IMG/VR virus record: IMGVR_UViG_3300046694_000136
Coordinates: 124,001-188,000 of that record
Source: a virus
Reading direction: 5' to 3' (one strand)
Length of the DNA stretch: 64,000 nucleotides
The position numbers and the translations under genes were made by a program. The notes under the pieces were generated by a model. It was not told the origin of the DNA and searched no databases. It saw only the letters and a list, made by a program, of their open reading frames with translations. Shown piece after piece: positions 1 through 64,000 of the stretch (position 1 is its first letter; every line of letters starts with the position of its first letter).

Positions 1-1
1 C

Positions 2-280
2 GATGTCATGAACAAATTGGATAAGGTTAACGAACTCCATTTGAAGGTTAAGGAATCCTATGACGGTTACACGGCTTTCATCAAGTCGTGGGCTGATATG
101 GTCAAGGGTGTCGATGGCAACCTGAGCCAGTTGGACAAGGTCAGCAAAACGATCCTTGGTGAATGCGAGAAACTCATGAGCGGCAATCAAGGCGCACTCG
201 CATTTTATAGCGGATTCACTCCACGTGTTGTCGGCTATGTCGACAAGTACATTCATGGTGTGCTTGGGGTCTTCGCTTAA
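2..280 (+). CDS. Inner-head-type structural protein, C-terminal fragment (5' end outside window)
   Basis: The reading frame is open from the first bases of the window, so this is the 3' end of a longer gene. The visible 92 or so residues are helical and end in a short hydrophobic tail. A similar tail closes the next two proteins downstream (328-1662 and 1779-2810), which carry G-x-E cleavage-type motifs. I therefore infer that this is the end of a third member of the same inner-head protein group. An internal ATG at 8 exists but has no SD that can be judged. No catalytic motif is visible. Confidence 0.5.
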   Translation, partial: DVMNKLDKVNELHLKVKESYDGYTAFIKSWADMVKGVDGNLSQLDKVSKTILGECEKLMSGNQGALAFYSGFTPRVVGYVDKYIHGVLGVFA

Positions 281-327
281 TTGTTTATAAACAACCCTCT
301 CTTTCGTTAACGAAAAGGATACACGAA

Positions 328-1662
328 ATGTCGAAATCCCATCTTGACTACCTGATGATGGTATCTGGTACTGAAAGCCTGAACGGTGGCGACACTGGCG
401 GCGAGAACATCGATACCGGCGCTGGCAACCTGGGCGGCGGTAACACCGACACCAGCAACATCGAAGCCGTCATCGAAGAAGCACGCGCCGATACCGCCGA
501 AGCTCAGGTTGTTGTTGAGCAAGCGGCACAAGCAGCTGAAGCTGCTGCTGAAGTCCTGGAACAACACGAAGAAGTTCTGCAAGAACTGACCGAAGAAGTG
601 GCCGGCGTTGAATCGATGCGCACTGGCGCTACCACCTTCAACGGCATCGCGTTCGCCGATCGCTACAACCGCTGCGTTAAGCTGAACGCCCAACTGGGTG
701 GCCGCAACTTCAACCTGTGCGGCGCTGAATCCCTGAACGACCTGGCCACTGCCAAGCTGTTCGCTGTTGCTGGTGTCGAAGGCTTCATGGACACCATCAA
801 GGCCGGCGCAAGCAAGGCGATCGAGTTCATCAAGGGCATCTTCAACTCCATGATCAACTTCTTCGTTGGTCTGAAGTCCACCGCCGACGGCCTGGAGCGT
901 CAAGCCAAAACCCTCGCGACCACCATCGCCGAGAAAGCGCCGAAGTCGACCATTAAACTGGGCGCCTGGAACATCGGTTGCGACTACGCCAACGCTGGCC
1001 TGAAAGGCATCGACGGCATCCTGCACGCCGGTGTGTTCGACCTGATCTCCAGCTCCCTGCCAGCCTTCATGGACCTGAGCAAGAAACTGGACGGCATCGA
1101 CGTAGGTCAGTTCCGCACTGCCTACAAGAAAGTGACCGACGACATCAAGGAACTGGCCAAGGCTGCTGGTAAGCCAAACGTCAGCCAGACTGCCGACAAG
1201 ACTTCGGTCCTGATGGTTCACGCTGGCTTCCGCGTCTTCGCTGCTTTCAGCGAGAAGTTCGAAACCGAAGCTGAAGCTGTTTCCGCTGCTCGTTCGATCA
1301 AACTGACCTTCGGCAAAACCGACGACGCCGGCAAGTTCACCAAGGGCGAAACCGAGCTCAAGGCAAGCAAGGGTCAGCTGCAAAGCACTCTGAAAGGCGT
1401 GCACGATTACGTGGCCGAGCTGCGCGACAGCAAAGTTGCTGCCAAGTTCTCGAAAGCTGAACGTGACCGCGTCATCGGCACCCTGAACGTCCAGATCAAA
1501 GGCGACCACAGCGAAAGCGACGGCAAGCGTGATCAGGCGAAGAAAGCAATCGAGCTGTGCAAAGCGATCTACGTGTCGGCCTCCGGCCTGACTTCGTCCG
1601 TCGACCGCCTGTACATCTACCTGGCCAACCAGATCCTGGGCGCTGTTAAAGCTCACTTCTGA
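328..1662 (+). CDS. Processed inner-head structural protein, 444 aa
   Basis: The start at 328 follows an AAGGA SD. The N-terminal 90 residues are Gly/Asp-rich, then Ala/Glu-rich and probably coiled coil, as expected of a removable propeptide. G-x-E motifs occur at residues 14-16 (GTES), 93-95 (AGVES), 132-134 (GAES) and 149-151 (AGVEG). The last precedes an amphipathic helix that resembles the one after TGAEG in the next gene. phiKZ relatives process inner-head proteins at S/A/G-x-E sites, so this is probably a propeptide-bearing head protein packed with the DNA. Codons are strongly C/G-ending (CTG, AAC, GAC), as in the capsid gene, which suggests very high expression. A 14-bp terminator hairpin follows. 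The exact homologue is not identified. Confidence 0.65.
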   Translation: MSKSHLDYLMMVSGTESLNGGDTGGENIDTGAGNLGGGNTDTSNIEAVIEEARADTAEAQVVVEQAAQAAEAAAEVLEQHEEVLQELTEEVAGVESMRTGATTFNGIAFADRYNRCVKLNAQLGGRNFNLCGAESLNDLATAKLFAVAGVEGFMDTIKAGASKAIEFIKGIFNSMINFFVGLKSTADGLERQAKTLATTIAEKAPKSTIKLGAWNIGCDYANAGLKGIDGILHAGVFDLISSSLPAFMDLSKKLDGIDVGQFRTAYKKVTDDIKELAKAAGKPNVSQTADKTSVLMVHAGFRVFAAFSEKFETEAEAVSAARSIKLTFGKTDDAGKFTKGETELKASKGQLQSTLKGVHDYVAELRDSKVAAKFSKAERDRVIGTLNVQIKGDHSESDGKRDQAKKAIELCKAIYVSASGLTSSVDRLYIYLANQILGAVKAHF

Positions 1663-1682
1663 TTGCCATCGGTGCGTTGAAC

Positions 1683-1726
1683 CTAACCCGCCTGCCCTAA
1701 CCGGCAGGCGGGTTAGTCTTCTTTCT
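1683..1726 (+). terminator. Intrinsic terminator after the inner-head gene
   Basis: A perfect 14-bp stem (1683-1696 with 1703-1716, 6-nt loop) is followed by a pyrimidine run rich in T. It separates the highly expressed upstream gene from the next unit. Confidence 0.85.
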
Positions 1727-1778
1727 ATTTGCATTTTGATGCTATGTGCTAATTATCCACTCGATAGGTAACTCACAC

Positions 1779-2810
1779 ATGAACGGACAAAGTGTGGCTC
1801 CTTTACGGTATATCGTTACCCCGACTCTGAAAGATATTTCTGATCAGGACCGGGAAGAATTCGAAGCCGCTGAAGCACAGCCGGTAATGGCAGAACTCTC
1901 TGCCGAGAACGATCAGGTAAGCGGTACTGAAAAGTACTACAACTACATCCTCCACTCGCAAGCTCTGGTTTCCGCTGAGCTGGGTAGTGTCACCGGTGCT
2001 GAGGGTCTGCTGGGTTCTCTGAAGCGCGGTGCTGGTCGGATCATCCAGATTGTTAAGGACTTCTTTAAATGGATCTGGAGTTTCTTCTCCGCCAAAGAAA
2101 AGAAGATCGACCACAAGTTGCAGTACGTTGATTCCCGTCTTCGTGATAAGGGGGTCAAGGCAGGTGAGGTTTATTACCCACAAGCCACTTACTACATCTA
2201 CCCGAAAACAGGTCCCGGTAAACCAGCAGGTGACCTAGGTTGGGTGAGTGAGACCAACAAGCGTATTGCCAAAGGCATCACCAATGCCAACAGCTACGCT
2301 ACTTTGTTGACCGAACATTTGAACTTGCTGGAGAAGATGGCTAAAGACCGTAAGCCAGTCAGCGAGATGGTTGCTGCTACCACTGCCTATTCGGGCAAGG
2401 TGCGTGCACTGTTCGGTGCACCCACCAACAAAGATAAGGCGACGTTCATCACTCAGGATGACTTCCGCTTTGGTGCTACCAAGATTGCTTACCACCCAAC
2501 CAGTAATCGTCGGACTGATTTCCATATCAGTACCTTTACGACGACAGTTACGACTGTGGAAGAAATCCGTAAGGATACCGCTGCTAACTTGGCGCTGGTG
2601 AAGAAGATGACAGTTGACCTGCATAAGCTCGAGAAGGAAATGGTTGATACCTTGACCTTCCTTAAGAACAGCAAGGATCTCGGTAATGGGGTCCACAAGG
2701 TCTTCGCGTCTATCATTAATAACAGCCTCGATGATATTCGTACTTTCGAGAACGTACTGTATCGAGCGCTTAACACGATCGGCGACCTGTGCAAGGCGGC
2801 CGTTAACTAA
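1779..2810 (+). CDS. Processed inner-head structural protein, 343 aa
   Basis: ATG 1779 is chosen because of an AGGT SD about nine bases upstream; the longer frame from 1746 lacks an ATG with an SD. The first 75 residues are acidic and contain GTE at 49-51 and TGAEG at 72-76. The second is followed by a basic amphipathic helix with consecutive aromatic residues (FFKWIWSFF). The same arrangement, G-x-E-G then amphipathic helix, is seen in the 444-aa protein upstream. This marks a paralogous group of head proteins that is probably trimmed by the phage prohead protease. The remaining 250 residues are mostly helical with no known enzyme motif. It is the first gene of a tight set running to 5426. 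Confidence 0.6.
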   Translation: MNGQSVAPLRYIVTPTLKDISDQDREEFEAAEAQPVMAELSAENDQVSGTEKYYNYILHSQALVSAELGSVTGAEGLLGSLKRGAGRIIQIVKDFFKWIWSFFSAKEKKIDHKLQYVDSRLRDKGVKAGEVYYPQATYYIYPKTGPGKPAGDLGWVSETNKRIAKGITNANSYATLLTEHLNLLEKMAKDRKPVSEMVAATTAYSGKVRALFGAPTNKDKATFITQDDFRFGATKIAYHPTSNRRTDFHISTFTTTVTTVEEIRKDTAANLALVKKMTVDLHKLEKEMVDTLTFLKNSKDLGNGVHKVFASIINNSLDDIRTFENVLYRALNTIGDLCKAAVN

Positions 2811-2821
2811 GGAGAAGGTCT

Positions 2822-3319
2822 ATGCGGCTTAATCTGGTAAACCTTCCCTCGCTTATAGGGGCAGGGCTTTCTACTATCGCATGTGAGAGCTTTAACCCCA
2901 AGTTTGGTAACAAGGTAGCTATTAACGAAGATCTCTTCAAATACGTGCTTCCAGGCCCTCCTAAAGAGGTGTTTGTGTTTGAACGGGTTTCTTTGAACGA
3001 ACTGTTCGAGGGTAATCCTCAGTCCATCGTTGGGATTGTTCGTCGTGACTGGTCGGAGCCTACCCCTTTTGAGATCATTGATTTCCTGGGTACTCCGCTT
3101 ACCACTCAGGAAGGTCCGGTAGAAGCACTGGATCCAGAAGACGAAAGCGCTGACCTCGTAACCAAGCAGTTCAACCTGTGGGTTCAGTACATCGGTCTGG
3201 GTGGGTTGTACCGCGCTGACGTTGACCTGACCACCACTGAAGGCTGGTTGCACGTGGACGCTCGCCGCTCCGCTGTCTTCAAAGGTAGCGTCTCTATTAA
3301 AGTCCAGGAGGTAGAATGA
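2822..3319 (+). CDS. Small virion-associated protein, unknown
   Basis: The start at 2822 has a strong AAGGAG SD located just after the upstream stop. The product is 165 aa and acidic in the middle. I do not recognise a family. Its C-terminal segment (around residues 125-163), ending in RSAVFKGSVSIKV, resembles the SSYMWQGAVTLTV stretch around residues 107-124 of the 234-aa protein at 4722-5426, so the two may share a beta-sandwich-like module. Its stop overlaps the next start (ATGA), which indicates translational coupling with the 469-aa head protein. A role as a virion accessory protein is an inference from position. Confidence 0.4.
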   Translation: MRLNLVNLPSLIGAGLSTIACESFNPKFGNKVAINEDLFKYVLPGPPKEVFVFERVSLNELFEGNPQSIVGIVRRDWSEPTPFEIIDFLGTPLTTQEGPVEALDPEDESADLVTKQFNLWVQYIGLGGLYRADVDLTTTEGWLHVDARRSAVFKGSVSIKVQEVE

Positions 3320-4725
3320 ATCCTTATCAGAAGTTAGGTCTTCTCGGGATGCTGGCTAACAGCCTCGGGAAAACAACATTCAGCGAGGAAGATAACCCCC
3401 GGTTCTTGCAATACTTGAGGTTGCATGGGATCGGAGCGATTACTCGCGAGAATTTGTCGACCCAGTTGAACCACATCGTTGGTGTTGTCTGCCGTCATTT
3501 CGATTACTACGATTCATCGGAGATGGGTGTCAATAAGTCCCTCAACGATTTCTTGTGCGAATTGGCAGAGCGTATCGAGAACGGCGATTACACCCCCCCT
3601 CGTGATGTGTCGATGATCATCATCTCTCTGGGGAATAAGCCCGGTACTGCCAATAATCAGGATGGTGTTGAAAACCTGATTGCGATGGCGAAACGCATTT
3701 TGGACCCGTACGAGGCGCTGGACGGCGATGAGCTTCCTGAACAGATCGATGAAATCTATCAGGCAGACTCTCGTCGACTGGAATACCTCGACCGCATCCT
3801 GTCTCTGGTAGACGTCTTCACCACTGCTCGCTTCGGCATGCTGGCTGGTATCGAGGAATACGCCCCGCTGGACTACAACGCTGTACACCCGCTGGAAACC
3901 TTTGACATCGGTGGCTTTGAATGCGCCTCTAACGAAGGTTGCAAGTGCGGCTGTGCTGCGGATCACTCGCTGACAATGCTGCAAGGTATTGAAGACTACT
4001 TGGCTGAGAAAACCACTACCCCGGACTATTACTACTTCGAAGGTGTGACTCGGGCTAACGGTCTGGAGATGGATAACATCTCTGGGAGTGAAGGTCCTGT
4101 CTTCGACGCAGTTAAGAACCTGGGTAAGGTGGCTTACAAAGCTGCGATGGAAACGTGGGAAAACGTCAAGGCCTTGTTTGACGAAAGCGAAGAAGATGCT
4201 GACGATAATGTCACTAACGACGCTGACGATAACAAGAAGGCTATTCAGTCAATGGGTAGTGCTGATGGCGCGAAGATCAACGATAATGCCAAGACTGGTA
4301 TTATCGCGATGGCGAAGAAGATCGACGTGTCCGGTGCTATGGAGAAAATTGTTGCACGTTTGGAGGGTCCTTCCAGTGCGGGTGGTGTTATTGATGGCTT
4401 GCTTGGTCTGCTGGGTTCCAACAGTGCTCTGACCAAAGATATCGACAGTGAAAAGAAAGCAGCTGAGGACGCTCTGGCGGACCTGAAGAAGGCTTCTGAA
4501 AGCGTGAGTGGTGACGACAGCAATAAAGACGCTGCCGCTGCTGCTAAGGCTGCTGTACAGGACAAGATCTCCAAGGCCAAAGACGCTGTTGCTTCGGTCA
4601 AGAAGAAAGCTCAGGACCACAACAAGGTGACTAAGGGGATCCGTAAAGCTATTCGCGGCATTACTCCTCACATCTTTATCAGCGTTGGTCCTAAGAAAGA
4701 CAAAGAGAAGGATGATGACAAATGA
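3316..4725 (+). CDS. Probable processed head protein with charged C-terminal half, 469 aa
   Basis: ATG 3316 overlaps the previous stop by four bases and has a GGAGGT SD. The N-terminal 250 residues form a compact acidic region with a Cys cluster (NEGCKCGCAADH) that could bind metal. ISGSEG near residues 255-260 matches the cleavage-type motif of the two head proteins upstream. After it comes an amphipathic helix, then a very acidic linker and an Ala/Lys-rich coiled coil of about 180 residues with a basic C-terminus. This fits a head protein whose C-terminal half is released by processing and packaged with DNA. The Cys cluster is unusual for this group. No enzymatic motif was seen. Confidence 0.5.
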   Translation: MNPYQKLGLLGMLANSLGKTTFSEEDNPRFLQYLRLHGIGAITRENLSTQLNHIVGVVCRHFDYYDSSEMGVNKSLNDFLCELAERIENGDYTPPRDVSMIIISLGNKPGTANNQDGVENLIAMAKRILDPYEALDGDELPEQIDEIYQADSRRLEYLDRILSLVDVFTTARFGMLAGIEEYAPLDYNAVHPLETFDIGGFECASNEGCKCGCAADHSLTMLQGIEDYLAEKTTTPDYYYFEGVTRANGLEMDNISGSEGPVFDAVKNLGKVAYKAAMETWENVKALFDESEEDADDNVTNDADDNKKAIQSMGSADGAKINDNAKTGIIAMAKKIDVSGAMEKIVARLEGPSSAGGVIDGLLGLLGSNSALTKDIDSEKKAAEDALADLKKASESVSGDDSNKDAAAAAKAAVQDKISKAKDAVASVKKKAQDHNKVTKGIRKAIRGITPHIFISVGPKKDKEKDDDK

Positions 4726-5426
4726 ACACACTACATCCGGCGTTGGTTAAGAACTTCCTTAACCAGATCCCAGACGCTACCAGCATTCTGGGAATCGAAC
4801 AAGGTGAACCCGGTACGTTTGTAATCCTCGCGGAGATCAACGGTAAGGAAGAACGGCTGGACGTTCCTAAGAGCGAGCTGAGTGCTCGTTTGAAGAGCAC
4901 CCATCTGAACATCCGCGCTAAGTCCGGTTCTACCTTCACAGAGGTCTTGCAACGCCTCAGTGACGACTACGGGTTGTATTGGGTTAAGGGGGTTGACTTT
5001 GTTGCTAACGACACCCCCGCCAAAGGAACCATCCTGATCGACGTCCCGTCGAGTAGCTACATGTGGCAAGGCGCTGTGACCCTGACTGTCTTCTCTACTG
5101 AAGATCGTTGCAAGGATCCGATCCGTATCCCACTGAACCCTGCTCGTACCGCACTGCTGCTGGCTCAGAAGATCTTCCACGTCGAAGCTGGTGTAGTGAC
5201 GGCCAAAGGGAATCTTACACAGAAAGTGGCGGAACAGATCATTGCTTACTTGCAAGAGCAGCGCGATGAAACCTACGCCTTGAAAGACTTGTCCGGGACC
5301 AAGGTTCTCCGTACGTTCGCTGATACGTTCAGTAGCGTCGCGGTTCTGGAAGTCAAAGGCAAGGGCAACGTCTTTATTCGATTCGATTCCGAAAAGGATA
5401 ACGTTGTTCCACCGACCAACCGTTAG
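4722..5426 (+). CDS. Virion-associated protein, unknown, 234 aa
   Basis: ATG 4722 overlaps the upstream stop (ATGA), so translation is coupled. The product looks like an alpha/beta protein of about 230 residues. Its middle segment (about residues 85-125) has an alternating pattern ending in YMWQGAVTLTV, similar to the end of the 165-aa protein at 2822-3319. I do not recognise a family and saw no catalytic motif. A strong 13-bp hairpin immediately follows, which ends the 1.8-5.4 kb gene set. A minor virion or assembly role is inferred only from neighbours. Confidence 0.4.
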   Translation: MNTLHPALVKNFLNQIPDATSILGIEQGEPGTFVILAEINGKEERLDVPKSELSARLKSTHLNIRAKSGSTFTEVLQRLSDDYGLYWVKGVDFVANDTPAKGTILIDVPSSSYMWQGAVTLTVFSTEDRCKDPIRIPLNPARTALLLAQKIFHVEAGVVTAKGNLTQKVAEQIIAYLQEQRDETYALKDLSGTKVLRTFADTFSSVAVLEVKGKGNVFIRFDSEKDNVVPPTNR

Positions 5427-5432
5427 CCATAC

Positions 5433-5466
5433 CCAACGGTGGAGGTATCCCCTCCACCGTTGGTTT
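5433..5466 (+). terminator. Hairpin between head-protein set and structural set
   Basis: A perfect 13-bp inverted repeat (5433-5445 with 5451-5463) has a 5-nt loop and is followed only by TTT. The short T-run means partial read-through into the 5478 gene is likely, and that gene's SD starts right after it. Confidence 0.65.
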
Positions 5467-5477
5467 AAGGAGTTGAG

Positions 5478-6980
5478 ATGTCCACTCTGAACACGACTGT
5501 ACTGGCTGAAGAGAACTATGACAGTTTTCTACGCCCAGCTATTTACGATTCGATCATTGCTGTTTTGGGTTTCTACGGGTTACGTTCTGCAACAAACATT
5601 TACTACAACGGTGGTAACGACGTCGTTAAGTTGATTGGTAACGCCCAGTCCGATGGACCGCAGGCTGATCACTTCACCGACGGTACTTTCCGTAACAAGA
5701 TCTTTATCGAGGCAGAAGTCGAGGACAGTGAGTTCTGGGATCTGCGTCGCGACATGGTTGAACGTCCTGTATTCCTGAACAAGGAACTCCCGTTGATCAT
5801 TTGTCCTTCGTTTGAGGGGAAACAGATCCGGGTAAAGGTAGTGTCTCGTTTTAACACCGAGTCTCAGGCTAAAGCTTTCGTAAGCAAGATCAACCGTCAG
5901 CGTAAGAACCAAGTGGTGGACTTCAATTTCACCCCTACAGTCTCCATGCTGTTCAACAAAGGCTTGGTGCGGTTTGTAGACATCCTCCACACCATGCTGA
6001 AACAGAACGAGCCTGCCCTGCCAGAGTTCCAAGAGTGGTTCGGTAAGTACGCTCAGTTCAACTTCCACGAGGTTACCAACATCGCCGGTAATCTTCCGCA
6101 GATAGTGGTTCCGCTTAAGCCTAACAACATTGGGATCTCCTTTACTGACCCCTTTGTCGCCAAAGCACGGAAAGGTAGTGTCTACGCTCAGTTCGAAGTT
6201 GAGTTCAGTTACACCTTCTACTTCAACTCGTTTTTGGGTTGGGAAGTTGAGTACCCGCTGAACGTTTATCAGGAACAGATTCCGGAAGAGTACATCCCTC
6301 GTCCTCAACCGGGGTTCACTGAGAACAAAGGGGTGGCGTCAGGTCCTGAAGTTACATCGGGTCGAGAGATCAACCCGCCCATTGACTTCATTCAGAGCCC
6401 TTACTTCCTGAAGCTGCCTGCTCACGATCCTTGGACTACTCCTTATGAGTGGTGGATCCAGCCAGTGGTACAAGCTCAGTTGAAGCTGGTGGATGCAGAT
6501 GAACAGGTGATCGGTAACATCTTTGAACTACCTGAGTTCAAGTGGCGCCCTAAAGCAGTGGAGTACATCAAGCGTCGTCATGCTTATGCTTTCCTGCACC
6601 ACGAGACTCCGTTCCTGTTCAGACTGTTTGCAGGTACTCGGATTGTTCCCCCTAAGGACGTCCGTATGGATCCTGACGGGACTGTGGTTCTATTGACCAA
6701 GCCTAACCTCAAGCAGACCTACCATTTGGTAGCATGCATTGACTACGCCATCCGTGACTACAGTAAACAGCTCTGGGAAGACGTGGGTTGGGATGACGAT
6801 GGTTACTGGGGAATCATCCGTACGGTTTTCGGTTGGGTGGACTTTAACAAGTTCCCTAGGCCGTGGGTGCATAACGTTCAAACTATTCTTGACAACATTG
6901 ATTTGGGTCACGGTCGTGTCACTCATCAGTTTAACGTCTATCAAGGGCTCTTCGGCATTGTGGCCCATAACGCAGGATAA
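5478..6980 (+). CDS. Virion structural protein (probable baseplate/neck), 500 aa
   Basis: A strong AAGGAG SD precedes ATG 5478. The protein is beta-rich, with repeated aromatic strands and a Pro-rich central segment (around residues 270-300). The pattern of hydrophobic strands around residues 225-270, ending in YPLNVYQEQIP, recalls large structural proteins found in many jumbo phages, but I cannot name the phiKZ counterpart with certainty. It opens a run of four tightly spaced plus-strand genes (5478-10364) with gaps of 0-6 bases, which probably encode parts of one complex. There are no signal peptides or membrane segments. Confidence 0.5.
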   Translation: MSTLNTTVLAEENYDSFLRPAIYDSIIAVLGFYGLRSATNIYYNGGNDVVKLIGNAQSDGPQADHFTDGTFRNKIFIEAEVEDSEFWDLRRDMVERPVFLNKELPLIICPSFEGKQIRVKVVSRFNTESQAKAFVSKINRQRKNQVVDFNFTPTVSMLFNKGLVRFVDILHTMLKQNEPALPEFQEWFGKYAQFNFHEVTNIAGNLPQIVVPLKPNNIGISFTDPFVAKARKGSVYAQFEVEFSYTFYFNSFLGWEVEYPLNVYQEQIPEEYIPRPQPGFTENKGVASGPEVTSGREINPPIDFIQSPYFLKLPAHDPWTTPYEWWIQPVVQAQLKLVDADEQVIGNIFELPEFKWRPKAVEYIKRRHAYAFLHHETPFLFRLFAGTRIVPPKDVRMDPDGTVVLLTKPNLKQTYHLVACIDYAIRDYSKQLWEDVGWDDDGYWGIIRTVFGWVDFNKFPRPWVHNVQTILDNIDLGHGRVTHQFNVYQGLFGIVAHNAG

Positions 6981-6985
6981 CGATT

Positions 6986-8290
6986 ATGAGTTGGTCTATT
7001 AAGCCGTTAGGCGATGCAGTTCAGCCGGAACCAGAAGCACCCAGAATTACCAGTGAGAACTACCGTCACTCCATTGTTGAAAGTACCTACCAGCCTGAAC
7101 GAGTTATCCTGTCTCAAGACACCGGTACTCCTCGAATCTGTCTGTACTACCATCAGTGGCTGGGTCGTGATGAAGAACCTAAACCTTTCACTCTGGAAGG
7201 CGTCGGTACTTACCAGTCCTACGAACGTATTGAAAAACTCCCACTATTGCTGGATGACGGTAATGGCTCGTTCAGTTTCAACCCTCAAACAGCTGAGGCT
7301 GAAAAGAAGTACGTAGCCCGAGTAGTCTTTGACCGAGTCCCGACTATCCACGACGTTTTCGTTATGGACATCGCTGATGGTAACGCCGGGTTGTTTGCGA
7401 TCACTGATCAACCAGAGTTCCGTGAAGTCACTGCCAACAAGAAGTATGAGTTCCAGTTTACTTTCCTGGGGATCATGACTGAGCAGCACGACGTTATTCT
7501 GGAATCCCGTGTTGTGCGTCGTCAGGTCTACTATCGTGACTCCGCCTTGAACGGCGGTCGTACTCTGATCAGCGGTACCCTGGAGCAGACCGCTAAGGAA
7601 CTGTTCGGTTGGAAGACGACTATTGCCCAGTACATCATGTCCGAGTTCTACTGGAACCCTGAGAACACCATCGTGTTCGACCGACCGGGCACACCCCCAG
7701 GTAAAACGGAAAAGATCTACGATCCGTACCTGGTGAACTTCCTGACCGCAGTGATCACTCCAGATATGCGTGGTCGTTATCCGTTCATCAACCAGTTCTC
7801 CCTGCAATACGGTGGATTGGAAGATGCTCGTTATGGACCGATCAACATCTGGACCTTCCTGTTGCGTCATGACATGAACGTTCTACCGTTGTGTAACCGC
7901 AAGGCCAAGGTGATCGACGTTAACCGGGTAGAAGCCACCCGCTTATACGGCAACCTGCGTTCCAGCCGTATTCGTCACTTCATCACCACGAACCCTGAAG
8001 ACTTCAAGAAGTACTCTGCCTACATCAACGTGGACGGTTACCCTATCCTGAAGCCTAGTCCGGAATATGACATCTCGTACATGTTCTCCGAAGGGTTCTA
8101 CACTGGCCATCCAACAGGTGAGTTCGAGGAAATCGTGTACTCATCTTACCGTGACCAAATGATCGACCACGAGCGACTGCTGAAGTACGTCAAAGACTAT
8201 TTCAAGTTGACTCCAATGGAACGGTTGTATCACGGTGCTATCTTGATTCGTTTGATTGACCTCTCTCGGAAAATCCAAGGACCCCTCTAA
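6986..8290 (+). CDS. Virion structural protein, 434 aa
   Basis: ATG 6986 has an AGGAT SD and lies five bases after the upstream stop. The N-terminal 20 residues are Pro-rich and probably flexible. The body (residues 30-400) mixes beta strands and aromatic-rich loops. I recognise the general type, a conserved structural protein of jumbo myoviruses, by segments such as YDPYLVNFL and MRGRYPFIN in mid-protein, but not an exact role. Its stop overlaps the next start by one base (TAATG), which suggests coupled translation and a shared complex with the 242-aa product. Confidence 0.5.
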   Translation: MSWSIKPLGDAVQPEPEAPRITSENYRHSIVESTYQPERVILSQDTGTPRICLYYHQWLGRDEEPKPFTLEGVGTYQSYERIEKLPLLLDDGNGSFSFNPQTAEAEKKYVARVVFDRVPTIHDVFVMDIADGNAGLFAITDQPEFREVTANKKYEFQFTFLGIMTEQHDVILESRVVRRQVYYRDSALNGGRTLISGTLEQTAKELFGWKTTIAQYIMSEFYWNPENTIVFDRPGTPPGKTEKIYDPYLVNFLTAVITPDMRGRYPFINQFSLQYGGLEDARYGPINIWTFLLRHDMNVLPLCNRKAKVIDVNRVEATRLYGNLRSSRIRHFITTNPEDFKKYSAYINVDGYPILKPSPEYDISYMFSEGFYTGHPTGEFEEIVYSSYRDQMIDHERLLKYVKDYFKLTPMERLYHGAILIRLIDLSRKIQGPL

Positions 8291-9018
8291 TGTTAACCCT
8301 CAGTCGGTATAACCAAATACGGGAAGAGATCTTCAGGCTATACAACATCTTGAATAACCGGCTCTATCCCGTGCGGGTTACACCGGTCATGATGATGACA
8401 GTAGAAGAACTCCGTAACCGTGAAACGTTTACTCGGGATGAAACGATTGCTGACCCCACTCGGTACGAGGACTATCAAGAGATCCGGATGGAGTGTCACC
8501 GGATGATCGAGATCCTCCCCAACCTTGTTAAGGAACGGGATCTGGGTTTCGCTAATCCGAATGACCACATCGTGGAGATCTTTGAATCAGCTCAGAACTA
8601 TCTGCGCTTGTGGGTGGAGCTGGTAACCAACGCTACTGAGTTCCGTCCTCCTCCTTTGGATGAGCTGCGGGCTATCGAAAGCTTGGCTTACTGTCTCTAC
8701 CCCGAGTACAAGAAGATCAAGCAGTACTTGCTGGTCAGGGATTCCTACAAGACCAAGGAAGAGCAAGCCCAACACGTGGAAGATGGCTTCATGAGTCTGG
8801 CGGCTCTGTTCGGGATGACCTCTCACGACATGGCTAAGAAGGACAGTCTTGCGTTCATCAGTCACTTGGAAGACTTGGGGATTGATACGGGGCGTTCTAC
8901 GGTCTCTCAGGAGGACTATGACGTGCTGCAAAGCATCACTCCTGTAAACACTATCAATGACGGACTATTCTCCCCGGAAGTGTCTTCAGAACTCCCTAAC
9001 TGGACGTTTAACAGGTAA
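8290..9018 (+). CDS. Virion structural/assembly protein, 242 aa
   Basis: The start overlaps the previous stop by one base. The product is almost entirely helical and acidic, with ADPTRYEDYQEIRMECHRM in the N-terminal third. This type of segment occurs in conserved small structural proteins of jumbo phages, but I cannot assign a function. It lies between two beta-rich structural proteins in a four-gene run, so an adaptor or chaperone role in the same substructure is plausible. No catalytic motif or membrane segment was seen. Confidence 0.45.
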   Translation: MLTLSRYNQIREEIFRLYNILNNRLYPVRVTPVMMMTVEELRNRETFTRDETIADPTRYEDYQEIRMECHRMIEILPNLVKERDLGFANPNDHIVEIFESAQNYLRLWVELVTNATEFRPPPLDELRAIESLAYCLYPEYKKIKQYLLVRDSYKTKEEQAQHVEDGFMSLAALFGMTSHDMAKKDSLAFISHLEDLGIDTGRSTVSQEDYDVLQSITPVNTINDGLFSPEVSSELPNWTFNR

Positions 9019-9023
9019 CCCCT

Positions 9024-10364
9024 ATGGAAATGCCTCGTGCGTTAGCGAACGTCATTGAGTTCGCCAGAACGGTCAACACGTACCAGCAACCCACCATGTC
9101 TACGCTGACCGCGATGATCATTACACCGGACAACGAACAGATTGAACTGATCATGCCTAAGGGGATGTCTCGTTTCAGTATGTATGCGTTGAACCGCTCG
9201 GATGACCTTCGGATCAAAGGTCAGCTGCAACCTGGTGTCTACATGAACAAGGTGTTAAAGAACAAGGACAACCTGTTTCTCGAAGTTACTGAACGTCAAG
9301 GACTGACTCAGGTGACTCAGAAGTACCGGGCTACTCCTAAGGGTGATGCTAACCCCCAGATGGAAGGTAACAGTGTCAAGCTGGCCAACATGGAAGCTAA
9401 GGACTTCTTGAACATTGTTGAGGTTGAGTTCCAGTTGATGGAACCTGGCTATGCCATCCTGAAGAACAAGATCGTTACTGACAAACACTTGATGGGTACG
9501 GTACGGGATGTTCTTTACTACCAGCTCATCAAGTTCGGTAAAGAACTGCCGTTGATTGGACCGGATGCGTGGAGAGGTGTTGACATCGAGGAACCTGTGG
9601 ATAACATCCGCATCTTCCCAGTGGTTGATATCTCCCCACCTATTCCTTTGAAGGACTTGGGTCAGTGGTTGCAAAACGACGACCAGTTCGGGTTCTACTC
9701 CAAAGGCTTCGGGATGTATTACCGCAAAGGAATGTGGTACATCTTCCCGTTGTTCAAGATGGGTCGTTACGAAACAGCTCGGAAAGTGCTGAACATCTAT
9801 CGGGTTCCTCAGGACGTGCTCCCCACACTGGAGGTGACTCACTTCACTGAAGGCAAGGTAACCACTATCCTGTCTACAGGGACGGCTAAGCATATTGACG
9901 GCTCAGACATCGTTAAGCAGAACAAAGGTACGGGTAAACGTATCGTTAGCTCTGACGCGGTTATGGGTGAGACTGGTGGGTATTACAACAACGGTGTTCA
10001 CCTGTCCACTCGGGCAGACACCTTGAGTGAGTACCAGACGTCCAAGCGGGGGAGTGGTGAGGAAGTAGCGCCATTCGCCAGTGAACCGACTAACAACTTG
10101 GCTAAGCACTTGTCCGATAACGCTTTCAACGAGGGTAACTTGGAGACCATCCAGTGGATGAACTCTGACCACTCTGTGTTGGAACCCGGGATGGCTGTTC
10201 GGTTCTTCTTCCTGACAGGCGACGTGTTGTCGTACAAAGAAGGAACCTTGCTGGGTGCTCGTACTGAGCATGTTCGTGATCAACAAACCCCTAACGATCT
10301 CAAGTTCAGACAGAGTAGTGCATTGTCTTTGTTCCTGAATGACCAGGTCGTTGAAGTGACTTAA
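9024..10364 (+). CDS. Virion structural protein, 446 aa
   Basis: ATG 9024 is favoured over ATG 9030 because an AGG SD lies eight bases upstream. The protein has a beta-rich N-terminal domain (residues 1-130), a middle domain with FYSKGFGMYYRKGMWYIFPLF around residues 225-250, and a more polar C-terminal domain. The middle segment followed by a short RVP-type motif recalls jumbo-phage structural proteins annotated as virion-associated, possibly baseplate components. It is the last gene of the 5.5-10.4 kb run. A consensus SD without a gene follows its stop. Confidence 0.5.
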   Translation: MEMPRALANVIEFARTVNTYQQPTMSTLTAMIITPDNEQIELIMPKGMSRFSMYALNRSDDLRIKGQLQPGVYMNKVLKNKDNLFLEVTERQGLTQVTQKYRATPKGDANPQMEGNSVKLANMEAKDFLNIVEVEFQLMEPGYAILKNKIVTDKHLMGTVRDVLYYQLIKFGKELPLIGPDAWRGVDIEEPVDNIRIFPVVDISPPIPLKDLGQWLQNDDQFGFYSKGFGMYYRKGMWYIFPLFKMGRYETARKVLNIYRVPQDVLPTLEVTHFTEGKVTTILSTGTAKHIDGSDIVKQNKGTGKRIVSSDAVMGETGGYYNNGVHLSTRADTLSEYQTSKRGSGEEVAPFASEPTNNLAKHLSDNAFNEGNLETIQWMNSDHSVLEPGMAVRFFFLTGDVLSYKEGTLLGARTEHVRDQQTPNDLKFRQSSALSLFLNDQVVEVT

Positions 10365-10443
10365 GTAATTTTTAAGGAGGGTGTTGTTTATATACGGATG
10401 GTAAGGAATCTCTGGGGAAAGGGGATTATTTTGTATTAATAAT

Positions 10444-10474
10444 AGGGTACTAGCCTAACGGCTAGTACCCTTTC
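10444..10474 (+). terminator. Terminator ending the 5.5-10.4 kb structural set
   Basis: A perfect 12-bp stem (10444-10455 with 10460-10471, loop TAAC) is followed by TTTCCTTCT. The non-coding stretch 10365-10609 also holds an orphan SD, a TATG element at 10479 and a promoter-like octamer at 10511. Confidence 0.8.
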
Positions 10475-10510
10475 CTTCTATGCTCTTATCCCGCTAGGGA
10501 TTTATAGACC

Positions 10511-10518
10511 TACATCAT
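10511..10518 (+). promoter_or_regulatory. Promoter-like octamer TACATCAT
   Basis: The box lies 32 bases after a TATGC element and about 90 bases before the gene at 10610, downstream of a terminator. It belongs to a set of eight TAYATHAY-like boxes in this window that resemble the phiKZ early promoter core TATATTAC. GGATGA follows at +2, as in other members. Confidence 0.45.
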
Positions 10519-10609
10519 CGGGATGACTAAAGAGTTAATCTTTATTATTAAACTCAACAGTCTTTATTATTGTAAATTAACCACACCAACCGAAAAGGGA
10601 AGAATGGAA

Positions 10610-12646
10610 ATGAGTGAAGGTAAAAACATTGTTTTGGTAGCCACTGGTTACAGTCGCCGTGAGCTTTCTGAAATTAAGGATAAAATCGGCAGATGTGTAA
10701 TCCTCAGCTCGATTGGGGATGGTCCTATCATTGGGACGATGGAAAAACTCCTACAAGAAGGTTATCAAGTAGTTTCTACGGAAACTATCGAGCCTAGTGG
10801 GGATAAGAATAAATTAGTAGTAGCTGAAGATCTGGATCGCATGATCCTTCGAGAACAACTGAAAGCACTCGGCATCGAGATTGAAGTAGTTGTTGATTCA
10901 GATTCAGTCAGCTCTATGGTCAATGGCTTGCTCGCCCTTCCTTCTACTCATGAGGAGATGAAGAAGATCCTTGGTCATACTCCTTACGAGGGTAATTACG
11001 AAAGGGACTGTCACCAGCTTCTTGGTCAAATCAAAGAGGCTTTCCGTCTGTTCATGATGCGGCATCCAAAGAACGAAGCCCTTCGTGACCTTACTATCGG
11101 TCGTCTGGGCAAGGAACTGACTGAACGTGCTCCTAGCTCCGATGTCAAAGACTCTGCAAAAGAAGCTTCTGTCACAGTCACCGTCGGCGAGGGTGTCAAG
11201 AGTGAGGACCTTCTGTTCGAAATCTTGAAAGAAGTAAAGGGCTTTCGTGAATCGGTTCAGTCGCCTTCTGCTGACGATCGTCGTAACCACGCAATCAGAG
11301 AGTTCCTGTCGACTTCCCAGTTGTCGGTAGAAGCAATCGTCAACGGACTGCGCGCCATTGAGGCCGGGACCACAGAGCAAGCTGGTTCCGATCACTATAC
11401 CAGAGCTCTCGCAAAGGAACGGATCACCAAGGCTATCAACGGTGGACTGAAACACGTCGGTAATGGGAAGAACTTTATCGAGGCTCTAGCCGATGCTTTG
11501 CTGGGGGACGAAAAGCAGGAAACTCGTACGCCTACTACCAAGGAAGAGTTTGTCAGTCTGTTAACCGAAGCGGTAGGTGATGTCGGGGCTGCTCGAGTAC
11601 TTCCTCCGATCTCCTTGGATCGCATGACCGCCAACACTCGTGAGCAGGTTGTCAAACTGTTGAACCCGACCTTTTCTGCGGTGTTCCATGGTCACTATAA
11701 CGCACATATCCAGACTTTCAGCACGGAGCAGATCTTTAAGGCCCTCGTTGAAGCATTGGACGGAGATGATAGTGTTGTCAACTTCTACGGGCTGAATACA
11801 CTCGGGGTTAGCGATAAAGCAACATTGCGTCATGAACTTTCCCGGGCGCTCGGTATCCATCGGGCTAAAGTGGTCGGTAGTAACAAGCAAAGTTTCTTGG
11901 AGGGTCTGATTAACGCTCTGCAAGAGGATAAGGTAATCGATAGTCACATCGTAGTGAACGGTCTCGGTAACCTGACCGAAGCAGACGGTGTTGAGCTGGT
12001 GAATATCCTCAAGCAAGGTCTTGGTGACTCGGTGTTCGTTGGTCATCAAACCAGAACCGAGAATATCCTCAGGAAGTTACTTGAGGCGGTTTCCGGTGAC
12101 GAGATCAATCAGGTAACACTCCATGATCTGAAATACATTGACAGTCGTGCCAAGCGCAATCTGTGCGCCGCTCTTAAAGTTGGACTAACCAAGTTCGAAG
12201 AACTCGAGCAACGGGATAAGAACTTCGCTATTAACGGAGCTGAGACTGAAAAGAAACCTAACGTGAACCTTACTCTGGGTAAACTCGTTCACGAATGGAA
12301 ACAGGCTGCCGCTGAAAAGGGTATTGAAATCAATGAAATGGAGTTGCTCAATCATCTCCTCCAACAAGTCATTGCCCAACATTCCCCTATGTACCGACTG
12401 GAAGGTGGTAAGTGGGTTGAGCGTGTCGTTCCCTTGGCTCGTCCTCTTGACTGGTCTGTAGTTACCCAAAACATACCTGAGCAGGTAACCACTGCTATTG
12501 TTTTCGGTAATCACACGTTCGATTGTACTAAACGTGAAGACGGTAGTGTTAAGGTTACTACTAACCATGGGGATAATAAATCGAGCAACCTTATCATCAC
12601 CAAAGATGGTTCGGTTAAGTTCGAAGATCCTGGCTATCTGGGATAG
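10610..12646 (+). CDS. Unknown 678-aa protein with repeated helical modules
   Basis: ATG 10610 is chosen because AAGGGA lies nine bases upstream; ATG 10604 is only three bases from it. The first 70 residues have an alpha/beta pattern with a possible nucleotide- or ligand-binding fold (NIVLVATGYSRRELSEI, then a Gly-rich turn). From about residue 290 there are at least three diverged repeats of about 75-80 residues. Each begins with L-x-x-L-x-x-A-L-x-x-D and ends in a helix closing in G-L. The C-terminus is beta-like. I do not recognise the family. It stands alone between two hairpins with its own promoter-like box, so it is probably expressed separately from virion genes. Confidence 0.45.
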   Translation: MSEGKNIVLVATGYSRRELSEIKDKIGRCVILSSIGDGPIIGTMEKLLQEGYQVVSTETIEPSGDKNKLVVAEDLDRMILREQLKALGIEIEVVVDSDSVSSMVNGLLALPSTHEEMKKILGHTPYEGNYERDCHQLLGQIKEAFRLFMMRHPKNEALRDLTIGRLGKELTERAPSSDVKDSAKEASVTVTVGEGVKSEDLLFEILKEVKGFRESVQSPSADDRRNHAIREFLSTSQLSVEAIVNGLRAIEAGTTEQAGSDHYTRALAKERITKAINGGLKHVGNGKNFIEALADALLGDEKQETRTPTTKEEFVSLLTEAVGDVGAARVLPPISLDRMTANTREQVVKLLNPTFSAVFHGHYNAHIQTFSTEQIFKALVEALDGDDSVVNFYGLNTLGVSDKATLRHELSRALGIHRAKVVGSNKQSFLEGLINALQEDKVIDSHIVVNGLGNLTEADGVELVNILKQGLGDSVFVGHQTRTENILRKLLEAVSGDEINQVTLHDLKYIDSRAKRNLCAALKVGLTKFEELEQRDKNFAINGAETEKKPNVNLTLGKLVHEWKQAAAEKGIEINEMELLNHLLQQVIAQHSPMYRLEGGKWVERVVPLARPLDWSVVTQNIPEQVTTAIVFGNHTFDCTKREDGSVKVTTNHGDNKSSNLIITKDGSVKFEDPGYLG

Positions 12647-12702
12647 TAGTGAATTAAGTAATTAATTACTACACGCACTATAGTAGTACCCCACCACGTA
12701 AA

Positions 12703-12732
12703 CCTCTCCTCAGCCTTAAGGCTGAGGAGAGG
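12703..12732. terminator. Hairpin after the 678-aa gene
   Basis: A perfect 13-bp inverted repeat (12703-12715 with 12720-12732, loop TTAA) has no good T-run after it. It belongs to a family of similar hairpins seen at 13381, 27977 and 36347. Confidence 0.6.
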
Positions 12733-12775
12733 TAACCACTATCTATGCAATTTAAGTTATGCCTTCTTTTAAACC

Positions 12776-12783
12776 TATATCAT
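12776..12783 (+). promoter_or_regulatory. Promoter-like octamer TATATCAT
   Basis: The box lies 42 bases upstream of ATG 12825, 32 bases after a TATGC element and 22 bases after AAGTT. The same AAGTT-to-box spacing is found at 24515 and 61861. Confidence 0.45.
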
Positions 12784-12824
12784 CAGGGTAGTCAATCATT
12801 CGATTAATGTACCGGAGTACCGTT

Positions 12825-13370
12825 ATGGAACTTGTTAATTGCACCCTTGAACAACTTACCGACTTGGTTGGTAATACCGGTATTACCCGTCTCCACCGTA
12901 TGGGGATTGAGTATCCGGGTGAAGTATTGAACATCATCTTCGCTGAGACAGGTGATTTCCCGATCATCGATCAATACCCAGCTCAAGCTTTTGTATCTCG
13001 CATCAATATGGATACAAGAGAAATTAGCTACGATAAGAAAGATCCGTTGGCAATCGTTTTCTACCCAGCGATCATGAAAGAACAGCACACAGGGTTTCCA
13101 GTAGGCGAGACATTCCTTAACATCGGTACGCTCTTGCATGAGCTGACACACGTTAAGCAAGTGTTCTCTGGTCGCCTGGAATCCTTGGGTTGGCTTAAGA
13201 TGAACTGGGAGGGCGTATATCACGAGATCGAGATGAACGGCTACCTTGCCTACCCTTGGGAGAAAGAAGCCTGTATGGAGCAGCTGGAGTGGATTACCCG
13301 GGGTAATACCATCATGGCCGAACTGCACTATAACGGTCTGGTGGAAGCTTCCAAGCAAATCAAACCATAA
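12825..13370 (+). CDS. HExxH zinc peptidase-like protein, 181 aa
   Basis: ATG 12825 has a CGGAG SD. The motif LLHELTHV at residues 103-110 gives the zincin signature HExxH (H105, E106, H109). A downstream WEKEA at residues 145-149 offers a Glu (E148) as the usual third zinc ligand about 39 residues on. This is the arrangement of gluzincin-type small metallopeptidases found in some phages. There is no signal peptide, so it should act in the cytoplasm. Targets are unknown; possibilities are host-protein cleavage or processing of a phage protein. It is flanked by hairpins and has its own promoter-like box. The fold call is fairly safe; activity is inferred. Confidence 0.7.
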   Translation: MELVNCTLEQLTDLVGNTGITRLHRMGIEYPGEVLNIIFAETGDFPIIDQYPAQAFVSRINMDTREISYDKKDPLAIVFYPAIMKEQHTGFPVGETFLNIGTLLHELTHVKQVFSGRLESLGWLKMNWEGVYHEIEMNGYLAYPWEKEACMEQLEWITRGNTIMAELHYNGLVEASKQIKP

Positions 13371-13380
13371 GCATACATAG

Positions 13381-13430
13381 GTACCCTACCAGCCTCTGAG
13401 GCTGGTAGGGTACTAATCTATGTTTTTTTT
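13381..13430. terminator. Bidirectional terminator between zincin and helicase
   Basis: A perfect 14-bp stem (13381-13394 with 13400-13413, 5-nt loop) lies between converging genes. On the plus strand it is followed by TAATCTATG and a run of T. Confidence 0.8.
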
Positions 13431-13435
13431 TCGTC

Positions 13436-14965
13436 TTACATCATGTCGTCAGCGTTTTCCAAACCTTTGTTGGTGATCTTCTGTTGCAGGCTTCGTCTGA
13501 ACATTGGTTTACCCATGATGTCATGGAGCAATCCGAACTTAGGGTCCAACCGGTAGAAGAAGAAACGATCGGGCGGAGGAGCGCCTTCACCTCGCATCTT
13601 CCCTAGCATGCAGCACCAGTAACTCGCTTGCTGACCACGAGCCACATGGATGCCCAGCACACAGTCTACTTCGTTAGTGATCTTGGTCGACGTCTCTGTC
13701 ATCGACTGACCAGCAGTTTCCCGAATGAAGTAAACCTCACTCTCATCGTCCATCTCTTTCAGCGATCGTTTCGCATCAGGGTTGAGCTGGTGAGGAGTGA
13801 TGAAACAAATACCACGGTTGATCATGAACGAACGAACACGACGGTACAGTAGTTGCAACTTGTCAGACTTACTGTCGCCCGGGATCTTGTCGTAGTTCAT
13901 CAGAGCGAGGTAGTCGTAACCGTAGAGGATGATCTCGTGACCACGTAGCTCCAGAGTACGAACCCGATCCATCAAACGGTTCATGTCTTCTTTGTTGGAC
14001 TCGATCTGGTTAATGACCAAGAACCAACCGTTCTCTTTAAAAGACTTAGCAATTTCATCAGCAATCGAAATGGCATCGTCATTCAAGAAGTTAGCGTCGT
14101 TATCCAACGACGCAGCACAACTCAACTTGTACATCCGCTCGAGTACCAAGCCCATCGTGTCTTCCGATGAGTCGAAGCAGATAGTCGGGATCTTGGAAGG
14201 ATCGCGCAAGAAAGGAGTGTTGTACTTAGCGATACCCCACAGCAAGTGACCCATGGTCAAAGACTTACCGCGGTTAGTCAGTGCTTCAATCATGTAAGTC
14301 TTGTTACGGTTGAACCCACCATCTGGATACATGGCAATGTTCAAACCGTGAAGAGGACTCTTCAGAATACCTTCAGGACTCTTCTCACGTTTGGCCAACT
14401 CAATAACGGCCAACATGCTGGCAGGGTCATTGGTGTTAACACTGACAACTACTTCAGACTGACGCTCATTAAACGAATCGTTAACCCGTTCTTGAATGAG
14501 ATCTAACAAAGCACCCCAGTCTTCACGTTTCATCTCATGGAGATCTTTGTAAGCAAAGTCACGAATCTTCTGTCGGAATCGTTTCTGGAAAGCTTCTTCT
14601 TGAGCGTTCTTACGGATGTCTTTAATCTGACGGAAGATAAGACGACGGATCATTTCTTCCGAGTCAAAGTCCTCCATCCCTTCCGCTACCACTTTCTTAA
14701 TGGTATCGTCACCTTTGCTAAATACAGCAATACGCTGAGTCAACAAAGATTTTATAAGCGGGTCTCCATCCTCCTGGTCGAGTGTCCAGAAGATCGCTGC
14801 GCGTATACCCTCCCGAAGCGCTTTGTCTTGAGTCAAGATATCGGGAGGTGGTGCCGGTAATTCTTCCAGAATTTCAGTCAATTCTGTTGTTAAGTTTTTG
14901 TCCTTTAGCTTCTTAGCTTGATAGACAGAGGTCAACAGTTTGACCAATACCAGCAAATCGTTCAT
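13436..14965 (-). CDS. DnaB-like replicative helicase, 509 aa
   Basis: Start ATG 14965 (minus strand) has a GGGAG SD; the longer frame would run into the divergent gene. The N-terminal 200 residues are helical. The C-terminal half shows the DnaB/gp41 RecA core: Walker A ALTNRGKS (K234, S235), FDSSED at 264-269 in the position of the H1a Glu region, Walker B ILYGYDYLALM with D351, and PHQLN at 391-395 in the place of H4 SQLN. The first Walker A glycine is replaced by Ala. It should unwind DNA at phage forks as a ring hexamer. It is the only minus-strand gene in the first 28 kb, bounded by a terminator on one side and a 27-bp divergent gap on the other. Confidence 0.85.
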   Translation of the reverse strand: MNDLLVLVKLLTSVYQAKKLKDKNLTTELTEILEELPAPPPDILTQDKALREGIRAAIFWTLDQEDGDPLIKSLLTQRIAVFSKGDDTIKKVVAEGMEDFDSEEMIRRLIFRQIKDIRKNAQEEAFQKRFRQKIRDFAYKDLHEMKREDWGALLDLIQERVNDSFNERQSEVVVSVNTNDPASMLAVIELAKREKSPEGILKSPLHGLNIAMYPDGGFNRNKTYMIEALTNRGKSLTMGHLLWGIAKYNTPFLRDPSKIPTICFDSSEDTMGLVLERMYKLSCAASLDNDANFLNDDAISIADEIAKSFKENGWFLVINQIESNKEDMNRLMDRVRTLELRGHEIILYGYDYLALMNYDKIPGDSKSDKLQLLYRRVRSFMINRGICFITPHQLNPDAKRSLKEMDDESEVYFIRETAGQSMTETSTKITNEVDCVLGIHVARGQQASYWCCMLGKMRGEGAPPPDRFFFYRLDPKFGLLHDIMGKPMFRRSLQQKITNKGLENADDMM

Positions 14966-14971
14966 TCCTAA

Positions 14972-14982
14972 CTCCCTAGGAG
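14972..14982. promoter_or_regulatory. Shared, near-palindromic SD for two divergent genes
   Basis: CTCCCTAGGAG reads as AGGAG toward ATG 14993 on the plus strand and as AGGGAG toward ATG 14965 on the minus strand. Only 27 bases separate the two start codons, so each gene's SD uses the same 11-bp element. Confidence 0.7.
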
Positions 14983-14992
14983 CAACTAACCA

Positions 14993-15538
14993 ATGATCTT
15001 CAAATACCCGAACGGAGATCCGTTCCACGTTATCTTTCTGACCAGCGACCTTTTGGCGGCTGCTCAGGGTGCAAAAATCCCGTTGTTGGACTTGCACAAA
15101 ATTCATTCATACCATGGCCACCTGACATTCCATCAGGTGGCTGGGCACATCGCAGTTCAGCAAGAAGTTGCTAAATTGCTTGGTGTTGAGATGCCCGAAC
15201 TGAAGACGTTGTTTGGTGAAGGCTACAACGGCGGAATGGTTGAGCAAGCATTCAATGAGATCGACAGTAATTCGTTACGGGAGCATTTGATCCGTTCCAC
15301 ACACTTCAAATCGATTTCAGTAGGGCAAACGATCCTTCTTGTTGTTGAACCAAATGACGAGGTTTCTACCTCTGGATGGGAAAAGCTCAAGGGAAGAACG
15401 CTTTCTCTGGCGTTGCAGCAAACACTCTATGAGCAGGTAGGTTATCTGAAAGTTCATAATGGCAAGGTTATTCGCCCCGCTGTTGGAACGTTCACGATGG
15501 CCGACGTCTATGGATTTGTCGCTAAACAGAACCCCTAA
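14993..15538 (+). CDS. Unknown 181-aa protein divergent from helicase
   Basis: ATG 14993 has an AGGAG SD on the shared palindrome. The product begins with a beta strand containing HVIFLTSDLLAAAQGAKIP, then a His-rich segment (HKIHSYHGH at about 35-43). I do not recognise the family and see no complete catalytic motif. Its position, divergent from the helicase and 78 bases before the capsid gene, is compatible with an assembly or replication accessory role. The gap to the capsid gene holds a TATG-type element (15557-15560). Confidence 0.4.
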   Translation: MIFKYPNGDPFHVIFLTSDLLAAAQGAKIPLLDLHKIHSYHGHLTFHQVAGHIAVQQEVAKLLGVEMPELKTLFGEGYNGGMVEQAFNEIDSNSLREHLIRSTHFKSISVGQTILLVVEPNDEVSTSGWEKLKGRTLSLALQQTLYEQVGYLKVHNGKVIRPAVGTFTMADVYGFVAKQNP

Positions 15539-15615
15539 CGAAGCGGCACAGTATTTTATGTGCAGTTTAATACCGCATTAACTTGCATAAATCACTTTCT
15601 CGACAGGAATGTATC

Positions 15616-17811
15616 ATGGACAAAGAAAATTTCAAGAAGGTTACGGCGAGTGTTGATAAGTCGCCGAACTACTTCCACAACACCCGCCAAGCTCTGACCA
15701 ACGGTAACCTTGCCTCGGTAAGCGGCAACGAAAGCTACACCGAATTCCAAAAGGCCCTGGACTCTGTTGACGGCTCCGAGTCGCTCAAAGTCAAGCAGAT
15801 GTTCACCGGCTTCAACCAGAACAACTTCGACGCGATCAAAAGCGCCTGGGGCAAGGACATCGTCGCACGCGCCAAGAGCGTTATCGATGGTTACGACGCC
15901 GACGGTCAGAAATTCGCCGCGGTCGCTGGTCAGGAAGGCTTCTCCCTCCAGAACTTTGGTGGCGACGAGCAATCGATCCGCGCAGCCAACCTGGTACTGA
16001 ACGCCCAGTCCCACCTGCAAACCAAAGGCGCTGATGCCCTGTACGCTCCGATTTCGATCGGCTACAAGGAAGAAGGCGTTGAAATGACCGTTCGTGCCGC
16101 CGGCCTGGGTACCTATACCTACGGTGCTACCGCGTTCCAATCCGCTTCCGATCTGCGTCCGGTCTTCGGCCTGCTGCGTTCCGGCGACATGTTCCAGGAA
16201 GAAGTCCTCGCTGTGTACCCTGTGTACCCTGCTGACGACGCTGCTGACGAACGCCGCTTCTTCGCTCCTGCTGCACTGTCCACTCCAGTCCCTGTCAAGT
16301 ACATGGCTGGCGATGCCTACGGCCGTCAGGAACACCTGACCCAGGACTTGGTTGTTCCGGTAACCATCCCGAACTTCCTGGCCCTGACCCAGACCCCTGG
16401 TCAACAGCCGTGGACCAACACCGACGAACTGGAGTCCAACTCCATCGCGGTCAAGCGCATCGGCGTGAAAGTCATGATCGGTTCGACCGAGAAGACCTTC
16501 TTCATCAACACTGCTTCGATGTCGAACAACACCTTCGGCGTCGGTGGTCAGGTACAGAGCTCCGACGAGCGTACTCTGAACCTGAAAATCTCCCAGTACC
16601 CAGGTTTCTCGGTACAGGACAAAGACGGCAACGAAATTGGCGAGACCATCTTCGCCGACTTCAAAGCCGCCGGTTACGAGCCACGCCTTCAGCTGCAACT
16701 GACTGGTACCTACCAGCGTCAGCGCGGTGACATCACCCTGCTCGCAGGTGCGGTGAACATCGCTGAGCTGTACGAGACCAGCACCAAGGTTGTCGTCAAG
16801 TACGGCAAAGCTTCGAGCCAGCAGCAAGGTCTGTTCAACACCCTGAAGTCGGGTACCGTGGTTTCCGCCCGTACCGGCCAGAACGTCAACAACACCAACC
16901 GTGGCAACTTCGGTTACCGCGTAGAAGTGTACGATGCCTACAAGCATCTGTCCGTTCAGCGCCGTTCGCCGATCTCGGTTCAGTACCCAGTGAGCGACAA
17001 GGACGTGTACCAGGAATCTCTGGACTTCGCCCTCAAGCAAATGTCGATCATCATCAACAACCAGTGCTCCAAGACTGCGTTCGTTGAAGCGCGTCGTCAC
17101 ACCGAGTACATCAAGCAGATCGACGGTTCCGCTGTTGTTGCCAACACCCAGGGCTCCGAAGTTCTGGCTGGTCAGCACTTCCTCACTCCAACCTGCGTTG
17201 ATCGCAAGCTGAAGCTGAGCGACGTGGTTTCGGCCAACGGTTCGTACGACGTCTGGAACGCAGTGTCCGCTGCGATCACCAACGAAATCGCCGACATCAT
17301 CGCTGCGCTGTACACCCGTTCGGGCCTGGCGGCTGTTGCCGAGTACACCACCGGTGATCTGAAAGGCAAATGGTCGGTTGTTGCTCACCAGAACATCAGC
17401 CGCTTCATCTTCCGTTCGGGCGACGCTCGTACTGTTGGTCCGGTTGATCAAGCCAACGTTGTTGAAACCAACTTCGACTCGGAAATCGGTTACGTCACCA
17501 TCGTACCGAAGAACGATTCGTCGTCGGAAGTCATCGACCCGCTGGCTGGTATCGGCGTCGTTGTGACCAAAGAGAACATTGTCGTACAAGGCAACGTGAC
17601 TCGTGGCAACAAAGACTTCGGCGTTGTTATGACGCTGCCGACCTACAAGCACTGGGGCCTGAACGTGGTCATCGGTCGTCTGTTCATCGAAGACGCCCAT
17701 CTGTTCCTGACCGACGACGGCTTGATCAACGACCTGGCTGTTAAAGCAGTTCGTCTGGCCAACGCCAACGAGATCGTGCTGACTCCGGTCGTTGACCCAA
17801 ACGCACCGTGA
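15616..17811 (+). CDS. Major capsid protein, phiKZ-type, 731 aa
   Basis: ATG 15616 is preceded by AGGAA; the frame extends 33 bases further upstream but without an SD. The size matches phiKZ major capsid protein (about 747 aa). A processing-type site GQE-G lies at residues 105-108, so removal of about 107 residues would leave a mature shell protein near 620 aa; weaker G-x-E sites occur at 37-39 and 53-55. Codon use is the most extreme in the window, nearly all C/G-ending. A strong terminator follows. Assignment rests on size, expression signature, processing site and the RNAP-like gene two positions downstream, as in phiKZ; sequence identity was not computed. Confidence 0.8.
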   Translation: MDKENFKKVTASVDKSPNYFHNTRQALTNGNLASVSGNESYTEFQKALDSVDGSESLKVKQMFTGFNQNNFDAIKSAWGKDIVARAKSVIDGYDADGQKFAAVAGQEGFSLQNFGGDEQSIRAANLVLNAQSHLQTKGADALYAPISIGYKEEGVEMTVRAAGLGTYTYGATAFQSASDLRPVFGLLRSGDMFQEEVLAVYPVYPADDAADERRFFAPAALSTPVPVKYMAGDAYGRQEHLTQDLVVPVTIPNFLALTQTPGQQPWTNTDELESNSIAVKRIGVKVMIGSTEKTFFINTASMSNNTFGVGGQVQSSDERTLNLKISQYPGFSVQDKDGNEIGETIFADFKAAGYEPRLQLQLTGTYQRQRGDITLLAGAVNIAELYETSTKVVVKYGKASSQQQGLFNTLKSGTVVSARTGQNVNNTNRGNFGYRVEVYDAYKHLSVQRRSPISVQYPVSDKDVYQESLDFALKQMSIIINNQCSKTAFVEARRHTEYIKQIDGSAVVANTQGSEVLAGQHFLTPTCVDRKLKLSDVVSANGSYDVWNAVSAAITNEIADIIAALYTRSGLAAVAEYTTGDLKGKWSVVAHQNISRFIFRSGDARTVGPVDQANVVETNFDSEIGYVTIVPKNDSSSEVIDPLAGIGVVVTKENIVVQGNVTRGNKDFGVVMTLPTYKHWGLNVVIGRLFIEDAHLFLTDDGLINDLAVKAVRLANANEIVLTPVVDPNAP

Positions 17812-17886
17812 TCCCGCCGACGTTCTACGGGCAACTGACGTTTCCCGAGAATAGATCGTAAGTAGGATCCTGTCCTGAAAAGTGGT

Positions 17887-17926
17887 AACCCTCCCCGACC
17901 TGCAATGGGTCGGGGAGGGTTATTTA
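17887..17926 (+). terminator. Terminator after major capsid gene
   Basis: A 14-bp stem (17887-17900 with 17908-17921, loop of about 7 nt) is GC-rich and followed by TATTTATG. The rest of 17812-18035 has no gene but holds a TATG element at 17925 and a promoter-like box at 17961. Confidence 0.8.
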
Positions 17927-17960
17927 TGCAACTTAGAAATCCGCTAATTAAATTCAAACC

Positions 17961-17968
17961 TACATTAT
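17961..17968 (+). promoter_or_regulatory. Promoter-like octamer TACATTAT
   Basis: The box is preceded by CC and lies 36 bases after a TATGC element and 68 bases before ATG 18036. It is identical to the box at 53104. Confidence 0.45.
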
Positions 17969-18035
17969 CTAACTGTGAGAGTATTTAAGGTGACCTCGTG
18001 CACGGGGTTGTAAAGAAGCTAGAGGACTTAGTTCG

Positions 18036-19169
18036 ATGAACAACAGTATTTCTAGTTTGAAACTAGAATATCATATTTCGAATTATAGCAATGACGAACT
18101 CATTGTTAAAACCCAAGGAGGGTTGAACTACATAATACGCCGTCAAGAACGTACTGTCTCTCGTAATTACGTGAGTCGGGAAGTAGACATAAAGATCAGC
18201 GGTGTTAAAACCGATGATTTCTGGTTAGACGATCGGTTCGCTCAGACAGCCTTTGATAAGGCACTTCTGAAAGATCTAGGTGAGAGCATTGAAAAGCACA
18301 GGAATAATAACCGTATGCTTGCCGATGTTTTCACGTCCGACTTTTATGTCAAGATATTCTTGAGTGGAAGCTTGGCTGACGAGAATGAAGTAATCCACAG
18401 TGACATACTGGGGATCTCGTTATACAACTCCATGGAAGCGGCGAATATCGCACCGCTCAACAGTCACGGCTTCGTGCTGCAAGAACTGTTCGAGCAAGCG
18501 CATCATCATGCAATGGAAAAGCCTAAAGGAGGGCTACATTACTTTATCTACTTGAATGATCCACTCAGTAAGCTAAACCCAATCTACACGAACGTGATGG
18601 GTAAAGCCGTTCGGGTTCCAGTCGTACAGGATATCAGCAGGCCTGCTGGTTTGTACGTCGGTCTGCAATATGGCAGCATTGAACCCCAGGAACTTTACTT
18701 TACGTGTGAGGAGCTCTCTAAGGAGTCATTGGGCAAGCACGGGTTATTCGAGACCATGGAAGAGTGCGCGATGGGTGGCAACACTGACCGGGCTATTACT
18801 GCTGAAAAGAAACTGGCGGACAATTCTAAAGCTATGGGCGGTTTGTTGAAGGACAGAACAACACTGGAAGAATCCTTGAGGAAAGCTCAAGCAGAGGTTG
18901 CAGGTTTGGCGGATGAATTGCGCCAAGCGACCAGCAATCATCGTAACGAGACTGAAAGGTTGAAAGCACAACAGACAATGGCGTTGTATCTCCGTGATAT
19001 GACTGCCACAGCTACATCAGCTCACCACCAGATCAAAGATTCAGTAACAAAAGCCAATCAGGACATCGAAAAGAAACGTAGCAGCGCAAATAGCTGGGGG
19101 GAGATTGCCAAGGCAGTAGCCGCGGTAACCACATGTGCTGTGACTGTTTACAAACTGTACACTTCCTAG
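18036..19169 (+). CDS. Coiled-coil protein with C-terminal membrane segment, 377 aa
   Basis: ATG 18036 follows a weak AG-rich region. The N-terminal 240 residues are a mixed alpha/beta domain with a His cluster (FEQAHHHAM around residue 153). Residues 255-350 are strongly heptad-like (coiled coil). The last 20 residues (AKAVAAVTTCAVTVYKLY) form a weak single transmembrane or membrane-dipping helix. A tail-anchored topology, N-terminus in the cytoplasm, is implied. I do not recognise the family. It is led by a promoter-like box and immediately precedes the RNAP-like gene. AT-rich codons contrast with the capsid gene and suggest low or early expression. Confidence 0.45.
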   Translation: MNNSISSLKLEYHISNYSNDELIVKTQGGLNYIIRRQERTVSRNYVSREVDIKISGVKTDDFWLDDRFAQTAFDKALLKDLGESIEKHRNNNRMLADVFTSDFYVKIFLSGSLADENEVIHSDILGISLYNSMEAANIAPLNSHGFVLQELFEQAHHHAMEKPKGGLHYFIYLNDPLSKLNPIYTNVMGKAVRVPVVQDISRPAGLYVGLQYGSIEPQELYFTCEELSKESLGKHGLFETMEECAMGGNTDRAITAEKKLADNSKAMGGLLKDRTTLEESLRKAQAEVAGLADELRQATSNHRNETERLKAQQTMALYLRDMTATATSAHHQIKDSVTKANQDIEKKRSSANSWGEIAKAVAAVTTCAVTVYKLYTS

Positions 19170-19179
19170 GGATAAGAGG

Positions 19180-20838
19180 ATGAACCGTAAGTTACTCGAC
19201 TTAATGGACGCAAAGATGCCAGACTTCAACCCTGTCTTGACTGAAGGGTTTCATGAGAAAGAGTTCGAGAACGGGCACGTCTGGTTTGACAGAGCGTTAA
19301 GAAGCATTCTTAAGAACGTAGAAAGTCGTGGGGTTTTCTTCAAAAAGTGTGAACCAGCTGATCCGAAAGAGTTCATTGATTATCTGATTGGTAGCAGTCG
19401 GAAGATCTTTGATGCTCACCGGGAAACTCTGTACCCTGTGTCGATTAACATCGATTACAAGGATAAGGGTGGTCAGATCATATCCTTTAAAGCATTTACG
19501 ATGCTGCCGTATACGAATGTGTATGGTGATGTCTTCCTGCGGGATGCGTTCTACAGCGCTCAGTTCGTATTGGCAGAGCGGGCACTCCCTGTTACTAAGG
19601 AGAACTCGATCTTTGTTAAGGTTCTGGGTTACAAGTTCAAGATTGGTGTGGAACCGTTTAACATTACGCAAGTCTTTAGCGAGACAGGTGTACTGACAAC
19701 TCGGAGCTACGATACCAACTTAGCAGCTAACCGTTTCTACAGTCCTACTGAAGCGCGGAAGATTAAAGATACAAAAACACCGACTCCTCTTTTGGCTTGG
19801 TATATGTTCGCCAAGATGGGATTCAGTGAAGCAATGAAAGAGTATGGCGAGTGTGATTATCGTCTAGGTCCGTTGGATGCACTGGTTACAGAGTGCAGAC
19901 CAGAAGACCGCTGGGAAATCTTCTCACGTAGCAACTCAGGGACCAACAAGAAGTCTCTAGGTGATTTCGTGAGCTTGGATACGGCGATTGCAGTCAGGAA
20001 CCTGAATGCGGGTCGTAAGTCTCTCAGTGCCATGGCATTGCAGTACATGTGTGCGTTAATGTTTGTGGTGGATTGTGCATCGTCTTATTTCGACATAGAT
20101 CGAATTGACGATCCGAGTTACTGGAAGTTGATCATTGGTCGCTGCTCTGTGAAAGCAGGGGACACGGATGAGTATATCCTGCGTCTGATCGATCAACATT
20201 TTGAAACCATTAACGAATACTTGGACGAAGACTCCATTAAGCGGTTTGCTGGACAGTCGATTGTTGTAAGCAATATGTTCGATCTGTTCAACTACATCAT
20301 CGCTAACCGGAGTGAGATCGTTCAGACCACCAACCGCGCCTCTGCGTTCCACAAAGAGCTGGCTAGCTTGGAGTTCATCCTTGACAGTCTGTTAACCGCG
20401 GCTAACAACTTTAAATATGACATCAAGAACAATTCAGAGATCAACCAGAAAAAGGTTGCCAAGTTCTTGAGTGATCACTTTCATGTGAAGGAGATTGACA
20501 ATGCACGAAACGCTAACCTTATCCAGGAAGCCACTCCTACGGATAATCCGTTTATTGACTACGTTCTAGGGTGCATGCCACAGCACAAAGTCTATACCGG
20601 TATGGGGAAACAGAAGAAAGGTGACTTTGACGTCAACGACAGTGCAACGTTCACTGATGCTTCTCAACCTTTCGTACACAGCTACTTCAGGGTAAATAAA
20701 CCTAACCCTGATAGCCGGGGTTATCTTAACCCCTGTCTGTATCTGATCGACGGTGTAACAACAGGACTGGATCCGCAGTTTAAGGATCTTTACGTTCGAA
20801 CAGATCACAGATTACGTCATAGAGAGCCATGGCCATGA
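19180..20838 (+). CDS. Putative multisubunit RNA polymerase beta-subunit fragment, 552 aa
   Basis: ATG 19180 has a GGATAAGAGG SD. The length, a mostly helical middle and a C-terminal section with FRVNKPNPDSRGYL resemble in layout the beta-subunit region up to the rifampicin pocket in split jumbo-phage RNA polymerases. In phiKZ the non-virion RNAP beta N-terminal subunit (gp123) lies just downstream of the capsid gene (gp120); here this gene is second after the capsid gene. The polymerase would transcribe middle or late phage genes in the host cytoplasm together with subunits encoded elsewhere. Catalytic NADFDGD is not expected and not present. This call rests on pattern and synteny, not on an alignment. 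Confidence 0.5.
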   Translation: MNRKLLDLMDAKMPDFNPVLTEGFHEKEFENGHVWFDRALRSILKNVESRGVFFKKCEPADPKEFIDYLIGSSRKIFDAHRETLYPVSINIDYKDKGGQIISFKAFTMLPYTNVYGDVFLRDAFYSAQFVLAERALPVTKENSIFVKVLGYKFKIGVEPFNITQVFSETGVLTTRSYDTNLAANRFYSPTEARKIKDTKTPTPLLAWYMFAKMGFSEAMKEYGECDYRLGPLDALVTECRPEDRWEIFSRSNSGTNKKSLGDFVSLDTAIAVRNLNAGRKSLSAMALQYMCALMFVVDCASSYFDIDRIDDPSYWKLIIGRCSVKAGDTDEYILRLIDQHFETINEYLDEDSIKRFAGQSIVVSNMFDLFNYIIANRSEIVQTTNRASAFHKELASLEFILDSLLTAANNFKYDIKNNSEINQKKVAKFLSDHFHVKEIDNARNANLIQEATPTDNPFIDYVLGCMPQHKVYTGMGKQKKGDFDVNDSATFTDASQPFVHSYFRVNKPNPDSRGYLNPCLYLIDGVTTGLDPQFKDLYVRTDHRLRHREPWP

Positions 20839-23144
20839 GTTTTTATAAACCAACTAATCAGGGACAGCCGGGGCGGACGATTGACACTGCCTCGGTCCCT
20901 AGCGCGGGTGGTTCTGCCCAGAACCCCTACGCAAAGATTGACCCCCTGTCTCATCTACGAGGTTTGGTAGATGGCGGGGGTGCGGGTAATTTGAATGCCG
21001 GTTCCGGTATTAAGTGGGACATGGTAGGTAACTCTCGCTACGAGGACGACGGCTTACGTGCACTTCGTGGTGAAATTAATACGGAAGAGCTGATCAATCA
21101 GGAGTACATTCAAAAGTATTCCGAAGCGGCAGCAACCTTCTTTAATAGCTTGGCTCAACGCCGGGGTGGGATGTACGCAGAGTATCGCGCCGTCCTTGAA
21201 CATTTCCGTTACAACAAGAAAACAGGAGCAATGTGTCACATCCGCAATGCTTTTGTGGACACGATCAATAGTCACCCAGAGTTCATGGTGGTTATTGCTA
21301 AAGCAGGTGTACCAGTCTTCGGTCAGATTTTGATCGACATGGCTAAAGCATCAACGTCTGGTAACTTGAACGAAAGCGAGTATCGGAAAGCATGCCAAAT
21401 GGCAGCAAGTATGGTTCTCACGATGGAGTTTATCTCCTGGCTCTGCAAGTCCACAGCTGGTCGTGAAAAGGCTTTTGCTTTAACACCAGAAATCAAGAAG
21501 ATGGTATCTGATCTAGAACGATTCAAAGATGCGTTTACTCAAGCATGTACGACGTTCGGATTGAGCAACCCGTACGCCGGGTTGGTATTTGAAATCAGCA
21601 CCCCTATTCGCGCTGATAGCAGCATGATTATGGAAGCTGAACGTGCGCTGGCAGGCATGACCCGTTTTGGTGGTGATGCCTTTATGAACCACCAGCCACA
21701 AGAAAGCGCTGAGGCTTTGTTGGAGCAAGTATTCCGTACTGCTCAGCAAGCTAATGCTCGTTATGTACCGGAAGACAGTCATCAGAACGATAATGGCTTT
21801 GGTCAAGTTGAATGGGAAACCAAAGAAGTTGACTTTGGTCGTATTACCGAGGAAAACAAAAAGCATTACGACTATCGTCGTTTGTTCAAGTGGATTGGTA
21901 AAGATGATTGGTACTTTATTCCCGAATCTGATTGGAAGAAGGTTAAGCATGCCTTCAAGCGTCACCCCGATCAGCCAGAACAGGAAGACACTGTTCTTAA
22001 TGGGAGCTTCCGTGCAGTAAAGATTGATCTTGACGGTAACGATGAGGGTTGGATCAGTACGGTTATTCGAGCGGAGGGATTAGATATGGCAACCGGGTTT
22101 ACTGACCCACAAAAGCTGCTCCCGGCATTGGAAGCAGTAGCAGGTAGTACAGAGACGCAGGTTACAGCTATTCCAGCTGAGAAGCTGTTGGTTAAAGGTA
22201 AGAGCGCAAGCATCCCTGCTGCGGCCTGTGAGAAGCTGGAAGGCATTCCAGTGATCACTTTGAAGGAGAAGGTTACCGAGGCGTCTTCTGGCGCTATTCT
22301 GTCGGCTATCTCATCCACGAACAAAGTGTTGACTGCCAACATCAAAGGCACCAACGCAACATCGTTTAACACGTGTATTTGGGAATACTTCAACTGCGAC
22401 TCTGATGAAGACCGTCAGCGTCTGACTGAGAACCTGCCTTTCCTATTCAAGGATCTGGAAGACAGCAATCTGTCGTTCTACATGCGCATGAAGAAGATCG
22501 TTGATTTCTTCGATACTGAAGTTATTGACGGTGAGCTGGTTGATTACATCGACACTCGTTTGACGTTGATTGTAAACGATTGGCTTATCAACTCACTGGG
22601 CTACCCCAATAACCCAGATCATCATCGTTGGCTTGCTGCTGAGTCCATCTTTGAAGATTACAGTGAACTGGATAACATCTTCAAAGAGCAGGATGAAGAA
22701 GCTTTCCGTTGCTTCAATATGGAAGCCAGTCCGGCTAACTTCCTGACTGAACAAATGAAACTGTTTGTAGCTGAAAGCGTTCACAACAAAGAAAGCGCAA
22801 AAGACACCATTATCGACAAAGTCCAGAAAGGTCTGCGTCTGGTCACCGAGCGTCCGATCCACTTCACTATCGTGAACAAACGTCTGCCACCATCGGACAT
22901 TGATCAGGGTAATGATCCGCTTCTTATCCGACGAAGTAAGTTTCCCGAGTTCTTCCATCTGGTTGAAAGCGGGTTCGAGCCTTCAATGGGTAAGGGGAAG
23001 GAAATCAAAGTGGTCGACAAGATCATCCAGTTCTCTCAGGATGAATCGATGTGGCTATTCTCCTACAGTTCGTTGGATGTCAACATGGCTACAATGCGCC
23101 GTGTGACTACCCGTAGAAGTTTGATGATGATGGCACTGGTGTAA
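20835..23144 (+). CDS. Unknown large protein, 769 aa
   Basis: ATG 20835 overlaps the upstream stop (ATGA) and has an AGAGAG SD eight bases away; ATG 20829 is too close to that SD. The N-terminal 60 residues are Gly/Ser/Pro-rich and likely disordered. The rest alternates helical and mixed regions, with a short Ala/Val/Thr-rich beta segment around residues 420-490. Translational coupling to the RNAP-like gene suggests a related role, for example transcription or virion-injected protein, but no motif supports this. No membrane segment was seen. A hairpin follows. Confidence 0.4.
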   Translation: MSFYKPTNQGQPGRTIDTASVPSAGGSAQNPYAKIDPLSHLRGLVDGGGAGNLNAGSGIKWDMVGNSRYEDDGLRALRGEINTEELINQEYIQKYSEAAATFFNSLAQRRGGMYAEYRAVLEHFRYNKKTGAMCHIRNAFVDTINSHPEFMVVIAKAGVPVFGQILIDMAKASTSGNLNESEYRKACQMAASMVLTMEFISWLCKSTAGREKAFALTPEIKKMVSDLERFKDAFTQACTTFGLSNPYAGLVFEISTPIRADSSMIMEAERALAGMTRFGGDAFMNHQPQESAEALLEQVFRTAQQANARYVPEDSHQNDNGFGQVEWETKEVDFGRITEENKKHYDYRRLFKWIGKDDWYFIPESDWKKVKHAFKRHPDQPEQEDTVLNGSFRAVKIDLDGNDEGWISTVIRAEGLDMATGFTDPQKLLPALEAVAGSTETQVTAIPAEKLLVKGKSASIPAAACEKLEGIPVITLKEKVTEASSGAILSAISSTNKVLTANIKGTNATSFNTCIWEYFNCDSDEDRQRLTENLPFLFKDLEDSNLSFYMRMKKIVDFFDTEVIDGELVDYIDTRLTLIVNDWLINSLGYPNNPDHHRWLAAESIFEDYSELDNIFKEQDEEAFRCFNMEASPANFLTEQMKLFVAESVHNKESAKDTIIDKVQKGLRLVTERPIHFTIVNKRLPPSDIDQGNDPLLIRRSKFPEFFHLVESGFEPSMGKGKEIKVVDKIIQFSQDESMWLFSYSSLDVNMATMRRVTTRRSLMMMALV

Positions 23145-23178
23145 AAAGTAGTTTAATCGCGATTAAATTAAGATTCAG

Positions 23179-23215
23179 CCTACTCCTGGGTCATACCGGG
23201 GGTAGGTCTTTCTTT
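23179..23215 (+). terminator. Terminator after the 769-aa gene
   Basis: An 11-bp stem with G-T pairs (23179-23189 with 23196-23206) is followed by TCTTTCTTTTCT. Confidence 0.7.
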
Positions 23216-23248
23216 TCTGTACCCACCCCACTAATAAGGGATTTGTTT

Positions 23249-23866
23249 ATGTCACGTAACGATATCGATATTGATGTAGCGCGCCAAGAGATCATTGATA
23301 ACTTTGCGCATCACTGGGAATTGAACGACAAAGGTCACCGACAAGATCACTTTGAAGAAGTGTTCCAGACCGCCAAGCATATCAACGAAGTACTGGAACT
23401 CGGGTATCCGCAAATCGATATGTTGTTCGCAGCTTACTTCCATGACTTCTTTGCCTGGACACGTGTTAACCACCACACACTGGCCTGGGATTATTTCCGT
23501 ACTGCTGACCATCCTGTCATCCTTAAGTATTACGGAGACCTGCCTCGACGCATTCGAGACACAGTAGCGGATGCATGCCGTGAACACCGGGCGTCTTTCA
23601 AAGGAGAGTTCGCTCATCGGTTCGCTGAACTGATCAACTCTGCTGACCGTGGGTTCCCTGGTCACGTACAGCGACTGTTACAGCGTACCTACAACCATCG
23701 CCTCACTACGTACCCGGATATCTCTCCTGAGGAGCGTATGAAGCTCTGCGTCGAGCATATGAAAGAGAAAGCCGGTAGCAAGGGCTACGCTCGTTATCCA
23801 GATCTGTACACGCGGGTATTCGGTAAAGAGCTGAAAGCCCAAATGGAAGAGATCGATAATCTGTAA
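23249..23866 (+). CDS. HD-domain phosphohydrolase-like protein, 205 aa
   Basis: ATG 23249 has an AAGGGA SD. The metal-binding order of HD proteins is visible: H34 (in RQDHFEE), the H65-D66 doublet (AYFHDFF), H113 (REHRAS) and D133 (NSADRG). Such proteins remove phosphate from nucleotides or act as metal-dependent phosphohydrolases on signalling nucleotides. In a phage this could mean dNTP pool control or breakdown of a host alarm nucleotide. The residue spacing is consistent with an active enzyme. It begins a set of small genes with individual hairpins. The substrate cannot be read from the sequence. Confidence 0.7.
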   Translation: MSRNDIDIDVARQEIIDNFAHHWELNDKGHRQDHFEEVFQTAKHINEVLELGYPQIDMLFAAYFHDFFAWTRVNHHTLAWDYFRTADHPVILKYYGDLPRRIRDTVADACREHRASFKGEFAHRFAELINSADRGFPGHVQRLLQRTYNHRLTTYPDISPEERMKLCVEHMKEKAGSKGYARYPDLYTRVFGKELKAQMEEIDNL

Positions 23867-23885
23867 CGCCAATTTGTTTCAAACC

Positions 23886-23893
23886 CATATTAC
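23886..23893 (+). promoter_or_regulatory. Promoter-like octamer CATATTAC
   Basis: The box is one base different from the phiKZ early core TATATTAC, has TTGGGTG downstream and lies 62 bases before ATG 23956. Confidence 0.45.
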
Positions 23894-23955
23894 TTGGGTG
23901 CAACACCGGAGCTAGAACATTGGGTTCTTTTTCCATTACTAAAGAGGAAACACAA

Positions 23956-24516
23956 ATGGATCGCGCACTTCGCAACGTAAACGATGTGGCTGCCAATACA
24001 TCCAATAACCAATCGGGTTATCCCGAGTTGTCCAACGTCCAACTGGCTACTGAAGTCCAGAAGCTCAGCGGGTATAACCACTTCTCCAGTAGCACTGCTA
24101 GCTTGCTGGAAGAGGTGGTGCGTCGCCTGGTATGTAGTCAAGGTACCGTGATCAACCTTTCGGGAACTCCCAGTTCCTCCAGTTCTCTGGATCCGTTAGA
24201 CCAACCGGTGACCTTTGGTTCCACCCTCACCTTGAGGGATCTATCGGAAGCCACGTACACGGTTACCTTGGATCCACGTAAACACCTTAAGAAGTCTGAC
24301 TACCCCAGCCTGGCAAAACAGTTAAACAAGCAAGGACTTACTGATGATCTCGCAGAGCTTGCTTTGAGTGATTTGAAGAAATGCTACAACGTTACCGCTA
24401 TCGCCAAACAAGCGCCGGCTAGTTTCGATGTAATGTTTTATTGGTTGCAGAGCGGGGTTATGTACTGGACCTGGTGTGACGCTAAGGATCCAAAGAATAC
24501 CGCTGCTGATATTTAA
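23956..24516 (+). CDS. Unknown 186-aa protein
   Basis: ATG 23956 has an AGAGGAA SD; the frame extends upstream but without an SD. The N-terminal 60 residues are polar and helical, then a Ser-rich linker (PSSSSSLDP near 70), a beta segment (residues 80-105) and a helical C-terminal domain with two Cys residues and an aromatic patch (FYWLQSGVMYWTWCD). I do not recognise a family. The gene has its own promoter-like box and is adjacent to a glycine-zipper membrane protein gene that has one too, so both may be expressed early. Confidence 0.35.
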   Translation: MDRALRNVNDVAANTSNNQSGYPELSNVQLATEVQKLSGYNHFSSSTASLLEEVVRRLVCSQGTVINLSGTPSSSSSLDPLDQPVTFGSTLTLRDLSEATYTVTLDPRKHLKKSDYPSLAKQLNKQGLTDDLAELALSDLKKCYNVTAIAKQAPASFDVMFYWLQSGVMYWTWCDAKDPKNTAADI

Positions 24517-24536
24517 GTTGCAGAATCCTTCAGATC

Positions 24537-24544
24537 TATATAAC
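24537..24544 (+). promoter_or_regulatory. Promoter-like octamer TATATAAC with upstream AAGTTGCAGA
   Basis: The box lies 64 bases before ATG 24609. AAGTTGCAGA at 24515 sits 22 bases upstream, and GGGTGAATA follows. The same layout occurs before the paralogous gene at 61954. Confidence 0.5.
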
Positions 24545-24608
24545 TAGGGTGAATATAAACGTGGTAGTTTTGCTACGTTCACCTTTATTGTACTGTAGGA
24601 GCTTTATG

Positions 24609-24950
24609 ATGACTAACCTTAACCTCACCCCAGAACAAATCAAAACTGTATCGATCCGTGGTCAACGCGAAGCCGGCTTCAAATCCTCCCACATCGTTGG
24701 TGCTGTTGCAGGTGTTCTCACTGCCGCCGCCAACTACAACCAAGGTAGCTCCCTCGCAGGCGCTGCCGCTGGTGCTGCACTGGGCGGCGCCATGGGTTAC
24801 GCCATCGGCGACATCTTCGGCATCACCGACGATCTGGGTACCAGTGCTCGCATCCTCAACGGCGGCGTAGCAACTCTGGTGGGTGTATCGTTCAGCGGTC
24901 TCGCGACTGGTCTGGTCGATGCACTGGTACGTCCACAAGAAGCACAGTAA
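24609..24950 (+). CDS. Glycine-zipper membrane protein, stand-alone domain, 113 aa
   Basis: ATG 24609 is preferred over ATG 24606 from the AGGAG SD spacing. After a polar N-terminus comes SIRGQREAGFKSS (about residues 16-28), then three Gly/Ala-rich hydrophobic helices with G-x3-G zipper spacing (residues 29-55, 56-75, 85-105). The same RGxRExGF motif and helix layout form the C-terminal domain of the 441-aa protein at 61954-63279. Codon use is strongly C/G-ending, so high expression is expected. A UUCG-loop terminator follows. Glycine zippers often oligomerise in membranes; here the function, virion membrane contact or host membrane pore, is unknown. Confidence 0.6.
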   Translation: MTNLNLTPEQIKTVSIRGQREAGFKSSHIVGAVAGVLTAAANYNQGSSLAGAAAGAALGGAMGYAIGDIFGITDDLGTSARILNGGVATLVGVSFSGLATGLVDALVRPQEAQ

Positions 24951-24958
24951 ATGACAAT

Positions 24959-24978
24959 AGGGGGTCTTCGGACCCCCT
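24959..24978 (+). terminator. UUCG-tetraloop terminator
   Basis: An 8-bp stem (24959-24966 with 24971-24978) carries a TTCG loop, followed by ACGGTTATGTTTTATTTTT. It ends the glycine-zipper gene. Confidence 0.8.
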
Positions 24979-25054
24979 ACGGTTATGTTTTATTTTTCAC
25001 CGTAATACCAATCACTCGAGCTACATTCTTAATTACGTAACTGAGGTAATGACA

Positions 25055-26014
25055 ATGCGCAATGAATTCGGACACATGCACGCCGCCCAATACATCCAAC
25101 CTGGTTATCAGGATGCGTTCAAAAGACTCAGCGATGAACAGTTGCTGGAGCAGCTGAAGTCCATGGCGTGTTACGGGGATCACAACCAAACCACCCTGAT
25201 GTTGATCGGGGAGCTTTACCAGCGCGCTCAGCGTGCTTTCGGTAAGACCTTCATGCCGAGTGAAAAGGTCCATGGCGATCGTTACCTGTACACCTCGATC
25301 TACAAGGATGGGGTAATGACCCATTACTTTGTGGACGATCATGAAACCAAGTTGCTGGTAGACGGTGTCTTCGAACGTACAGAGTTCCTGTACACAGCCG
25401 AGGGGCTGGGCTTCGAAGGGGGTCCTCGCATTAGCGCCTTGCTGGATCTTGGCGAGGTGTTCACAGCGATTCGGGTTGACGAGAACGGCAAGCAGGTTGG
25501 CGAAGCGGTACGTTGCCACTTCGGCACCATTGCAGCTGCTCAAGGGTTCAACGCTAACCCGTTGCACATCTCGAAAACTCTCCCTCTGGGGATCTTCGAG
25601 ATCAACTTCAAATCACCCGCCGGACTCATGCGTCAGACCCTCAACGAAGCTCTGCTGAAAGCGGCCGAGACGGTTACGACCGATCCAGAGAAGCTTACAC
25701 GAATTCAGGAATTTGTGAATCAGTTCGATCTCTTGGAAGAGTACAGGATCTCGGTTGAAAAGGTGTTCAATGGATCGGAGATGGCCGGTGGGATGAACCT
25801 TATCCCTATCACCACTCAGATTCATGTGTTCCCGGCTGGTACCGGCGCGCCTGTCAAGTTCTTGACTGCGATGTATGGTGAAACAGTTCCCGGGTTCGTT
25901 GACCGGAACAAATACCCTGCGTTGTTCCTCAACCCAGAACCTAACGCCAACCATTATGCTCCTGGTGCGGGCGGCTTTGGCGGTCCAGGTGGTCCAGGTA
26001 CCCCTATCTGGTAA
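25055..26014 (+). CDS. Unknown 319-aa protein with Gly/Pro-rich tail
   Basis: ATG 25055 is chosen because GAGGT lies seven bases upstream; ATG 25049 is too close. The N-terminal 80 residues are helical, the middle (residues 85-170) is beta-rich, and the last 30 residues are Gly/Pro-rich (GAGGFGGPGGPG), probably flexible. I do not recognise a family. The gap before it holds a TACATT-like sequence but a weaker match to the promoter box. A hairpin ends the gene. Nothing indicates an enzyme. Confidence 0.4.
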   Translation: MRNEFGHMHAAQYIQPGYQDAFKRLSDEQLLEQLKSMACYGDHNQTTLMLIGELYQRAQRAFGKTFMPSEKVHGDRYLYTSIYKDGVMTHYFVDDHETKLLVDGVFERTEFLYTAEGLGFEGGPRISALLDLGEVFTAIRVDENGKQVGEAVRCHFGTIAAAQGFNANPLHISKTLPLGIFEINFKSPAGLMRQTLNEALLKAAETVTTDPEKLTRIQEFVNQFDLLEEYRISVEKVFNGSEMAGGMNLIPITTQIHVFPAGTGAPVKFLTAMYGETVPGFVDRNKYPALFLNPEPNANHYAPGAGGFGGPGGPGTPIW

Positions 26015-26028
26015 GTAGTCTGATAGTC

Positions 26029-26057
26029 GAGAGGAGCTAACCCTCCTCTCCTTTCTT
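26029..26057 (+). terminator. Terminator between the 319-aa and 263-aa genes
   Basis: An 8-bp GAGAGGAG stem (26029-26036 with 26043-26050) is followed by CTTTCTTTATT. Confidence 0.7.
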
Positions 26058-26078
26058 TATTCTTGTTATGAGGTTTTT

Positions 26079-26870
26079 ATGAACAACGGTCAAGGCAGTA
26101 TCTTCGGCGGGGCTCTTCACGGCATGCCTCAAACACAGCTCGAGTTCAACAAGCACTTTAACCCAGCTCCTCCGGAGGTGGTCATCCAGACCCTGCACGA
26201 GATGGCTAATTGGGTCCCTATGACCAATCAGACCCTCTCGGTTATTCAGAATGCTGTAGGGTTGATCTCCCGACTCCAGCAAGATAACAAGGCAATGTCT
26301 GACGATAAGTACTGGAAGCTTCGTAAGTTCGGTGAGGAGATGCTTGCTCTAATTTCCATCCCGGCTGACGCGGGTCGTGAAAAGCGAGTGTTCTTCCACG
26401 ATTTTGAGACCGGTGAAGTCTACCTGGGGTTCCCTGCCGTTATGGGCAAAGACATCCCGCCCATCGTAATGAAGGCAACACTGGGAGTGGAAGCAGTTGT
26501 AACCCTGTCCCTTAACGAAGCCGTCGAGGCAACCAAGAAGATCTGCAATACCTTTGAATCCTGGGTATACGGGACGGGCCGCTTGGGGCTCAATGAAGAA
26601 GTCCCGCTTAACCCATTGTCCGGAGAAACTGAGTTGGATTGGGAGTTCACCATGGACCTCGGTGACAGCCTGTTCGAGAATGATTTCAAGGCCAGCTTCA
26701 TCTTTCTCGGAGAGCAAGCCCATATCGTAAGGCCGGACTTGGAATACGATACGTTCAAGGACAAGTTCAACCTTTGCGCTATCCTGAACGGTCCTAACCG
26801 ATCGGTAATGCGTCTCCGGGTGTTCTCGATCAACCAGCAGCAGTACTACGAATGGGTATTCCCTAAGTAG
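26079..26870 (+). CDS. Unknown 263-aa protein
   Basis: ATG 26079 has an ATGAGG-type SD. The product is soluble-looking with an N-terminal helical region (to about residue 85) and a beta-rich C-terminal region. Overall architecture, helical then beta, is similar to the 319-aa neighbour, but I could not show sequence similarity by eye. No motif was found. It is bounded by terminators on both sides, so it is probably a single-gene unit. Confidence 0.35.
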   Translation: MNNGQGSIFGGALHGMPQTQLEFNKHFNPAPPEVVIQTLHEMANWVPMTNQTLSVIQNAVGLISRLQQDNKAMSDDKYWKLRKFGEEMLALISIPADAGREKRVFFHDFETGEVYLGFPAVMGKDIPPIVMKATLGVEAVVTLSLNEAVEATKKICNTFESWVYGTGRLGLNEEVPLNPLSGETELDWEFTMDLGDSLFENDFKASFIFLGEQAHIVRPDLEYDTFKDKFNLCAILNGPNRSVMRLRVFSINQQQYYEWVFPK

Positions 26871-26880
26871 TTGTTACGAG

Positions 26881-26913
26881 GAGGGGTGTTAGTTCACCCC
26901 TCTTTTATTTTTT
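26881..26913 (+). terminator. Terminator after the 263-aa gene
   Basis: An 8-bp stem (26881-26888 with 26895-26902) is followed by TTTTATTTTTTG. Confidence 0.8.
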
Positions 26914-26935
26914 GTACCTCATGGAGTTTGTCAAG

Positions 26936-27241
26936 ATGGCTGTTAGCAGAGAACCTCCGCTTTTAATGAACAACTGTCAAATCAACCCTGAGTGGGAAAG
27001 ATGGTTAAAGGCTAATTACCCCAATATCTCCACTGAAGCGACTAATGCCAACATTATCCTCAAGATGCTTTGCTTTCGGGCTACCATCGACATTGTACTC
27101 AAGGATAACTGGGACCATTACTCAACAGAAACCTTGGGACTGATTAAGGAACATCCTGAACACTGGGGGTTATTGCAAACCATTAACCCGCCTAAACCCA
27201 CCATGTTACAGCGGTTATTCCGGCGCTTTAAACGGGAATAA
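26936..27241 (+). CDS. Small unknown protein, 101 aa
   Basis: ATG 26936 has GGAG nine bases upstream; an earlier ATG at 26921 overlaps that SD and has none of its own. The product is helical with a central Cys and a basic C-terminal tail (QRLFRRFKRE). No family is recognised and no membrane segment seen. The short distance to the next gene, with a TATG element at 27263 and a promoter-like box at 27273, suggests that the two are separately transcribed. Confidence 0.4.
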   Translation: MAVSREPPLLMNNCQINPEWERWLKANYPNISTEATNANIILKMLCFRATIDIVLKDNWDHYSTETLGLIKEHPEHWGLLQTINPPKPTMLQRLFRRFKRE

Positions 27242-27272
27242 ATAAACACTCCACCTAAATCCTATGCACGTT

Positions 27273-27280
27273 CATATAAC
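27273..27280 (+). promoter_or_regulatory. Promoter-like octamer CATATAAC
   Basis: The box lies 21 bases before ATG 27301, with TATGC at 27263. It is close in sequence to the boxes at 23886 and 24537. Confidence 0.35.
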
Positions 27281-27300
27281 CGAACTCTATGGAGTCTCCA

Positions 27301-27957
27301 ATGGCTAAAGGTAACAGCGGTAACAGCAAACCAAACACCACCGCACCGGCTCAAGCAGCCGTCCCTGAAAACAAAGGCGTTCAGGAAGGTGCTGACAACA
27401 ACGTCATCGACCAAAACAACACTGGTGATCAGGCCAACCTCGGTGATCAGTTCGTGGTTCCGGCGGGCAAGGTTCTTATCACTCTCCCGGCTGACGTGAA
27501 CGAAGGCATTACCGAGTTCGTGGGTCAGCTTAAAGCAGCTTACTTCGATGCTGACGTGGACGCCCTCCTGACCGATCGCTTCAAACCAGAAGTCGACGAG
27601 ACCATCAACGAAGACCGTGGGTCCGACGACATCGTTCTGGTTACTGGCTTCGAACTAGCTTTCCCGCTGGACGCTCTGGCCGACGACATCACCCAAGGCC
27701 TGCTGGCCGTACAAAACGCTCTGGACACCCGCAGCGCTCCCGAAGGCCAAACCTTCCCGGAAGCACTGGTCGGTTTCCAATTCCCACTGACCGTACTGGA
27801 ACGTTACATCCAAGGCGTCCTGCACCAAGGCGTCCGTCTGGAAGACGTGGAACTGGTTATCGCCGACGCAGAAGCAGACTCCCATCTGAAAACGCTGAAC
27901 TTCTCGCGTCTTCTGCAAGGTCTGGCGCCGACCCACGTTTACCTGCGCTTCCTGTAA
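27301..27957 (+). CDS. Abundant unknown protein, 218 aa
   Basis: ATG 27301 has a GGAG SD seven bases upstream. The N-terminal 55 residues are Asn/Gln/Gly-rich and probably disordered, followed by a compact alpha/beta domain of about 160 residues rich in Asp/Glu. Codon use is strongly C/G-ending, as in the capsid gene, so abundant expression is expected. I do not recognise the family. A 14-bp hairpin ends it and separates it from the minus-strand portal candidate. A virion or decoration role is a guess based on codon bias. Confidence 0.4.
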   Translation: MAKGNSGNSKPNTTAPAQAAVPENKGVQEGADNNVIDQNNTGDQANLGDQFVVPAGKVLITLPADVNEGITEFVGQLKAAYFDADVDALLTDRFKPEVDETINEDRGSDDIVLVTGFELAFPLDALADDITQGLLAVQNALDTRSAPEGQTFPEALVGFQFPLTVLERYIQGVLHQGVRLEDVELVIADAEADSHLKTLNFSRLLQGLAPTHVYLRFL

Positions 27958-27976
27958 CGCGCGTACATAGTCATAG

Positions 27977-28025
27977 CCTACCCTCAGCCCTAAGGGCTGA
28001 GGGTAGGTACTATGGTTTTTTTTTG
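27977..28025. terminator. Bidirectional terminator between converging genes
   Basis: A perfect 14-bp stem (27977-27990 with 27994-28007, 3-nt loop) is followed on the plus strand by a run of T. It is related in sequence to hairpins at 12703, 13381 and 36347. Confidence 0.85.
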
Positions 28026-28031
28026 CTTCTG

Positions 28032-31000
28032 TTACGGTTTGAACGGCTGATATCCAGGATCGTTCTTACTAGGGTCCGTCCCATCTTTGTTGTCATCGTC
28101 CGCGCTAGCGTCCTTGTTAGCGTCGTCATCGTTAACAGGTGGTTCTTCGTCCTCTTCCTCTTCTTCCTCCTCACCGCCACCACCAGCTAGGGTGTCGTCG
28201 TCGACCAAAGCCGGATCATCAGTCAGAGCTGGATCTGCATCAGGATCAACAGGAGGGTTATCAATGCCATCACCGTTGGTCAGACTATCGTCAGGTTCTG
28301 CTTGGCCAGTGGTTTTATCCTTGGCTTGAAGCAGGTCTTGCTTAGACTTCTCGATATTCTTCCAATGCTTCTTGAGAACAGCCACGTCGGCCTTATCCAT
28401 ACCAACCATCATGGCAGCCAAGAACTCACCAGTGTTCTGGTGTTGCTGAACTACTTCGTTCACCAGAGACGCCAAGCCACCACCTTCACCACCCGCCAAT
28501 ACATCATCAAACGGCATTGGTAGGTTGTACTTGATGTAAGCCTGTCTGAGGAATACAGACTGGATCTGACCTTTCAGCTTAGCAAGGCTGTGCGGGTCAA
28601 TGTCTTCCTCAGGACTACCATCGTCGCCCTTAATGAAGCCCAGTAGTTTACCAACGTGAGACAACGTCCCGTTACCACCTGCCATGTCCATCCAGTTCTT
28701 AACCAGCTCATTAACCACCTGAAGGCTGTCTTTGATCTTGTTAGTGGTTTCAATACTGGTAGGAGTAGGAAGCTTGCAGATAACGTTACTGATGAAGTCA
28801 GCCAGAATTAGGTTGATCTGCTGTTGCTCGTTACCTTCCAATGTTTGACCACTGTCAGGTTTCCAAAGCTTCTTCTGTTCACGGATCTTGGCAATCAAGT
28901 CTTTCAGCAGCGGTGCGTTGACATACGCGTGCTTACGCTGGAAGTCAGCGAGGAACCCACCCAACTCAGCCTGATAGCTAACCACCTGGTTCAACAACAT
29001 CTGGTGCTCGGCCAAAGCCTCGATCTGGAAGTTGTTCTGATCGTCAGAGATATCCAGCCAGCTCTTTTGAAGTTGGAGGTAACTGGCGATCTTGTTCAAC
29101 AGTTCATTACGACTGTTTTGGTCAACCCCAGGGAAGTTGTTACGATCCATGTGGTCAATCTGAACATCGTGACCCGGGAAGTACGGGTTCTCACCCGGAT
29201 CTACCTTAACGGTCAACGACGCTTCCCGTAGGGAGTCAATCATCTGCGGAACAGACAACTGAGTCATCATCAGGATGTTGTGAACAGTCGGGTTAGCTTC
29301 AAAGAACGTGTTACGCGCGTTAGCGATGTCAGCCATCGGTTCAGGAGCGTTAGCGTTCAGACGAACAGTCATCATGGAGTGAGGGGTTGCCTTCTCCAAG
29401 TTAGACAGAGTGTCAGCCAAATCAAACATTGCCAGTCGAGTGATATGTGACTTCGCCATGTTCACCAAGGATTGACCGATGCCCAAGCGGTTGAAGTTCA
29501 ACGCCATGTAGGTGAGAGCCTCTCCAGGGATGTACAGACAACGAACGCCTTGACCACGGAACATGCGCTGCAAGAAGATCTTGTTGACCTCCTCGTCGAT
29601 CTCAATGCTGATGTTGTCACCATTACCACCCAACACCGACGCACTGAATGCACGGATAAGGTTAGCTTTAGAGACTTCAGCAAACTCACGCATGTCGAAA
29701 TCACATTCCTTACCTTCCTGCACCTTACGCAAGTTCTGGATAAGGCTGTTCATGCTACCGTTCTTAGCTGGAGCGCCTGACTTCTCCTTGTTAGCACCGA
29801 TCGACTGGTAGAACTCGAAGTCGTTGGTGTTCTTCAGGAAACTGCCATCTTCAGTATCCAGCAACGCGATGTAGTCAGGAGCAGTACGTCCATTACCGCC
29901 GTTGAAGTGGATAGGGATCAAACACTCACTCGGCAAGTGGAACGTCAGACCACGACCGTACGGAGCAGTATCCAGAGCACCGCTAGGCTTAACGTACTGA
30001 ATGAACTGCGACGCAATATTCCGGCTACGGAACATCTGGGCGCTGACTTGCTCGATCTGACCTTCGCTCAAGTTCTGAGTCTTAGGTGAGGACGCGGCAG
30101 TCTTACCCTTAGTGACGTTACCCTTCTGTCCACCGGCTGTGGTGTCTTTCTTTTCAGGTTTCTTCGGGGAGGTGTCTGCTTCTTCAGGTTTGTCTTTGAA
30201 AGACTCACCAATCAACAGATCCAAGCTCTCGAAACCAGAGACTTGCTTAACCCGTTCATCACGACGACCAGCACTGATCTTCTGAAGGAACAGAGCAGAA
30301 GGGTTATCCGTGAAAGTGATGTTGATCAGCTTCTCAGGGTCTTCTGCGTCACTGAACAGACGGAACTCGTCACCAGCATAGCTCGGACCTTTACCGAAGA
30401 TGCTTTCAATACCCGAAACCTGCTGATGGGACTCATGAGGGTTCTTAATGAAAGCGCCCTTGTTCTTCAGCAGAACTTTCTTATCGGTAGTGATTGTGAA
30501 CTCTTTGCTGAACTCTTCCTGAGCCTGACCGATGAAACTCTCAACACCAGCTACTCCTGCTTCCCGCAGTTGACTACCGTTGATCAGGTAATCCAGACCC
30601 GGGCGGCTCAAGTTAAACAGTGCGTAACTCCCCGTATTAATGAGAAGATCGCTCACTATTTTCTTCAAATCCCCCTCGATCTTATAGCCGTTAGTGTAAT
30701 AGGCGTCCCAGATGGCCACCAATTCCGTATGCAATTTTGCACTTTTGTATGGTGACGACTGGGTGTCATAACTGAGGATTTTGTCCTGCCGACCATTGGG
30801 GTACAGCAGCATTGTCTGCCAGATGGTTTCGGCTTTCCCGATGTACGGGGTGATGGCCCTGAGGTCAGTCGCGGCGTTGATGTTGTTGCTGATGATGCTA
30901 CTCAGCTTCTCCAACTTGAACTGACTGATCCCTTTATCGGATTTGCCGGTAAGCTCATCCCGTTCAGGAGTACGAGCGTTCTTAGGAACAGCGCGAGCCA

Positions 31001-31103
31001 GAGTGGAAGCCAACACGGGGTTTACAGTTTTCAGATCTGCCCGGATCCTGGACAGGTCAATGTTGCTATTGCCGATCGTCAGATCTTTTGTATGTCTATT
31101 CAC
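28032..31103 (-). CDS. Putative portal protein, 1023 aa, GTG start, processed
   Basis: The start is taken as GTG 31103 because AAGGGG lies nine bases upstream; no ATG occurs for almost 100 residues, and the TTG at 31127 has no SD. The protein is large and helical. Three motifs of the form (A/S)G-x-ES occur in the N-terminal third (about residues 186-189, 231-234, 290-293), matching the cleavage-type site of the head proteins. The C-terminal 90 residues are extremely acidic (Glu and Asp runs). Portal proteins of phiKZ relatives lie about nine genes downstream of the capsid gene, and the helical middle with GRGLTFHLPSECLIPIHF and PGEALTYMALNFNRL suits a portal. If correct, it is the dodecameric DNA gate at a head vertex. 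Confidence 0.45.
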   Translation of the reverse strand: MNRHTKDLTIGNSNIDLSRIRADLKTVNPVLASTLARAVPKNARTPERDELTGKSDKGISQFKLEKLSSIISNNINAATDLRAITPYIGKAETIWQTMLLYPNGRQDKILSYDTQSSPYKSAKLHTELVAIWDAYYTNGYKIEGDLKKIVSDLLINTGSYALFNLSRPGLDYLINGSQLREAGVAGVESFIGQAQEEFSKEFTITTDKKVLLKNKGAFIKNPHESHQQVSGIESIFGKGPSYAGDEFRLFSDAEDPEKLINITFTDNPSALFLQKISAGRRDERVKQVSGFESLDLLIGESFKDKPEEADTSPKKPEKKDTTAGGQKGNVTKGKTAASSPKTQNLSEGQIEQVSAQMFRSRNIASQFIQYVKPSGALDTAPYGRGLTFHLPSECLIPIHFNGGNGRTAPDYIALLDTEDGSFLKNTNDFEFYQSIGANKEKSGAPAKNGSMNSLIQNLRKVQEGKECDFDMREFAEVSKANLIRAFSASVLGGNGDNISIEIDEEVNKIFLQRMFRGQGVRCLYIPGEALTYMALNFNRLGIGQSLVNMAKSHITRLAMFDLADTLSNLEKATPHSMMTVRLNANAPEPMADIANARNTFFEANPTVHNILMMTQLSVPQMIDSLREASLTVKVDPGENPYFPGHDVQIDHMDRNNFPGVDQNSRNELLNKIASYLQLQKSWLDISDDQNNFQIEALAEHQMLLNQVVSYQAELGGFLADFQRKHAYVNAPLLKDLIAKIREQKKLWKPDSGQTLEGNEQQQINLILADFISNVICKLPTPTSIETTNKIKDSLQVVNELVKNWMDMAGGNGTLSHVGKLLGFIKGDDGSPEEDIDPHSLAKLKGQIQSVFLRQAYIKYNLPMPFDDVLAGGEGGGLASLVNEVVQQHQNTGEFLAAMMVGMDKADVAVLKKHWKNIEKSKQDLLQAKDKTTGQAEPDDSLTNGDGIDNPPVDPDADPALTDDPALVDDDTLAGGGGEEEEEEEDEEPPVNDDDANKDASADDDNKDGTDPSKNDPGYQPFKP

Positions 31104-31129
31104 GACATTAAACCCCTTCGAGTCCAATT

Positions 31130-33406
31130 ATGGAAAATATTGAATTTGATGAATACGTAAGGGATACTCTAAGTTTAGTCCGGACCTTGGTTGTCAAGAT
31201 CGAGGCGGTAGCCCTTAGGGAAAACAGTGTCCTGGAAGCTGCTGGTTTTTTCGTCACTAATGACAAGAAGACCTGGCGGTACTATATGAACTTGAACGGG
31301 GACTATCACCCAACTGATGTGCCGATGTGGATTAACTCCATTGACACGGGTGAGGACATCCTCTTTGATAAAGCAAACATGGCTTTTCACATTGCCACGT
31401 TTCGGGAATACTCCAAAGGCGGGTACTGGTTTAAACGGATCAGCGACGCCTATCCAGGCCAAGTGGAACTGATCAAAGGGATCTTGAAACCGATCCCATA
31501 CGAAACAACCATACCGGCTGAGAACTATAAAATCCTGAGCTACAATAAAAACCTAGTACTGTGGAACGAGGATCACCTGATTCCCCACCTCCAGCAGTTC
31601 ATCTACGGTATTGTTCCTCAGTTGTTCAACCACGAATACATCTACACCGATAACCTGATGTTGCCGGTTACGGGGGTAATGACCCTCTACGAAGCAATCC
31701 TCATGGAAATCGGGACCGTTCGTCATGAGTCCATCGGGAGCCGTCATGCTCACGATTTCTACATCTGGGCTCGTGTGGATTCGTACGGTGAGTTCTCTAA
31801 GTACAAAGCCAGTCTGACCAAGACTCAGATCATGTGGATGTATGACAACATCTCATGGCTCGATAACAACCCAGGCGCGCAGTACGCTTTCAGCTTTATG
31901 CTGAAGAACTTGTTGTCCGATGCAGATATCCCGCTGGCTGAGTTCAGCATGGTGCAAAACACCAAGACTCAGCTGGTCGATCTGACACCTACCCCGCTGT
32001 ACCGTAAGCTCAACCTTAACCTGCAAGATAAGTACGGTCTGGAACCGTCCTATATCACCACGCAGCAGATGATCCTCAAAGAACAGGTGTTGGCTAAGGA
32101 TAACTACGACCAGTCTGCCATATGGAACGACCACGCCCTCAGGAAGGCTACTCAGAGTTTGCACTCAGAGCTTCCGACCAAGGTGCTGGAATCCAAAATG
32201 ATGGACTACACCAACCGGCACATCAACACGAAGATGTCGGTGACGTTCAACAACTGGATCTATCTGGCTGGTAAAGGTTACTACCAAGGCAAGATCTTGG
32301 TTCGTGACCCTAAGACTGGTAAAGACGTTCGTTTGGCAGTAGGGGATGCTTACCACATCTGGCGTCACTTGACCAACATTGCAGGCGGTCGGGAACAGAC
32401 GTACATCTGTGGCGCGTATTACCAAAACGTTATGAAAGCAGTTCCTCCGACATTGGATGAATTGATTCAGGTGGGTGGTAAGTATTTCATTCCGGTCTAC
32501 ATGGCCTTTGATATTCGTGCGTTGTGGGTTCCTCGTCAGATCTTCGTGTCTCCTGAGTTCTTGATGGAGCAGTCTGACGAAATCTATAACGTCATGTGGA
32601 AACACACAAAGCTGTACAGTCAGTTCTATGATCTCAACAAGCGCGCCAGAGTGCGTAACACCACGGAGTTGATGTACGAGTCAGGGTTTGTTGAACTGAC
32701 GACTGCAACCACCTACGAGGAGCTCCTAGACCGTTATGAGATGGATGTCAGCGACCATTCGCCAGAGGAAGCCCAATATTTCGCTTGGGAGATCTTCAAA
32801 CGAGTAACAGGTTGGGATACCAGCTCTAATCCGTCACTGCGTATTCGTCAAAACGCTTTGATTGATATCATGATGCAGTTGTCCTCTTACACGATCCAAG
32901 TCGTGAAGGAAATGGATGACGGTCAGGACATCACGGAACTCCCTAACGAGATGTTCGTAGGGGATCCCCGCTGGACGGGTCCGGGTAATGAATCGGATGC
33001 AGACTTCTCCAATGTGGGTATTGGGGAACCAACTCACATGGACACGACGTATGAGATGGATTACACCATCGCCTTACCACTGCCCGATGAGTTCAAGACC
33101 AACGCTGAAGCGGATATGCTTATTGAGATCCCTACAGTTGAAGGTATTGTTCCGGTCGACCTAGAACCAGACTTGATGTATTACGCTGTCCGCATTCCAG
33201 ACACGTCGTATATCAGACGTTTGCCAGACCCTATCCCAGATCTCCCTGAAACGGATTATGGGCGTTTGGTATGGCCTAAGCGGGAAGCCGGGAAGACTAT
33301 TCCGGAAACGGACTACGGTCGTCTACAGTGGCCGTCTCAGGAACCGACTGCCATTATCCCTGACACTGATTACGGTCGCCTAGCGTGGCCTGATGAGACA
33401 CCATGA
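31130..33406 (+). CDS. Large virion structural protein with C-terminal repeats, 758 aa
   Basis: ATG 31130 lies 26 bases from the divergent GTG of the portal candidate. The N-terminal 700 residues resemble a conserved structural protein of jumbo phages (opening section with YYMNLNGDYHPTD), role unnamed. The last 60 residues contain three near-exact repeats built on P-(E/D)-TDYGRL-x-WP, at about residues 704-714, 723-733 and 743-753. These would form a flexible or fibrous tail. The stop overlaps the next start (ATGA). A virion assignment is inferred from position and type. Confidence 0.5.
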   Translation: MENIEFDEYVRDTLSLVRTLVVKIEAVALRENSVLEAAGFFVTNDKKTWRYYMNLNGDYHPTDVPMWINSIDTGEDILFDKANMAFHIATFREYSKGGYWFKRISDAYPGQVELIKGILKPIPYETTIPAENYKILSYNKNLVLWNEDHLIPHLQQFIYGIVPQLFNHEYIYTDNLMLPVTGVMTLYEAILMEIGTVRHESIGSRHAHDFYIWARVDSYGEFSKYKASLTKTQIMWMYDNISWLDNNPGAQYAFSFMLKNLLSDADIPLAEFSMVQNTKTQLVDLTPTPLYRKLNLNLQDKYGLEPSYITTQQMILKEQVLAKDNYDQSAIWNDHALRKATQSLHSELPTKVLESKMMDYTNRHINTKMSVTFNNWIYLAGKGYYQGKILVRDPKTGKDVRLAVGDAYHIWRHLTNIAGGREQTYICGAYYQNVMKAVPPTLDELIQVGGKYFIPVYMAFDIRALWVPRQIFVSPEFLMEQSDEIYNVMWKHTKLYSQFYDLNKRARVRNTTELMYESGFVELTTATTYEELLDRYEMDVSDHSPEEAQYFAWEIFKRVTGWDTSSNPSLRIRQNALIDIMMQLSSYTIQVVKEMDDGQDITELPNEMFVGDPRWTGPGNESDADFSNVGIGEPTHMDTTYEMDYTIALPLPDEFKTNAEADMLIEIPTVEGIVPVDLEPDLMYYAVRIPDTSYIRRLPDPIPDLPETDYGRLVWPKREAGKTIPETDYGRLQWPSQEPTAIIPDTDYGRLAWPDETP

Positions 33407-33804
33407 TGAGCAAAGCACTCGATTGGGTTAGACGTGATTACTGTAGGGTAAACAACATGCCGTTGAACCCGGCGTTGGTAGTCGTTCAATATGGAAGGGA
33501 TTCCAACGACGACTTCCAGTTTGGTGTTAGTGGACCCGGTTATCCAATGACTGGGTTTACCCTGCCACGTATCAGTCTTAAACCTTATACCAGCTTCGTC
33601 CCTTTAACTTTGGATCGAGAGTGGAAAGATAAACCCGACCAGCTCACCAAAGAAACCCTGTGCCGTTGGTTCAACAGCAAAACGGGGTTGGGATTAATCC
33701 CGGATGACATCGGTACCATCCTGACTAATCAGGAGCGAGTTACCATTGTTAGTTCGGTAAATTCTATGCGTTTTAAACACACCTTTTCCATGCGATTTAA
33801 ATAA
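33403..33804 (+). CDS. Small structural-cluster protein, 133 aa
   Basis: ATG 33403 overlaps the preceding stop (ATGA); ATG 33406 is an alternative. The product is basic at its C-terminus, which contains SMRFK twice within the last 13 residues (a short internal duplication, also visible at DNA level around 33765-33802). No family is recognised. It is sandwiched between two virion proteins with coupled translation, so a role in the same substructure is likely. Confidence 0.4.
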   Translation: MMSKALDWVRRDYCRVNNMPLNPALVVVQYGRDSNDDFQFGVSGPGYPMTGFTLPRISLKPYTSFVPLTLDREWKDKPDQLTKETLCRWFNSKTGLGLIPDDIGTILTNQERVTIVSSVNSMRFKHTFSMRFK

Positions 33805-33816
33805 GGAATCTTTGTT

Positions 33817-34764
33817 ATGGGTCTCAGTGCCAACGATACAGCAGACTTGAACCGTTCCGAGATCCCTGCTCAGGCGGTCGCGAACACCTCGATCGGCTAT
33901 ACTCTCAACAAGTGCATCTCCACCGGTCAAGCCTTTACCGTTCCTCGCTGGACCACCTTGAATGAAAACTACAAGGTGTTGGCTGAAGAAAGTCTGGGTG
34001 AGAAGAACAGTCGTGACTTCTACCTCAAATACTTCGGCGTGGGTGTGCGTGGTTCCAACTGTGTAGGTCAAGACAGCCGTGGTGTTTCCAAATACCAGGT
34101 TAACCAACACCAGCCGATCGATGCCAACCTCTTCACGGCGATTCCGTTCATTGCTCGTCCGGAAACCGAAGACTTGGACAGCTTCAACCGCGCCAAGTAC
34201 CGGATGCGTACCACTGAAGAACGCAACGGCATCAACTACGTGTTCTATTGGCTGAAGCTGATCGACTTCTCCCGTTACAACCCACACGAAGTGGAAGTGT
34301 CTCGTGACCCGATCACCGGTGAAGAGAAGACCAACCCGTATACCCACACTGAAGACAACCTGAAGAACCCTCAACCGGTTCCGCTGACCAGCGAAGGGAC
34401 TGTACCTATCAGCGACGTCTACGTGAACAGTTCGGCTATCTTGGACTGCACACTGTACACCGCTGATTTGCGTGAGATGTCACTGGCATGCAAAATCTAT
34501 TACAACGACGCCAGTTACGCTTCGATCAACGAAGTGGGTGTGGCTTACGGTATCGACGTTGAACATCGTGGCGGTATCGGTGGTTCGGGTTCTATCCAGT
34601 ACACCGAAGTGGCCAGCGCTATCTTCGCTCACTACATCAGTGAACGTGATGGTCGTAACGCCCTGACCAACACCCGCATCAACGCCGCTCTCGACCACGG
34701 TGCCAGTGCTCCAATGCTGATCCATACCGTAGCGAACTCCTCGGCGATGGGTCAAGGTAACTAA
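33817..34764 (+). CDS. Virion structural protein, 315 aa (abundant)
   Basis: An AAGGAATC SD precedes ATG 33817. The sequence type, with GQDSRGVSKYQVNQHQPID in the first third and YTEVASAIFAHYISERDGRN near the C-terminus, is recognisable as a conserved jumbo-phage structural protein. Codons are C/G-ending, so high copy number is likely. Tail tube is one possibility because of size and expected abundance, but I cannot show it. No sheath-like gene is adjacent. It is followed three bases later by a 200-aa gene. Confidence 0.5.
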   Translation: MGLSANDTADLNRSEIPAQAVANTSIGYTLNKCISTGQAFTVPRWTTLNENYKVLAEESLGEKNSRDFYLKYFGVGVRGSNCVGQDSRGVSKYQVNQHQPIDANLFTAIPFIARPETEDLDSFNRAKYRMRTTEERNGINYVFYWLKLIDFSRYNPHEVEVSRDPITGEEKTNPYTHTEDNLKNPQPVPLTSEGTVPISDVYVNSSAILDCTLYTADLREMSLACKIYYNDASYASINEVGVAYGIDVEHRGGIGGSGSIQYTEVASAIFAHYISERDGRNALTNTRINAALDHGASAPMLIHTVANSSAMGQGN

Positions 34765-34766
34765 GC

Positions 34767-35369
34767 ATGGAGATACCAGCCATCCTTAAAGGAGAACCGC
34801 ACCTCCCGTTGACTGCAATGATGACCTTATCCGAAGCACTGCCTTTGGCTAACGCGTTCTATCAGACCAGCCTCAGCATGGAGCAGTTCTCCGAGGCCCA
34901 GGCCTTCGAGGGCCCTAGTGGTCCTTTGGTATTGGAAGCCCGCTCTATCGAGACCGGGGAAGTACTGATCCGTTTCGTTAATCAGAACATTAATGTACCG
35001 CAAGTAGTGCAGCGTGTTGCACTGAGTAACCCCCTCGCTCACGATAGCCAGTGGCTGGGTCCTCTCGTTGTCGTTGACAACAGCGCTGAGCTTGCGTTCC
35101 TGGACGAATTAGGTTCAGGCAACATCTACTCCACCCTTTGCGACAATACCCTCGCCTGGAAGCTTGCAACGCTCCTGAACGAGTACAACGCAGTAGGGCA
35201 TTGGCGAGCCAGTACTTTCGCTGAATACAGTGCAGCTGGCTTTGAGCTGGTTTACAAGGGACCGTCCACTGATGCACCTGAGGAATACCTAGTCGGGGAT
35301 TCTGATATGGTGGCTATCCTCAGGTTCCACCACGGTATCAATAAAGGAATGCTTTGTTTGAAATCTTAA
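34767..35369 (+). CDS. Unknown 200-aa protein in structural set
   Basis: ATG 34767 lies just after the upstream stop; the SD is weak. The product is alpha/beta with no recognisable motif. Its 3' end overlaps the start of the RuvC-like gene by 16 bases, so the two are likely translated from one mRNA. It is probably an assembly or tail-completion protein on position alone. Confidence 0.35.
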   Translation: MEIPAILKGEPHLPLTAMMTLSEALPLANAFYQTSLSMEQFSEAQAFEGPSGPLVLEARSIETGEVLIRFVNQNINVPQVVQRVALSNPLAHDSQWLGPLVVVDNSAELAFLDELGSGNIYSTLCDNTLAWKLATLLNEYNAVGHWRASTFAEYSAAGFELVYKGPSTDAPEEYLVGDSDMVAILRFHHGINKGMLCLKS

Positions 35370-35965
35370 AATCCCCCGACTGTGCACGAGTCATTTCGTT
35401 AGACCAATCGACTTCGTGCACGGGGGTGAGTGTCTTTGATGTCAACCTCAGAAAGCCGGAGCCGATTAAGCTTCTGTATATGAACACCATTTTTGGTGAC
35501 AAGTTGCTCTACGACATTCCCGATCAGTACAACGATTTGGCTAGTACTAAGGTTCTTGCTCGTAGCTGGGCTATGGCTCGGTCTGTCAACATGCTGATAC
35601 AGGTGTTTGAGCCAGACATGGGGATCGGTGAAGATAACTTCCTCGGTCTTTCTCCAGAGACGTTTAAGAACCTGATTAAGTTGACAGAGATTCTGCGGAG
35701 CCCGTTTGTTGAGAATGGTGTACACCTTTCCCTCGTCCTTCCCCGGTTGGCTAAGTCGATTGTTGGGGCTGACTTTAAAGGGAGTACAAAGGACGATGTG
35801 CGCATTGGTCTCATGAACTACCCGCACTTGGATGCAAATGGGATTGATCTCTCCATCGTTGACGAACACAGTTCCGACAGTGGCGCTATTGGACTTTGGC
35901 GATGTGAGAAGTTGGCCCGAGACCATGGAGTATTTATCGGTGACCAATCCTTCGCAACAAAATGA
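35354..35965 (+). CDS. RuvC-like Holliday junction resolvase, 203 aa (TTG start)
   Basis: The frame begins at TTG 35354, six bases after AAAGGA; no ATG in frame precedes the first active-site residue. An RNase H-fold acidic set is visible: D17 in VISLDQSTS, E93 in GIGEDNFLG, and D170 with D175 in SIVDEHSSDSGAIG. This matches RuvC/poxvirus-type resolvases, which cut four-way DNA junctions. In a phage it would resolve branched replication intermediates before packaging. Two in-frame overlaps (16 bases upstream, 26 bases downstream) make it part of the structural transcript, with the holin-like gene after it. Confidence 0.75.
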   Translation: MFEILKSPDCARVISLDQSTSCTGVSVFDVNLRKPEPIKLLYMNTIFGDKLLYDIPDQYNDLASTKVLARSWAMARSVNMLIQVFEPDMGIGEDNFLGLSPETFKNLIKLTEILRSPFVENGVHLSLVLPRLAKSIVGADFKGSTKDDVRIGLMNYPHLDANGIDLSIVDEHSSDSGAIGLWRCEKLARDHGVFIGDQSFATK

Positions 35966-36335
35966 AACAGTATTGAGTGATGATGACAGTTCGGTAACGC
36001 CTACCCCGCCTGTTGGGATGGAAAGAGAAGTACTGGGCAAGTGGACGGTCAACCTGCGCAACATCGGGGGGATCGTCGCGGTGTTCGTCGTGAGTATCAT
36101 GGGGGTGTTCAACTCTTACACCATCCATGTCTCCGTTAGCACGAACAACACTTGGCCCAGCGAGATGTCAATGTTCATCATGGTTGTCGGTCCAGTGGTT
36201 GTGGCGTGGCAGTTCATGAACGTCAGTAAGACCTTGAATACCATCTTCCAAGGTGCAGGGGATTTCACTAAGCTACGTGAACGCGCAGCCAAAATGATTG
36301 CCCCTACTCCTAAAGACGATTCGAGACAGGAATAA
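35940..36335 (+). CDS. Holin-like two-helix membrane protein, 131 aa (GTG start)
   Basis: GTG 35940 has GGAG nine bases upstream; ATG 35925 is an alternative with a poorer SD. After a polar Ser/Thr/Pro-rich N-terminus (about 40 residues) there are two hydrophobic helices: VAVFVVSIMGVFNSY and MFIMVVGPVVVAWQF, separated by a short polar loop, and a charged C-terminus. This is the usual two-helix holin layout. It converges with the spanin pair on the opposite strand, which supports a lysis role. The start overlaps the resolvase gene. It could instead be another small phage membrane protein. Confidence 0.55.
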   Translation: MTNPSQQNETVLSDDDSSVTPTPPVGMEREVLGKWTVNLRNIGGIVAVFVVSIMGVFNSYTIHVSVSTNNTWPSEMSMFIMVVGPVVVAWQFMNVSKTLNTIFQGAGDFTKLRERAAKMIAPTPKDDSRQE

Positions 36336-36346
36336 AAGACAGCATC

Positions 36347-36380
36347 TACCCTACCCAGCCTTATGGGCTGGGTAGGGTAT
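36347..36380. terminator. Bidirectional terminator between holin-like gene and spanins
   Basis: A perfect 14-bp stem (36347-36360 with 36366-36379, 5-nt loop) lies between two converging transcription units. Confidence 0.8.
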
Positions 36381-36392
36381 TTGTCTGCATAT

Positions 36393-36875
36393 CTATCGCT
36401 TGTCGCTTGTGTCGCTCGGTAAGGCATCTACCAAATCATTGATGGTCTGAACCAACTGCGTGACCGTACGTTGCCCGACGTAGACGGTCGTGTTGGCATC
36501 ATCCAATCTCCGAGTAGTGTTGATTAACAAGACACGAGTGACCCGGTAGCAGGCTTCCTTTGACTCTTTGCTAAGCTGCGGGTCCGTGCAGTCATTTTGC
36601 TCTAGATAAGCAGCGAGTTTACTTAGCAGGTTTGGGGGAGGTACCGTCGCTGTGGTCAGGAGCTCCGGCGGGACTTCTGTTAACTTTGTTCGCAGGCTGA
36701 CCATTTGTTTCTTGTACAGTTGGATTTGCACCTGCTCGGCCTTCACCTCGAGGTACGTTGCCCCCTCCGTAACCGTCGGACTGCTCGAGCATGCTGTTAA
36801 CATACTCATTGTAAGGATCATTAGCATCGAGACCATAGCGCCCCAAAAGCTGTTTGTGCAGCATGCTGATTTCAT
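36393..36875 (-). CDS. Outer-membrane spanin (o-spanin) lipoprotein, 160 aa
   Basis: Start ATG 36875 (minus strand) has a strong AAGGAAG SD. A signal peptide is followed by the lipobox LTAC with Cys at residue 29, so the mature protein should be lipidated in the outer membrane. The mature part is helical with two further Cys (about 96 and 108) that may form a disulfide. The first 257 bases lie inside the i-spanin gene in another frame, the classic Rz/Rz1 embedded arrangement. Together with i-spanin it should fuse inner and outer membranes in the last step of lysis. Confidence 0.75.
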   Translation of the reverse strand: MKSACCTNSFWGAMVSMLMILTMSMLTACSSSPTVTEGATYLEVKAEQVQIQLYKKQMVSLRTKLTEVPPELLTTATVPPPNLLSKLAAYLEQNDCTDPQLSKESKEACYRVTRVLLINTTRRLDDANTTVYVGQRTVTQLVQTINDLVDALPSDTSDKR

Positions 36876-37107
36876 TACGACTTCCTTGCGCTTGCGCTAA
36901 AAGAACTTCGTGGAGTTCAGTGGTCGACTTGGAGATTTTCTCCCAGTTGGCCGCGGATTGTTTCATGCTTTCGGCAACCTGGGTGATGCCCTGCATGCTT
37001 TCGGCTGACAAGTTTGTCTGTCGCGGCCAAAGAGTCTGCAAGAGCATCAGTCCCAATACCGCCAGTAGCAACGATATGATGATGGTTACCTTAAATCCGT
37101 CCTTCAT
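36619..37107 (-). CDS. Inner-membrane spanin (i-spanin), about 162 aa
   Basis: ATG 37107 (minus strand) is preferred because AAGGGG lies eight bases upstream; ATG 37137 would add ten residues. The short N-terminus is followed by one transmembrane segment (VTIIISLLLAVLGLMLL), then a helical coiled-coil region and a Gly/Pro/Asn-rich C-terminal tail. This is the type II topology of an i-spanin, and the o-spanin gene overlaps it out of frame. Upstream, three bases away, lies the 412-aa structural gene, so lysis and structural genes share a transcript. Partner binding to the lipoprotein is expected in the periplasm. Confidence 0.7.
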   Translation of the reverse strand: MKDGFKVTIIISLLLAVLGLMLLQTLWPRQTNLSAESMQGITQVAESMKQSAANWEKISKSTTELHEVLLAQAQGSRNEISMLHKQLLGRYGLDANDPYNEYVNSMLEQSDGYGGGNVPRGEGRAGANPTVQETNGQPANKVNRSPAGAPDHSDGTSPKPAK

Positions 37108-37140
37108 ACCACTATCCCCTTCATCGCTATTCGCCATGAG

Positions 37141-38379
37141 CTAGCTCGCTTGTATCACGCTTCTGATCGAAAGTAAGTAAGCATCATTAAGCTTACTCGG
37201 TTTAAACCGGTTAGTGTAACCGTGGTAGAGAGCGCCACCATTACCAGTACCCGTTTTCCAGTTGAGGTATTCCCGTTGGTTTCCTAGGTCAGTGTTGAGT
37301 ATCCTTCTGTTAATAACACGGTAAGTGAAGTACTTAGGGAGCATCCCATCCGCAGTCAACAAAGGCAGTGCTTTGGTTTCCTTGGTTTCGTACGAGAAAG
37401 GTGACTTGTACGGCAGGACTGGATCCAGCGACACGTACAGGTGCGGGTTATCAGCAACGATCAAGAAGGTAGACGGGTTAGTGAGCAAAGCTTTCCAGAA
37501 CTTCTCAGTGCGGAAGAACTCTTCACCAACTACTTCACGCTCTTCGTCAATAACACCTTCCAGATCAATGAAACGTTTCGAGTCAAAGATCCGAGTAAAC
37601 CAGTCCACCCGTTCAGTACGGATAGCCAACATCTTCTCACTGACCACGTTGATCACGTCGTTCAGATACAAGCGACCGCCGATGCTCATCCAGATCGTCT
37701 TATTGAAAAGAGGAACCGGAGTCTTCAGGTGCACGAAGGTATAAGTATCGCCGTCCTCAAAGATCACATCTTCTTCTTTGAAGCCGAAGGTCTTGAGCTT
37801 GGTCAAAGTGTTCAGGTTGATGCAGCAAGGGTGAGAGTTGTCATTCACTCGCCAGTTCTTACCTGCGTTCAGCAAGTAGAGCCCGGTGTCATCACCCACT
37901 GCTCTGACAAGGTGCCCGTTGAATACCCAAAGGCAACGATCAGCTAATGCCTTGTAATCCACTGTGGATCTGTCCGTCTTATACAGACGAATGTCGGGAG
38001 CACTGGCTGTATCCAGATGAACCTGTCGGTCCATTGCCATGTTGGCATCGCCCGGGAAAGGAGTGAACCACTCGTACTGGATATCGTGCAACGTGGCCCA
38101 ACGGTATTCGGTTCCGGGAAGCTCATTGCTGGTGTTCAAGACGACTGAAGTCTTCGTATCCAGCCACTCTTGGATGGTCCCGTTGAAAGAAGTGAACTCG
38201 TTGACGTAGTCCAGCATATCAATGGAAACGTCACGACTATAGAGGGAATCTGTAACAACAATGACCAGTACACTGAACGTAATTGGCAGTGCTCTGGTTT
38301 GAAGGGCCGAAATATCAACGATCTCTTGCCCTTCTGGGACCAGCTGGTTGATCCCAACAGCCCGTTTATACGTGTACAT
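37141..38379 (-). CDS. Virion structural protein, 412 aa
   Basis: ATG 38379 (minus strand) has an AGGAG SD ten bases upstream; a TTG at 38388 is too close to it. The product is beta-rich with many aromatics, and the C-terminal half (from about residue 230) is the usual style of jumbo-phage structural proteins. I cannot name a subunit. It is divergent from the 249-aa fibre-cluster gene across a 120-bp intergenic region with a palindrome. Its stop lies three bases from the spanin start. Confidence 0.4.
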   Translation of the reverse strand: MYTYKRAVGINQLVPEGQEIVDISALQTRALPITFSVLVIVVTDSLYSRDVSIDMLDYVNEFTSFNGTIQEWLDTKTSVVLNTSNELPGTEYRWATLHDIQYEWFTPFPGDANMAMDRQVHLDTASAPDIRLYKTDRSTVDYKALADRCLWVFNGHLVRAVGDDTGLYLLNAGKNWRVNDNSHPCCINLNTLTKLKTFGFKEEDVIFEDGDTYTFVHLKTPVPLFNKTIWMSIGGRLYLNDVINVVSEKMLAIRTERVDWFTRIFDSKRFIDLEGVIDEEREVVGEEFFRTEKFWKALLTNPSTFLIVADNPHLYVSLDPVLPYKSPFSYETKETKALPLLTADGMLPKYFTYRVINRRILNTDLGNQREYLNWKTGTGNGGALYHGYTNRFKPSKLNDAYLLSIRSVIQAS

Positions 38380-38499
38380 AAAGGACAAACTCCTAAACGA
38401 TTCTATGAAATCCTGACCCCCTATAGTCCCCTATAGGAACCTCTTATATGGGGTATTAGTCATAAAATACCTTTAATGCCTTTCTTTGGAGATAGTCTC

Positions 38500-39249
38500 A
38501 TGGCCATGGTCACTTATGGTTGGAACCCCTTTCAAGAACGTGTCGACTGCATTATCACTCCACCGGAAGTGATCAAACCTTCCGATCAGGATACTCGACG
38601 CGAATTCGTTCCTCGTTACGCACCGTTCTTTGCCAAAGACTTTCAGCTGTTCATGCAGGGTAGTAACACCCCGCTGGTCGCCGGTGTCGATTACGCCTTC
38701 GCTCACCCGTTCACCAAGTTCGCTACCAAGTACAACCGCAACGTGTACGGGTCGATCGTTCTGCTGAAGCCGATCACCGCGATCCTGACAGCGACCTACT
38801 CGACCATTGGCACTCCATTCGTTCTAGACGAACCGGCCTACGCGACTCTGGTGGCCAACATCGCCAACAGTCCTCGTCAGGCGTACTGGGACGATCTCAT
38901 TGACGTTCCTGTCGAGTTTCCACCAGATCCCCACGAACACCCAGCCACCCTGTCGTACGACTATCTGGAAATGATGTCTCGTCTTGAGAACTTGATTCTG
39001 GTGATGTCGGGTACCGATACCGGTGCAGGCGAACTGACACTCAAGCAGTTACTGCAAGAGCACATCGCTAAGGGCCTCCCTGAGGCGCATACCGCTACTC
39101 CCGGGTCAGTAGGGTTGGATCTCACCGCTAACGCCCCTAAAGCGACGCTGGAAGATCTGTTGGGTAATAGTGACAACGCTATGATCACTGTTAAGACCTT
39201 GAAAGAAGCGTTCCGTATGTTTAGCAAAGACCAACTCGATTTGAACTGA
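38500..39249 (+). CDS. Tail-fibre cluster protein, 249 aa
   Basis: ATG 38500 is chosen because TTTGGAG lies eight bases upstream. The N-terminal 120 residues look like a compact beta domain; the C-terminal part carries a His/Gly-rich fibre-type repeat section ending in PGSVGLDLTANAPKATL. The same (H)xx-G-x-VGL pattern is shared with the three large fibre proteins downstream (NPHGIDKIRLQLGNLDNF in the 1241-aa protein). It is likely a fibre-attachment or short fibre protein. Adsorption to host surface is the probable role of the set. Confidence 0.5.
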   Translation: MAMVTYGWNPFQERVDCIITPPEVIKPSDQDTRREFVPRYAPFFAKDFQLFMQGSNTPLVAGVDYAFAHPFTKFATKYNRNVYGSIVLLKPITAILTATYSTIGTPFVLDEPAYATLVANIANSPRQAYWDDLIDVPVEFPPDPHEHPATLSYDYLEMMSRLENLILVMSGTDTGAGELTLKQLLQEHIAKGLPEAHTATPGSVGLDLTANAPKATLEDLLGNSDNAMITVKTLKEAFRMFSKDQLDLN

Positions 39250-39259
39250 GGAACTGGGA

Positions 39260-42200
39260 ATGCAGACTCCAATTGTCAGACAGTTCCGGGATGACATTCT
39301 TCACACCAATCCCGAGAACCAGATCCGAGGGGAACCGTTTACTACGGAAACCCCCGGAGAGTACACCCGCATCATTGTTCCTCTTAAGTCCCCGTTCTTC
39401 ATCAAAAGTCTGAAGCTGTACTTCAAGAACGGGGAACCAATGACTGAGGAGCATTGGGAGATCTATCGGATCATGCCTAAGTTGACTAGCCTTGCTGCTC
39501 AAGGTGTCGCGTGCATGATTCGTTTGAAAGACCCTACCATCGTGGAAGGGTTCTTGGATTACGACGTAGTGGGCGAGTTCACGTTGTTTGATACAGGCAT
39601 GATGAGCCTGATCTTCACAGCGACTGAAGATGACCGGATGATCGATTTCTTTAACCTGAAGAACCGTCCGATCGTTTACCCGCCAACGATGCACCATCAC
39701 TCGCTGCTTTATGACTACATGGCGTTTGAGGATACCATCCACCTGTTAAACTCGATCAGTACCTACGCCGACCAGCTGGGTACCCCGTTGATCGAAATCA
39801 AGATCTCGCAGTACTTCTCGAACTTCAACCATTACTTGGCGCTATATAAAGCTGAGTTGTTCAAGTTCCTCAACGATCACAAAGCGACCTACAACCACCA
39901 CGGCATCAAAGCCATTCAGGTGGGTTTGGAAAAGGTAGACAACTTTGAGACGGCGGTGAAGCCGATTGATCTGTTGAGTGGTCGGGATGACATGCACCTG
40001 ACTGTTCAGGGGTTGGCAACTATTGTTAACCAGACAGGCTTTGATTCCGGTGAGTATCTGGGTAAGGGCACTCTGCCTATCTCTCAGTACGGCAACACCA
40101 ACTTCATTCCACCAGACATCGACGGTTCCTTTGAAGGGCTCGGTGGCGTGTATGAAGCGGCAGGTATGTGTCAAGAGACTGACGGTTCGGTACTGTATCT
40201 GCAAAACCGGATGGACGGTCGTGTACGGGGCTTGTACTTCTCCACCTTGAAGGGTGCTGTACCTGGCTCAGGTGCGCTGGATTACACCTTCAGTAACTTC
40301 CGTTACACTCACCCTCGTTTTGTTGTTGACGGGGCTACAGTGGACCGGATTGCTCAAGGTAGCGGTAACGAAGTGATCTTGGTAGGGGACAGTATCAACA
40401 ACCTCTACTACATAGGACTGACCAACGGTTCGTTTGACCCTGCTAAGCACGTTTACTCCCGGATCGATTTGTCGCCTCTGCTGGCCGCTATCTACAGCAA
40501 CCCCAACAGATCGGCTAACCCGATTATGCGTAACATCAACATCGCTCGGATAGGGTCTTGGATCTACCTGTTCCTAGGTGCGTCTGTACCCGACCCAGTC
40601 TCGGATCCATCGCAGCTGATCTCTCTGCGCTACAAACACATCTTCCGTGTGAACGTAGCTGACGTAGCGGCCACTATTCCAGTGACCCCTGTTCGTCAAT
40701 GGATTACTTACATGGATGCCGATGGTGCACAGTGGAACGGAAGTTACTACTGGCGCTGGCACGATGAGATCAAAGACGGGAACGGTAACTTTCTGAAAGC
40801 GTTGTTCAGCTTCCAGCAACCATTGAACCCGTTTGCGTACATCGGTATCTCTTCGGTGATGACCTTGGCGGAACAGGACCCTAACCGACCTGGGATCTAC
40901 GCCTTGAAGTTTGTGGGCGGTTACTTCGCTTCGTTCTTCTCGGAACAGTTCAACGCTAGTTTCAACTATGCCCCGGAAATCACGTACGACTTCAACCCTG
41001 CTACGGGGGTAATGACTCGGACTAACCTTTCCAACCTCCCAGTGATCAACTTTGGTGCGAATCCTGTAATCCCTGCCGGGTATACCCAAAACATGGCAAT
41101 GATTAAAATGGTCCGCTACTTTGAAGGTCAGGGGATGGAGGTATTGGAGACTGGACGCATCCTCTCGTCAGCTGCGGCTGGTGCGTTCGGTTATCCTCGT
41201 CTGGCTGGTGTCCTAACTCCACCTAATGCGCCGACTCGTTACAACACCATCGCGCGTTTGTGGGGGACTGCTCAGGGCTGGGCGTACACCGATCTTTTAC
41301 CAGAAAAGGTGCAGCAGCCATTGGCATCAGGTGGTTATGTGCGGTGCGTGTTGTACAAGCCAGGGGCGGAGATGTACATCGCCTCTAAACCTGAAAATCC
41401 TAACCAGCTTCAGCTGTACTACCGTGCTGTCTCGGGTGGTTATGCTATTCGTGATGGGGTTAACAACATCTACGTTGGGGGTATGTATTCCCGTCCGCTC
41501 GCCTCCATTGTGAGAAAGGTCAACGCTCCGTTTGGTTTGGGGGCAATGACTGTATCGGTTCCGGGTAGTCAGGTGGGCGCTTACGGGGTTGAGATTGGGC
41601 ACTCTGCTTTCTGTATGGGAGTTCAAAAGAAATACTTCAACCGGGAGATGGAAGGTAACGCGTGGGTTGGGGGTGTAGCTGCTGACGACATCATCATGAT
41701 GGCCAGTAACAGTGAACGTCTGGAAGCTGACGGGTCGATCACTTTGGTACCGGGTGTGGAGATCATGTACCCTGCTTGGATTGTTGAGTCTTTGAAAGCT
41801 CAGGTCCAGCACCCCGATATCAAGAACCGTGGTCGTGCTTGTTTTGTGACGATCTGTGATCCGACGTTCTCGTCTGGAGCATTCGGCTGGCTGCCGATCA
41901 CTGTGGTAGTTAGTTACCTCGACACTTATGGTCTCCCTAATACGGATACTGTGTACACCACCTGCATGACCATTAACGCCTCTTACTCGGCGTCTGGTAA
42001 CAGACAAGTGGTGACTGGTGTGAGTGTGATCGACATTATCCACGCCGAAAAGCCATCCGCTTCTTATCAAGGCGCCATTCCAGTTGTCTATGGCTCGGAT
42101 CCTGCGAATGAGGGTGCGCAAACCACGCTGGGCTCAATGCGGACGTACTACTACCTGAATGGGAATAGTCTAGAAGTCTATTTCTCGGCAGGTGTCCGTA

Positions 42201-42823
42201 GCCTTGGGATGTTCGCTCACCAGATGAGCAACTACCACTTTGGCTATAACAACCGGGACACTCGTCGCTGGAGTTGGGCGCAGATGGAGGATGACGGGGC
42301 TAACCTTGGCGCATTATCGGTTACCCCGGATAACGGGATTGCTCGGGCTTATGCGTGGAAAGACGTCAGTGGTGGTGCCGCTACTATCATCAACGGTCCG
42401 GCGTATAAAGCGCTTCTGGGTTCTAGTTATCAGTCGTTAGGTTGGGGGGTATACTTCCGTGCGACTACCATCGCAGTGTTCAACGGGAAACAGTACTCTT
42501 ATCCACCGGGGATGATTGACCTTCGTGACATTGATCCCTCTCCTGGTAACAAGATCTTCTACGTCTACGCAGCACTCCGCAACGAGCTGCCGGTCTATGA
42601 GGTGACACAGGAGAAGCGCCTGGAATCCGCGTTCCAAGTTTGGGTAGCGAAGATCACCACCAACGACAGGCAAGTCCTGCAAATTGAACGGTTTAATGTC
42701 TTTACCATTAACGGTAGCCGCATTTCTGAAATTAAACGAGGGAACAGTATTCCTGCATCTTCTGGGTTGGTCAACGTAGAAGGTCAGATCCCTTGGTTGC
42801 GTTCTGATGAAATGCTGTCATAA
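39260..42823 (+). CDS. Large tail-fibre protein, 1187 aa
   Basis: ATG 39260 has a GGAACTGGGA SD. The N-terminal 180 residues form a baseplate-binding-type domain; around residue 215 HGIKAIQVGLEKVDNF is a fibre repeat. Beyond it come long beta-rich stretches with many Gly/Asn/Tyr. The C-terminus has the motif IDLRDIDPSPGNKIFYVY and ends in RGNSIPASSG and a short tail, both also found in the next gene. It is one of three paralogues (with 42877 and 46650) that resemble the phiKZ extra-tail-fibre gene set downstream of the portal. Receptor binding is the inferred role. Confidence 0.6.
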   Translation: MQTPIVRQFRDDILHTNPENQIRGEPFTTETPGEYTRIIVPLKSPFFIKSLKLYFKNGEPMTEEHWEIYRIMPKLTSLAAQGVACMIRLKDPTIVEGFLDYDVVGEFTLFDTGMMSLIFTATEDDRMIDFFNLKNRPIVYPPTMHHHSLLYDYMAFEDTIHLLNSISTYADQLGTPLIEIKISQYFSNFNHYLALYKAELFKFLNDHKATYNHHGIKAIQVGLEKVDNFETAVKPIDLLSGRDDMHLTVQGLATIVNQTGFDSGEYLGKGTLPISQYGNTNFIPPDIDGSFEGLGGVYEAAGMCQETDGSVLYLQNRMDGRVRGLYFSTLKGAVPGSGALDYTFSNFRYTHPRFVVDGATVDRIAQGSGNEVILVGDSINNLYYIGLTNGSFDPAKHVYSRIDLSPLLAAIYSNPNRSANPIMRNINIARIGSWIYLFLGASVPDPVSDPSQLISLRYKHIFRVNVADVAATIPVTPVRQWITYMDADGAQWNGSYYWRWHDEIKDGNGNFLKALFSFQQPLNPFAYIGISSVMTLAEQDPNRPGIYALKFVGGYFASFFSEQFNASFNYAPEITYDFNPATGVMTRTNLSNLPVINFGANPVIPAGYTQNMAMIKMVRYFEGQGMEVLETGRILSSAAAGAFGYPRLAGVLTPPNAPTRYNTIARLWGTAQGWAYTDLLPEKVQQPLASGGYVRCVLYKPGAEMYIASKPENPNQLQLYYRAVSGGYAIRDGVNNIYVGGMYSRPLASIVRKVNAPFGLGAMTVSVPGSQVGAYGVEIGHSAFCMGVQKKYFNREMEGNAWVGGVAADDIIMMASNSERLEADGSITLVPGVEIMYPAWIVESLKAQVQHPDIKNRGRACFVTICDPTFSSGAFGWLPITVVVSYLDTYGLPNTDTVYTTCMTINASYSASGNRQVVTGVSVIDIIHAEKPSASYQGAIPVVYGSDPANEGAQTTLGSMRTYYYLNGNSLEVYFSAGVRSLGMFAHQMSNYHFGYNNRDTRRWSWAQMEDDGANLGALSVTPDNGIARAYAWKDVSGGAATIINGPAYKALLGSSYQSLGWGVYFRATTIAVFNGKQYSYPPGMIDLRDIDPSPGNKIFYVYAALRNELPVYEVTQEKRLESAFQVWVAKITTNDRQVLQIERFNVFTINGSRISEIKRGNSIPASSGLVNVEGQIPWLRSDEMLS

Positions 42824-42835
42824 GTAACTGAATAT

Positions 42836-42858
42836 GTACGGGGCTGACCACCCCGTAC
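42836..42858 (+). terminator. Hairpin between first and second fibre genes
   Basis: An 8-bp stem (42836-42843 with 42851-42858) carries a 7-nt loop and has no T-run. It is a likely processing or partial-termination site. Confidence 0.5.
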
Positions 42859-42876
42859 GTTTCTAAGGCTGAGATT

Positions 42877-45800
42877 ATGGACAAGCTTCAAGTTCAAGCG
42901 GTTCAGTTCGACGTACGTGGTACTCGTGTAGAAAACCGGGTACTCCGGGAAAAGATCCCGATTAAGTTCAAAGATTGTCCGTGGGTTGTTCCTAATGGTT
43001 CGCCATACTTCGCTGAAGACGCTCTGGTGGACATGTTTAACGAAGCCGGTGGTCGACTGACCCTTGGCACTGATTACTGGTTTGAAGGGGAGTTCGTGCC
43101 CTTCTGCGAGATTACCGGACGATCCATTTGCTCGTTCGTTAAGTTGTCGGATAAAGTACTGGCGGAGAACGAATTCGTTCAGATGACTTATCAAAGCATC
43201 GGGGCTTGGTTTGTTCCGCGCAACAGTATCGATGAATGGATCAAAGAGATCTACATCGGCAAGATCCCAATCCCTTGGGCTAAAGTTTATAACGTTCCAG
43301 CAACCCTTCCTCCCAGCATGCACTCGCACTCCATTAAAACGGAAGTGGGTGACTGGTATGAATTGACTTTCTTCTTCGACTATCTCGCGAACTACTACAG
43401 TACCCGGGATCCGAACGTCTACATCGAGGCTGACCGCGTTATCGCTGAAAGCTTTGCTCGACTGAAGCAAGTAAAGGAAGAACAGCTGGCCCGACTGGTT
43501 AACCACAGTAAGGACTACGGTAACCCTCACGGTATCGACAAGATCCGGTTGCAACTGGGTAACCTTGACAACTTCCGTACTGCATTGCCGGACGAAGACG
43601 TACAGGGCGTAGCGGCTAACCTGTTCAGTACACCTGAAGGGGTCATGCGTCTCTCGGAAGAGTACTCGCTGGAAAGCGATGCGATCATGCGTAACGGTGT
43701 GTTGCCGGTGAGCTACTTCGGTAACGGGGGGTACATTCCTCCAACTATCCTGGGTTCCTTTGAAGGCCTGGGTAGTCTCTCCGAATGCATGGGGATCTGT
43801 GTTGAAGCTAACGGTCGTACCGTCCTGATCCAGAACCACTTCGATGGTCGTACTGAAGGTCTGTACTTCTCGATCCTGAGTGACTACAAGAACCCTCTGG
43901 ATATCAAGAACCCGTACCGTTTCGATTACACCGCTTATCGCTATGAACCACCGGTACTGATCAACAACGGTGTTAAGCCTAACCACATCGTCGCTGGTAG
44001 TGGTAACGAGATCATCATGGTAGGTCTTACCACCAAAGGTAACCCTGCTGCGAATGACCGTTGGTACATTGCGTTGACTAACGATAGCTTTGACCCTAGT
44101 GGTCATCGTTATATTCAAGTCAACATGGCCCCGATCTTTGCTCAGTGCGGTAACCCGGACAGTGAAGGTTACTGGAACGGTTATCTGTACCACGGTCGGT
44201 GGATGATCTACTTGTTGGATCAGTACGCTTACTTGGCGGTTGAATCGGCAATGTCCCCAGACAAGTTCAACCAACAAGGTCGGATGAGTTACTGGCGTAT
44301 CCCTCGTCAAGCAATGATTGACGGGACTCCTGCAACGTGGGAGCTGGTTCGCTTAACGTATCAGGACTGGGATGGCGTACAGTACAACAGTGCTAACTAC
44401 TGGGAGTTCGCCCAAAAACAGCTGAACGGTGGTAACCTCGCTAAGTGGGGACGCTATAACTGGACTACCATCCAGCCTCCACCGGGCATTGGGACCATGA
44501 CTCGGCGTATCTACAGCCTTTTCGCCAAGAAGCCGGGTACGACCAACATCTTCTACCTGAACTGGATCAGTTACACGTTCTTGGATTATCAGGTTCCTGG
44601 TCGAAGCGCAAACTTGTCGGCGTCCATTACCAACATGGTGTATGAGTTCAACATCGTGACGGGCGTGATGACACTGTTGTACAAACAACCTCCGCTCAAC
44701 ATTGACTACCAGAACGACAACAGCGCGATAGTGTTTCAGGATCGCGACATCTGGTTACAGTGGTACAACGCACTGGTGCGCTACATTACACCAGCGGTAG
44801 TCATCACTCCTAATGGTGAACGTCTGGCGTCGATTACCGGTAGCGGTCAGGAGCAGACAGTACTCAACTCGGTGATTGAATATACTCGGTTTGCGTACAT
44901 CAGCAATAACCAGACTGTTACTAGTCGGGCTGACTTGTTGAAGGGGAGCGTGGGCAGAGACCGTATTAAGCAATCCGCTGTTTGGGAACGTGGTCGTAAC
45001 TTGCTGACCCCTATTGCTACGGGTATCGGTAACCGCCAACTGGCATACGAGGCACAGGGTGAGAACTTCCTGACTTACCCAACCACCTTTGATCCATCTA
45101 AAGGAGCACCGTTGCCTAAAGTAGTGTGCCGGAACATCTCGGGTGATTATGCGGTACGTCCAGAGGTTACCAACCGGACGCTGGCTCCTCTGTACAGCAG
45201 ACCGTTGACTAACTCAGTCTTCGACACCAACATGACTTATGCTGATGGCGCTGTCTCGATTACTGGTCCTGCTGATGAACTGGCAGCGCGAGGGGTTGAG
45301 ATGGGGACGATGGGTCTGAGTTACTGTGGGTGGTCTGCTCGACACGACAATTATCCGACCATGCTGGAAATGCCTACCAAGGGTTCTCCGATGCGAGCAC
45401 CTCAGGAGGCGGGGGCTTTCATTAGTTTCCCTAAAACCTACCAGCGGGTGTTGGACGTAGGTGCTCAAAAGGTAAACTACGTTCCAAATGATTATTACGG
45501 GTTGTCGGTATCGGGACGTAACAAGATTCGTTCTTTGATTCCAGCTGGGCAACAGGGTCCATGGTGGTGTTTTGAGTTAGCGATGCTGACCGCTGAACAA
45601 GGCGGTATGTTTGGTGGTTTGGCAACTGCCTTGATTAAACTCAAGTACCCTACCGCGGCAGATGGTAGTTTGGCGACGTGGGATGGCCAAGTCTTCTTGG
45701 TAGCTCCTGTGGTGGAAGCCCCTAACGCTAACCACCCAGGCCTGTACTTGATCACCGACTTCCAGATATTGGGGTCCTCGGTCAAGAACGTTCCACACGA

Positions 45801-46602
45801 GTACATGTACTCCAGTAACCAAGGCGCGCTTGCCTATTACTGGAACCGTCCTCTGCTGAGTATCTACCGTTCCGGGAACATCTTGCAGTGTATCTGGACC
45901 TCCGGGTTCAACTACATCAGCGGCAGTATCTACATTGACCAAACCATCTTCACGGTCAATCTGGGTAACGGAGTGTTTAACGGAGCAGGGACTACCTTCC
46001 TTGGCTGGAACGCTGCGGAGTACGTGGTTAACATTCCACGGGCTGGCCGTAGTCGGATTGGGGTCTCAAACCCTGATACCTATCAAGCGAAGATGATTGA
46101 CTTTGCTACTCCTGCTCAGACCAACGACACCTCTGGTGGTGCTGCTCGTATCTACCCAGTGGTAAATGGGGGTGGTGGGGTTGACTACTACGCGACGGTT
46201 ACCAGTTATCCAGAGACAGGTTGGGCGGTGTTCTTCCTCGAAGAAGTAGCGGTGATGGTGCAGGGTACTTTGTACCGGGCTACGACGGGTACAGTTGACC
46301 TCCGTGATATCGATACTGATCCACGGAACAAAGTGTTCTACGTTTACATCACCATTGAGGATACTGTGGCGAAGTACATCTTCTCTACAGTGAAACTGCG
46401 TCGGGGTAATGCGGTTATGTTGGTGGCGATCATTACCACTAACGAGAAGCAGATCCTCACGTTGGAACGCCGCACTCCGTTTATTGTGGCGGACTACGAG
46501 CTGAGCTTTGTACGGGATGGCGGTATTATCCCAATCAGTTCCGGGTTCCCTCAGGACAACGGTGTCTTCAAGTTCCTGAAGCAGAGTGAGCTGTTGCCTT
46601 AA
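42877..46602 (+). CDS. Large tail-fibre protein, 1241 aa
   Basis: ATG 42877 has an AAGGCTGAG SD. Domain order matches the 1187-aa paralogue: N-terminal attachment region, NPHGIDKIRLQLGNLDNF around residue 210, FGNGGYIPPTILGSFEGLG around residue 285, long beta-rich body, and C-terminal VDLRDIDTDPRNKVFYVY followed by GGIIPISSG. The two C-termini are clearly related, while body sequences have diverged, a pattern expected for receptor-binding fibres with a conserved trimerisation tip. It is the longest gene of the window. Specificity cannot be read from the sequence. Confidence 0.6.
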   Translation: MDKLQVQAVQFDVRGTRVENRVLREKIPIKFKDCPWVVPNGSPYFAEDALVDMFNEAGGRLTLGTDYWFEGEFVPFCEITGRSICSFVKLSDKVLAENEFVQMTYQSIGAWFVPRNSIDEWIKEIYIGKIPIPWAKVYNVPATLPPSMHSHSIKTEVGDWYELTFFFDYLANYYSTRDPNVYIEADRVIAESFARLKQVKEEQLARLVNHSKDYGNPHGIDKIRLQLGNLDNFRTALPDEDVQGVAANLFSTPEGVMRLSEEYSLESDAIMRNGVLPVSYFGNGGYIPPTILGSFEGLGSLSECMGICVEANGRTVLIQNHFDGRTEGLYFSILSDYKNPLDIKNPYRFDYTAYRYEPPVLINNGVKPNHIVAGSGNEIIMVGLTTKGNPAANDRWYIALTNDSFDPSGHRYIQVNMAPIFAQCGNPDSEGYWNGYLYHGRWMIYLLDQYAYLAVESAMSPDKFNQQGRMSYWRIPRQAMIDGTPATWELVRLTYQDWDGVQYNSANYWEFAQKQLNGGNLAKWGRYNWTTIQPPPGIGTMTRRIYSLFAKKPGTTNIFYLNWISYTFLDYQVPGRSANLSASITNMVYEFNIVTGVMTLLYKQPPLNIDYQNDNSAIVFQDRDIWLQWYNALVRYITPAVVITPNGERLASITGSGQEQTVLNSVIEYTRFAYISNNQTVTSRADLLKGSVGRDRIKQSAVWERGRNLLTPIATGIGNRQLAYEAQGENFLTYPTTFDPSKGAPLPKVVCRNISGDYAVRPEVTNRTLAPLYSRPLTNSVFDTNMTYADGAVSITGPADELAARGVEMGTMGLSYCGWSARHDNYPTMLEMPTKGSPMRAPQEAGAFISFPKTYQRVLDVGAQKVNYVPNDYYGLSVSGRNKIRSLIPAGQQGPWWCFELAMLTAEQGGMFGGLATALIKLKYPTAADGSLATWDGQVFLVAPVVEAPNANHPGLYLITDFQILGSSVKNVPHEYMYSSNQGALAYYWNRPLLSIYRSGNILQCIWTSGFNYISGSIYIDQTIFTVNLGNGVFNGAGTTFLGWNAAEYVVNIPRAGRSRIGVSNPDTYQAKMIDFATPAQTNDTSGGAARIYPVVNGGGGVDYYATVTSYPETGWAVFFLEEVAVMVQGTLYRATTGTVDLRDIDTDPRNKVFYVYITIEDTVAKYIFSTVKLRRGNAVMLVAIITTNEKQILTLERRTPFIVADYELSFVRDGGIIPISSGFPQDNGVFKFLKQSELLP

Positions 46603-46611
46603 ATGAAATAG

Positions 46612-46633
46612 GGGGAGGGTTTCCTCCCCTTTA
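46612..46633 (+). terminator. Hairpin between second and third fibre genes
   Basis: A 7-bp GGGGAGG stem (46612-46618 with 46623-46629) is followed by TTTA. It is a weak terminator. Confidence 0.5.
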
Positions 46634-46649
46634 CCGATTGGAGCTGTCT

Positions 46650-49541
46650 ATGATTATTTTTGGTGGAGAACCGCCATTTGTCGAGAAGCCGGAACCACGG
46701 TTCGGGGAAGTAATCCTCCGACTCGACCAGATGGCCTATGCGGTAGAGAAGAAGGTTGCTAGCTTCAACGAAGGTACTAAAGAAGCTCTGATCCTGTTCA
46801 GTCAGAACATGGCACAGTTTGTTGCTGAAGTAACTCCGGTAATCGACGCTCACTTGGCTCAGCAAGGTGCGGTGCATGGTGAAACCAAAGCCAGTATCGG
46901 ATTGGGTAACAAGGATAATTACCGGACGGCCACTCTGGCTGAACAACGAGCACTGACTCCGGTATTGGCTTACGTAACTCCTCAAGGGGCCAAGCAAGCT
47001 TTCCTGGACCGCAACGCCTCCAACCCTTTGGTAGGTGATGCTTACCAGCAGAACAACGTGTTGCAGTTCGCCTCGTACTTCTACACGAACGAATTCCCAG
47101 TGATGACCCCGACCGTTGCTCAGTCGAGTCGTTATTTTGATTCCAATGCCAAAGTGGCGATGGTCTTTAACGATGACCGGATTGTTTACTCTCCGTCTTC
47201 CAACAAGGCCGTCTACCAAACCGATGTTGGGTTTATCAGTGCCCCTACCAAAGCCCGTAAGGCGTCGCGGTTGGCTGAGATCCCTAACCTGCAAAGCCGG
47301 ATGCTGCCGGGTGGCTGGAACAACATTGGCGCAGTAACGTCTGATGGTAACGTTGCATTGTTCAAACCATTGGCTGACAAGAAGATCTTTGTTTATAAAG
47401 ACAACTTGGGCGATCCAGCCGGGGCTAAGAACTTCCTGTTATTCAGCAGTTACATCGGGACAGCATATCGTGGGTTGTCGGTGTTCCCTCAGCTCACAGG
47501 TGACTACACGTTCAATCTCCTCCACAAGTTCTTCAAGGTGGATGCGTTTGAGAGCGACCCTACACTGAATCAGTTGGTGACCGCGGCTTACCCTGCTCTG
47601 TTCACGTTGATGGGCGCTGCACCGTATCAGGCGCCTATCCAGGGCGGCCACACAGTAGACGTTCGTAACTTCGTCACGCTGAGTGCTGGTCAAACCGTCA
47701 AGATCGGTGTAGAGAACGGTTCCCCTCAAATCAACGTTGGTTTGTACTGGTCGGCTCGTGACTATGAGATCCGGATGTTCGTGGCTGTACCGCTGGTGGT
47801 CACTGGTAACGGGATCACTAAGTACTTGGCATTGAACTATGTGACATCGTTCATTCCGGGTACGTTGATGGCTGGTGGGTCGGGTACTGTTACGGTAATG
47901 GGGACTCGTGTTCCTGATACCCTCAACGCAGGAACCTTGGCTCCAACCAATGGCTCGCAGTACCTGTTCGCTCGTGATCCGTTTAACTTCAACGATCCTT
48001 CAGTACTTCCGGGGGTAGTCTTGTCGTCGGGTGACGTAGTCCGGTCTATCTCAACTAAGAACGGTATTCGTGTAAAACGTTTCCGCTCTGGTTTGGCTGG
48101 CTTCCCGGGTTGGATTGCGGGGCCTCGTCCGTATGCGGATCCTAAGCTCCTGCGGACTGAGCTGTACACACCTTCGAGACACAGTCCATTTGGACCAGTC
48201 CCCGATCGCATTATTCCTTTCACTAACCTTAATGAAACACGGTATCTGGTTTATGGGCTTGACAACGGGACAGGTCTCTTCCGGTGGGCGGAGATTACGT
48301 GGAATTCCGAAAGCATTGTTGGAAGCGTCGCTGGTGCACGGATTGGGGTTCGGGCTCCATCAAGTTTCACCTCTTACTCAAAGATTGACAACTTCCCTAA
48401 AGGCCTCTCGGTTATTGCCAATAAGGTCAGCAGTGGTGTTGGGATTAATTCTCTTGTCTTCACAGCCCAAAATGGTTTCAAAGCCAATGCATCGTTTGGG
48501 TACGCCAACGGAGTCGTCACACTGGGAGCAGAAGTAACACTTGCTCTCACTACGGTGAACCGCTTGAAGGCATCGGGTAAGAAGGTACTGGATAACGCAG
48601 CTGTCTTTAACGCCGGGATTCCTGACTCTGCTCGTGAAACCATGATCCATGTTTATGCGATCACTCTGAACAAAGCCGTGGTGGTTATCTCTGATGGCTA
48701 CAGTTACGCTGAAGGTGGTGCATTCTCCTACAACGTAGCAGCAGGTCAACTCAACCTGATCCTTCCGGGTAGTGCGGATCTGCCATTGCAACGGCTCACA
48801 CCAAGCAGCAGTGCCCTGACCGGTCTCAACCGGGTCTCTAAATCGGGTGATGTTGTCTGGAGTACACCAAGTGACATGTTGGCTTCTCAACTGGATGCGG
48901 CGACTTACGACATCGTTATCACCCGACCTTTCGGGGAAGTGTACGGTGACTTGTCGTTCCGTCTGTCCGGGATGACTTCTGACTCACCGACGTGTTCTCC
49001 GTTTGCAGTGAACCCGGCTCGGTTGTATCAGGGTCAATTGATCATTGATGCGGTGGACGAGTTGCATCCTCCTATCTTGATTCCTAAGAAGGGGCTGTAT
49101 CAGGTATCCCCCGGCAATGCTTCTGCTACGTCGACTATCATGGCTGATGTGAGTGGGAACACGACACTGGATGCTTACGAGGTTAACGAAGCTGGTTGGG
49201 TTCGTATCCCTGGTGGTTCTAAGGTGGTAATCGACGGTACGGTGTATCTTCTGGACCGGGAGTATTCGGTCAAGGTGAGAGCTGTGGGTACGTCGTACTG
49301 CTACCTGCGTCGGGCTAACAACGTCTTGGTGGCTATTGCTTCTGATGTAATGCGAGAAGTGAGCAACACCGAGGTGATGTTCGGTACTGCGGTAAACGGT
49401 ATCCTCACTGTTAACGAATCGTACATCGTGATGAACAAGCACGTACTCCGTACAGGGCGTCGTGGTTCGGCTATCCCAGTGTTCGAGGATGATGGTGTAG
49501 CGGGAACTAACAAGTTCTTCACCCGTCGAGATGTGAGCTAA
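46650..49541 (+). CDS. Large tail-fibre protein, 963 aa
   Basis: ATG 46650 has a GGAG SD; an earlier TTG shows no SD. The N-terminal section is shorter than in the two preceding fibres. VHGETKASIGLGNKDNYRTA near residue 75 is the recurring fibre motif with H-G, I/V-G-L and DN. The C-terminus (YSVKVRAVGTSYCYLRR, then RGSAIPVFEDDG) is related to the tails of the two paralogues but lacks the LRDID motif. It is likely a third fibre subunit or tip. A strong terminator follows. Confidence 0.6.
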   Translation: MIIFGGEPPFVEKPEPRFGEVILRLDQMAYAVEKKVASFNEGTKEALILFSQNMAQFVAEVTPVIDAHLAQQGAVHGETKASIGLGNKDNYRTATLAEQRALTPVLAYVTPQGAKQAFLDRNASNPLVGDAYQQNNVLQFASYFYTNEFPVMTPTVAQSSRYFDSNAKVAMVFNDDRIVYSPSSNKAVYQTDVGFISAPTKARKASRLAEIPNLQSRMLPGGWNNIGAVTSDGNVALFKPLADKKIFVYKDNLGDPAGAKNFLLFSSYIGTAYRGLSVFPQLTGDYTFNLLHKFFKVDAFESDPTLNQLVTAAYPALFTLMGAAPYQAPIQGGHTVDVRNFVTLSAGQTVKIGVENGSPQINVGLYWSARDYEIRMFVAVPLVVTGNGITKYLALNYVTSFIPGTLMAGGSGTVTVMGTRVPDTLNAGTLAPTNGSQYLFARDPFNFNDPSVLPGVVLSSGDVVRSISTKNGIRVKRFRSGLAGFPGWIAGPRPYADPKLLRTELYTPSRHSPFGPVPDRIIPFTNLNETRYLVYGLDNGTGLFRWAEITWNSESIVGSVAGARIGVRAPSSFTSYSKIDNFPKGLSVIANKVSSGVGINSLVFTAQNGFKANASFGYANGVVTLGAEVTLALTTVNRLKASGKKVLDNAAVFNAGIPDSARETMIHVYAITLNKAVVVISDGYSYAEGGAFSYNVAAGQLNLILPGSADLPLQRLTPSSSALTGLNRVSKSGDVVWSTPSDMLASQLDAATYDIVITRPFGEVYGDLSFRLSGMTSDSPTCSPFAVNPARLYQGQLIIDAVDELHPPILIPKKGLYQVSPGNASATSTIMADVSGNTTLDAYEVNEAGWVRIPGGSKVVIDGTVYLLDREYSVKVRAVGTSYCYLRRANNVLVAIASDVMREVSNTEVMFGTAVNGILTVNESYIVMNKHVLRTGRRGSAIPVFEDDGVAGTNKFFTRRDVS

Positions 49542-49553
49542 AGCGTAATAGAC

Positions 49554-49588
49554 CCTACCCCTACTCCGGATGCCGGAGTAGGGGTAGG
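49554..49588. terminator. Bidirectional terminator, 16-bp stem
   Basis: A perfect 16-bp stem (49554-49569 with 49573-49588, loop ATG) sits between the third fibre gene and the converging spike gene. Confidence 0.8.
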
Positions 49589-49600
49589 AAGTCTTCAAAG

Positions 49601-50584
49601 TTAACCAACAGGAGGTTGCGGCGTAGGCATTGGGTTACCTGATACACCGTCACCATTTTCAACACCAATGTGTCCGTGCATGTCAAGGTCAACAATCGAA
49701 GTTCTTACACCAGTAAGACCTTGGACAACGCCTGTACTCACAGTGTTACCCGTCTGCTTGGTATTACCGGTGTGGTTCAGGTTCCCCTTCAGGTTAACCT
49801 CCCCTTCCCACTCAGTAGTCCCGATAGCCACCTTGGCGGTCTTTGCCTGAACGTTGATGTCTTCACATTGCAGGGTAAAGACTTTGGTCTTGATGCTGAC
49901 GCTTTCATCCCCGTTGAACAGGATAGAGTCTGGAGCGTCAATAATAACCTTCTTTTTATCCACCCCAATAAGCGTTTCTTCTTTGTTGGTGTAGATGAAC
50001 TTGCTATTGAAGTCGTCCATGACGATGGAGCTACCACCAGTACCAACCGCTTCAAGTCGACCTTGACCGCCGTCCAACTTGACTTCAAAGCCAGACTTCT
50101 CCCCGTTACTCTGAGAAGAACGATAGGCCATAAACCCACTACGAGTATCCAGTGTAATGGTGTAGAAGTTATCAACGTTGAACTCAGTGTTCTCGTCAAG
50201 GTTGGGGTTAGCCTGAAAGCCCCAGACGATTGTTTCAAGTCTATGTGTCTCACCACTGAATCCATTGGTGGTCCAGTAGATGGTACTTTGACCACTTACT
50301 TGGTACAGCGACACCTGACTGCCTTCCTTTACATCGGGTGCGGTCAGTCGGTTAGGCTCACCGAACGCGTTCCACTTCGCCGGACGGACGTTGCTGATCA
50401 TCGTGTTGACTTTAACGGGTTCACCGTTGGCGTTGACAGCAGTTTCTTCCTTGGCCTCAACCTGAGCTACTGTACGTCCATCTGCCATCGGTGAGTTTTT
50501 CGGCAAATGAACCATGATTTCTTTGGTGTTGGTCTGTTTGGTTGCAGCGACAGTACCTACCCCCAACCAGTTAATTAAGTTCAT
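49601..50584 (-). CDS. Central baseplate spike protein, 327 aa
   Basis: Start ATG 50584 (minus strand). The protein has an N-terminal OB-like region (to about 150), then beta-strand repeats (residues 160-290) with Gly and Asn turns, as in the beta-helix of gpV/gp5-type spikes. The C-terminus has DLDMHGHIGVENGDG, where HGH matches the H-x-H metal-binding apex of Mu gp45 and P2 gpV spikes. It should form a trimer that pierces the outer membrane at tail contraction. A Gly/Pro-rich tail follows. The gene is isolated on the minus strand, 50 bases divergent from the SbcC-like gene. Confidence 0.65.
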   Translation of the reverse strand: MNLINWLGVGTVAATKQTNTKEIMVHLPKNSPMADGRTVAQVEAKEETAVNANGEPVKVNTMISNVRPAKWNAFGEPNRLTAPDVKEGSQVSLYQVSGQSTIYWTTNGFSGETHRLETIVWGFQANPNLDENTEFNVDNFYTITLDTRSGFMAYRSSQSNGEKSGFEVKLDGGQGRLEAVGTGGSSIVMDDFNSKFIYTNKEETLIGVDKKKVIIDAPDSILFNGDESVSIKTKVFTLQCEDINVQAKTAKVAIGTTEWEGEVNLKGNLNHTGNTKQTGNTVSTGVVQGLTGVRTSIVDLDMHGHIGVENGDGVSGNPMPTPQPPVG

Positions 50585-50634
50585 ACACGAAGACCCATTA
50601 TCTAGAGAAGTATACTTTTTAGAAGACCTATACC

Positions 50635-53097
50635 ATGCTGACTAAATTGATTCTTGAGAATTACATCCCTTTACAGAAAAACGGGATTAATTATGTTGAG
50701 CTGGACCTTAACGCTATGGTCAACTTGTTCATTGCCCAGAACGGTGTAGGTAAAACAAGCATCCTGAAAGAAGTTAACCAACTCCCTCCCGAAGCAGCCG
50801 ATTTTGATACCGGCGGTCGCAAGTACGGTGAGTGGAAGATTGAAGGTAAGCATTACATCTTTGATTCCCGCACTGGGGTATCGGATGGTCACTCGTTTAA
50901 ACTGAACGGTGAAGAATTGAACAAGGGTGGAACCTTCATGGCTCAGAAAGAGTTGTGCTGGACCCACTTCAAGCTGGATCGTCCTCGTGCTAAGTTCCTG
51001 TCAGGTTTGAAAGTATACGACCTGTTCAGTAACTTGACTCCAGCGCGCCGTAAGGACATCCTGTTGTGGCTTTACCCAAATGACACCACTTATGCCATGG
51101 GTGTCTTCAACAAGCTCAAAAGCGAACGTAACGAGCTTAAAGCGGTATTGAAGAACCAAGTCTCTCGCTACGCTGATGAAAGCGAGAAACTGAAACGGAT
51201 TACCGAGTGTGGGGTAGATGAACTGGAGGCTCGCATCAAGCACATTGATGAAGAACTCCGTAAGTCTCTCTTGATTCGGGGTTCGTTAGAAGAATACAAG
51301 ATCCATCCGGGCCTGCGTCAGAAGATCGAACAGTTCGAGTACCTGTCGACCGCTTTAACGGTTAACAAGGTCAGTGGGTTTATCGAATCTGAAGATGAGC
51401 TGGTAGAAGGCATCGAGATGACCGAGCGGTTGATTGATAACTACGAGGAAAACATCGCAGCTATTCAACACACCATCGGTGAGAACGCTGGGTTACTGGA
51501 GGGGGTAGAGGAGTACTTGCAAGATCCTCTGTTGTTCCAGAATCAAGCTGACCAGTTAGAGACGGAGATCAACCAGTTAAAGAGTTCTATTAAAGAGCAA
51601 ACCGTCATCTTGGGTGACTACCCGGTCTTCAATGAAGAAGAGATGAGCTTCCAAGGACTGGATCTGGTTTATGACTCTTTCGTAGCACAATTGCACTGCG
51701 TGACCAATGCTAATGACAGCAGTATCAATGGAGCCGTCTACAAGCAGATGGAGATCCAGCTGAATAACCTTAATAACCGCATCCGAGACTACGAAGGTAA
51801 ACTCTCTGCGGGTGGTCATCAGCTTAAGCATTACAACAGCGCAGAAGCCGTTGAATGTCCTGACTGCAAGCATAACTTTAAAGTGGGGATAAACGAAAAG
51901 GATATCCATCGCCTGAGAGCCGACGTGGATAGTTGGACGGTGGCCATTGGTAACTTGGAGAAAGAAAGGGACGTAGTAGCTGATAAGTTGGACAATGACC
52001 GTAGCTGGTATGAAAGTATGGTTGCATTGCATCAGTTTTGTCGCATGCGGTCTGACGCTCCTTGCCTGGGTGTATTGGTTAAAGACTTCAACGTGGGTAA
52101 GAACGAGATCTCTAACCTCTTGAACGCGCTCAGAGCCTATAAGACGCGTTTCGATGCCACTAAGCGTATCGAGTCCTTGCTGGAAGAAAAGAACCTCATA
52201 GAGACCCGCATAGGGCTTATGAACAGGGATAACGTTCTGGACGTTGCATCGTTCGTAGAGGGTTGGGAACGGGAACTGGTTAAAGACCAAAAGAAATTGG
52301 CTTTCTACAACCGTCGCCTTAAAACCTTTAACGGTCGTTTAGCGATTATCCGTAACTACGGGAATGACTTGGCTAAGTTGAATGAACTGAAAGAAGAAAT
52401 CTTCCAAGGTCTGTTCGACGAAGGTTATGTTAAGTTCCGTAAGCAACTGGATGAACGTATCAGTATCCTGACCGAAGAGAAAGAAGACAACTTAAGGTCC
52501 ATCATTACCAGTCGTTCGTTGTCGGCTGTGGTTGACTCCATTCATGACGAAGTTCTCCGTCTGCGTAAACGGATGATTATCGTTGAAACATGGATGGATA
52601 AACTGTGTCCCAATAAAGGATTCATTGGGAAATTGTTGACGGACTTTATTAAGACCTTTTGCGGTAATGCTAACGCGATGATCCAAGATGTTTGGAACAC
52701 ACCACTTTATGTGAAACCCTGTAATAAAGCTAACGGTGATCTGACTTACAGATTCCCGGTAGTGGTTGGGGATTCCAAACCGGTTCCAGACATGTCTGAT
52801 TGTAGTTTAGGTCAGACTGGGATCATTGACTTCGCTATGCGCCTTACTGCGTTGACTTACCATGGGTATTTCCCGTTGATCATGGACGAAGTGGGGACCA
52901 ACCTGGACGAAGTTAAGCGAACACGGTTCTTTAACTTTGTTCGGGAGCTGGCTCAGAAGAAAGACGCCCGTCAGATCTTTTGCGTCAGTCATTATCTATC
53001 TAGTTTTGGTGTGTTCTCGAAACCAAACGTAGTCGCCATGAAGCACGATGGCTTGACACTACCTGCGGAGCCGAACAAGAACAACACCATTAATTAA
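50635..53097 (+). CDS. SbcC/Rad50/T4 gp46-like recombination ATPase, 820 aa
   Basis: ATG 50635 is directly preceded by an AGAAGA-type SD. Walker A AQNGVGKTS is at residues 34-42. Two long coiled-coil arms flank a zinc-hook CPDC at about residues 408-411. The ABC signature CSLGQTGIIDF is near residue 721 and Walker B FPLIMDEVG near 746-754. Such proteins act with an SbcD/Mre11-type nuclease in end processing and recombination-dependent replication. No SbcD-like gene lies next to it, so the partner must be encoded elsewhere. It starts the replication and repair set at the right end of the window. Confidence 0.85.
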   Translation: MLTKLILENYIPLQKNGINYVELDLNAMVNLFIAQNGVGKTSILKEVNQLPPEAADFDTGGRKYGEWKIEGKHYIFDSRTGVSDGHSFKLNGEELNKGGTFMAQKELCWTHFKLDRPRAKFLSGLKVYDLFSNLTPARRKDILLWLYPNDTTYAMGVFNKLKSERNELKAVLKNQVSRYADESEKLKRITECGVDELEARIKHIDEELRKSLLIRGSLEEYKIHPGLRQKIEQFEYLSTALTVNKVSGFIESEDELVEGIEMTERLIDNYEENIAAIQHTIGENAGLLEGVEEYLQDPLLFQNQADQLETEINQLKSSIKEQTVILGDYPVFNEEEMSFQGLDLVYDSFVAQLHCVTNANDSSINGAVYKQMEIQLNNLNNRIRDYEGKLSAGGHQLKHYNSAEAVECPDCKHNFKVGINEKDIHRLRADVDSWTVAIGNLEKERDVVADKLDNDRSWYESMVALHQFCRMRSDAPCLGVLVKDFNVGKNEISNLLNALRAYKTRFDATKRIESLLEEKNLIETRIGLMNRDNVLDVASFVEGWERELVKDQKKLAFYNRRLKTFNGRLAIIRNYGNDLAKLNELKEEIFQGLFDEGYVKFRKQLDERISILTEEKEDNLRSIITSRSLSAVVDSIHDEVLRLRKRMIIVETWMDKLCPNKGFIGKLLTDFIKTFCGNANAMIQDVWNTPLYVKPCNKANGDLTYRFPVVVGDSKPVPDMSDCSLGQTGIIDFAMRLTALTYHGYFPLIMDEVGTNLDEVKRTRFFNFVRELAQKKDARQIFCVSHYLSSFGVFSKPNVVAMKHDGLTLPAEPNKNNTIN

Positions 53098-53103
53098 TAA
53101 ACC

Positions 53104-53111
53104 TACATTAT
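53104..53111 (+). promoter_or_regulatory. Promoter-like octamer TACATTAT
   Basis: The box lies six bases after the SbcC-like stop and about 20 bases before ATG 53128. It is identical to the box at 17961 and likewise preceded by CC. Confidence 0.4.
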
Positions 53112-53127
53112 CAACAGGACCTATGAA

Positions 53128-53421
53128 ATGGGATTCCAACAAACACACCCAGCTGTAATGACGCAAAACGGGGGGTTGACTATTGTCGCTCCCGGTAACG
53201 GTGGAGAAGGGCAGGTATCGCTCAGCTTCAACCGTAACCAAGCCAATGAACTCACTGCCATCATCACCTTCGGTGGTCACAACCAAGCGTTGGTCACCTT
53301 TGATGCTTCTGGCACTGCACCGGTTAGCTACTCGTTGTATAACCCTGCTCCGAACCAATTTATCGAGCAGTCAGTACGGAATATCGTACAACAACTAAGT
53401 GGGTACGTCCCACAAATGTAG
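53128..53421 (+). CDS. Small unknown protein, 97 aa
   Basis: ATG 53128 has an AGGACC-type SD. The product is polar and beta-rich, Asn/Gln/Gly-rich throughout, with no Cys, no membrane segment and no catalytic motif. A promoter-like box is close upstream, and the nucleotidyltransferase-like gene starts 11 bases later. I cannot assign a role. Being first in a unit with the nucleotidyltransferase pair makes it a possible third component of that set. Confidence 0.35.
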   Translation: MGFQQTHPAVMTQNGGLTIVAPGNGGEGQVSLSFNRNQANELTAIITFGGHNQALVTFDASGTAPVSYSLYNPAPNQFIEQSVRNIVQQLSGYVPQM

Positions 53422-53431
53422 AGAGAACGCT

Positions 53432-53881
53432 ATGGACAAGGCAGCAGTGATTGAACGTTATAAGGCTCTGTTGAATGAACTCAACGAGCCTGCCCACAGT
53501 GTGGTGCTTTCATCAGGTAGTGCGTTGGTACTTTTGGGCGTCCGCATGACAACCAGTGATCTGGATGCGGACATCCCCGAAGGCGTCTTCAAGATGTATG
53601 AAAGAAGTGGGAAGTTCCCTGTACTGGAAGCGGCCGAGGGCGATGGCAAACACGTCAAGTTCGATGGGGATGTTGATCTCAATATCCTCGATACCGATCG
53701 TGGGGTTGTTTGTCTGGGTGGGGTATGGTCGTACAGCCCGAGTGAGTTACTGGCACAGAAGCGTTATCTGTCCAAACTCCCGGGTCGTAGTGAAGGTAAG
53801 CGCGCTGCTGATTTGTTGGACATTGCTTCATTAGAAACCCTTATTAAAGAACGGAGCCTCACAGCTCGAGCATTGGCGTAG
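53432..53881 (+). CDS. Nucleotidyltransferase-fold protein, 149 aa
   Basis: ATG 53432 has a GAGAG SD. SSGSALVLLGVRMTTSDLDAD (about residues 27-47) matches the nucleotidyltransferase signature G-S then D-x-D, with a third acidic residue in VDLNILD around residues 78-84. The C-terminal section GRSEGKRAADLLDIASLE recalls small DNA polymerase beta-like and antitoxin/toxin nucleotidyltransferases. It may transfer NMP to an RNA, protein or small molecule, with the target unknown. The gene directly after it is a degenerate copy of the fold. Nothing adjacent identifies a toxin. Confidence 0.65.
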   Translation: MDKAAVIERYKALLNELNEPAHSVVLSSGSALVLLGVRMTTSDLDADIPEGVFKMYERSGKFPVLEAAEGDGKHVKFDGDVDLNILDTDRGVVCLGGVWSYSPSELLAQKRYLSKLPGRSEGKRAADLLDIASLETLIKERSLTARALA

Positions 53882-53886
53882 ACCGT

Positions 53887-54378
53887 ATGACACTTAACGC
53901 AACAACACTTATTGCATCATTGGGCATGGTAAGTACCCGTGAGGACATTCCTGAAACGGCTTTCGTTATCGGGGGTTCTTCGGCGCTGGTAGTACAGGGG
54001 TTACGTGAATCGTGTCCGGTTCTCTCGGTTTGGGTAGAGCGAGAGTATTTCGGCCGGTTGTGTGAGACGCACGGGGTTACTAATCATCCGATGACGGACA
54101 CGTTGGTGAACCTGGAACTGACTCGGTGTGCTGGGAACGCACCTGTTCAGGTAGAAGTGCGTGAACGTAACCATTATTACGGTACAGTCCATCTGGAAAA
54201 CACGGTTCCTCCGATCACCGTCTTCGATGATCTGACCCTGACGATCCAGAAACGTACCGAACATACGAAGTTGAAGGAAAGTTCTGCCTCTCCGGAAGAG
54301 GTACAGCTGGCGATCCGCGATATCCAAGTACTGAACGCGCGACTGGCTGAAAAGAACAAGGTGAAGGAAGTCGCCTAA
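53887..54378 (+). CDS. Degenerate nucleotidyltransferase-fold protein, 163 aa
   Basis: ATG 53887 lies five bases after the previous stop. GGSSALVVQGLRESCPVLSVW at about residues 28-48 aligns with the GSALVLLGVRMTTSDLDAD segment of the preceding protein, but the D-x-D is missing (VLSVW in its place). The fold probably remains while catalysis is lost. Such active/inactive pairs often form heterodimers in which the dead partner regulates or binds substrate. The C-terminus is helical and charged. A consensus SD with no start follows its stop. Confidence 0.5.
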   Translation: MTLNATTLIASLGMVSTREDIPETAFVIGGSSALVVQGLRESCPVLSVWVEREYFGRLCETHGVTNHPMTDTLVNLELTRCAGNAPVQVEVRERNHYYGTVHLENTVPPITVFDDLTLTIQKRTEHTKLKESSASPEEVQLAIRDIQVLNARLAEKNKVKEVA

Positions 54379-54384
54379 GGAGGT

Positions 54385-54412
54385 GTCAGGGGGCAACCCC
54401 TGACCCTTACCC
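54385..54412 (+). terminator. GCAA-loop terminator
   Basis: An 8-bp stem (54385-54392 with 54397-54404) has a GCAA tetraloop and is followed by CCTTACCCTTT. It follows the nucleotidyltransferase pair. Confidence 0.65.
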
Positions 54413-54436
54413 TTTATAGTGCATTGGAGAATTTTG

Positions 54437-56461
54437 ATGTCTAATAACTCACCAAATGAGCGCATGCGTCTGCTTGACGAGCAGTTGCGCCATCATGATT
54501 GGAAGTACCACGTCGAGGATGCACCGGAGATCGAGAATGATGCGTACGACGCACTCGAACGGGAATTCCGTGGTCTGTGTGAAGAATACCCTGAATTGGC
54601 TATTCAGTTTGATAGCCACACCAAAACGGTTCCTATTGATTTACCTGCTGACGGTCCGTTGGAGATTATCAAGTTCAACGACCCCATGCTCAGTGTGAAG
54701 AAGATCCACACACTGGAGGATCTGGCTAAGTTCATCAGTAAACTCCCTGATGATACTCAGTTGGTCCACGAGCTCAAGCTGGACGGCATGGCATTGCGTC
54801 TGCTGTACAAGCAAGGGCTTCTGGTCAGCATGGCCACTCGCGGAGCTGGTATGGTGGGCGAAGAGGTTATTCACGCACTTCCTCTTTTCGCCAAGGATGT
54901 TATCCCTGAACGGATCGAAACAGATCTGGACGAATTGGAGATTCGTGGTGAAGCTTGGATCTCCATGCGGGATTATCTCGAGTACAACGAGTCGGTAGAA
55001 GCCGCTGACCGTAAGAAAGATCCCCGTAACGCAGTAAGTGGATGGATCAGAACACACCCTAGCCGAATGGACCACAAGGTGCTGGATACCTTGCAGTTCT
55101 CTGCTTACTGGTCAGACGAAACCTTTGGTCTTGAAACCTATCGGGAAGTCAAGGAGAAACTGCGCAGTCTCCGGTTCGATACTCCTAATGAAGTCACCCA
55201 CGACCACATCGTAAAGAATCTGCGTAGTGATATGATTCCTACTGATGGGATCATGGTTAAGGTTGACTCCCTTAAACTTCAAAAGGAACTCGGTGTTGGT
55301 AACCGTCACCCTAACTGGAGTGTGGGGTATAAGTTCCCCCCAGCCGAAGGTACTCCCAAAGTCGTAACCGTAGAGTGGAGTACCAGTGGCTACGGTCGTG
55401 TGGTCCCGGTGGTGATCTATACCCCCATTAAGCTGGGCGGGGCTATGTTCACTCGGGCTTCCTTGGACAACTACGGGAACTTCATGGAACTGGGGTTGGG
55501 TGAAGGCGACACTGTTTCGGTAACACGGAACAATGACGTTATCCCTCGGTTGAACCACGTTATCTCCTCTGGTGATGGTGTAGCACTGGAAGCCCCTACA
55601 GAGTGCCCTAGCTGCTCTGCGTTGCTTGAGGTTAGGATAGGGAAGACTGGTTCCGAACTCGTGTGTAACAACCTCTCTGGCTGTCCTGGCCAGTTGATCA
55701 ACCGCACGGTGATCATGGGTGACAAGTTCGGGCTTGATATTGATGGATTGGGTCCAGTTATTGTCCACGACTTGGTTCAACGTACCTACATCAAACAACC
55801 CGCTGATGTATTCAGTTTGGGGGCTGGTGCGAATAACTTGATGTCCGATCTGTTGAAAGCGAACATCGAGAAGGTTAAGAACCAACCTGTTCCACTTCAT
55901 CGATTCATTAAAGCTCTGTGCCTTCCGGATATCGGAACGGTATTGTCGAAACGTATTGCCAACGCAATCATTAGTGGTAGCGACGGCTTCGCTAGTTCTA
56001 TGGTTCTGGCTTATCACGAGAACTCTGACAAAGACGTGTTTAAGTCGATGTTTGAAGTCCTCATGACCAAGCTCAGCTTCCTGAACAGCGTTCAAGGGAT
56101 CTCTAACGGGATTGCCATGAGCGTGGTCCGGTCTATCTCCAGTCCTATGTTCGACGATAACTTCAGCGCGATGGTAGACGCTTTGGTTCTCGACTTCGGG
56201 AAGATGGAGGAGTCCGGATACAAGGTAGCCATCACTGGTTCTTTCGATCAGGGTAAAGATGCGTTGATCAAGTACTTTGCTGAGCATGGCATTGAACTGA
56301 CCGACAAACTGACTCTGGATTGCAAGTACCTTATTGTGGGGGAACGTGCTGGTAAAGCTAAAACTTTAAAAGCAACTGATAACGCTATACCTATGCTGGA
56401 TGTGAATCAGTACCCGAGTATTGAACACCTCATTAACTACATCAAGGAAAACTCAGTATGA
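54437..56461 (+). CDS. ligA: NAD-dependent DNA ligase, full length, 674 aa
   Basis: ATG 54437 has a GGAG SD. All LigA parts are present: Ia NAD-binding segment (KYHVEDAPEIENDAYDAL, residues 23-40), adenylation motif KLDG with catalytic K114, OB domain, a four-Cys zinc finger (CPSC ... CNNLSGC), helix-hairpin-helix repeats and a C-terminal BRCT-like domain ending near residue 670. Size matches bacterial LigA (about 671 aa), so it is not truncated. It seals nicks using NAD+, making ligation independent of ATP and the host enzyme. The stop overlaps the next start (ATGA). phiKZ relatives EL and OBP are known to carry NAD-dependent ligases. Confidence 0.95.
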   Translation: MSNNSPNERMRLLDEQLRHHDWKYHVEDAPEIENDAYDALEREFRGLCEEYPELAIQFDSHTKTVPIDLPADGPLEIIKFNDPMLSVKKIHTLEDLAKFISKLPDDTQLVHELKLDGMALRLLYKQGLLVSMATRGAGMVGEEVIHALPLFAKDVIPERIETDLDELEIRGEAWISMRDYLEYNESVEAADRKKDPRNAVSGWIRTHPSRMDHKVLDTLQFSAYWSDETFGLETYREVKEKLRSLRFDTPNEVTHDHIVKNLRSDMIPTDGIMVKVDSLKLQKELGVGNRHPNWSVGYKFPPAEGTPKVVTVEWSTSGYGRVVPVVIYTPIKLGGAMFTRASLDNYGNFMELGLGEGDTVSVTRNNDVIPRLNHVISSGDGVALEAPTECPSCSALLEVRIGKTGSELVCNNLSGCPGQLINRTVIMGDKFGLDIDGLGPVIVHDLVQRTYIKQPADVFSLGAGANNLMSDLLKANIEKVKNQPVPLHRFIKALCLPDIGTVLSKRIANAIISGSDGFASSMVLAYHENSDKDVFKSMFEVLMTKLSFLNSVQGISNGIAMSVVRSISSPMFDDNFSAMVDALVLDFGKMEESGYKVAITGSFDQGKDALIKYFAEHGIELTDKLTLDCKYLIVGERAGKAKTLKATDNAIPMLDVNQYPSIEHLINYIKENSV

Positions 56462-57927
56462 CTGATAAGAAGGTCGACAAGGCAGCTGACGTAGCGGTTA
56501 AGGACGCCGTTGTCAAAGTAAAGAAAGCGGCTGAGGCTGTGGCTGTTGCTGAGAAGGGCGCTCCGCCAGCACCTGTCGAAACCAAACCGAAAGAGAAACT
56601 GGTCATTCCTGATTTCGGTAAGTACCACGGCAGTTCTCGAATGAGAAAGGCGGTTGAAGACGCCCGGAAGAGCGGTCTTTCCGTAACCCCTGTAGAAAAG
56701 ATCAAGGGCCCTACCGTCGTTATTTCTGGCATGAGCATCAGCCCGGTCGCCACCGGTCTCAAGCCCACTGGTTCGTCGGGTGATACGTACGTCCACGACG
56801 GCAAAGAGTTCTACCTGCCCGGTCACTTGTTGTACAACGCTCATACCCGTCAAGGTGTTCTCGAAGACGAGCCGTGGATCCGGACCAGCAGTTATCAAGG
56901 TCCGGAAATGTCGTTGTTTGCCTTCGTGTACGACAACGATACGTTCTGGTTGCTGATGGACGAGAACTCTACATTCACTCGTGATGCGGATTCTTACTAC
57001 TGCCGTACCAAAGGCGGTCAGTTGGTCATGATCAACTCGGAAAGCCACAACGACCAGTTCATCGGCAATAACGTACTGGTTAACGTCGAGTCCCATGACA
57101 ACATCCTCAACCAGACCAACATCATCGTCAACTCGGCCCGTGTCGGTCAGGAACGTGGCTGGGGCGACTCCAGTCCGTTCAAGGTCGGTAGCAAGCGTCA
57201 GGTGTACAAACATCTCCGCATGAAGAAGGTGGACGCTATCGACTCGGAGCTGACTCGTGGTCGTTACTTCTCCAGTAACTTCACCAAGTCCACTGTTGAA
57301 GGCACCGGTACTTACGAAAGCTCTGTTGAAAGTACTTTCCTGACCGAATGCCGTATCCGCGGTAGCCGTGTTCTGTTGACAGGACTTACCGGTGAAGCGT
57401 TGAACTTTGACGCTGAAGGCGAGATCCTGGTCAAGGGTGTGGGTAACCTGAAACACCAACACTGGTCTTTCCCGAGCATCCACGTTACCAACCGGTTTGC
57501 TTTCACCGAGATCGACCACATTACCCGTCATGATCGCGGTATCAAGATGGTACGTATCAGTCCTACTGAAGTTGAAGTTGGGCTGGCCATGTGGAAGGAC
57601 GGTGTCAAGGTAACTATCAACGCTCCGCGCTTCACGGTGGAGAATGCGATCCTCGACGGCCTGCGCGATAGCCGCGACAAGAAGCCTGAGCCTGCTCCGG
57701 CACCGGTAGGTCCTTTCGGCTCGTACATCCCTCCGTATCAGTCGTTGGGCCCCCGTAGCTATTACGGCGAGAAGCCGGGTGAAACCATTCGCAACTTCAT
57801 GGACAACTACATCGTTGACCAAGTGGTATCGCGTCTGGGCGTGATCCAAATGCTGGATGAGGTCGAAAGCACTGCCAAAGACCTCGATCGTACCCACCCC
57901 CACGATCACATTAACTTCCTCGAGTAA
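56458..57927 (+). CDS. Beta-helix-like unknown protein, 489 aa
   Basis: ATG 56458 overlaps the ligase stop. The N-terminal 60 residues are Ala/Lys-rich and flexible. The body shows repeated short strands ending in Gly/Asn turns, as in right-handed beta-helices, around VLVNVESHDNILNQTNI and RGWGDSSP. The same landmarks occur in the 452-aa protein downstream, so the two are tandem paralogues. The C-terminal 60 residues are helical (NYIVDQVVSRLGVIQML). Codon use is C/G-biased, so high expression is expected. Function is unknown; virion and surface roles are possible. Confidence 0.5.
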   Translation: MTDKKVDKAADVAVKDAVVKVKKAAEAVAVAEKGAPPAPVETKPKEKLVIPDFGKYHGSSRMRKAVEDARKSGLSVTPVEKIKGPTVVISGMSISPVATGLKPTGSSGDTYVHDGKEFYLPGHLLYNAHTRQGVLEDEPWIRTSSYQGPEMSLFAFVYDNDTFWLLMDENSTFTRDADSYYCRTKGGQLVMINSESHNDQFIGNNVLVNVESHDNILNQTNIIVNSARVGQERGWGDSSPFKVGSKRQVYKHLRMKKVDAIDSELTRGRYFSSNFTKSTVEGTGTYESSVESTFLTECRIRGSRVLLTGLTGEALNFDAEGEILVKGVGNLKHQHWSFPSIHVTNRFAFTEIDHITRHDRGIKMVRISPTEVEVGLAMWKDGVKVTINAPRFTVENAILDGLRDSRDKKPEPAPAPVGPFGSYIPPYQSLGPRSYYGEKPGETIRNFMDNYIVDQVVSRLGVIQMLDEVESTAKDLDRTHPHDHINFLE

Positions 57928-57936
57928 CCCTCTGTA

Positions 57937-57964
57937 CCTAAGTAACCCCTAGGGGTTACTTAGG
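57937..57964. terminator. Perfect 28-bp palindrome between beta-helix paralogues
   Basis: An uninterrupted inverted repeat spans 57937-57964, centred on CCCCTAGGGG, with no T-run. It may act as terminator, RNA processing site or protein-binding site between the two paralogues. Confidence 0.5.
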
Positions 57965-57985
57965 GTCTAATTAAGGAAATGAGCT

Positions 57986-59344
57986 ATGACCAAGAAAACT
58001 GAAACCACTCCTGTTGAAAAGAAAGAAGTAGTTGCTCCGGTAGAAAGACGCCTGATCGGTCAAAAGGGTGTTATCGCTATTGGCGGGAAGATTCTGGAGC
58101 CCATTGCCCAGTTCGATAAGACTAACGGGCCGCTTTCCCATAACGGGGTTCTGTTAGTTGACTACAACTTTTCGCTGATAGGAGACAAGGCAGCCAAGCT
58201 TAGTCTCTATTCGTATACCGTGCGTAAAGACGGTAATGCGGAGGCAGTGGACCTTTTCATTCTGGCCGATGAATTATCCAGTCTGGATATGGAGGTTCCT
58301 GAGTATTTGGATTTTCAGGACCAGTCGTTTGCGGTTCTTACCCTGGTCAACTCATCCAGTAGGAATGACTACCTCCGTGGTGGGGTGGTATTGGTCAACG
58401 TGGCTACCACCGAGAATGCCTTTCAGGATTCTATTATTCAGATGCAAGGGCGTGGTTGGGGCGAGTCCCACGAAGTGATGCGGACTGACCCACTTTCTCG
58501 TCGTATTACCGTTAACAACGTCGACGCAAACAAGCTGAAGCTCCAGGGCCGACAACTGCCGCCGGGCATTTACCATGACGCTGACTTGTTCGAAAACACG
58601 TTCATTCGTGGTGAGCTGGAAGATGACGAACGACTCGTTACTATCAGCAACAGTACGATTCGCTGGAGTAGCTTCCGCGAGGGCGACATTACCATCACCA
58701 ACTCAATGGTCTCGCACACCGGTTTCCATTTCACCGGTGACGTTAAGTTGCACGGGGTTACTGTAGAGAGTGAGAACTTCGGTCATCTTCCGAGCATTTA
58801 TCTGAACAGTAAGTTTGACATGACGGCCATTGATGTAGCAGGTAAGAGTCAGGCCAAGATGATCCGGATTAATCAGGACAGAGTGATGATCACTCTTCCT
58901 TTATCCGAGGACAAGTATGGCACGCCCGGTCATACGCTTTGCACCATGTCTTTCCGTAATCCGCGTTCTCGCCGGGGTCTGCGTAACCAAGCCAATGACG
59001 TGTTGTTCGGGGATGACATGCCAAGTGAGATGGAGGAGAGTGTTCTCGACTATTTCGTGGATACCGTGTTGTCTCGTTGCAGCATGATGAACTTGGTGGA
59101 CAGCGCCAAGCGTCTGTTGAGTGGTAACTTGTTGGGAGTAAAAGAACCGCGTGCCCCACGTCCCCCAAGAGAGATGGGTCCTATGCAGCTTGCCCAGTCT
59201 GGACCTACCGGAGCTTTCTTCAGTCCGGGGCGTATGGACGAACGCGGGTTCGCGGAAAGTGCCGGTGATCTTTACGGCACTAGCACTGCCTTAGCAAATG
59301 AATACGACAAGACCATTTATATTGATAAGGTCACCAAATTTTAA
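57986..59344 (+). CDS. Beta-helix-like unknown protein, paralogue, 452 aa
   Basis: ATG 57986 has an AAGGAAATGAG SD. The layout is similar to the preceding gene: polar N-terminus, then the segment SSRNDYLRGGVVLVNV and RGWGESHE, which match SESHNDQFIGNNVLVNV and RGWGDSSP of the paralogue. The C-terminal helical section (YFVDTVLSRCSMMNLVDSA) also matches. Codon use is less biased than in the copy upstream. The pair probably arose by tandem duplication and forms a hetero-oligomer or two layers of one structure. Function is unknown. Confidence 0.5.
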   Translation: MTKKTETTPVEKKEVVAPVERRLIGQKGVIAIGGKILEPIAQFDKTNGPLSHNGVLLVDYNFSLIGDKAAKLSLYSYTVRKDGNAEAVDLFILADELSSLDMEVPEYLDFQDQSFAVLTLVNSSSRNDYLRGGVVLVNVATTENAFQDSIIQMQGRGWGESHEVMRTDPLSRRITVNNVDANKLKLQGRQLPPGIYHDADLFENTFIRGELEDDERLVTISNSTIRWSSFREGDITITNSMVSHTGFHFTGDVKLHGVTVESENFGHLPSIYLNSKFDMTAIDVAGKSQAKMIRINQDRVMITLPLSEDKYGTPGHTLCTMSFRNPRSRRGLRNQANDVLFGDDMPSEMEESVLDYFVDTVLSRCSMMNLVDSAKRLLSGNLLGVKEPRAPRPPREMGPMQLAQSGPTGAFFSPGRMDERGFAESAGDLYGTSTALANEYDKTIYIDKVTKF

Positions 59345-59357
59345 ACTCGAGGTATAA

Positions 59358-59849
59358 ATGTCCAAGCCCAAGCAAGATAACTACATCATCTATACGGATG
59401 GTGCTTGTAAGGGTAACCCGGGACGCGGCGGGTATGGTATCTATGCTCAGCTCGGGGATGTATTTACCGAGCTGAGTAAAGGCTATCACCACACCACCAA
59501 CAACCGTATGGAAATGATGGCAGTAATCGTAGCACTGGAAGAGTTCGGTCCTGGTATTAAGGTCGACATCTATACTGACTCCGATTACACCATCAAGTCC
59601 GCCACTAAGTGGGCTCGTGGGTGGGCGCGCAATAACTGGGTTACGTACAAGACTGGCCTACCGGTGAAGAACAAAGATCTTCACATGGTTATGTTCGAGT
59701 TGTTGAAACTGAACAAGGTCAAATTCCATTGGGTCCGTGGTCACTCCAAGATCCATGGTAACGAAGTAGCTGACAAACTGGCATCTGATGCCTGTGCAAA
59801 ACCAGAACTACAAGATACAGGTTACCTGCGGTCGATAGGGGCTATCTAA
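59358..59849 (+). CDS. rnhA: Ribonuclease HI, 163 aa
   Basis: ATG 59358 lies 13 bases after the previous stop, with a CGAGG SD. All RNase HI active-site residues are visible: D14 (YTDGA), E52 (RMEMM), D74 (YTDSD), H129 (VRGHS) and D139 (NEVADKLA). Size and spacing match bacterial RNase HI. It removes RNA primers or R-loops in phage DNA replication. The stop codon is inside a terminator hairpin, and the next gene is 31 bases away. It lacks an N-terminal hybrid-binding domain. Confidence 0.95.
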   Translation: MSKPKQDNYIIYTDGACKGNPGRGGYGIYAQLGDVFTELSKGYHHTTNNRMEMMAVIVALEEFGPGIKVDIYTDSDYTIKSATKWARGWARNNWVTYKTGLPVKNKDLHMVMFELLKLNKVKFHWVRGHSKIHGNEVADKLASDACAKPELQDTGYLRSIGAI

Positions 59850-59862
59850 GCCCCTCTTTAAT
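59837..59862 (+). terminator. Terminator overlapping the rnhA stop
   Basis: A 7-bp AGGGGCT stem (59837-59843 with 59849-59855) includes the stop codon in its loop and 3' arm and is followed by CTTTAATT. Confidence 0.6.
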
Positions 59863-59880
59863 TGGATTAGGAGAAAAAGG

Positions 59881-60303
59881 ATGGATGGTACAGCTGTAGT
59901 AGAGGGCAACGCCAAAGTACAAGCGCTTTTTGAAGAGATCATGGGCATCGACAATAAGCGTAAGCACATCACCATACGCAACAAGTACGCAGTAGGGATA
60001 GTCCGGAAATTTCGAGAGATCTTCATTTACGATTATGATCGCTCGAGCCGCCCGTTGGTCAAGGTTAAGAAAGCCGGTCAGACTGTATTGTTACGGTTAG
60101 GGTTCGGGATCGACGAAACACTGGAGCTCCTGGAGAACCTACTGCGTATCATGCAAGCGTTTGGTACCCCTAAGGAAGAACCGATTGTACATCTTCCCAA
60201 GCCTATCCCTGTTGACGATCCTCGTAGTACCGTGGGGATCAACGAGGCCGGGAAGATCATCATGCACAGCATTACCGCTATTAAAAGACCGATTGCTCAA
60301 TAG
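59881..60303 (+). CDS. Unknown 140-aa protein
   Basis: ATG 59881 has an AGGAGAAAA SD. The product is alpha/beta with basic N-terminal half and a Pro-rich section (PKPIPVDDPRS) near residue 108. I do not recognise a family or motif. It opens a set of four short-spaced small genes (59881-61805) that ends with the 2H-phosphoesterase-like gene. Codons are ordinary. It is co-directional with rnhA, separated by a short hairpin. Confidence 0.35.
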   Translation: MDGTAVVEGNAKVQALFEEIMGIDNKRKHITIRNKYAVGIVRKFREIFIYDYDRSSRPLVKVKKAGQTVLLRLGFGIDETLELLENLLRIMQAFGTPKEEPIVHLPKPIPVDDPRSTVGINEAGKIIMHSITAIKRPIAQ

Positions 60304-60329
60304 AACAACGAGAAGAATAAGGATTTTCC

Positions 60330-60614
60330 ATGTATTACTTTTTTAAGCATAACGGGGTATGGCGGTACAAGTACCCAGGGGATTTAAACGCTAAAACGAT
60401 TGACACCTTTGCGTTAGAGCGCGTATTGGGTGTGATGGGTGGTCCTGAAGTTATCGTGGTAAGAGCGCAACCTGATGGCAACGTTTATCATATTAACGTT
60501 AAGCACGGCTTCATCGACAAAGTTGAGCACGCGGATACTACAGTTGGTCCGTTGGCTGACGGCACAAACTACATTGAAGTAACTGAATTCCACGCTAAGG
60601 AAATTACCCTATGA
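60330..60614 (+). CDS. Small unknown protein, 94 aa
   Basis: ATG 60330 follows an AAGGATT SD. The product is beta-rich with an aromatic N-terminus (MYYFFKHNGVWRY). Its stop overlaps the next start (ATGA), which indicates coupled expression. I saw no catalytic motif, membrane segment or Cys pair. Function is unknown. Confidence 0.35.
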   Translation: MYYFFKHNGVWRYKYPGDLNAKTIDTFALERVLGVMGGPEVIVVRAQPDGNVYHINVKHGFIDKVEHADTTVGPLADGTNYIEVTEFHAKEITL

Positions 60615-61339
60615 CTGTTCCAGCGACTCTTCCGCTTTCTTTGCACCATGTCGACTCCTCTTGGGTTAATCAGCGTGCTAAAGAGCTGAGTGACACCCGT
60701 GGTCATAAACGTCCTGATGTTAAGGGCGCGTTGACTGAGATTGCCGACAAGTTTGTTGATGAGGTTGGTGATAACCTCGACGAATCCCGCGACTTGGCTG
60801 TATACCAGCCCTCCGGGGATACTGACCCGTACATCATTGCAGTTCCGATCAAAGATGCCGTGGTCGCTGTTGTAGAAGCTCCTGTGCCGGTTTCTATTCC
60901 AGTCGGTGGTGTGTACCGTCCACACGAAGTTCCTGAGACCATCCAGGAAGACTTCGAGAACTTCCTTTTCGAAACCGAAACGGGTGCAACTCCTGCTGAA
61001 CTGGAGAAGGACTCTACCGGACGCTATACCCACAAGAACATTCGACTGATGTGGTACGGGTTCAACCTCTACCACCAGAAGATGACCATGGCTCGCCGTG
61101 CAGAGTTCCGTGCTGCGTACCACAAGGCTCTGGGTAGCTACATCGTCGGTAAGGTGTACGAGAACGGTGCAACTGTCTTCACCAAGGTTCCTGTGCGCTA
61201 CCGTAATAAGGCGCAGGCACTGGAAGAGGCAAACCGTCTTCTGGAAGAACAAGGCGAGGCGTGGGCCGTGTGGCGCTGCATCGACATCTTCGGTAAGTTC
61301 GATGTTCGTGTTCCTGAAGAGGACGCTCCTCAAGAGTAA
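60611..61339 (+). CDS. Unknown 242-aa protein
   Basis: ATG 60611 overlaps the previous stop. The N-terminal 80 residues are acidic and helical, then a Pro/Val-rich linker (PVPVSIPVGGVYRP), and a C-terminal basic helical domain of about 140 residues (LMWYGFNLYHQKMTMARRAEF). The basic domain could bind nucleic acid, but no known fold is recognised. It lies directly upstream of the 2H-phosphoesterase-like gene (37-bp gap), so both are likely co-transcribed. Confidence 0.4.
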   Translation: MTVPATLPLSLHHVDSSWVNQRAKELSDTRGHKRPDVKGALTEIADKFVDEVGDNLDESRDLAVYQPSGDTDPYIIAVPIKDAVVAVVEAPVPVSIPVGGVYRPHEVPETIQEDFENFLFETETGATPAELEKDSTGRYTHKNIRLMWYGFNLYHQKMTMARRAEFRAAYHKALGSYIVGKVYENGATVFTKVPVRYRNKAQALEEANRLLEEQGEAWAVWRCIDIFGKFDVRVPEEDAPQE

Positions 61340-61376
61340 AGGATTTTATAGATTCTTAACTCGTCCGGGAACTGAA

Positions 61377-61805
61377 ATGGCCAGTAACGCAGGTTATGTC
61401 CAAGTCCTGTTGCAAGAACCAGAGCGAAGCGAAATCCTAGGGTTGTTGGTTCAGGCTAGTATTGAAATGCCCAAGTACCCTCTTCATTGCACTGTTATGT
61501 ATGACGAGCGCGATCTGGATGTTCCATTGTGCACTGTGAACCCCAATAAGGTTTACGAGGCCACTATCCAGAATGTTGAGGTGTTGGGTGACGGACTGGT
61601 GTTCCATTTGATCTCACCGAGTTTGGTGGAGGAACACTTGCGGTTGAAAGACCGAGGTTACCAATCTTCCTTCGCTGCTTATCTTCCTCATATGTCCATG
61701 ACGTATAAGTTCGATAAGTACGATACCCTTAAAGCAGACTTCTTGTTTGCTAACTGGGCAGGGCGTAAAGTTACCTTCAGTGAAGAGCAGTTTGGTGATA
61801 AATAG
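61377..61805 (+). CDS. 2H-phosphoesterase-like protein (candidate anti-CBASS), 142 aa
   Basis: ATG 61377 starts the domain; longer frames reach back into the preceding gene and look spurious. Two H-x-T/S motifs are present, 68 residues apart: HCTV at residues 37-40 and HMSM at 105-108. This is the 2H-phosphoesterase signature (LigT/AKAP7, Acb1). These enzymes cut cyclic 2',3' or 3',5' bonds. T4 Acb1, an anti-CBASS protein of similar size, uses the same fold to destroy cyclic nucleotide signals. The second motif has Ser instead of Thr, which is common. Target nucleotide is unknown. An RNA-repair role is the alternative. Confidence 0.65.
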   Translation: MASNAGYVQVLLQEPERSEILGLLVQASIEMPKYPLHCTVMYDERDLDVPLCTVNPNKVYEATIQNVEVLGDGLVFHLISPSLVEEHLRLKDRGYQSSFAAYLPHMSMTYKFDKYDTLKADFLFANWAGRKVTFSEEQFGDK

Positions 61806-61811
61806 GCAATA

Positions 61812-61837
61812 CCTGCCCAGTCCTAGGACTGGGCAGG
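61812..61837 (+). terminator. Terminator after 2H-like gene
   Basis: A 12-bp stem (61812-61823 with 61826-61837) has a CCTAGG centre. GTCTATTATGCATTTTATTTTTT follows, within which a TATG element sits. Confidence 0.8.
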
Positions 61838-61882
61838 GTCTATTATGCATTTTATTTTTTAAGTTGCAGATTTACTCATGTC

Positions 61883-61890
61883 TATATTAC
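61883..61890 (+). promoter_or_regulatory. Promoter-like octamer TATATTAC with upstream AAGTTGCAGA
   Basis: This is an exact match to the phiKZ early core TATATTAC as I know it. AAGTTGCAGA lies at 61861, 22 bases upstream, and TATGC at 61844. The layout repeats that of the paralogous gene at 24609. Confidence 0.55.
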
Positions 61891-61953
61891 TCGTGTGAAT
61901 AAACAACGCAATGTTTTAAACTCATTGTCTGTTAACTGTACTTGGAGAACGTT

Positions 61954-63279
61954 ATGACTACTACCAAACCGCAAATCGTTTTCGCTGATTCCCTGGAAGT
62001 TGTTAAAGAGCGCATCAAGGCCCTTCAGGCTGAGAAAACTCCTCGCAACGAAATCCTGATCCAACTGAACAAACTGATTCACGATGCCGAGCTGTTCTCC
62101 CAGAAACAACGGGCGAACGTGGTTCGTGAACTCAACAAAGACTTCGGTCTGAAAGTCAGCATGAGTGAAATCAAGCGGGCTATCAAAACCGTGAACACTG
62201 CGACGAAGCCTAACGAAAAGGCTACGCCGGTGGATGGTCTGGGCGGCAACGCTACTCTGGACCTGGCTGCAAAACCTCCTGTGGCGCCGGCAGCTGAAGA
62301 AGCTGCTGATGTAACTGCGGCTGCCGCTAAACCCGCCGCTGGCAAGGACACCGCCAGCAACAAACCTTCCACCACCACTACTTCGGAAAACACCACCATG
62401 GCCCCTGTAAAAGAAACCCTGAAACTCGTATCCGATCGCATCGCCGTTGACGCTCCTCGTTCCCACGAAGAAAAGGTCGGCGACCTGCTCGCCATCCTGG
62501 CCGGTGCCGGTGCTACCACTGAAGAAGCTCGCCAAGAGCTGATCAATGGTTTCATCGCTGCCAACCCGGCAATGAGCATCACCTGGAACCTGATGAAGAA
62601 CTACCCGCAAGGCGAAGCAGGCATCGTCGGCACTCTGGTTGCCTACATGGAAATCGATCCGGAAAACAAAGCCAAGTTCGAAGCCTACCTGGCCCCGATT
62701 GCTGGTGTTGACCAACCTGCTCCTCCTGCCGCTCCGGTTGCTGATCTCGGTACCGTCACCGCTGCCGCTGCTGTGGCCGCCAGTGCACCTGCCGCTCCTG
62801 CTCCTGGCATTCCTGGTGCCCCTGAAGTTTCGGTTGCTGTTGCGGTCGAAGCTCCTGGTCTGAAAGAACGCGTCATGACCACCATCCGCGGCAATCGCGA
62901 AACCGGCTTCTCCAGCGGCGTCGTGGCAGCAACTACCGCACTGGTCGGTGGCGGTCTGGAAATGGCATTCAAAGGCAACGCTACCATCGGTTCCGGCGTC
63001 GGCACTGCTGTAGGTGCTACTGGCGCTTACTTCCTGGCCGAGTCCACTGACAAGCTGATGGACAGCGAAACCGGTCGTTACCTGCTGGCTGGTGCTATCG
63101 GCGTCGTTGCTGGTGGTCTGGGTAGCCGTATCGGTCGCGGTGTGCAAGACGGTTACCTGAACCCGTCGTCTGAAGTTGCCGGCGCTCTGGAGACCCTTCC
63201 AGGCGCTCCGGTACCTGCTCCACAACCAGGCGGTCTGGTAGGTAACTCCGAAGCACTGCTGGGCATGTTCAATCTGTAA
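61954..63279 (+). CDS. Multidomain protein with C-terminal glycine-zipper membrane domain, 441 aa
   Basis: ATG 61954 has a GGAGAA SD. Residues 1-80 are helical and charged; 85-150 is an Ala/Thr/Pro-rich linker; 150-250 is a helical domain; 250-300 is another Ala/Pro linker; and about 305-410 is the glycine-zipper domain with TIRGNRETGFSSGVV, then three Gly/Ala helices, similar to the 113-aa protein at 24609. The tail is Pro/Gly-rich. Codons are strongly C/G-ending, so it is probably abundant, perhaps virion-borne and membrane-active on infection. A UUCG-loop terminator follows. Function is unknown. Confidence 0.55.
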   Translation: MTTTKPQIVFADSLEVVKERIKALQAEKTPRNEILIQLNKLIHDAELFSQKQRANVVRELNKDFGLKVSMSEIKRAIKTVNTATKPNEKATPVDGLGGNATLDLAAKPPVAPAAEEAADVTAAAAKPAAGKDTASNKPSTTTTSENTTMAPVKETLKLVSDRIAVDAPRSHEEKVGDLLAILAGAGATTEEARQELINGFIAANPAMSITWNLMKNYPQGEAGIVGTLVAYMEIDPENKAKFEAYLAPIAGVDQPAPPAAPVADLGTVTAAAAVAASAPAAPAPGIPGAPEVSVAVAVEAPGLKERVMTTIRGNRETGFSSGVVAATTALVGGGLEMAFKGNATIGSGVGTAVGATGAYFLAESTDKLMDSETGRYLLAGAIGVVAGGLGSRIGRGVQDGYLNPSSEVAGALETLPGAPVPAPQPGGLVGNSEALLGMFNL

Positions 63280-63302
63280 TCTGTAACTGACACGCCCTTT
63301 AT

Positions 63303-63331
63303 AGGGAGCCTTCGGGTTCCCTTATTTTTTG
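63303..63331 (+). terminator. UUCG-loop terminator after the 441-aa gene
   Basis: An 8-bp stem with one G-T pair (63303-63310 with 63315-63322) has loop TTCG and is followed by TATTTTTTG. Confidence 0.8.
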
Positions 63332-63348
63332 TATATGAGGATTTCGTG

Positions 63349-63744
63349 ATGTCTGAAGGTTTTTCTGTAGTACAAGTTGAAGTAAAGAACGAAACAGGGA
63401 CCACCCTGCTTTACGTTAAATGCATTGAAGGGTTGAAAGTGGTTGGTCAGCCAGACATCATCGAGTTCACCGATAAGCCGTGGGAAGCAGATCGTCCGGT
63501 ACTCACCCACGACCTGTGGGAACGAGTGTACGCCGAGCTCTGTAACGAAGAACAGACTCAGACCTACCGTCGTCTCCGTGGTTACGAAGGCTGTGACAAG
63601 CCACGCCAGACCATTCAGGTTAACCGGGTGGATGTCACGGTGGATGGCTGGATCGTAACCACTCACATCTCTAAACGTTCTTCGACTCTGGTTGTCCAGT
63701 CTTTGCCAGAAAACAAGAACAAAATCATCTCCCTCAATTTCTAA
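63349..63744 (+). CDS. Unknown 131-aa protein
   Basis: ATG 63349 is preferred over GTG 63346 from the GAGG SD. The product is alpha/beta and soluble, with a conserved-looking Arg/Tyr-rich middle (QTYRRLRGYEGCDKPRQ). I do not recognise the family. It is preceded by a TATG element (63334) that sits between the terminator and the gene, and it is followed 11 bases later by another gene, so the two are likely one unit. Confidence 0.4.
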   Translation: MSEGFSVVQVEVKNETGTTLLYVKCIEGLKVVGQPDIIEFTDKPWEADRPVLTHDLWERVYAELCNEEQTQTYRRLRGYEGCDKPRQTIQVNRVDVTVDGWIVTTHISKRSSTLVVQSLPENKNKIISLNF

Positions 63745-63754
63745 GGAATTCTCC

Positions 63755-64000
63755 ATGACAACTGATTCTGTTCCTAAAGATATCTGGCAGGCTACCTTTA
63801 AAGAACTGCTGGAAAAGTTCAATGAGCGTTTCGTTGTGCCAGCTCATACAGAACAACCCCAAGGCGTGTACCAGTGGCCGCTGGGTAGCCACACCCTTGA
63901 AGTAGTGTTCCACGACAACCAGCAACCCTACGTCGTGCCCTTCACTATTTTCAAGAGCAAGACAGAAGTGCTGGGTCAAGGGTGTTTCGATACCCAGTTG
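63755..64000 (+). CDS. Unknown protein, N-terminal part (3' end outside window)
   Basis: ATG 63755 has an AAGGAA SD and lies 11 bases after the previous stop. The 82 residues visible run open to the window edge, with a basic N-terminal half and a beta-like section (TLEVVFHDNQQPYVVPFTIF). No motif is seen. It is part of the same small-gene unit as the 131-aa neighbour. Confidence 0.5.
   Translation, partial: MTTDSVPKDIWQATFKELLEKFNERFVVPAHTEQPQGVYQWPLGSHTLEVVFHDNQQPYVVPFTIFKSKTEVLGQGCFDTQL

Follow-up and report, generated by a model that had tools for sequence, protein, structure and literature searches.

The closest described counterpart of the signal analysed here is the promoter of phage EL, for which a consensus, WTTTYAAACCTACATTATY, has been published (PMC7058600, Table 2) together with motifs for 201phi2-1, OBP and phiKZ. 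The early promoter of AR9 is AAATATATATTAT-(6N)-G, in which the G six bases after the core is the mapped early start, and the same distance is stated for phiKZ and phiR1-37 (PMC5312081). For all phages that have been profiled, a predicted motif of this type turned out to be the consensus of the early promoters (PMC7598289).

The window analysed covers 64 kb, positions 124001-188000 in a virus record of 234,503 bases. The record represents a jumbo phage of 234.5 kb related to phiKZ and EL, and EL-like by its protein matches; proteins encoded in the window match those of EL and of other phiKZ-related jumbo phages, the identity being about 33% in a protein of 1241 residues and 69% in the polymerase subunit. 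Across the genome, 205 kb of the 234.5 kb were read in stretches, with genes called by a custom script based on simple codon usage, and the remaining ~29 kb were covered by pattern search alone. The positions 79800, 88380, 93411 and 71427 and the coordinates of the virion RNA polymerase (RNAP) genes are in genome numbering, and window positions are marked as such.

Twenty-six sites in the 205 kb share an element of about TTTYAAACC-TAYATTAY-TAGNGTGAAT. They match the EL consensus and precede the same genes as in EL, which places them in the EL promoter family. The EL genome (AJ697969) carries the same upstream block and core in front of the same orthologous operons, including those for polymerase and ligase; compared with EL, most octamers here resemble TATATTAC, and the GTG initiator is stronger. 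The phiKZ early promoter (TATATTAC), which a first-pass annotation of the window had taken as the model, does share the octamer core, the TTT block just upstream and the G six bases downstream, but the EL consensus is nearer than the bare phiKZ octamer: phiKZ has AGATC or AAACAG where this phage mostly has AAACC, and it lacks the invariant C at -1. The phiKZ sites themselves come with two upstream types, TTTAAACAG at small early gene clusters and TTTRAGATY at gp54, gp68 and gp121-123. The predicted promoters of 201phi2-1 and OBP/N1M2, compared by published consensus only, have the TTT block, a TATATTAY core and GTG at the same spacing, but differ in the bases that link the TTT block to the core (PMC7058600). 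AR9 has the AT-rich core, six bases and start G found here, and differs in its uracil DNA and its upstream sequence. Judged by its bases, the element is the EL upstream block combined with a core and putative initiator of the phiKZ/201phi2-1 type.

The first-pass annotation had listed eight octamers under the pattern TAYATHAY, at window 10511, 12776, 17961, 23886, 24537, 27273, 53104 and 61883. All eight are present at these positions; the pattern describes six of them but not 23886 (CATATTAC) or 27273 (CATATAAC). The window contains 21 matches to TAYATHAY against 12.1 +/- 3.7 expected, a count reached in 2 of 100 shuffles. This is a mild over-representation, and the octamer alone, inside the window only, is weak evidence. 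Over the 205 kb, 27 plus-strand matches fall in 37 kb of intergenic DNA versus 20 in 168 kb of coding DNA. Plus-strand intergenic DNA makes up 18% of the sequence read, and TAYATHAY read backwards matches there once. The intergenic enrichment that the annotation had named as its test is therefore clear. Genome-wide, TATATTAC has 11 forward and 0 reverse occurrences (2 and 0 for the reversed control), and among intergenic 8-mers, T-rich runs aside, CTATATTA and TATATTAC rank top or near the top.

The extended element separates more sharply. Under a 44-column model that includes the flanks, all 26 sites are intergenic and on the plus strand, with leave-one-out scores of 13.3-43.9 bits; the best other position on either strand reaches 9.3. 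The strict pattern YCTAYATHAY-N6-G matches the whole genome 23 times forward and 0 times in reverse, and its reversed control 0 times. One strict match, at window 32049, lies in coding DNA and fails on its flanks. The TAYATHAY matches outside the set, 43 in the stretches read, have flank scores no higher than -11 and were rejected, among them a TATATTAC at genome 207424. The 26-site set takes in seven of the eight boxes. The eighth (window 27273..27280, plus strand) scores -15 bits, its octamer is missing at the corresponding place in the relative L025, and we regard it as a chance match. The proposed spacing of 20-95 bases before gene starts agrees with the 24-93 bases measured to called starts; three of the 26 sites lie ~1.1-1.8 kb ahead of the next called plus-strand gene, probably because gene calling missed small genes.

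Combining this phage with EL (47 sites) gives the consensus TTTcAAACC-TAtATTAc-taGtGTGaAt. With the octamer numbered from 0, the invariant bases are C at -1, A at positions 1, 3 and 6, and T at position 4; G occupies position 14, six bases past the octamer, in 23/26 sites here and 21/21 in EL; in the other three sites here A replaces G at the predicted start. GGGTGA, said to follow several boxes, is exact at window 24537 only, with near variants at four others. The downstream GTG is part of the element and, by analogy with the related phages, most likely marks the transcription start as an initiator. An AT-rich core of about 10 bases is overrepresented before presumed early operons, as in phiKZ-related early promoters generally.

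Because the core is AT-rich and TATAAT-like, the boxes could be taken for the -10 elements of host sigma-70 promoters, with the host polymerase reading the early genes. We consider this very unlikely. Such a promoter has a TTGACA-like hexamer 16-18 nt before the -10 hexamer; sigma-70-like hexamer pairs from a consensus scan coincide with 0/7 boxes and are no commoner than in shuffles. Moreover, the conserved bases adjoin the core (TTTYAAACC, with the invariant C at -1) and run to the start G, which is not the sigma-70 layout.

The seven predicted early promoters of the window are all on the plus strand, and their extents (window positions) run from the TTT block to the predicted start G. The first, 10502..10525 (octamer 10511-10518, TACATCAT; leave-one-out 24.4 bits), lies 39 nt past the end of a 12-bp hairpin and precedes the gene of a 680-aa protein of unknown function with a called start at 10604. 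This protein (window 10604-12646) matched nothing in PHROGs or Pfam, and no counterpart turned up in EL; its gene, presumed early, is a candidate accessory takeover gene. The second, 12767..12790 (octamer 12776-12783, TATATCAT; 24.4 bits), has a 14-bp hairpin upstream, precedes the gene of a 181-aa protein (12825) and carries A, not G, at the predicted start; sites occur at a similar place in L025, L026, EL and RisingSun. The promoter at 17952..17975 (octamer 17961-17968, TACATTAT; 18.7 bits) matches the annotated EL promoter at 90601 and heads the operon 18036-23144. The second gene of this operon, 19180..20838 (+), encodes the C-terminal part of the non-virion RNAP beta subunit (phiKZ gp123-like; PDB 7ogp_E, E=6.7e-12; phrog_2943 polymerase). 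In window 15616-19180 the major head gene is followed by a hairpin, then by the predicted early promoter, one or more short genes and the gp123-like gene; the EL order looks alike, and in phiKZ a TATATTAC site likewise lies between gp120 and gp121-123.

Two further promoters, 23877..23900 (octamer 23886-23893, CATATTAC; 20.2 bits) and 24528..24551 (octamer 24537-24544, TATATAAC, with GGGTGA; 32.8 bits), precede genes of a 186-aa (23956) and a 114-aa protein (24606), respectively. The latter has a likely counterpart at EL 95956 and in the relatives 4.1-6.1 kb past the polymerase start. The weakest of the set, 53095..53118 (octamer 53104-53111, TACATTAT; 13.3 bits), heads the NAD-dependent DNA ligase operon and corresponds to the promoter annotated at EL 132472, which precedes the orthologous gene. 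The leader predicted for this operon is 10 nt here (window 53118-53128) and 16 nt in EL (132496-132512), too short to fit an ordinary ribosome site downstream of the start. Finally, 61874..61897 (octamer 61883-61890, TATATTAC; 36.4 bits), with an 11-bp hairpin upstream, precedes the gene of a 441-aa protein (61954).

The phage encodes both RNAPs, with counterparts of gp55, 68, 71-73, 74 and 123 (non-virion) and of gp80, 149, 178 and 180 (virion). Site 79800 heads the operon that encodes the nuclear shell protein together with the gp55-like subunit, 88380 the gp68-like operon, and 93411 the operon of the gp71-73-like and gp74-like genes; together with the operon behind window 17961, these contain all five non-virion RNAP subunit genes. 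The identities of the gp68-like and nuclear-shell proteins were settled by PHROGs, a PDB sequence search with them having returned nothing useful. PhuZ tubulin (71427) and the ligase operon (window 53104) are also headed by sites. None of the virion RNAP genes at 19069, 34259, 35911-39984 and 101310-102371 (minus strand) is headed by a site, and the sites nearest to them are >12 kb upstream or on the opposite strand. This is the layout expected if an injected polymerase makes the second polymerase. In phiKZ, early promoters precede gp54, gp68 and gp121-123, whose counterparts here are likewise headed.

The same gene content bears on whether the non-virion polymerase might instead use the boxes as middle or late promoters, or another phage regulator bind them. 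A strand-specific element before operons is what any phage promoter or operator would look like, but the non-virion polymerase's own genes sit behind the element, and structural and head genes are without it: no site occurs before the major head gene (window 15616-17811) or in window 24.6-53.1 kb, a stretch with tail and other structural genes. The promoter classes of phiKZ also count against this explanation, since at the start of its late promoters there is only TATG, and its middle ones carry a weak AT-rich motif (PMC7598289). Late promoters of the phiKZ type stand before late structural genes, where the motif here is absent. We therefore judge a middle, late or operator role to be as improbable as a host promoter.

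Conservation was examined with a scoring matrix trained solely on this phage, with no EL sequence in it. Applied to EL, it finds 21 sites above 17 bits, all on one strand, the next position scoring 10.1. All 9/9 'putative phage promoters' of the EL record (AJ697969) are among them. The 12 others lack annotation in that record, although the original EL publications may list some already; they lie at 28, 17579, 26015, 41007, 84866, 95956, 139704, 141114, 149107, 164551, 165840 and 206531. Genes directly behind sites here tend to have orthologues directly behind EL sites (table 10/4/3/76, Fisher p=3e-8). In relative loci found via the polymerase gene (62-97% identical), a site lies 1197-1234 bases ahead of that gene in 11/11 cases, and a second one 4.1-6.1 kb past its start in the loci extending that far. 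When the window is aligned with nine relatives, the sole long fully conserved block upstream of the 17961 operon consists of ACCTACATTAT and the bases immediately preceding it. Seven relative genomes, EL included, have 5-11 strict matches each, all on one strand, and on phiKZ the best matrix matches are nearly all TATATTAC sites, including those before gp68, gp36 and gp54. That AT-rich octamers were merely brought together by chance in these boxes, as the only mildly raised window counts and the one chance box might suggest, is scarcely credible in view of the 26:0 strand bias, the score gap, the recovery of 9/9 EL promoters and the conservation at orthologous genes; chance is refuted for seven boxes and holds for 27273.

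The boxes had also been described as lying mostly right after terminators. A hairpin does precede four of the seven real window boxes (10511, 12776, 17961 and 61883), and a strong hairpin lies within 150 bases upstream in 13/26 sites overall versus 1.3 in shuffled DNA. These hairpins mostly end 25-48 bases ahead of the octamer. Strong hairpins with recurring GGTAGGGT/ACCCTACC arms are seen at window 13380-13414, 10444-10471 and 12647-12776, with similar ones in other intergenic regions and in EL, often with the T run missing. The intergenic count of ACCCTACC is 10 against 0.6 expected, and these hairpins may serve to terminate transcription by the phage polymerases. A search of the predicted 5' leaders for conserved hairpins gave no support for any (mean z -0.25 here, -0.55 in EL).

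Taken together, placement, conservation and the genes behind the sites support the proposal that the boxes, less 27273, are early promoters, and from the sequence we hold it very probable that the seven are read by the phage's virion RNAP. What was observed directly is the element with its strand and intergenic position, how it is conserved, and which genes follow it; the polymerase that reads it, the timing and the start position we infer from phiKZ and AR9. In the proposed mechanism, the virion RNAP would enter the cell together with the DNA and read the boxes as promoter cores, recognising one continuous element of about TTTYAAACC-TAYATTAY-N6-G. RNA would start at or beside the G six bases past the octamer, a prediction drawn from the spacing in AR9, phiKZ and phiR1-37. 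Transcription units in the window would start at 10511, 12776, 17961, 23886, 24537, 53104 and 61883, many of them separated from the preceding gene by a terminator-like hairpin. The 17961 unit would supply the C-terminal part of the non-virion polymerase beta subunit, and the second polymerase would then take over transcription.

The initiator region is on the whole poorer in promoters of core takeover operons (non-virion RNAP, nuclear shell, PhuZ, replication) than in those of accessory early genes (Mann-Whitney p=0.0015, with the grouping chosen post hoc), and orthologous promoter pairs between this phage and EL show greater similarity than shuffled ones (octamer p=0.007, upstream p=0.001). 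Octamer and downstream strength show no trade-off (rho 0.07). It is possible, though we put it forward tentatively, that operons keep their own promoter variants across species, forming graded early promoter subclasses in which initiator strength would time or scale the early genes inside the regulon of one polymerase.

This type of signal is known from related viruses, and the present phage is a well-supported new example. For an uncharacterised EL-like jumbo phage the analysis yields a map of promoters. It lengthens the EL promoter model, previously 19 bases, to about 24-40 and predicts its start base; EL itself gains 12 further testable promoters. It also narrows what the little-studied virion polymerase must recognise. 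In this clade the sequence by itself is then enough to recognise early operons, and these point to candidate genes for host takeover.
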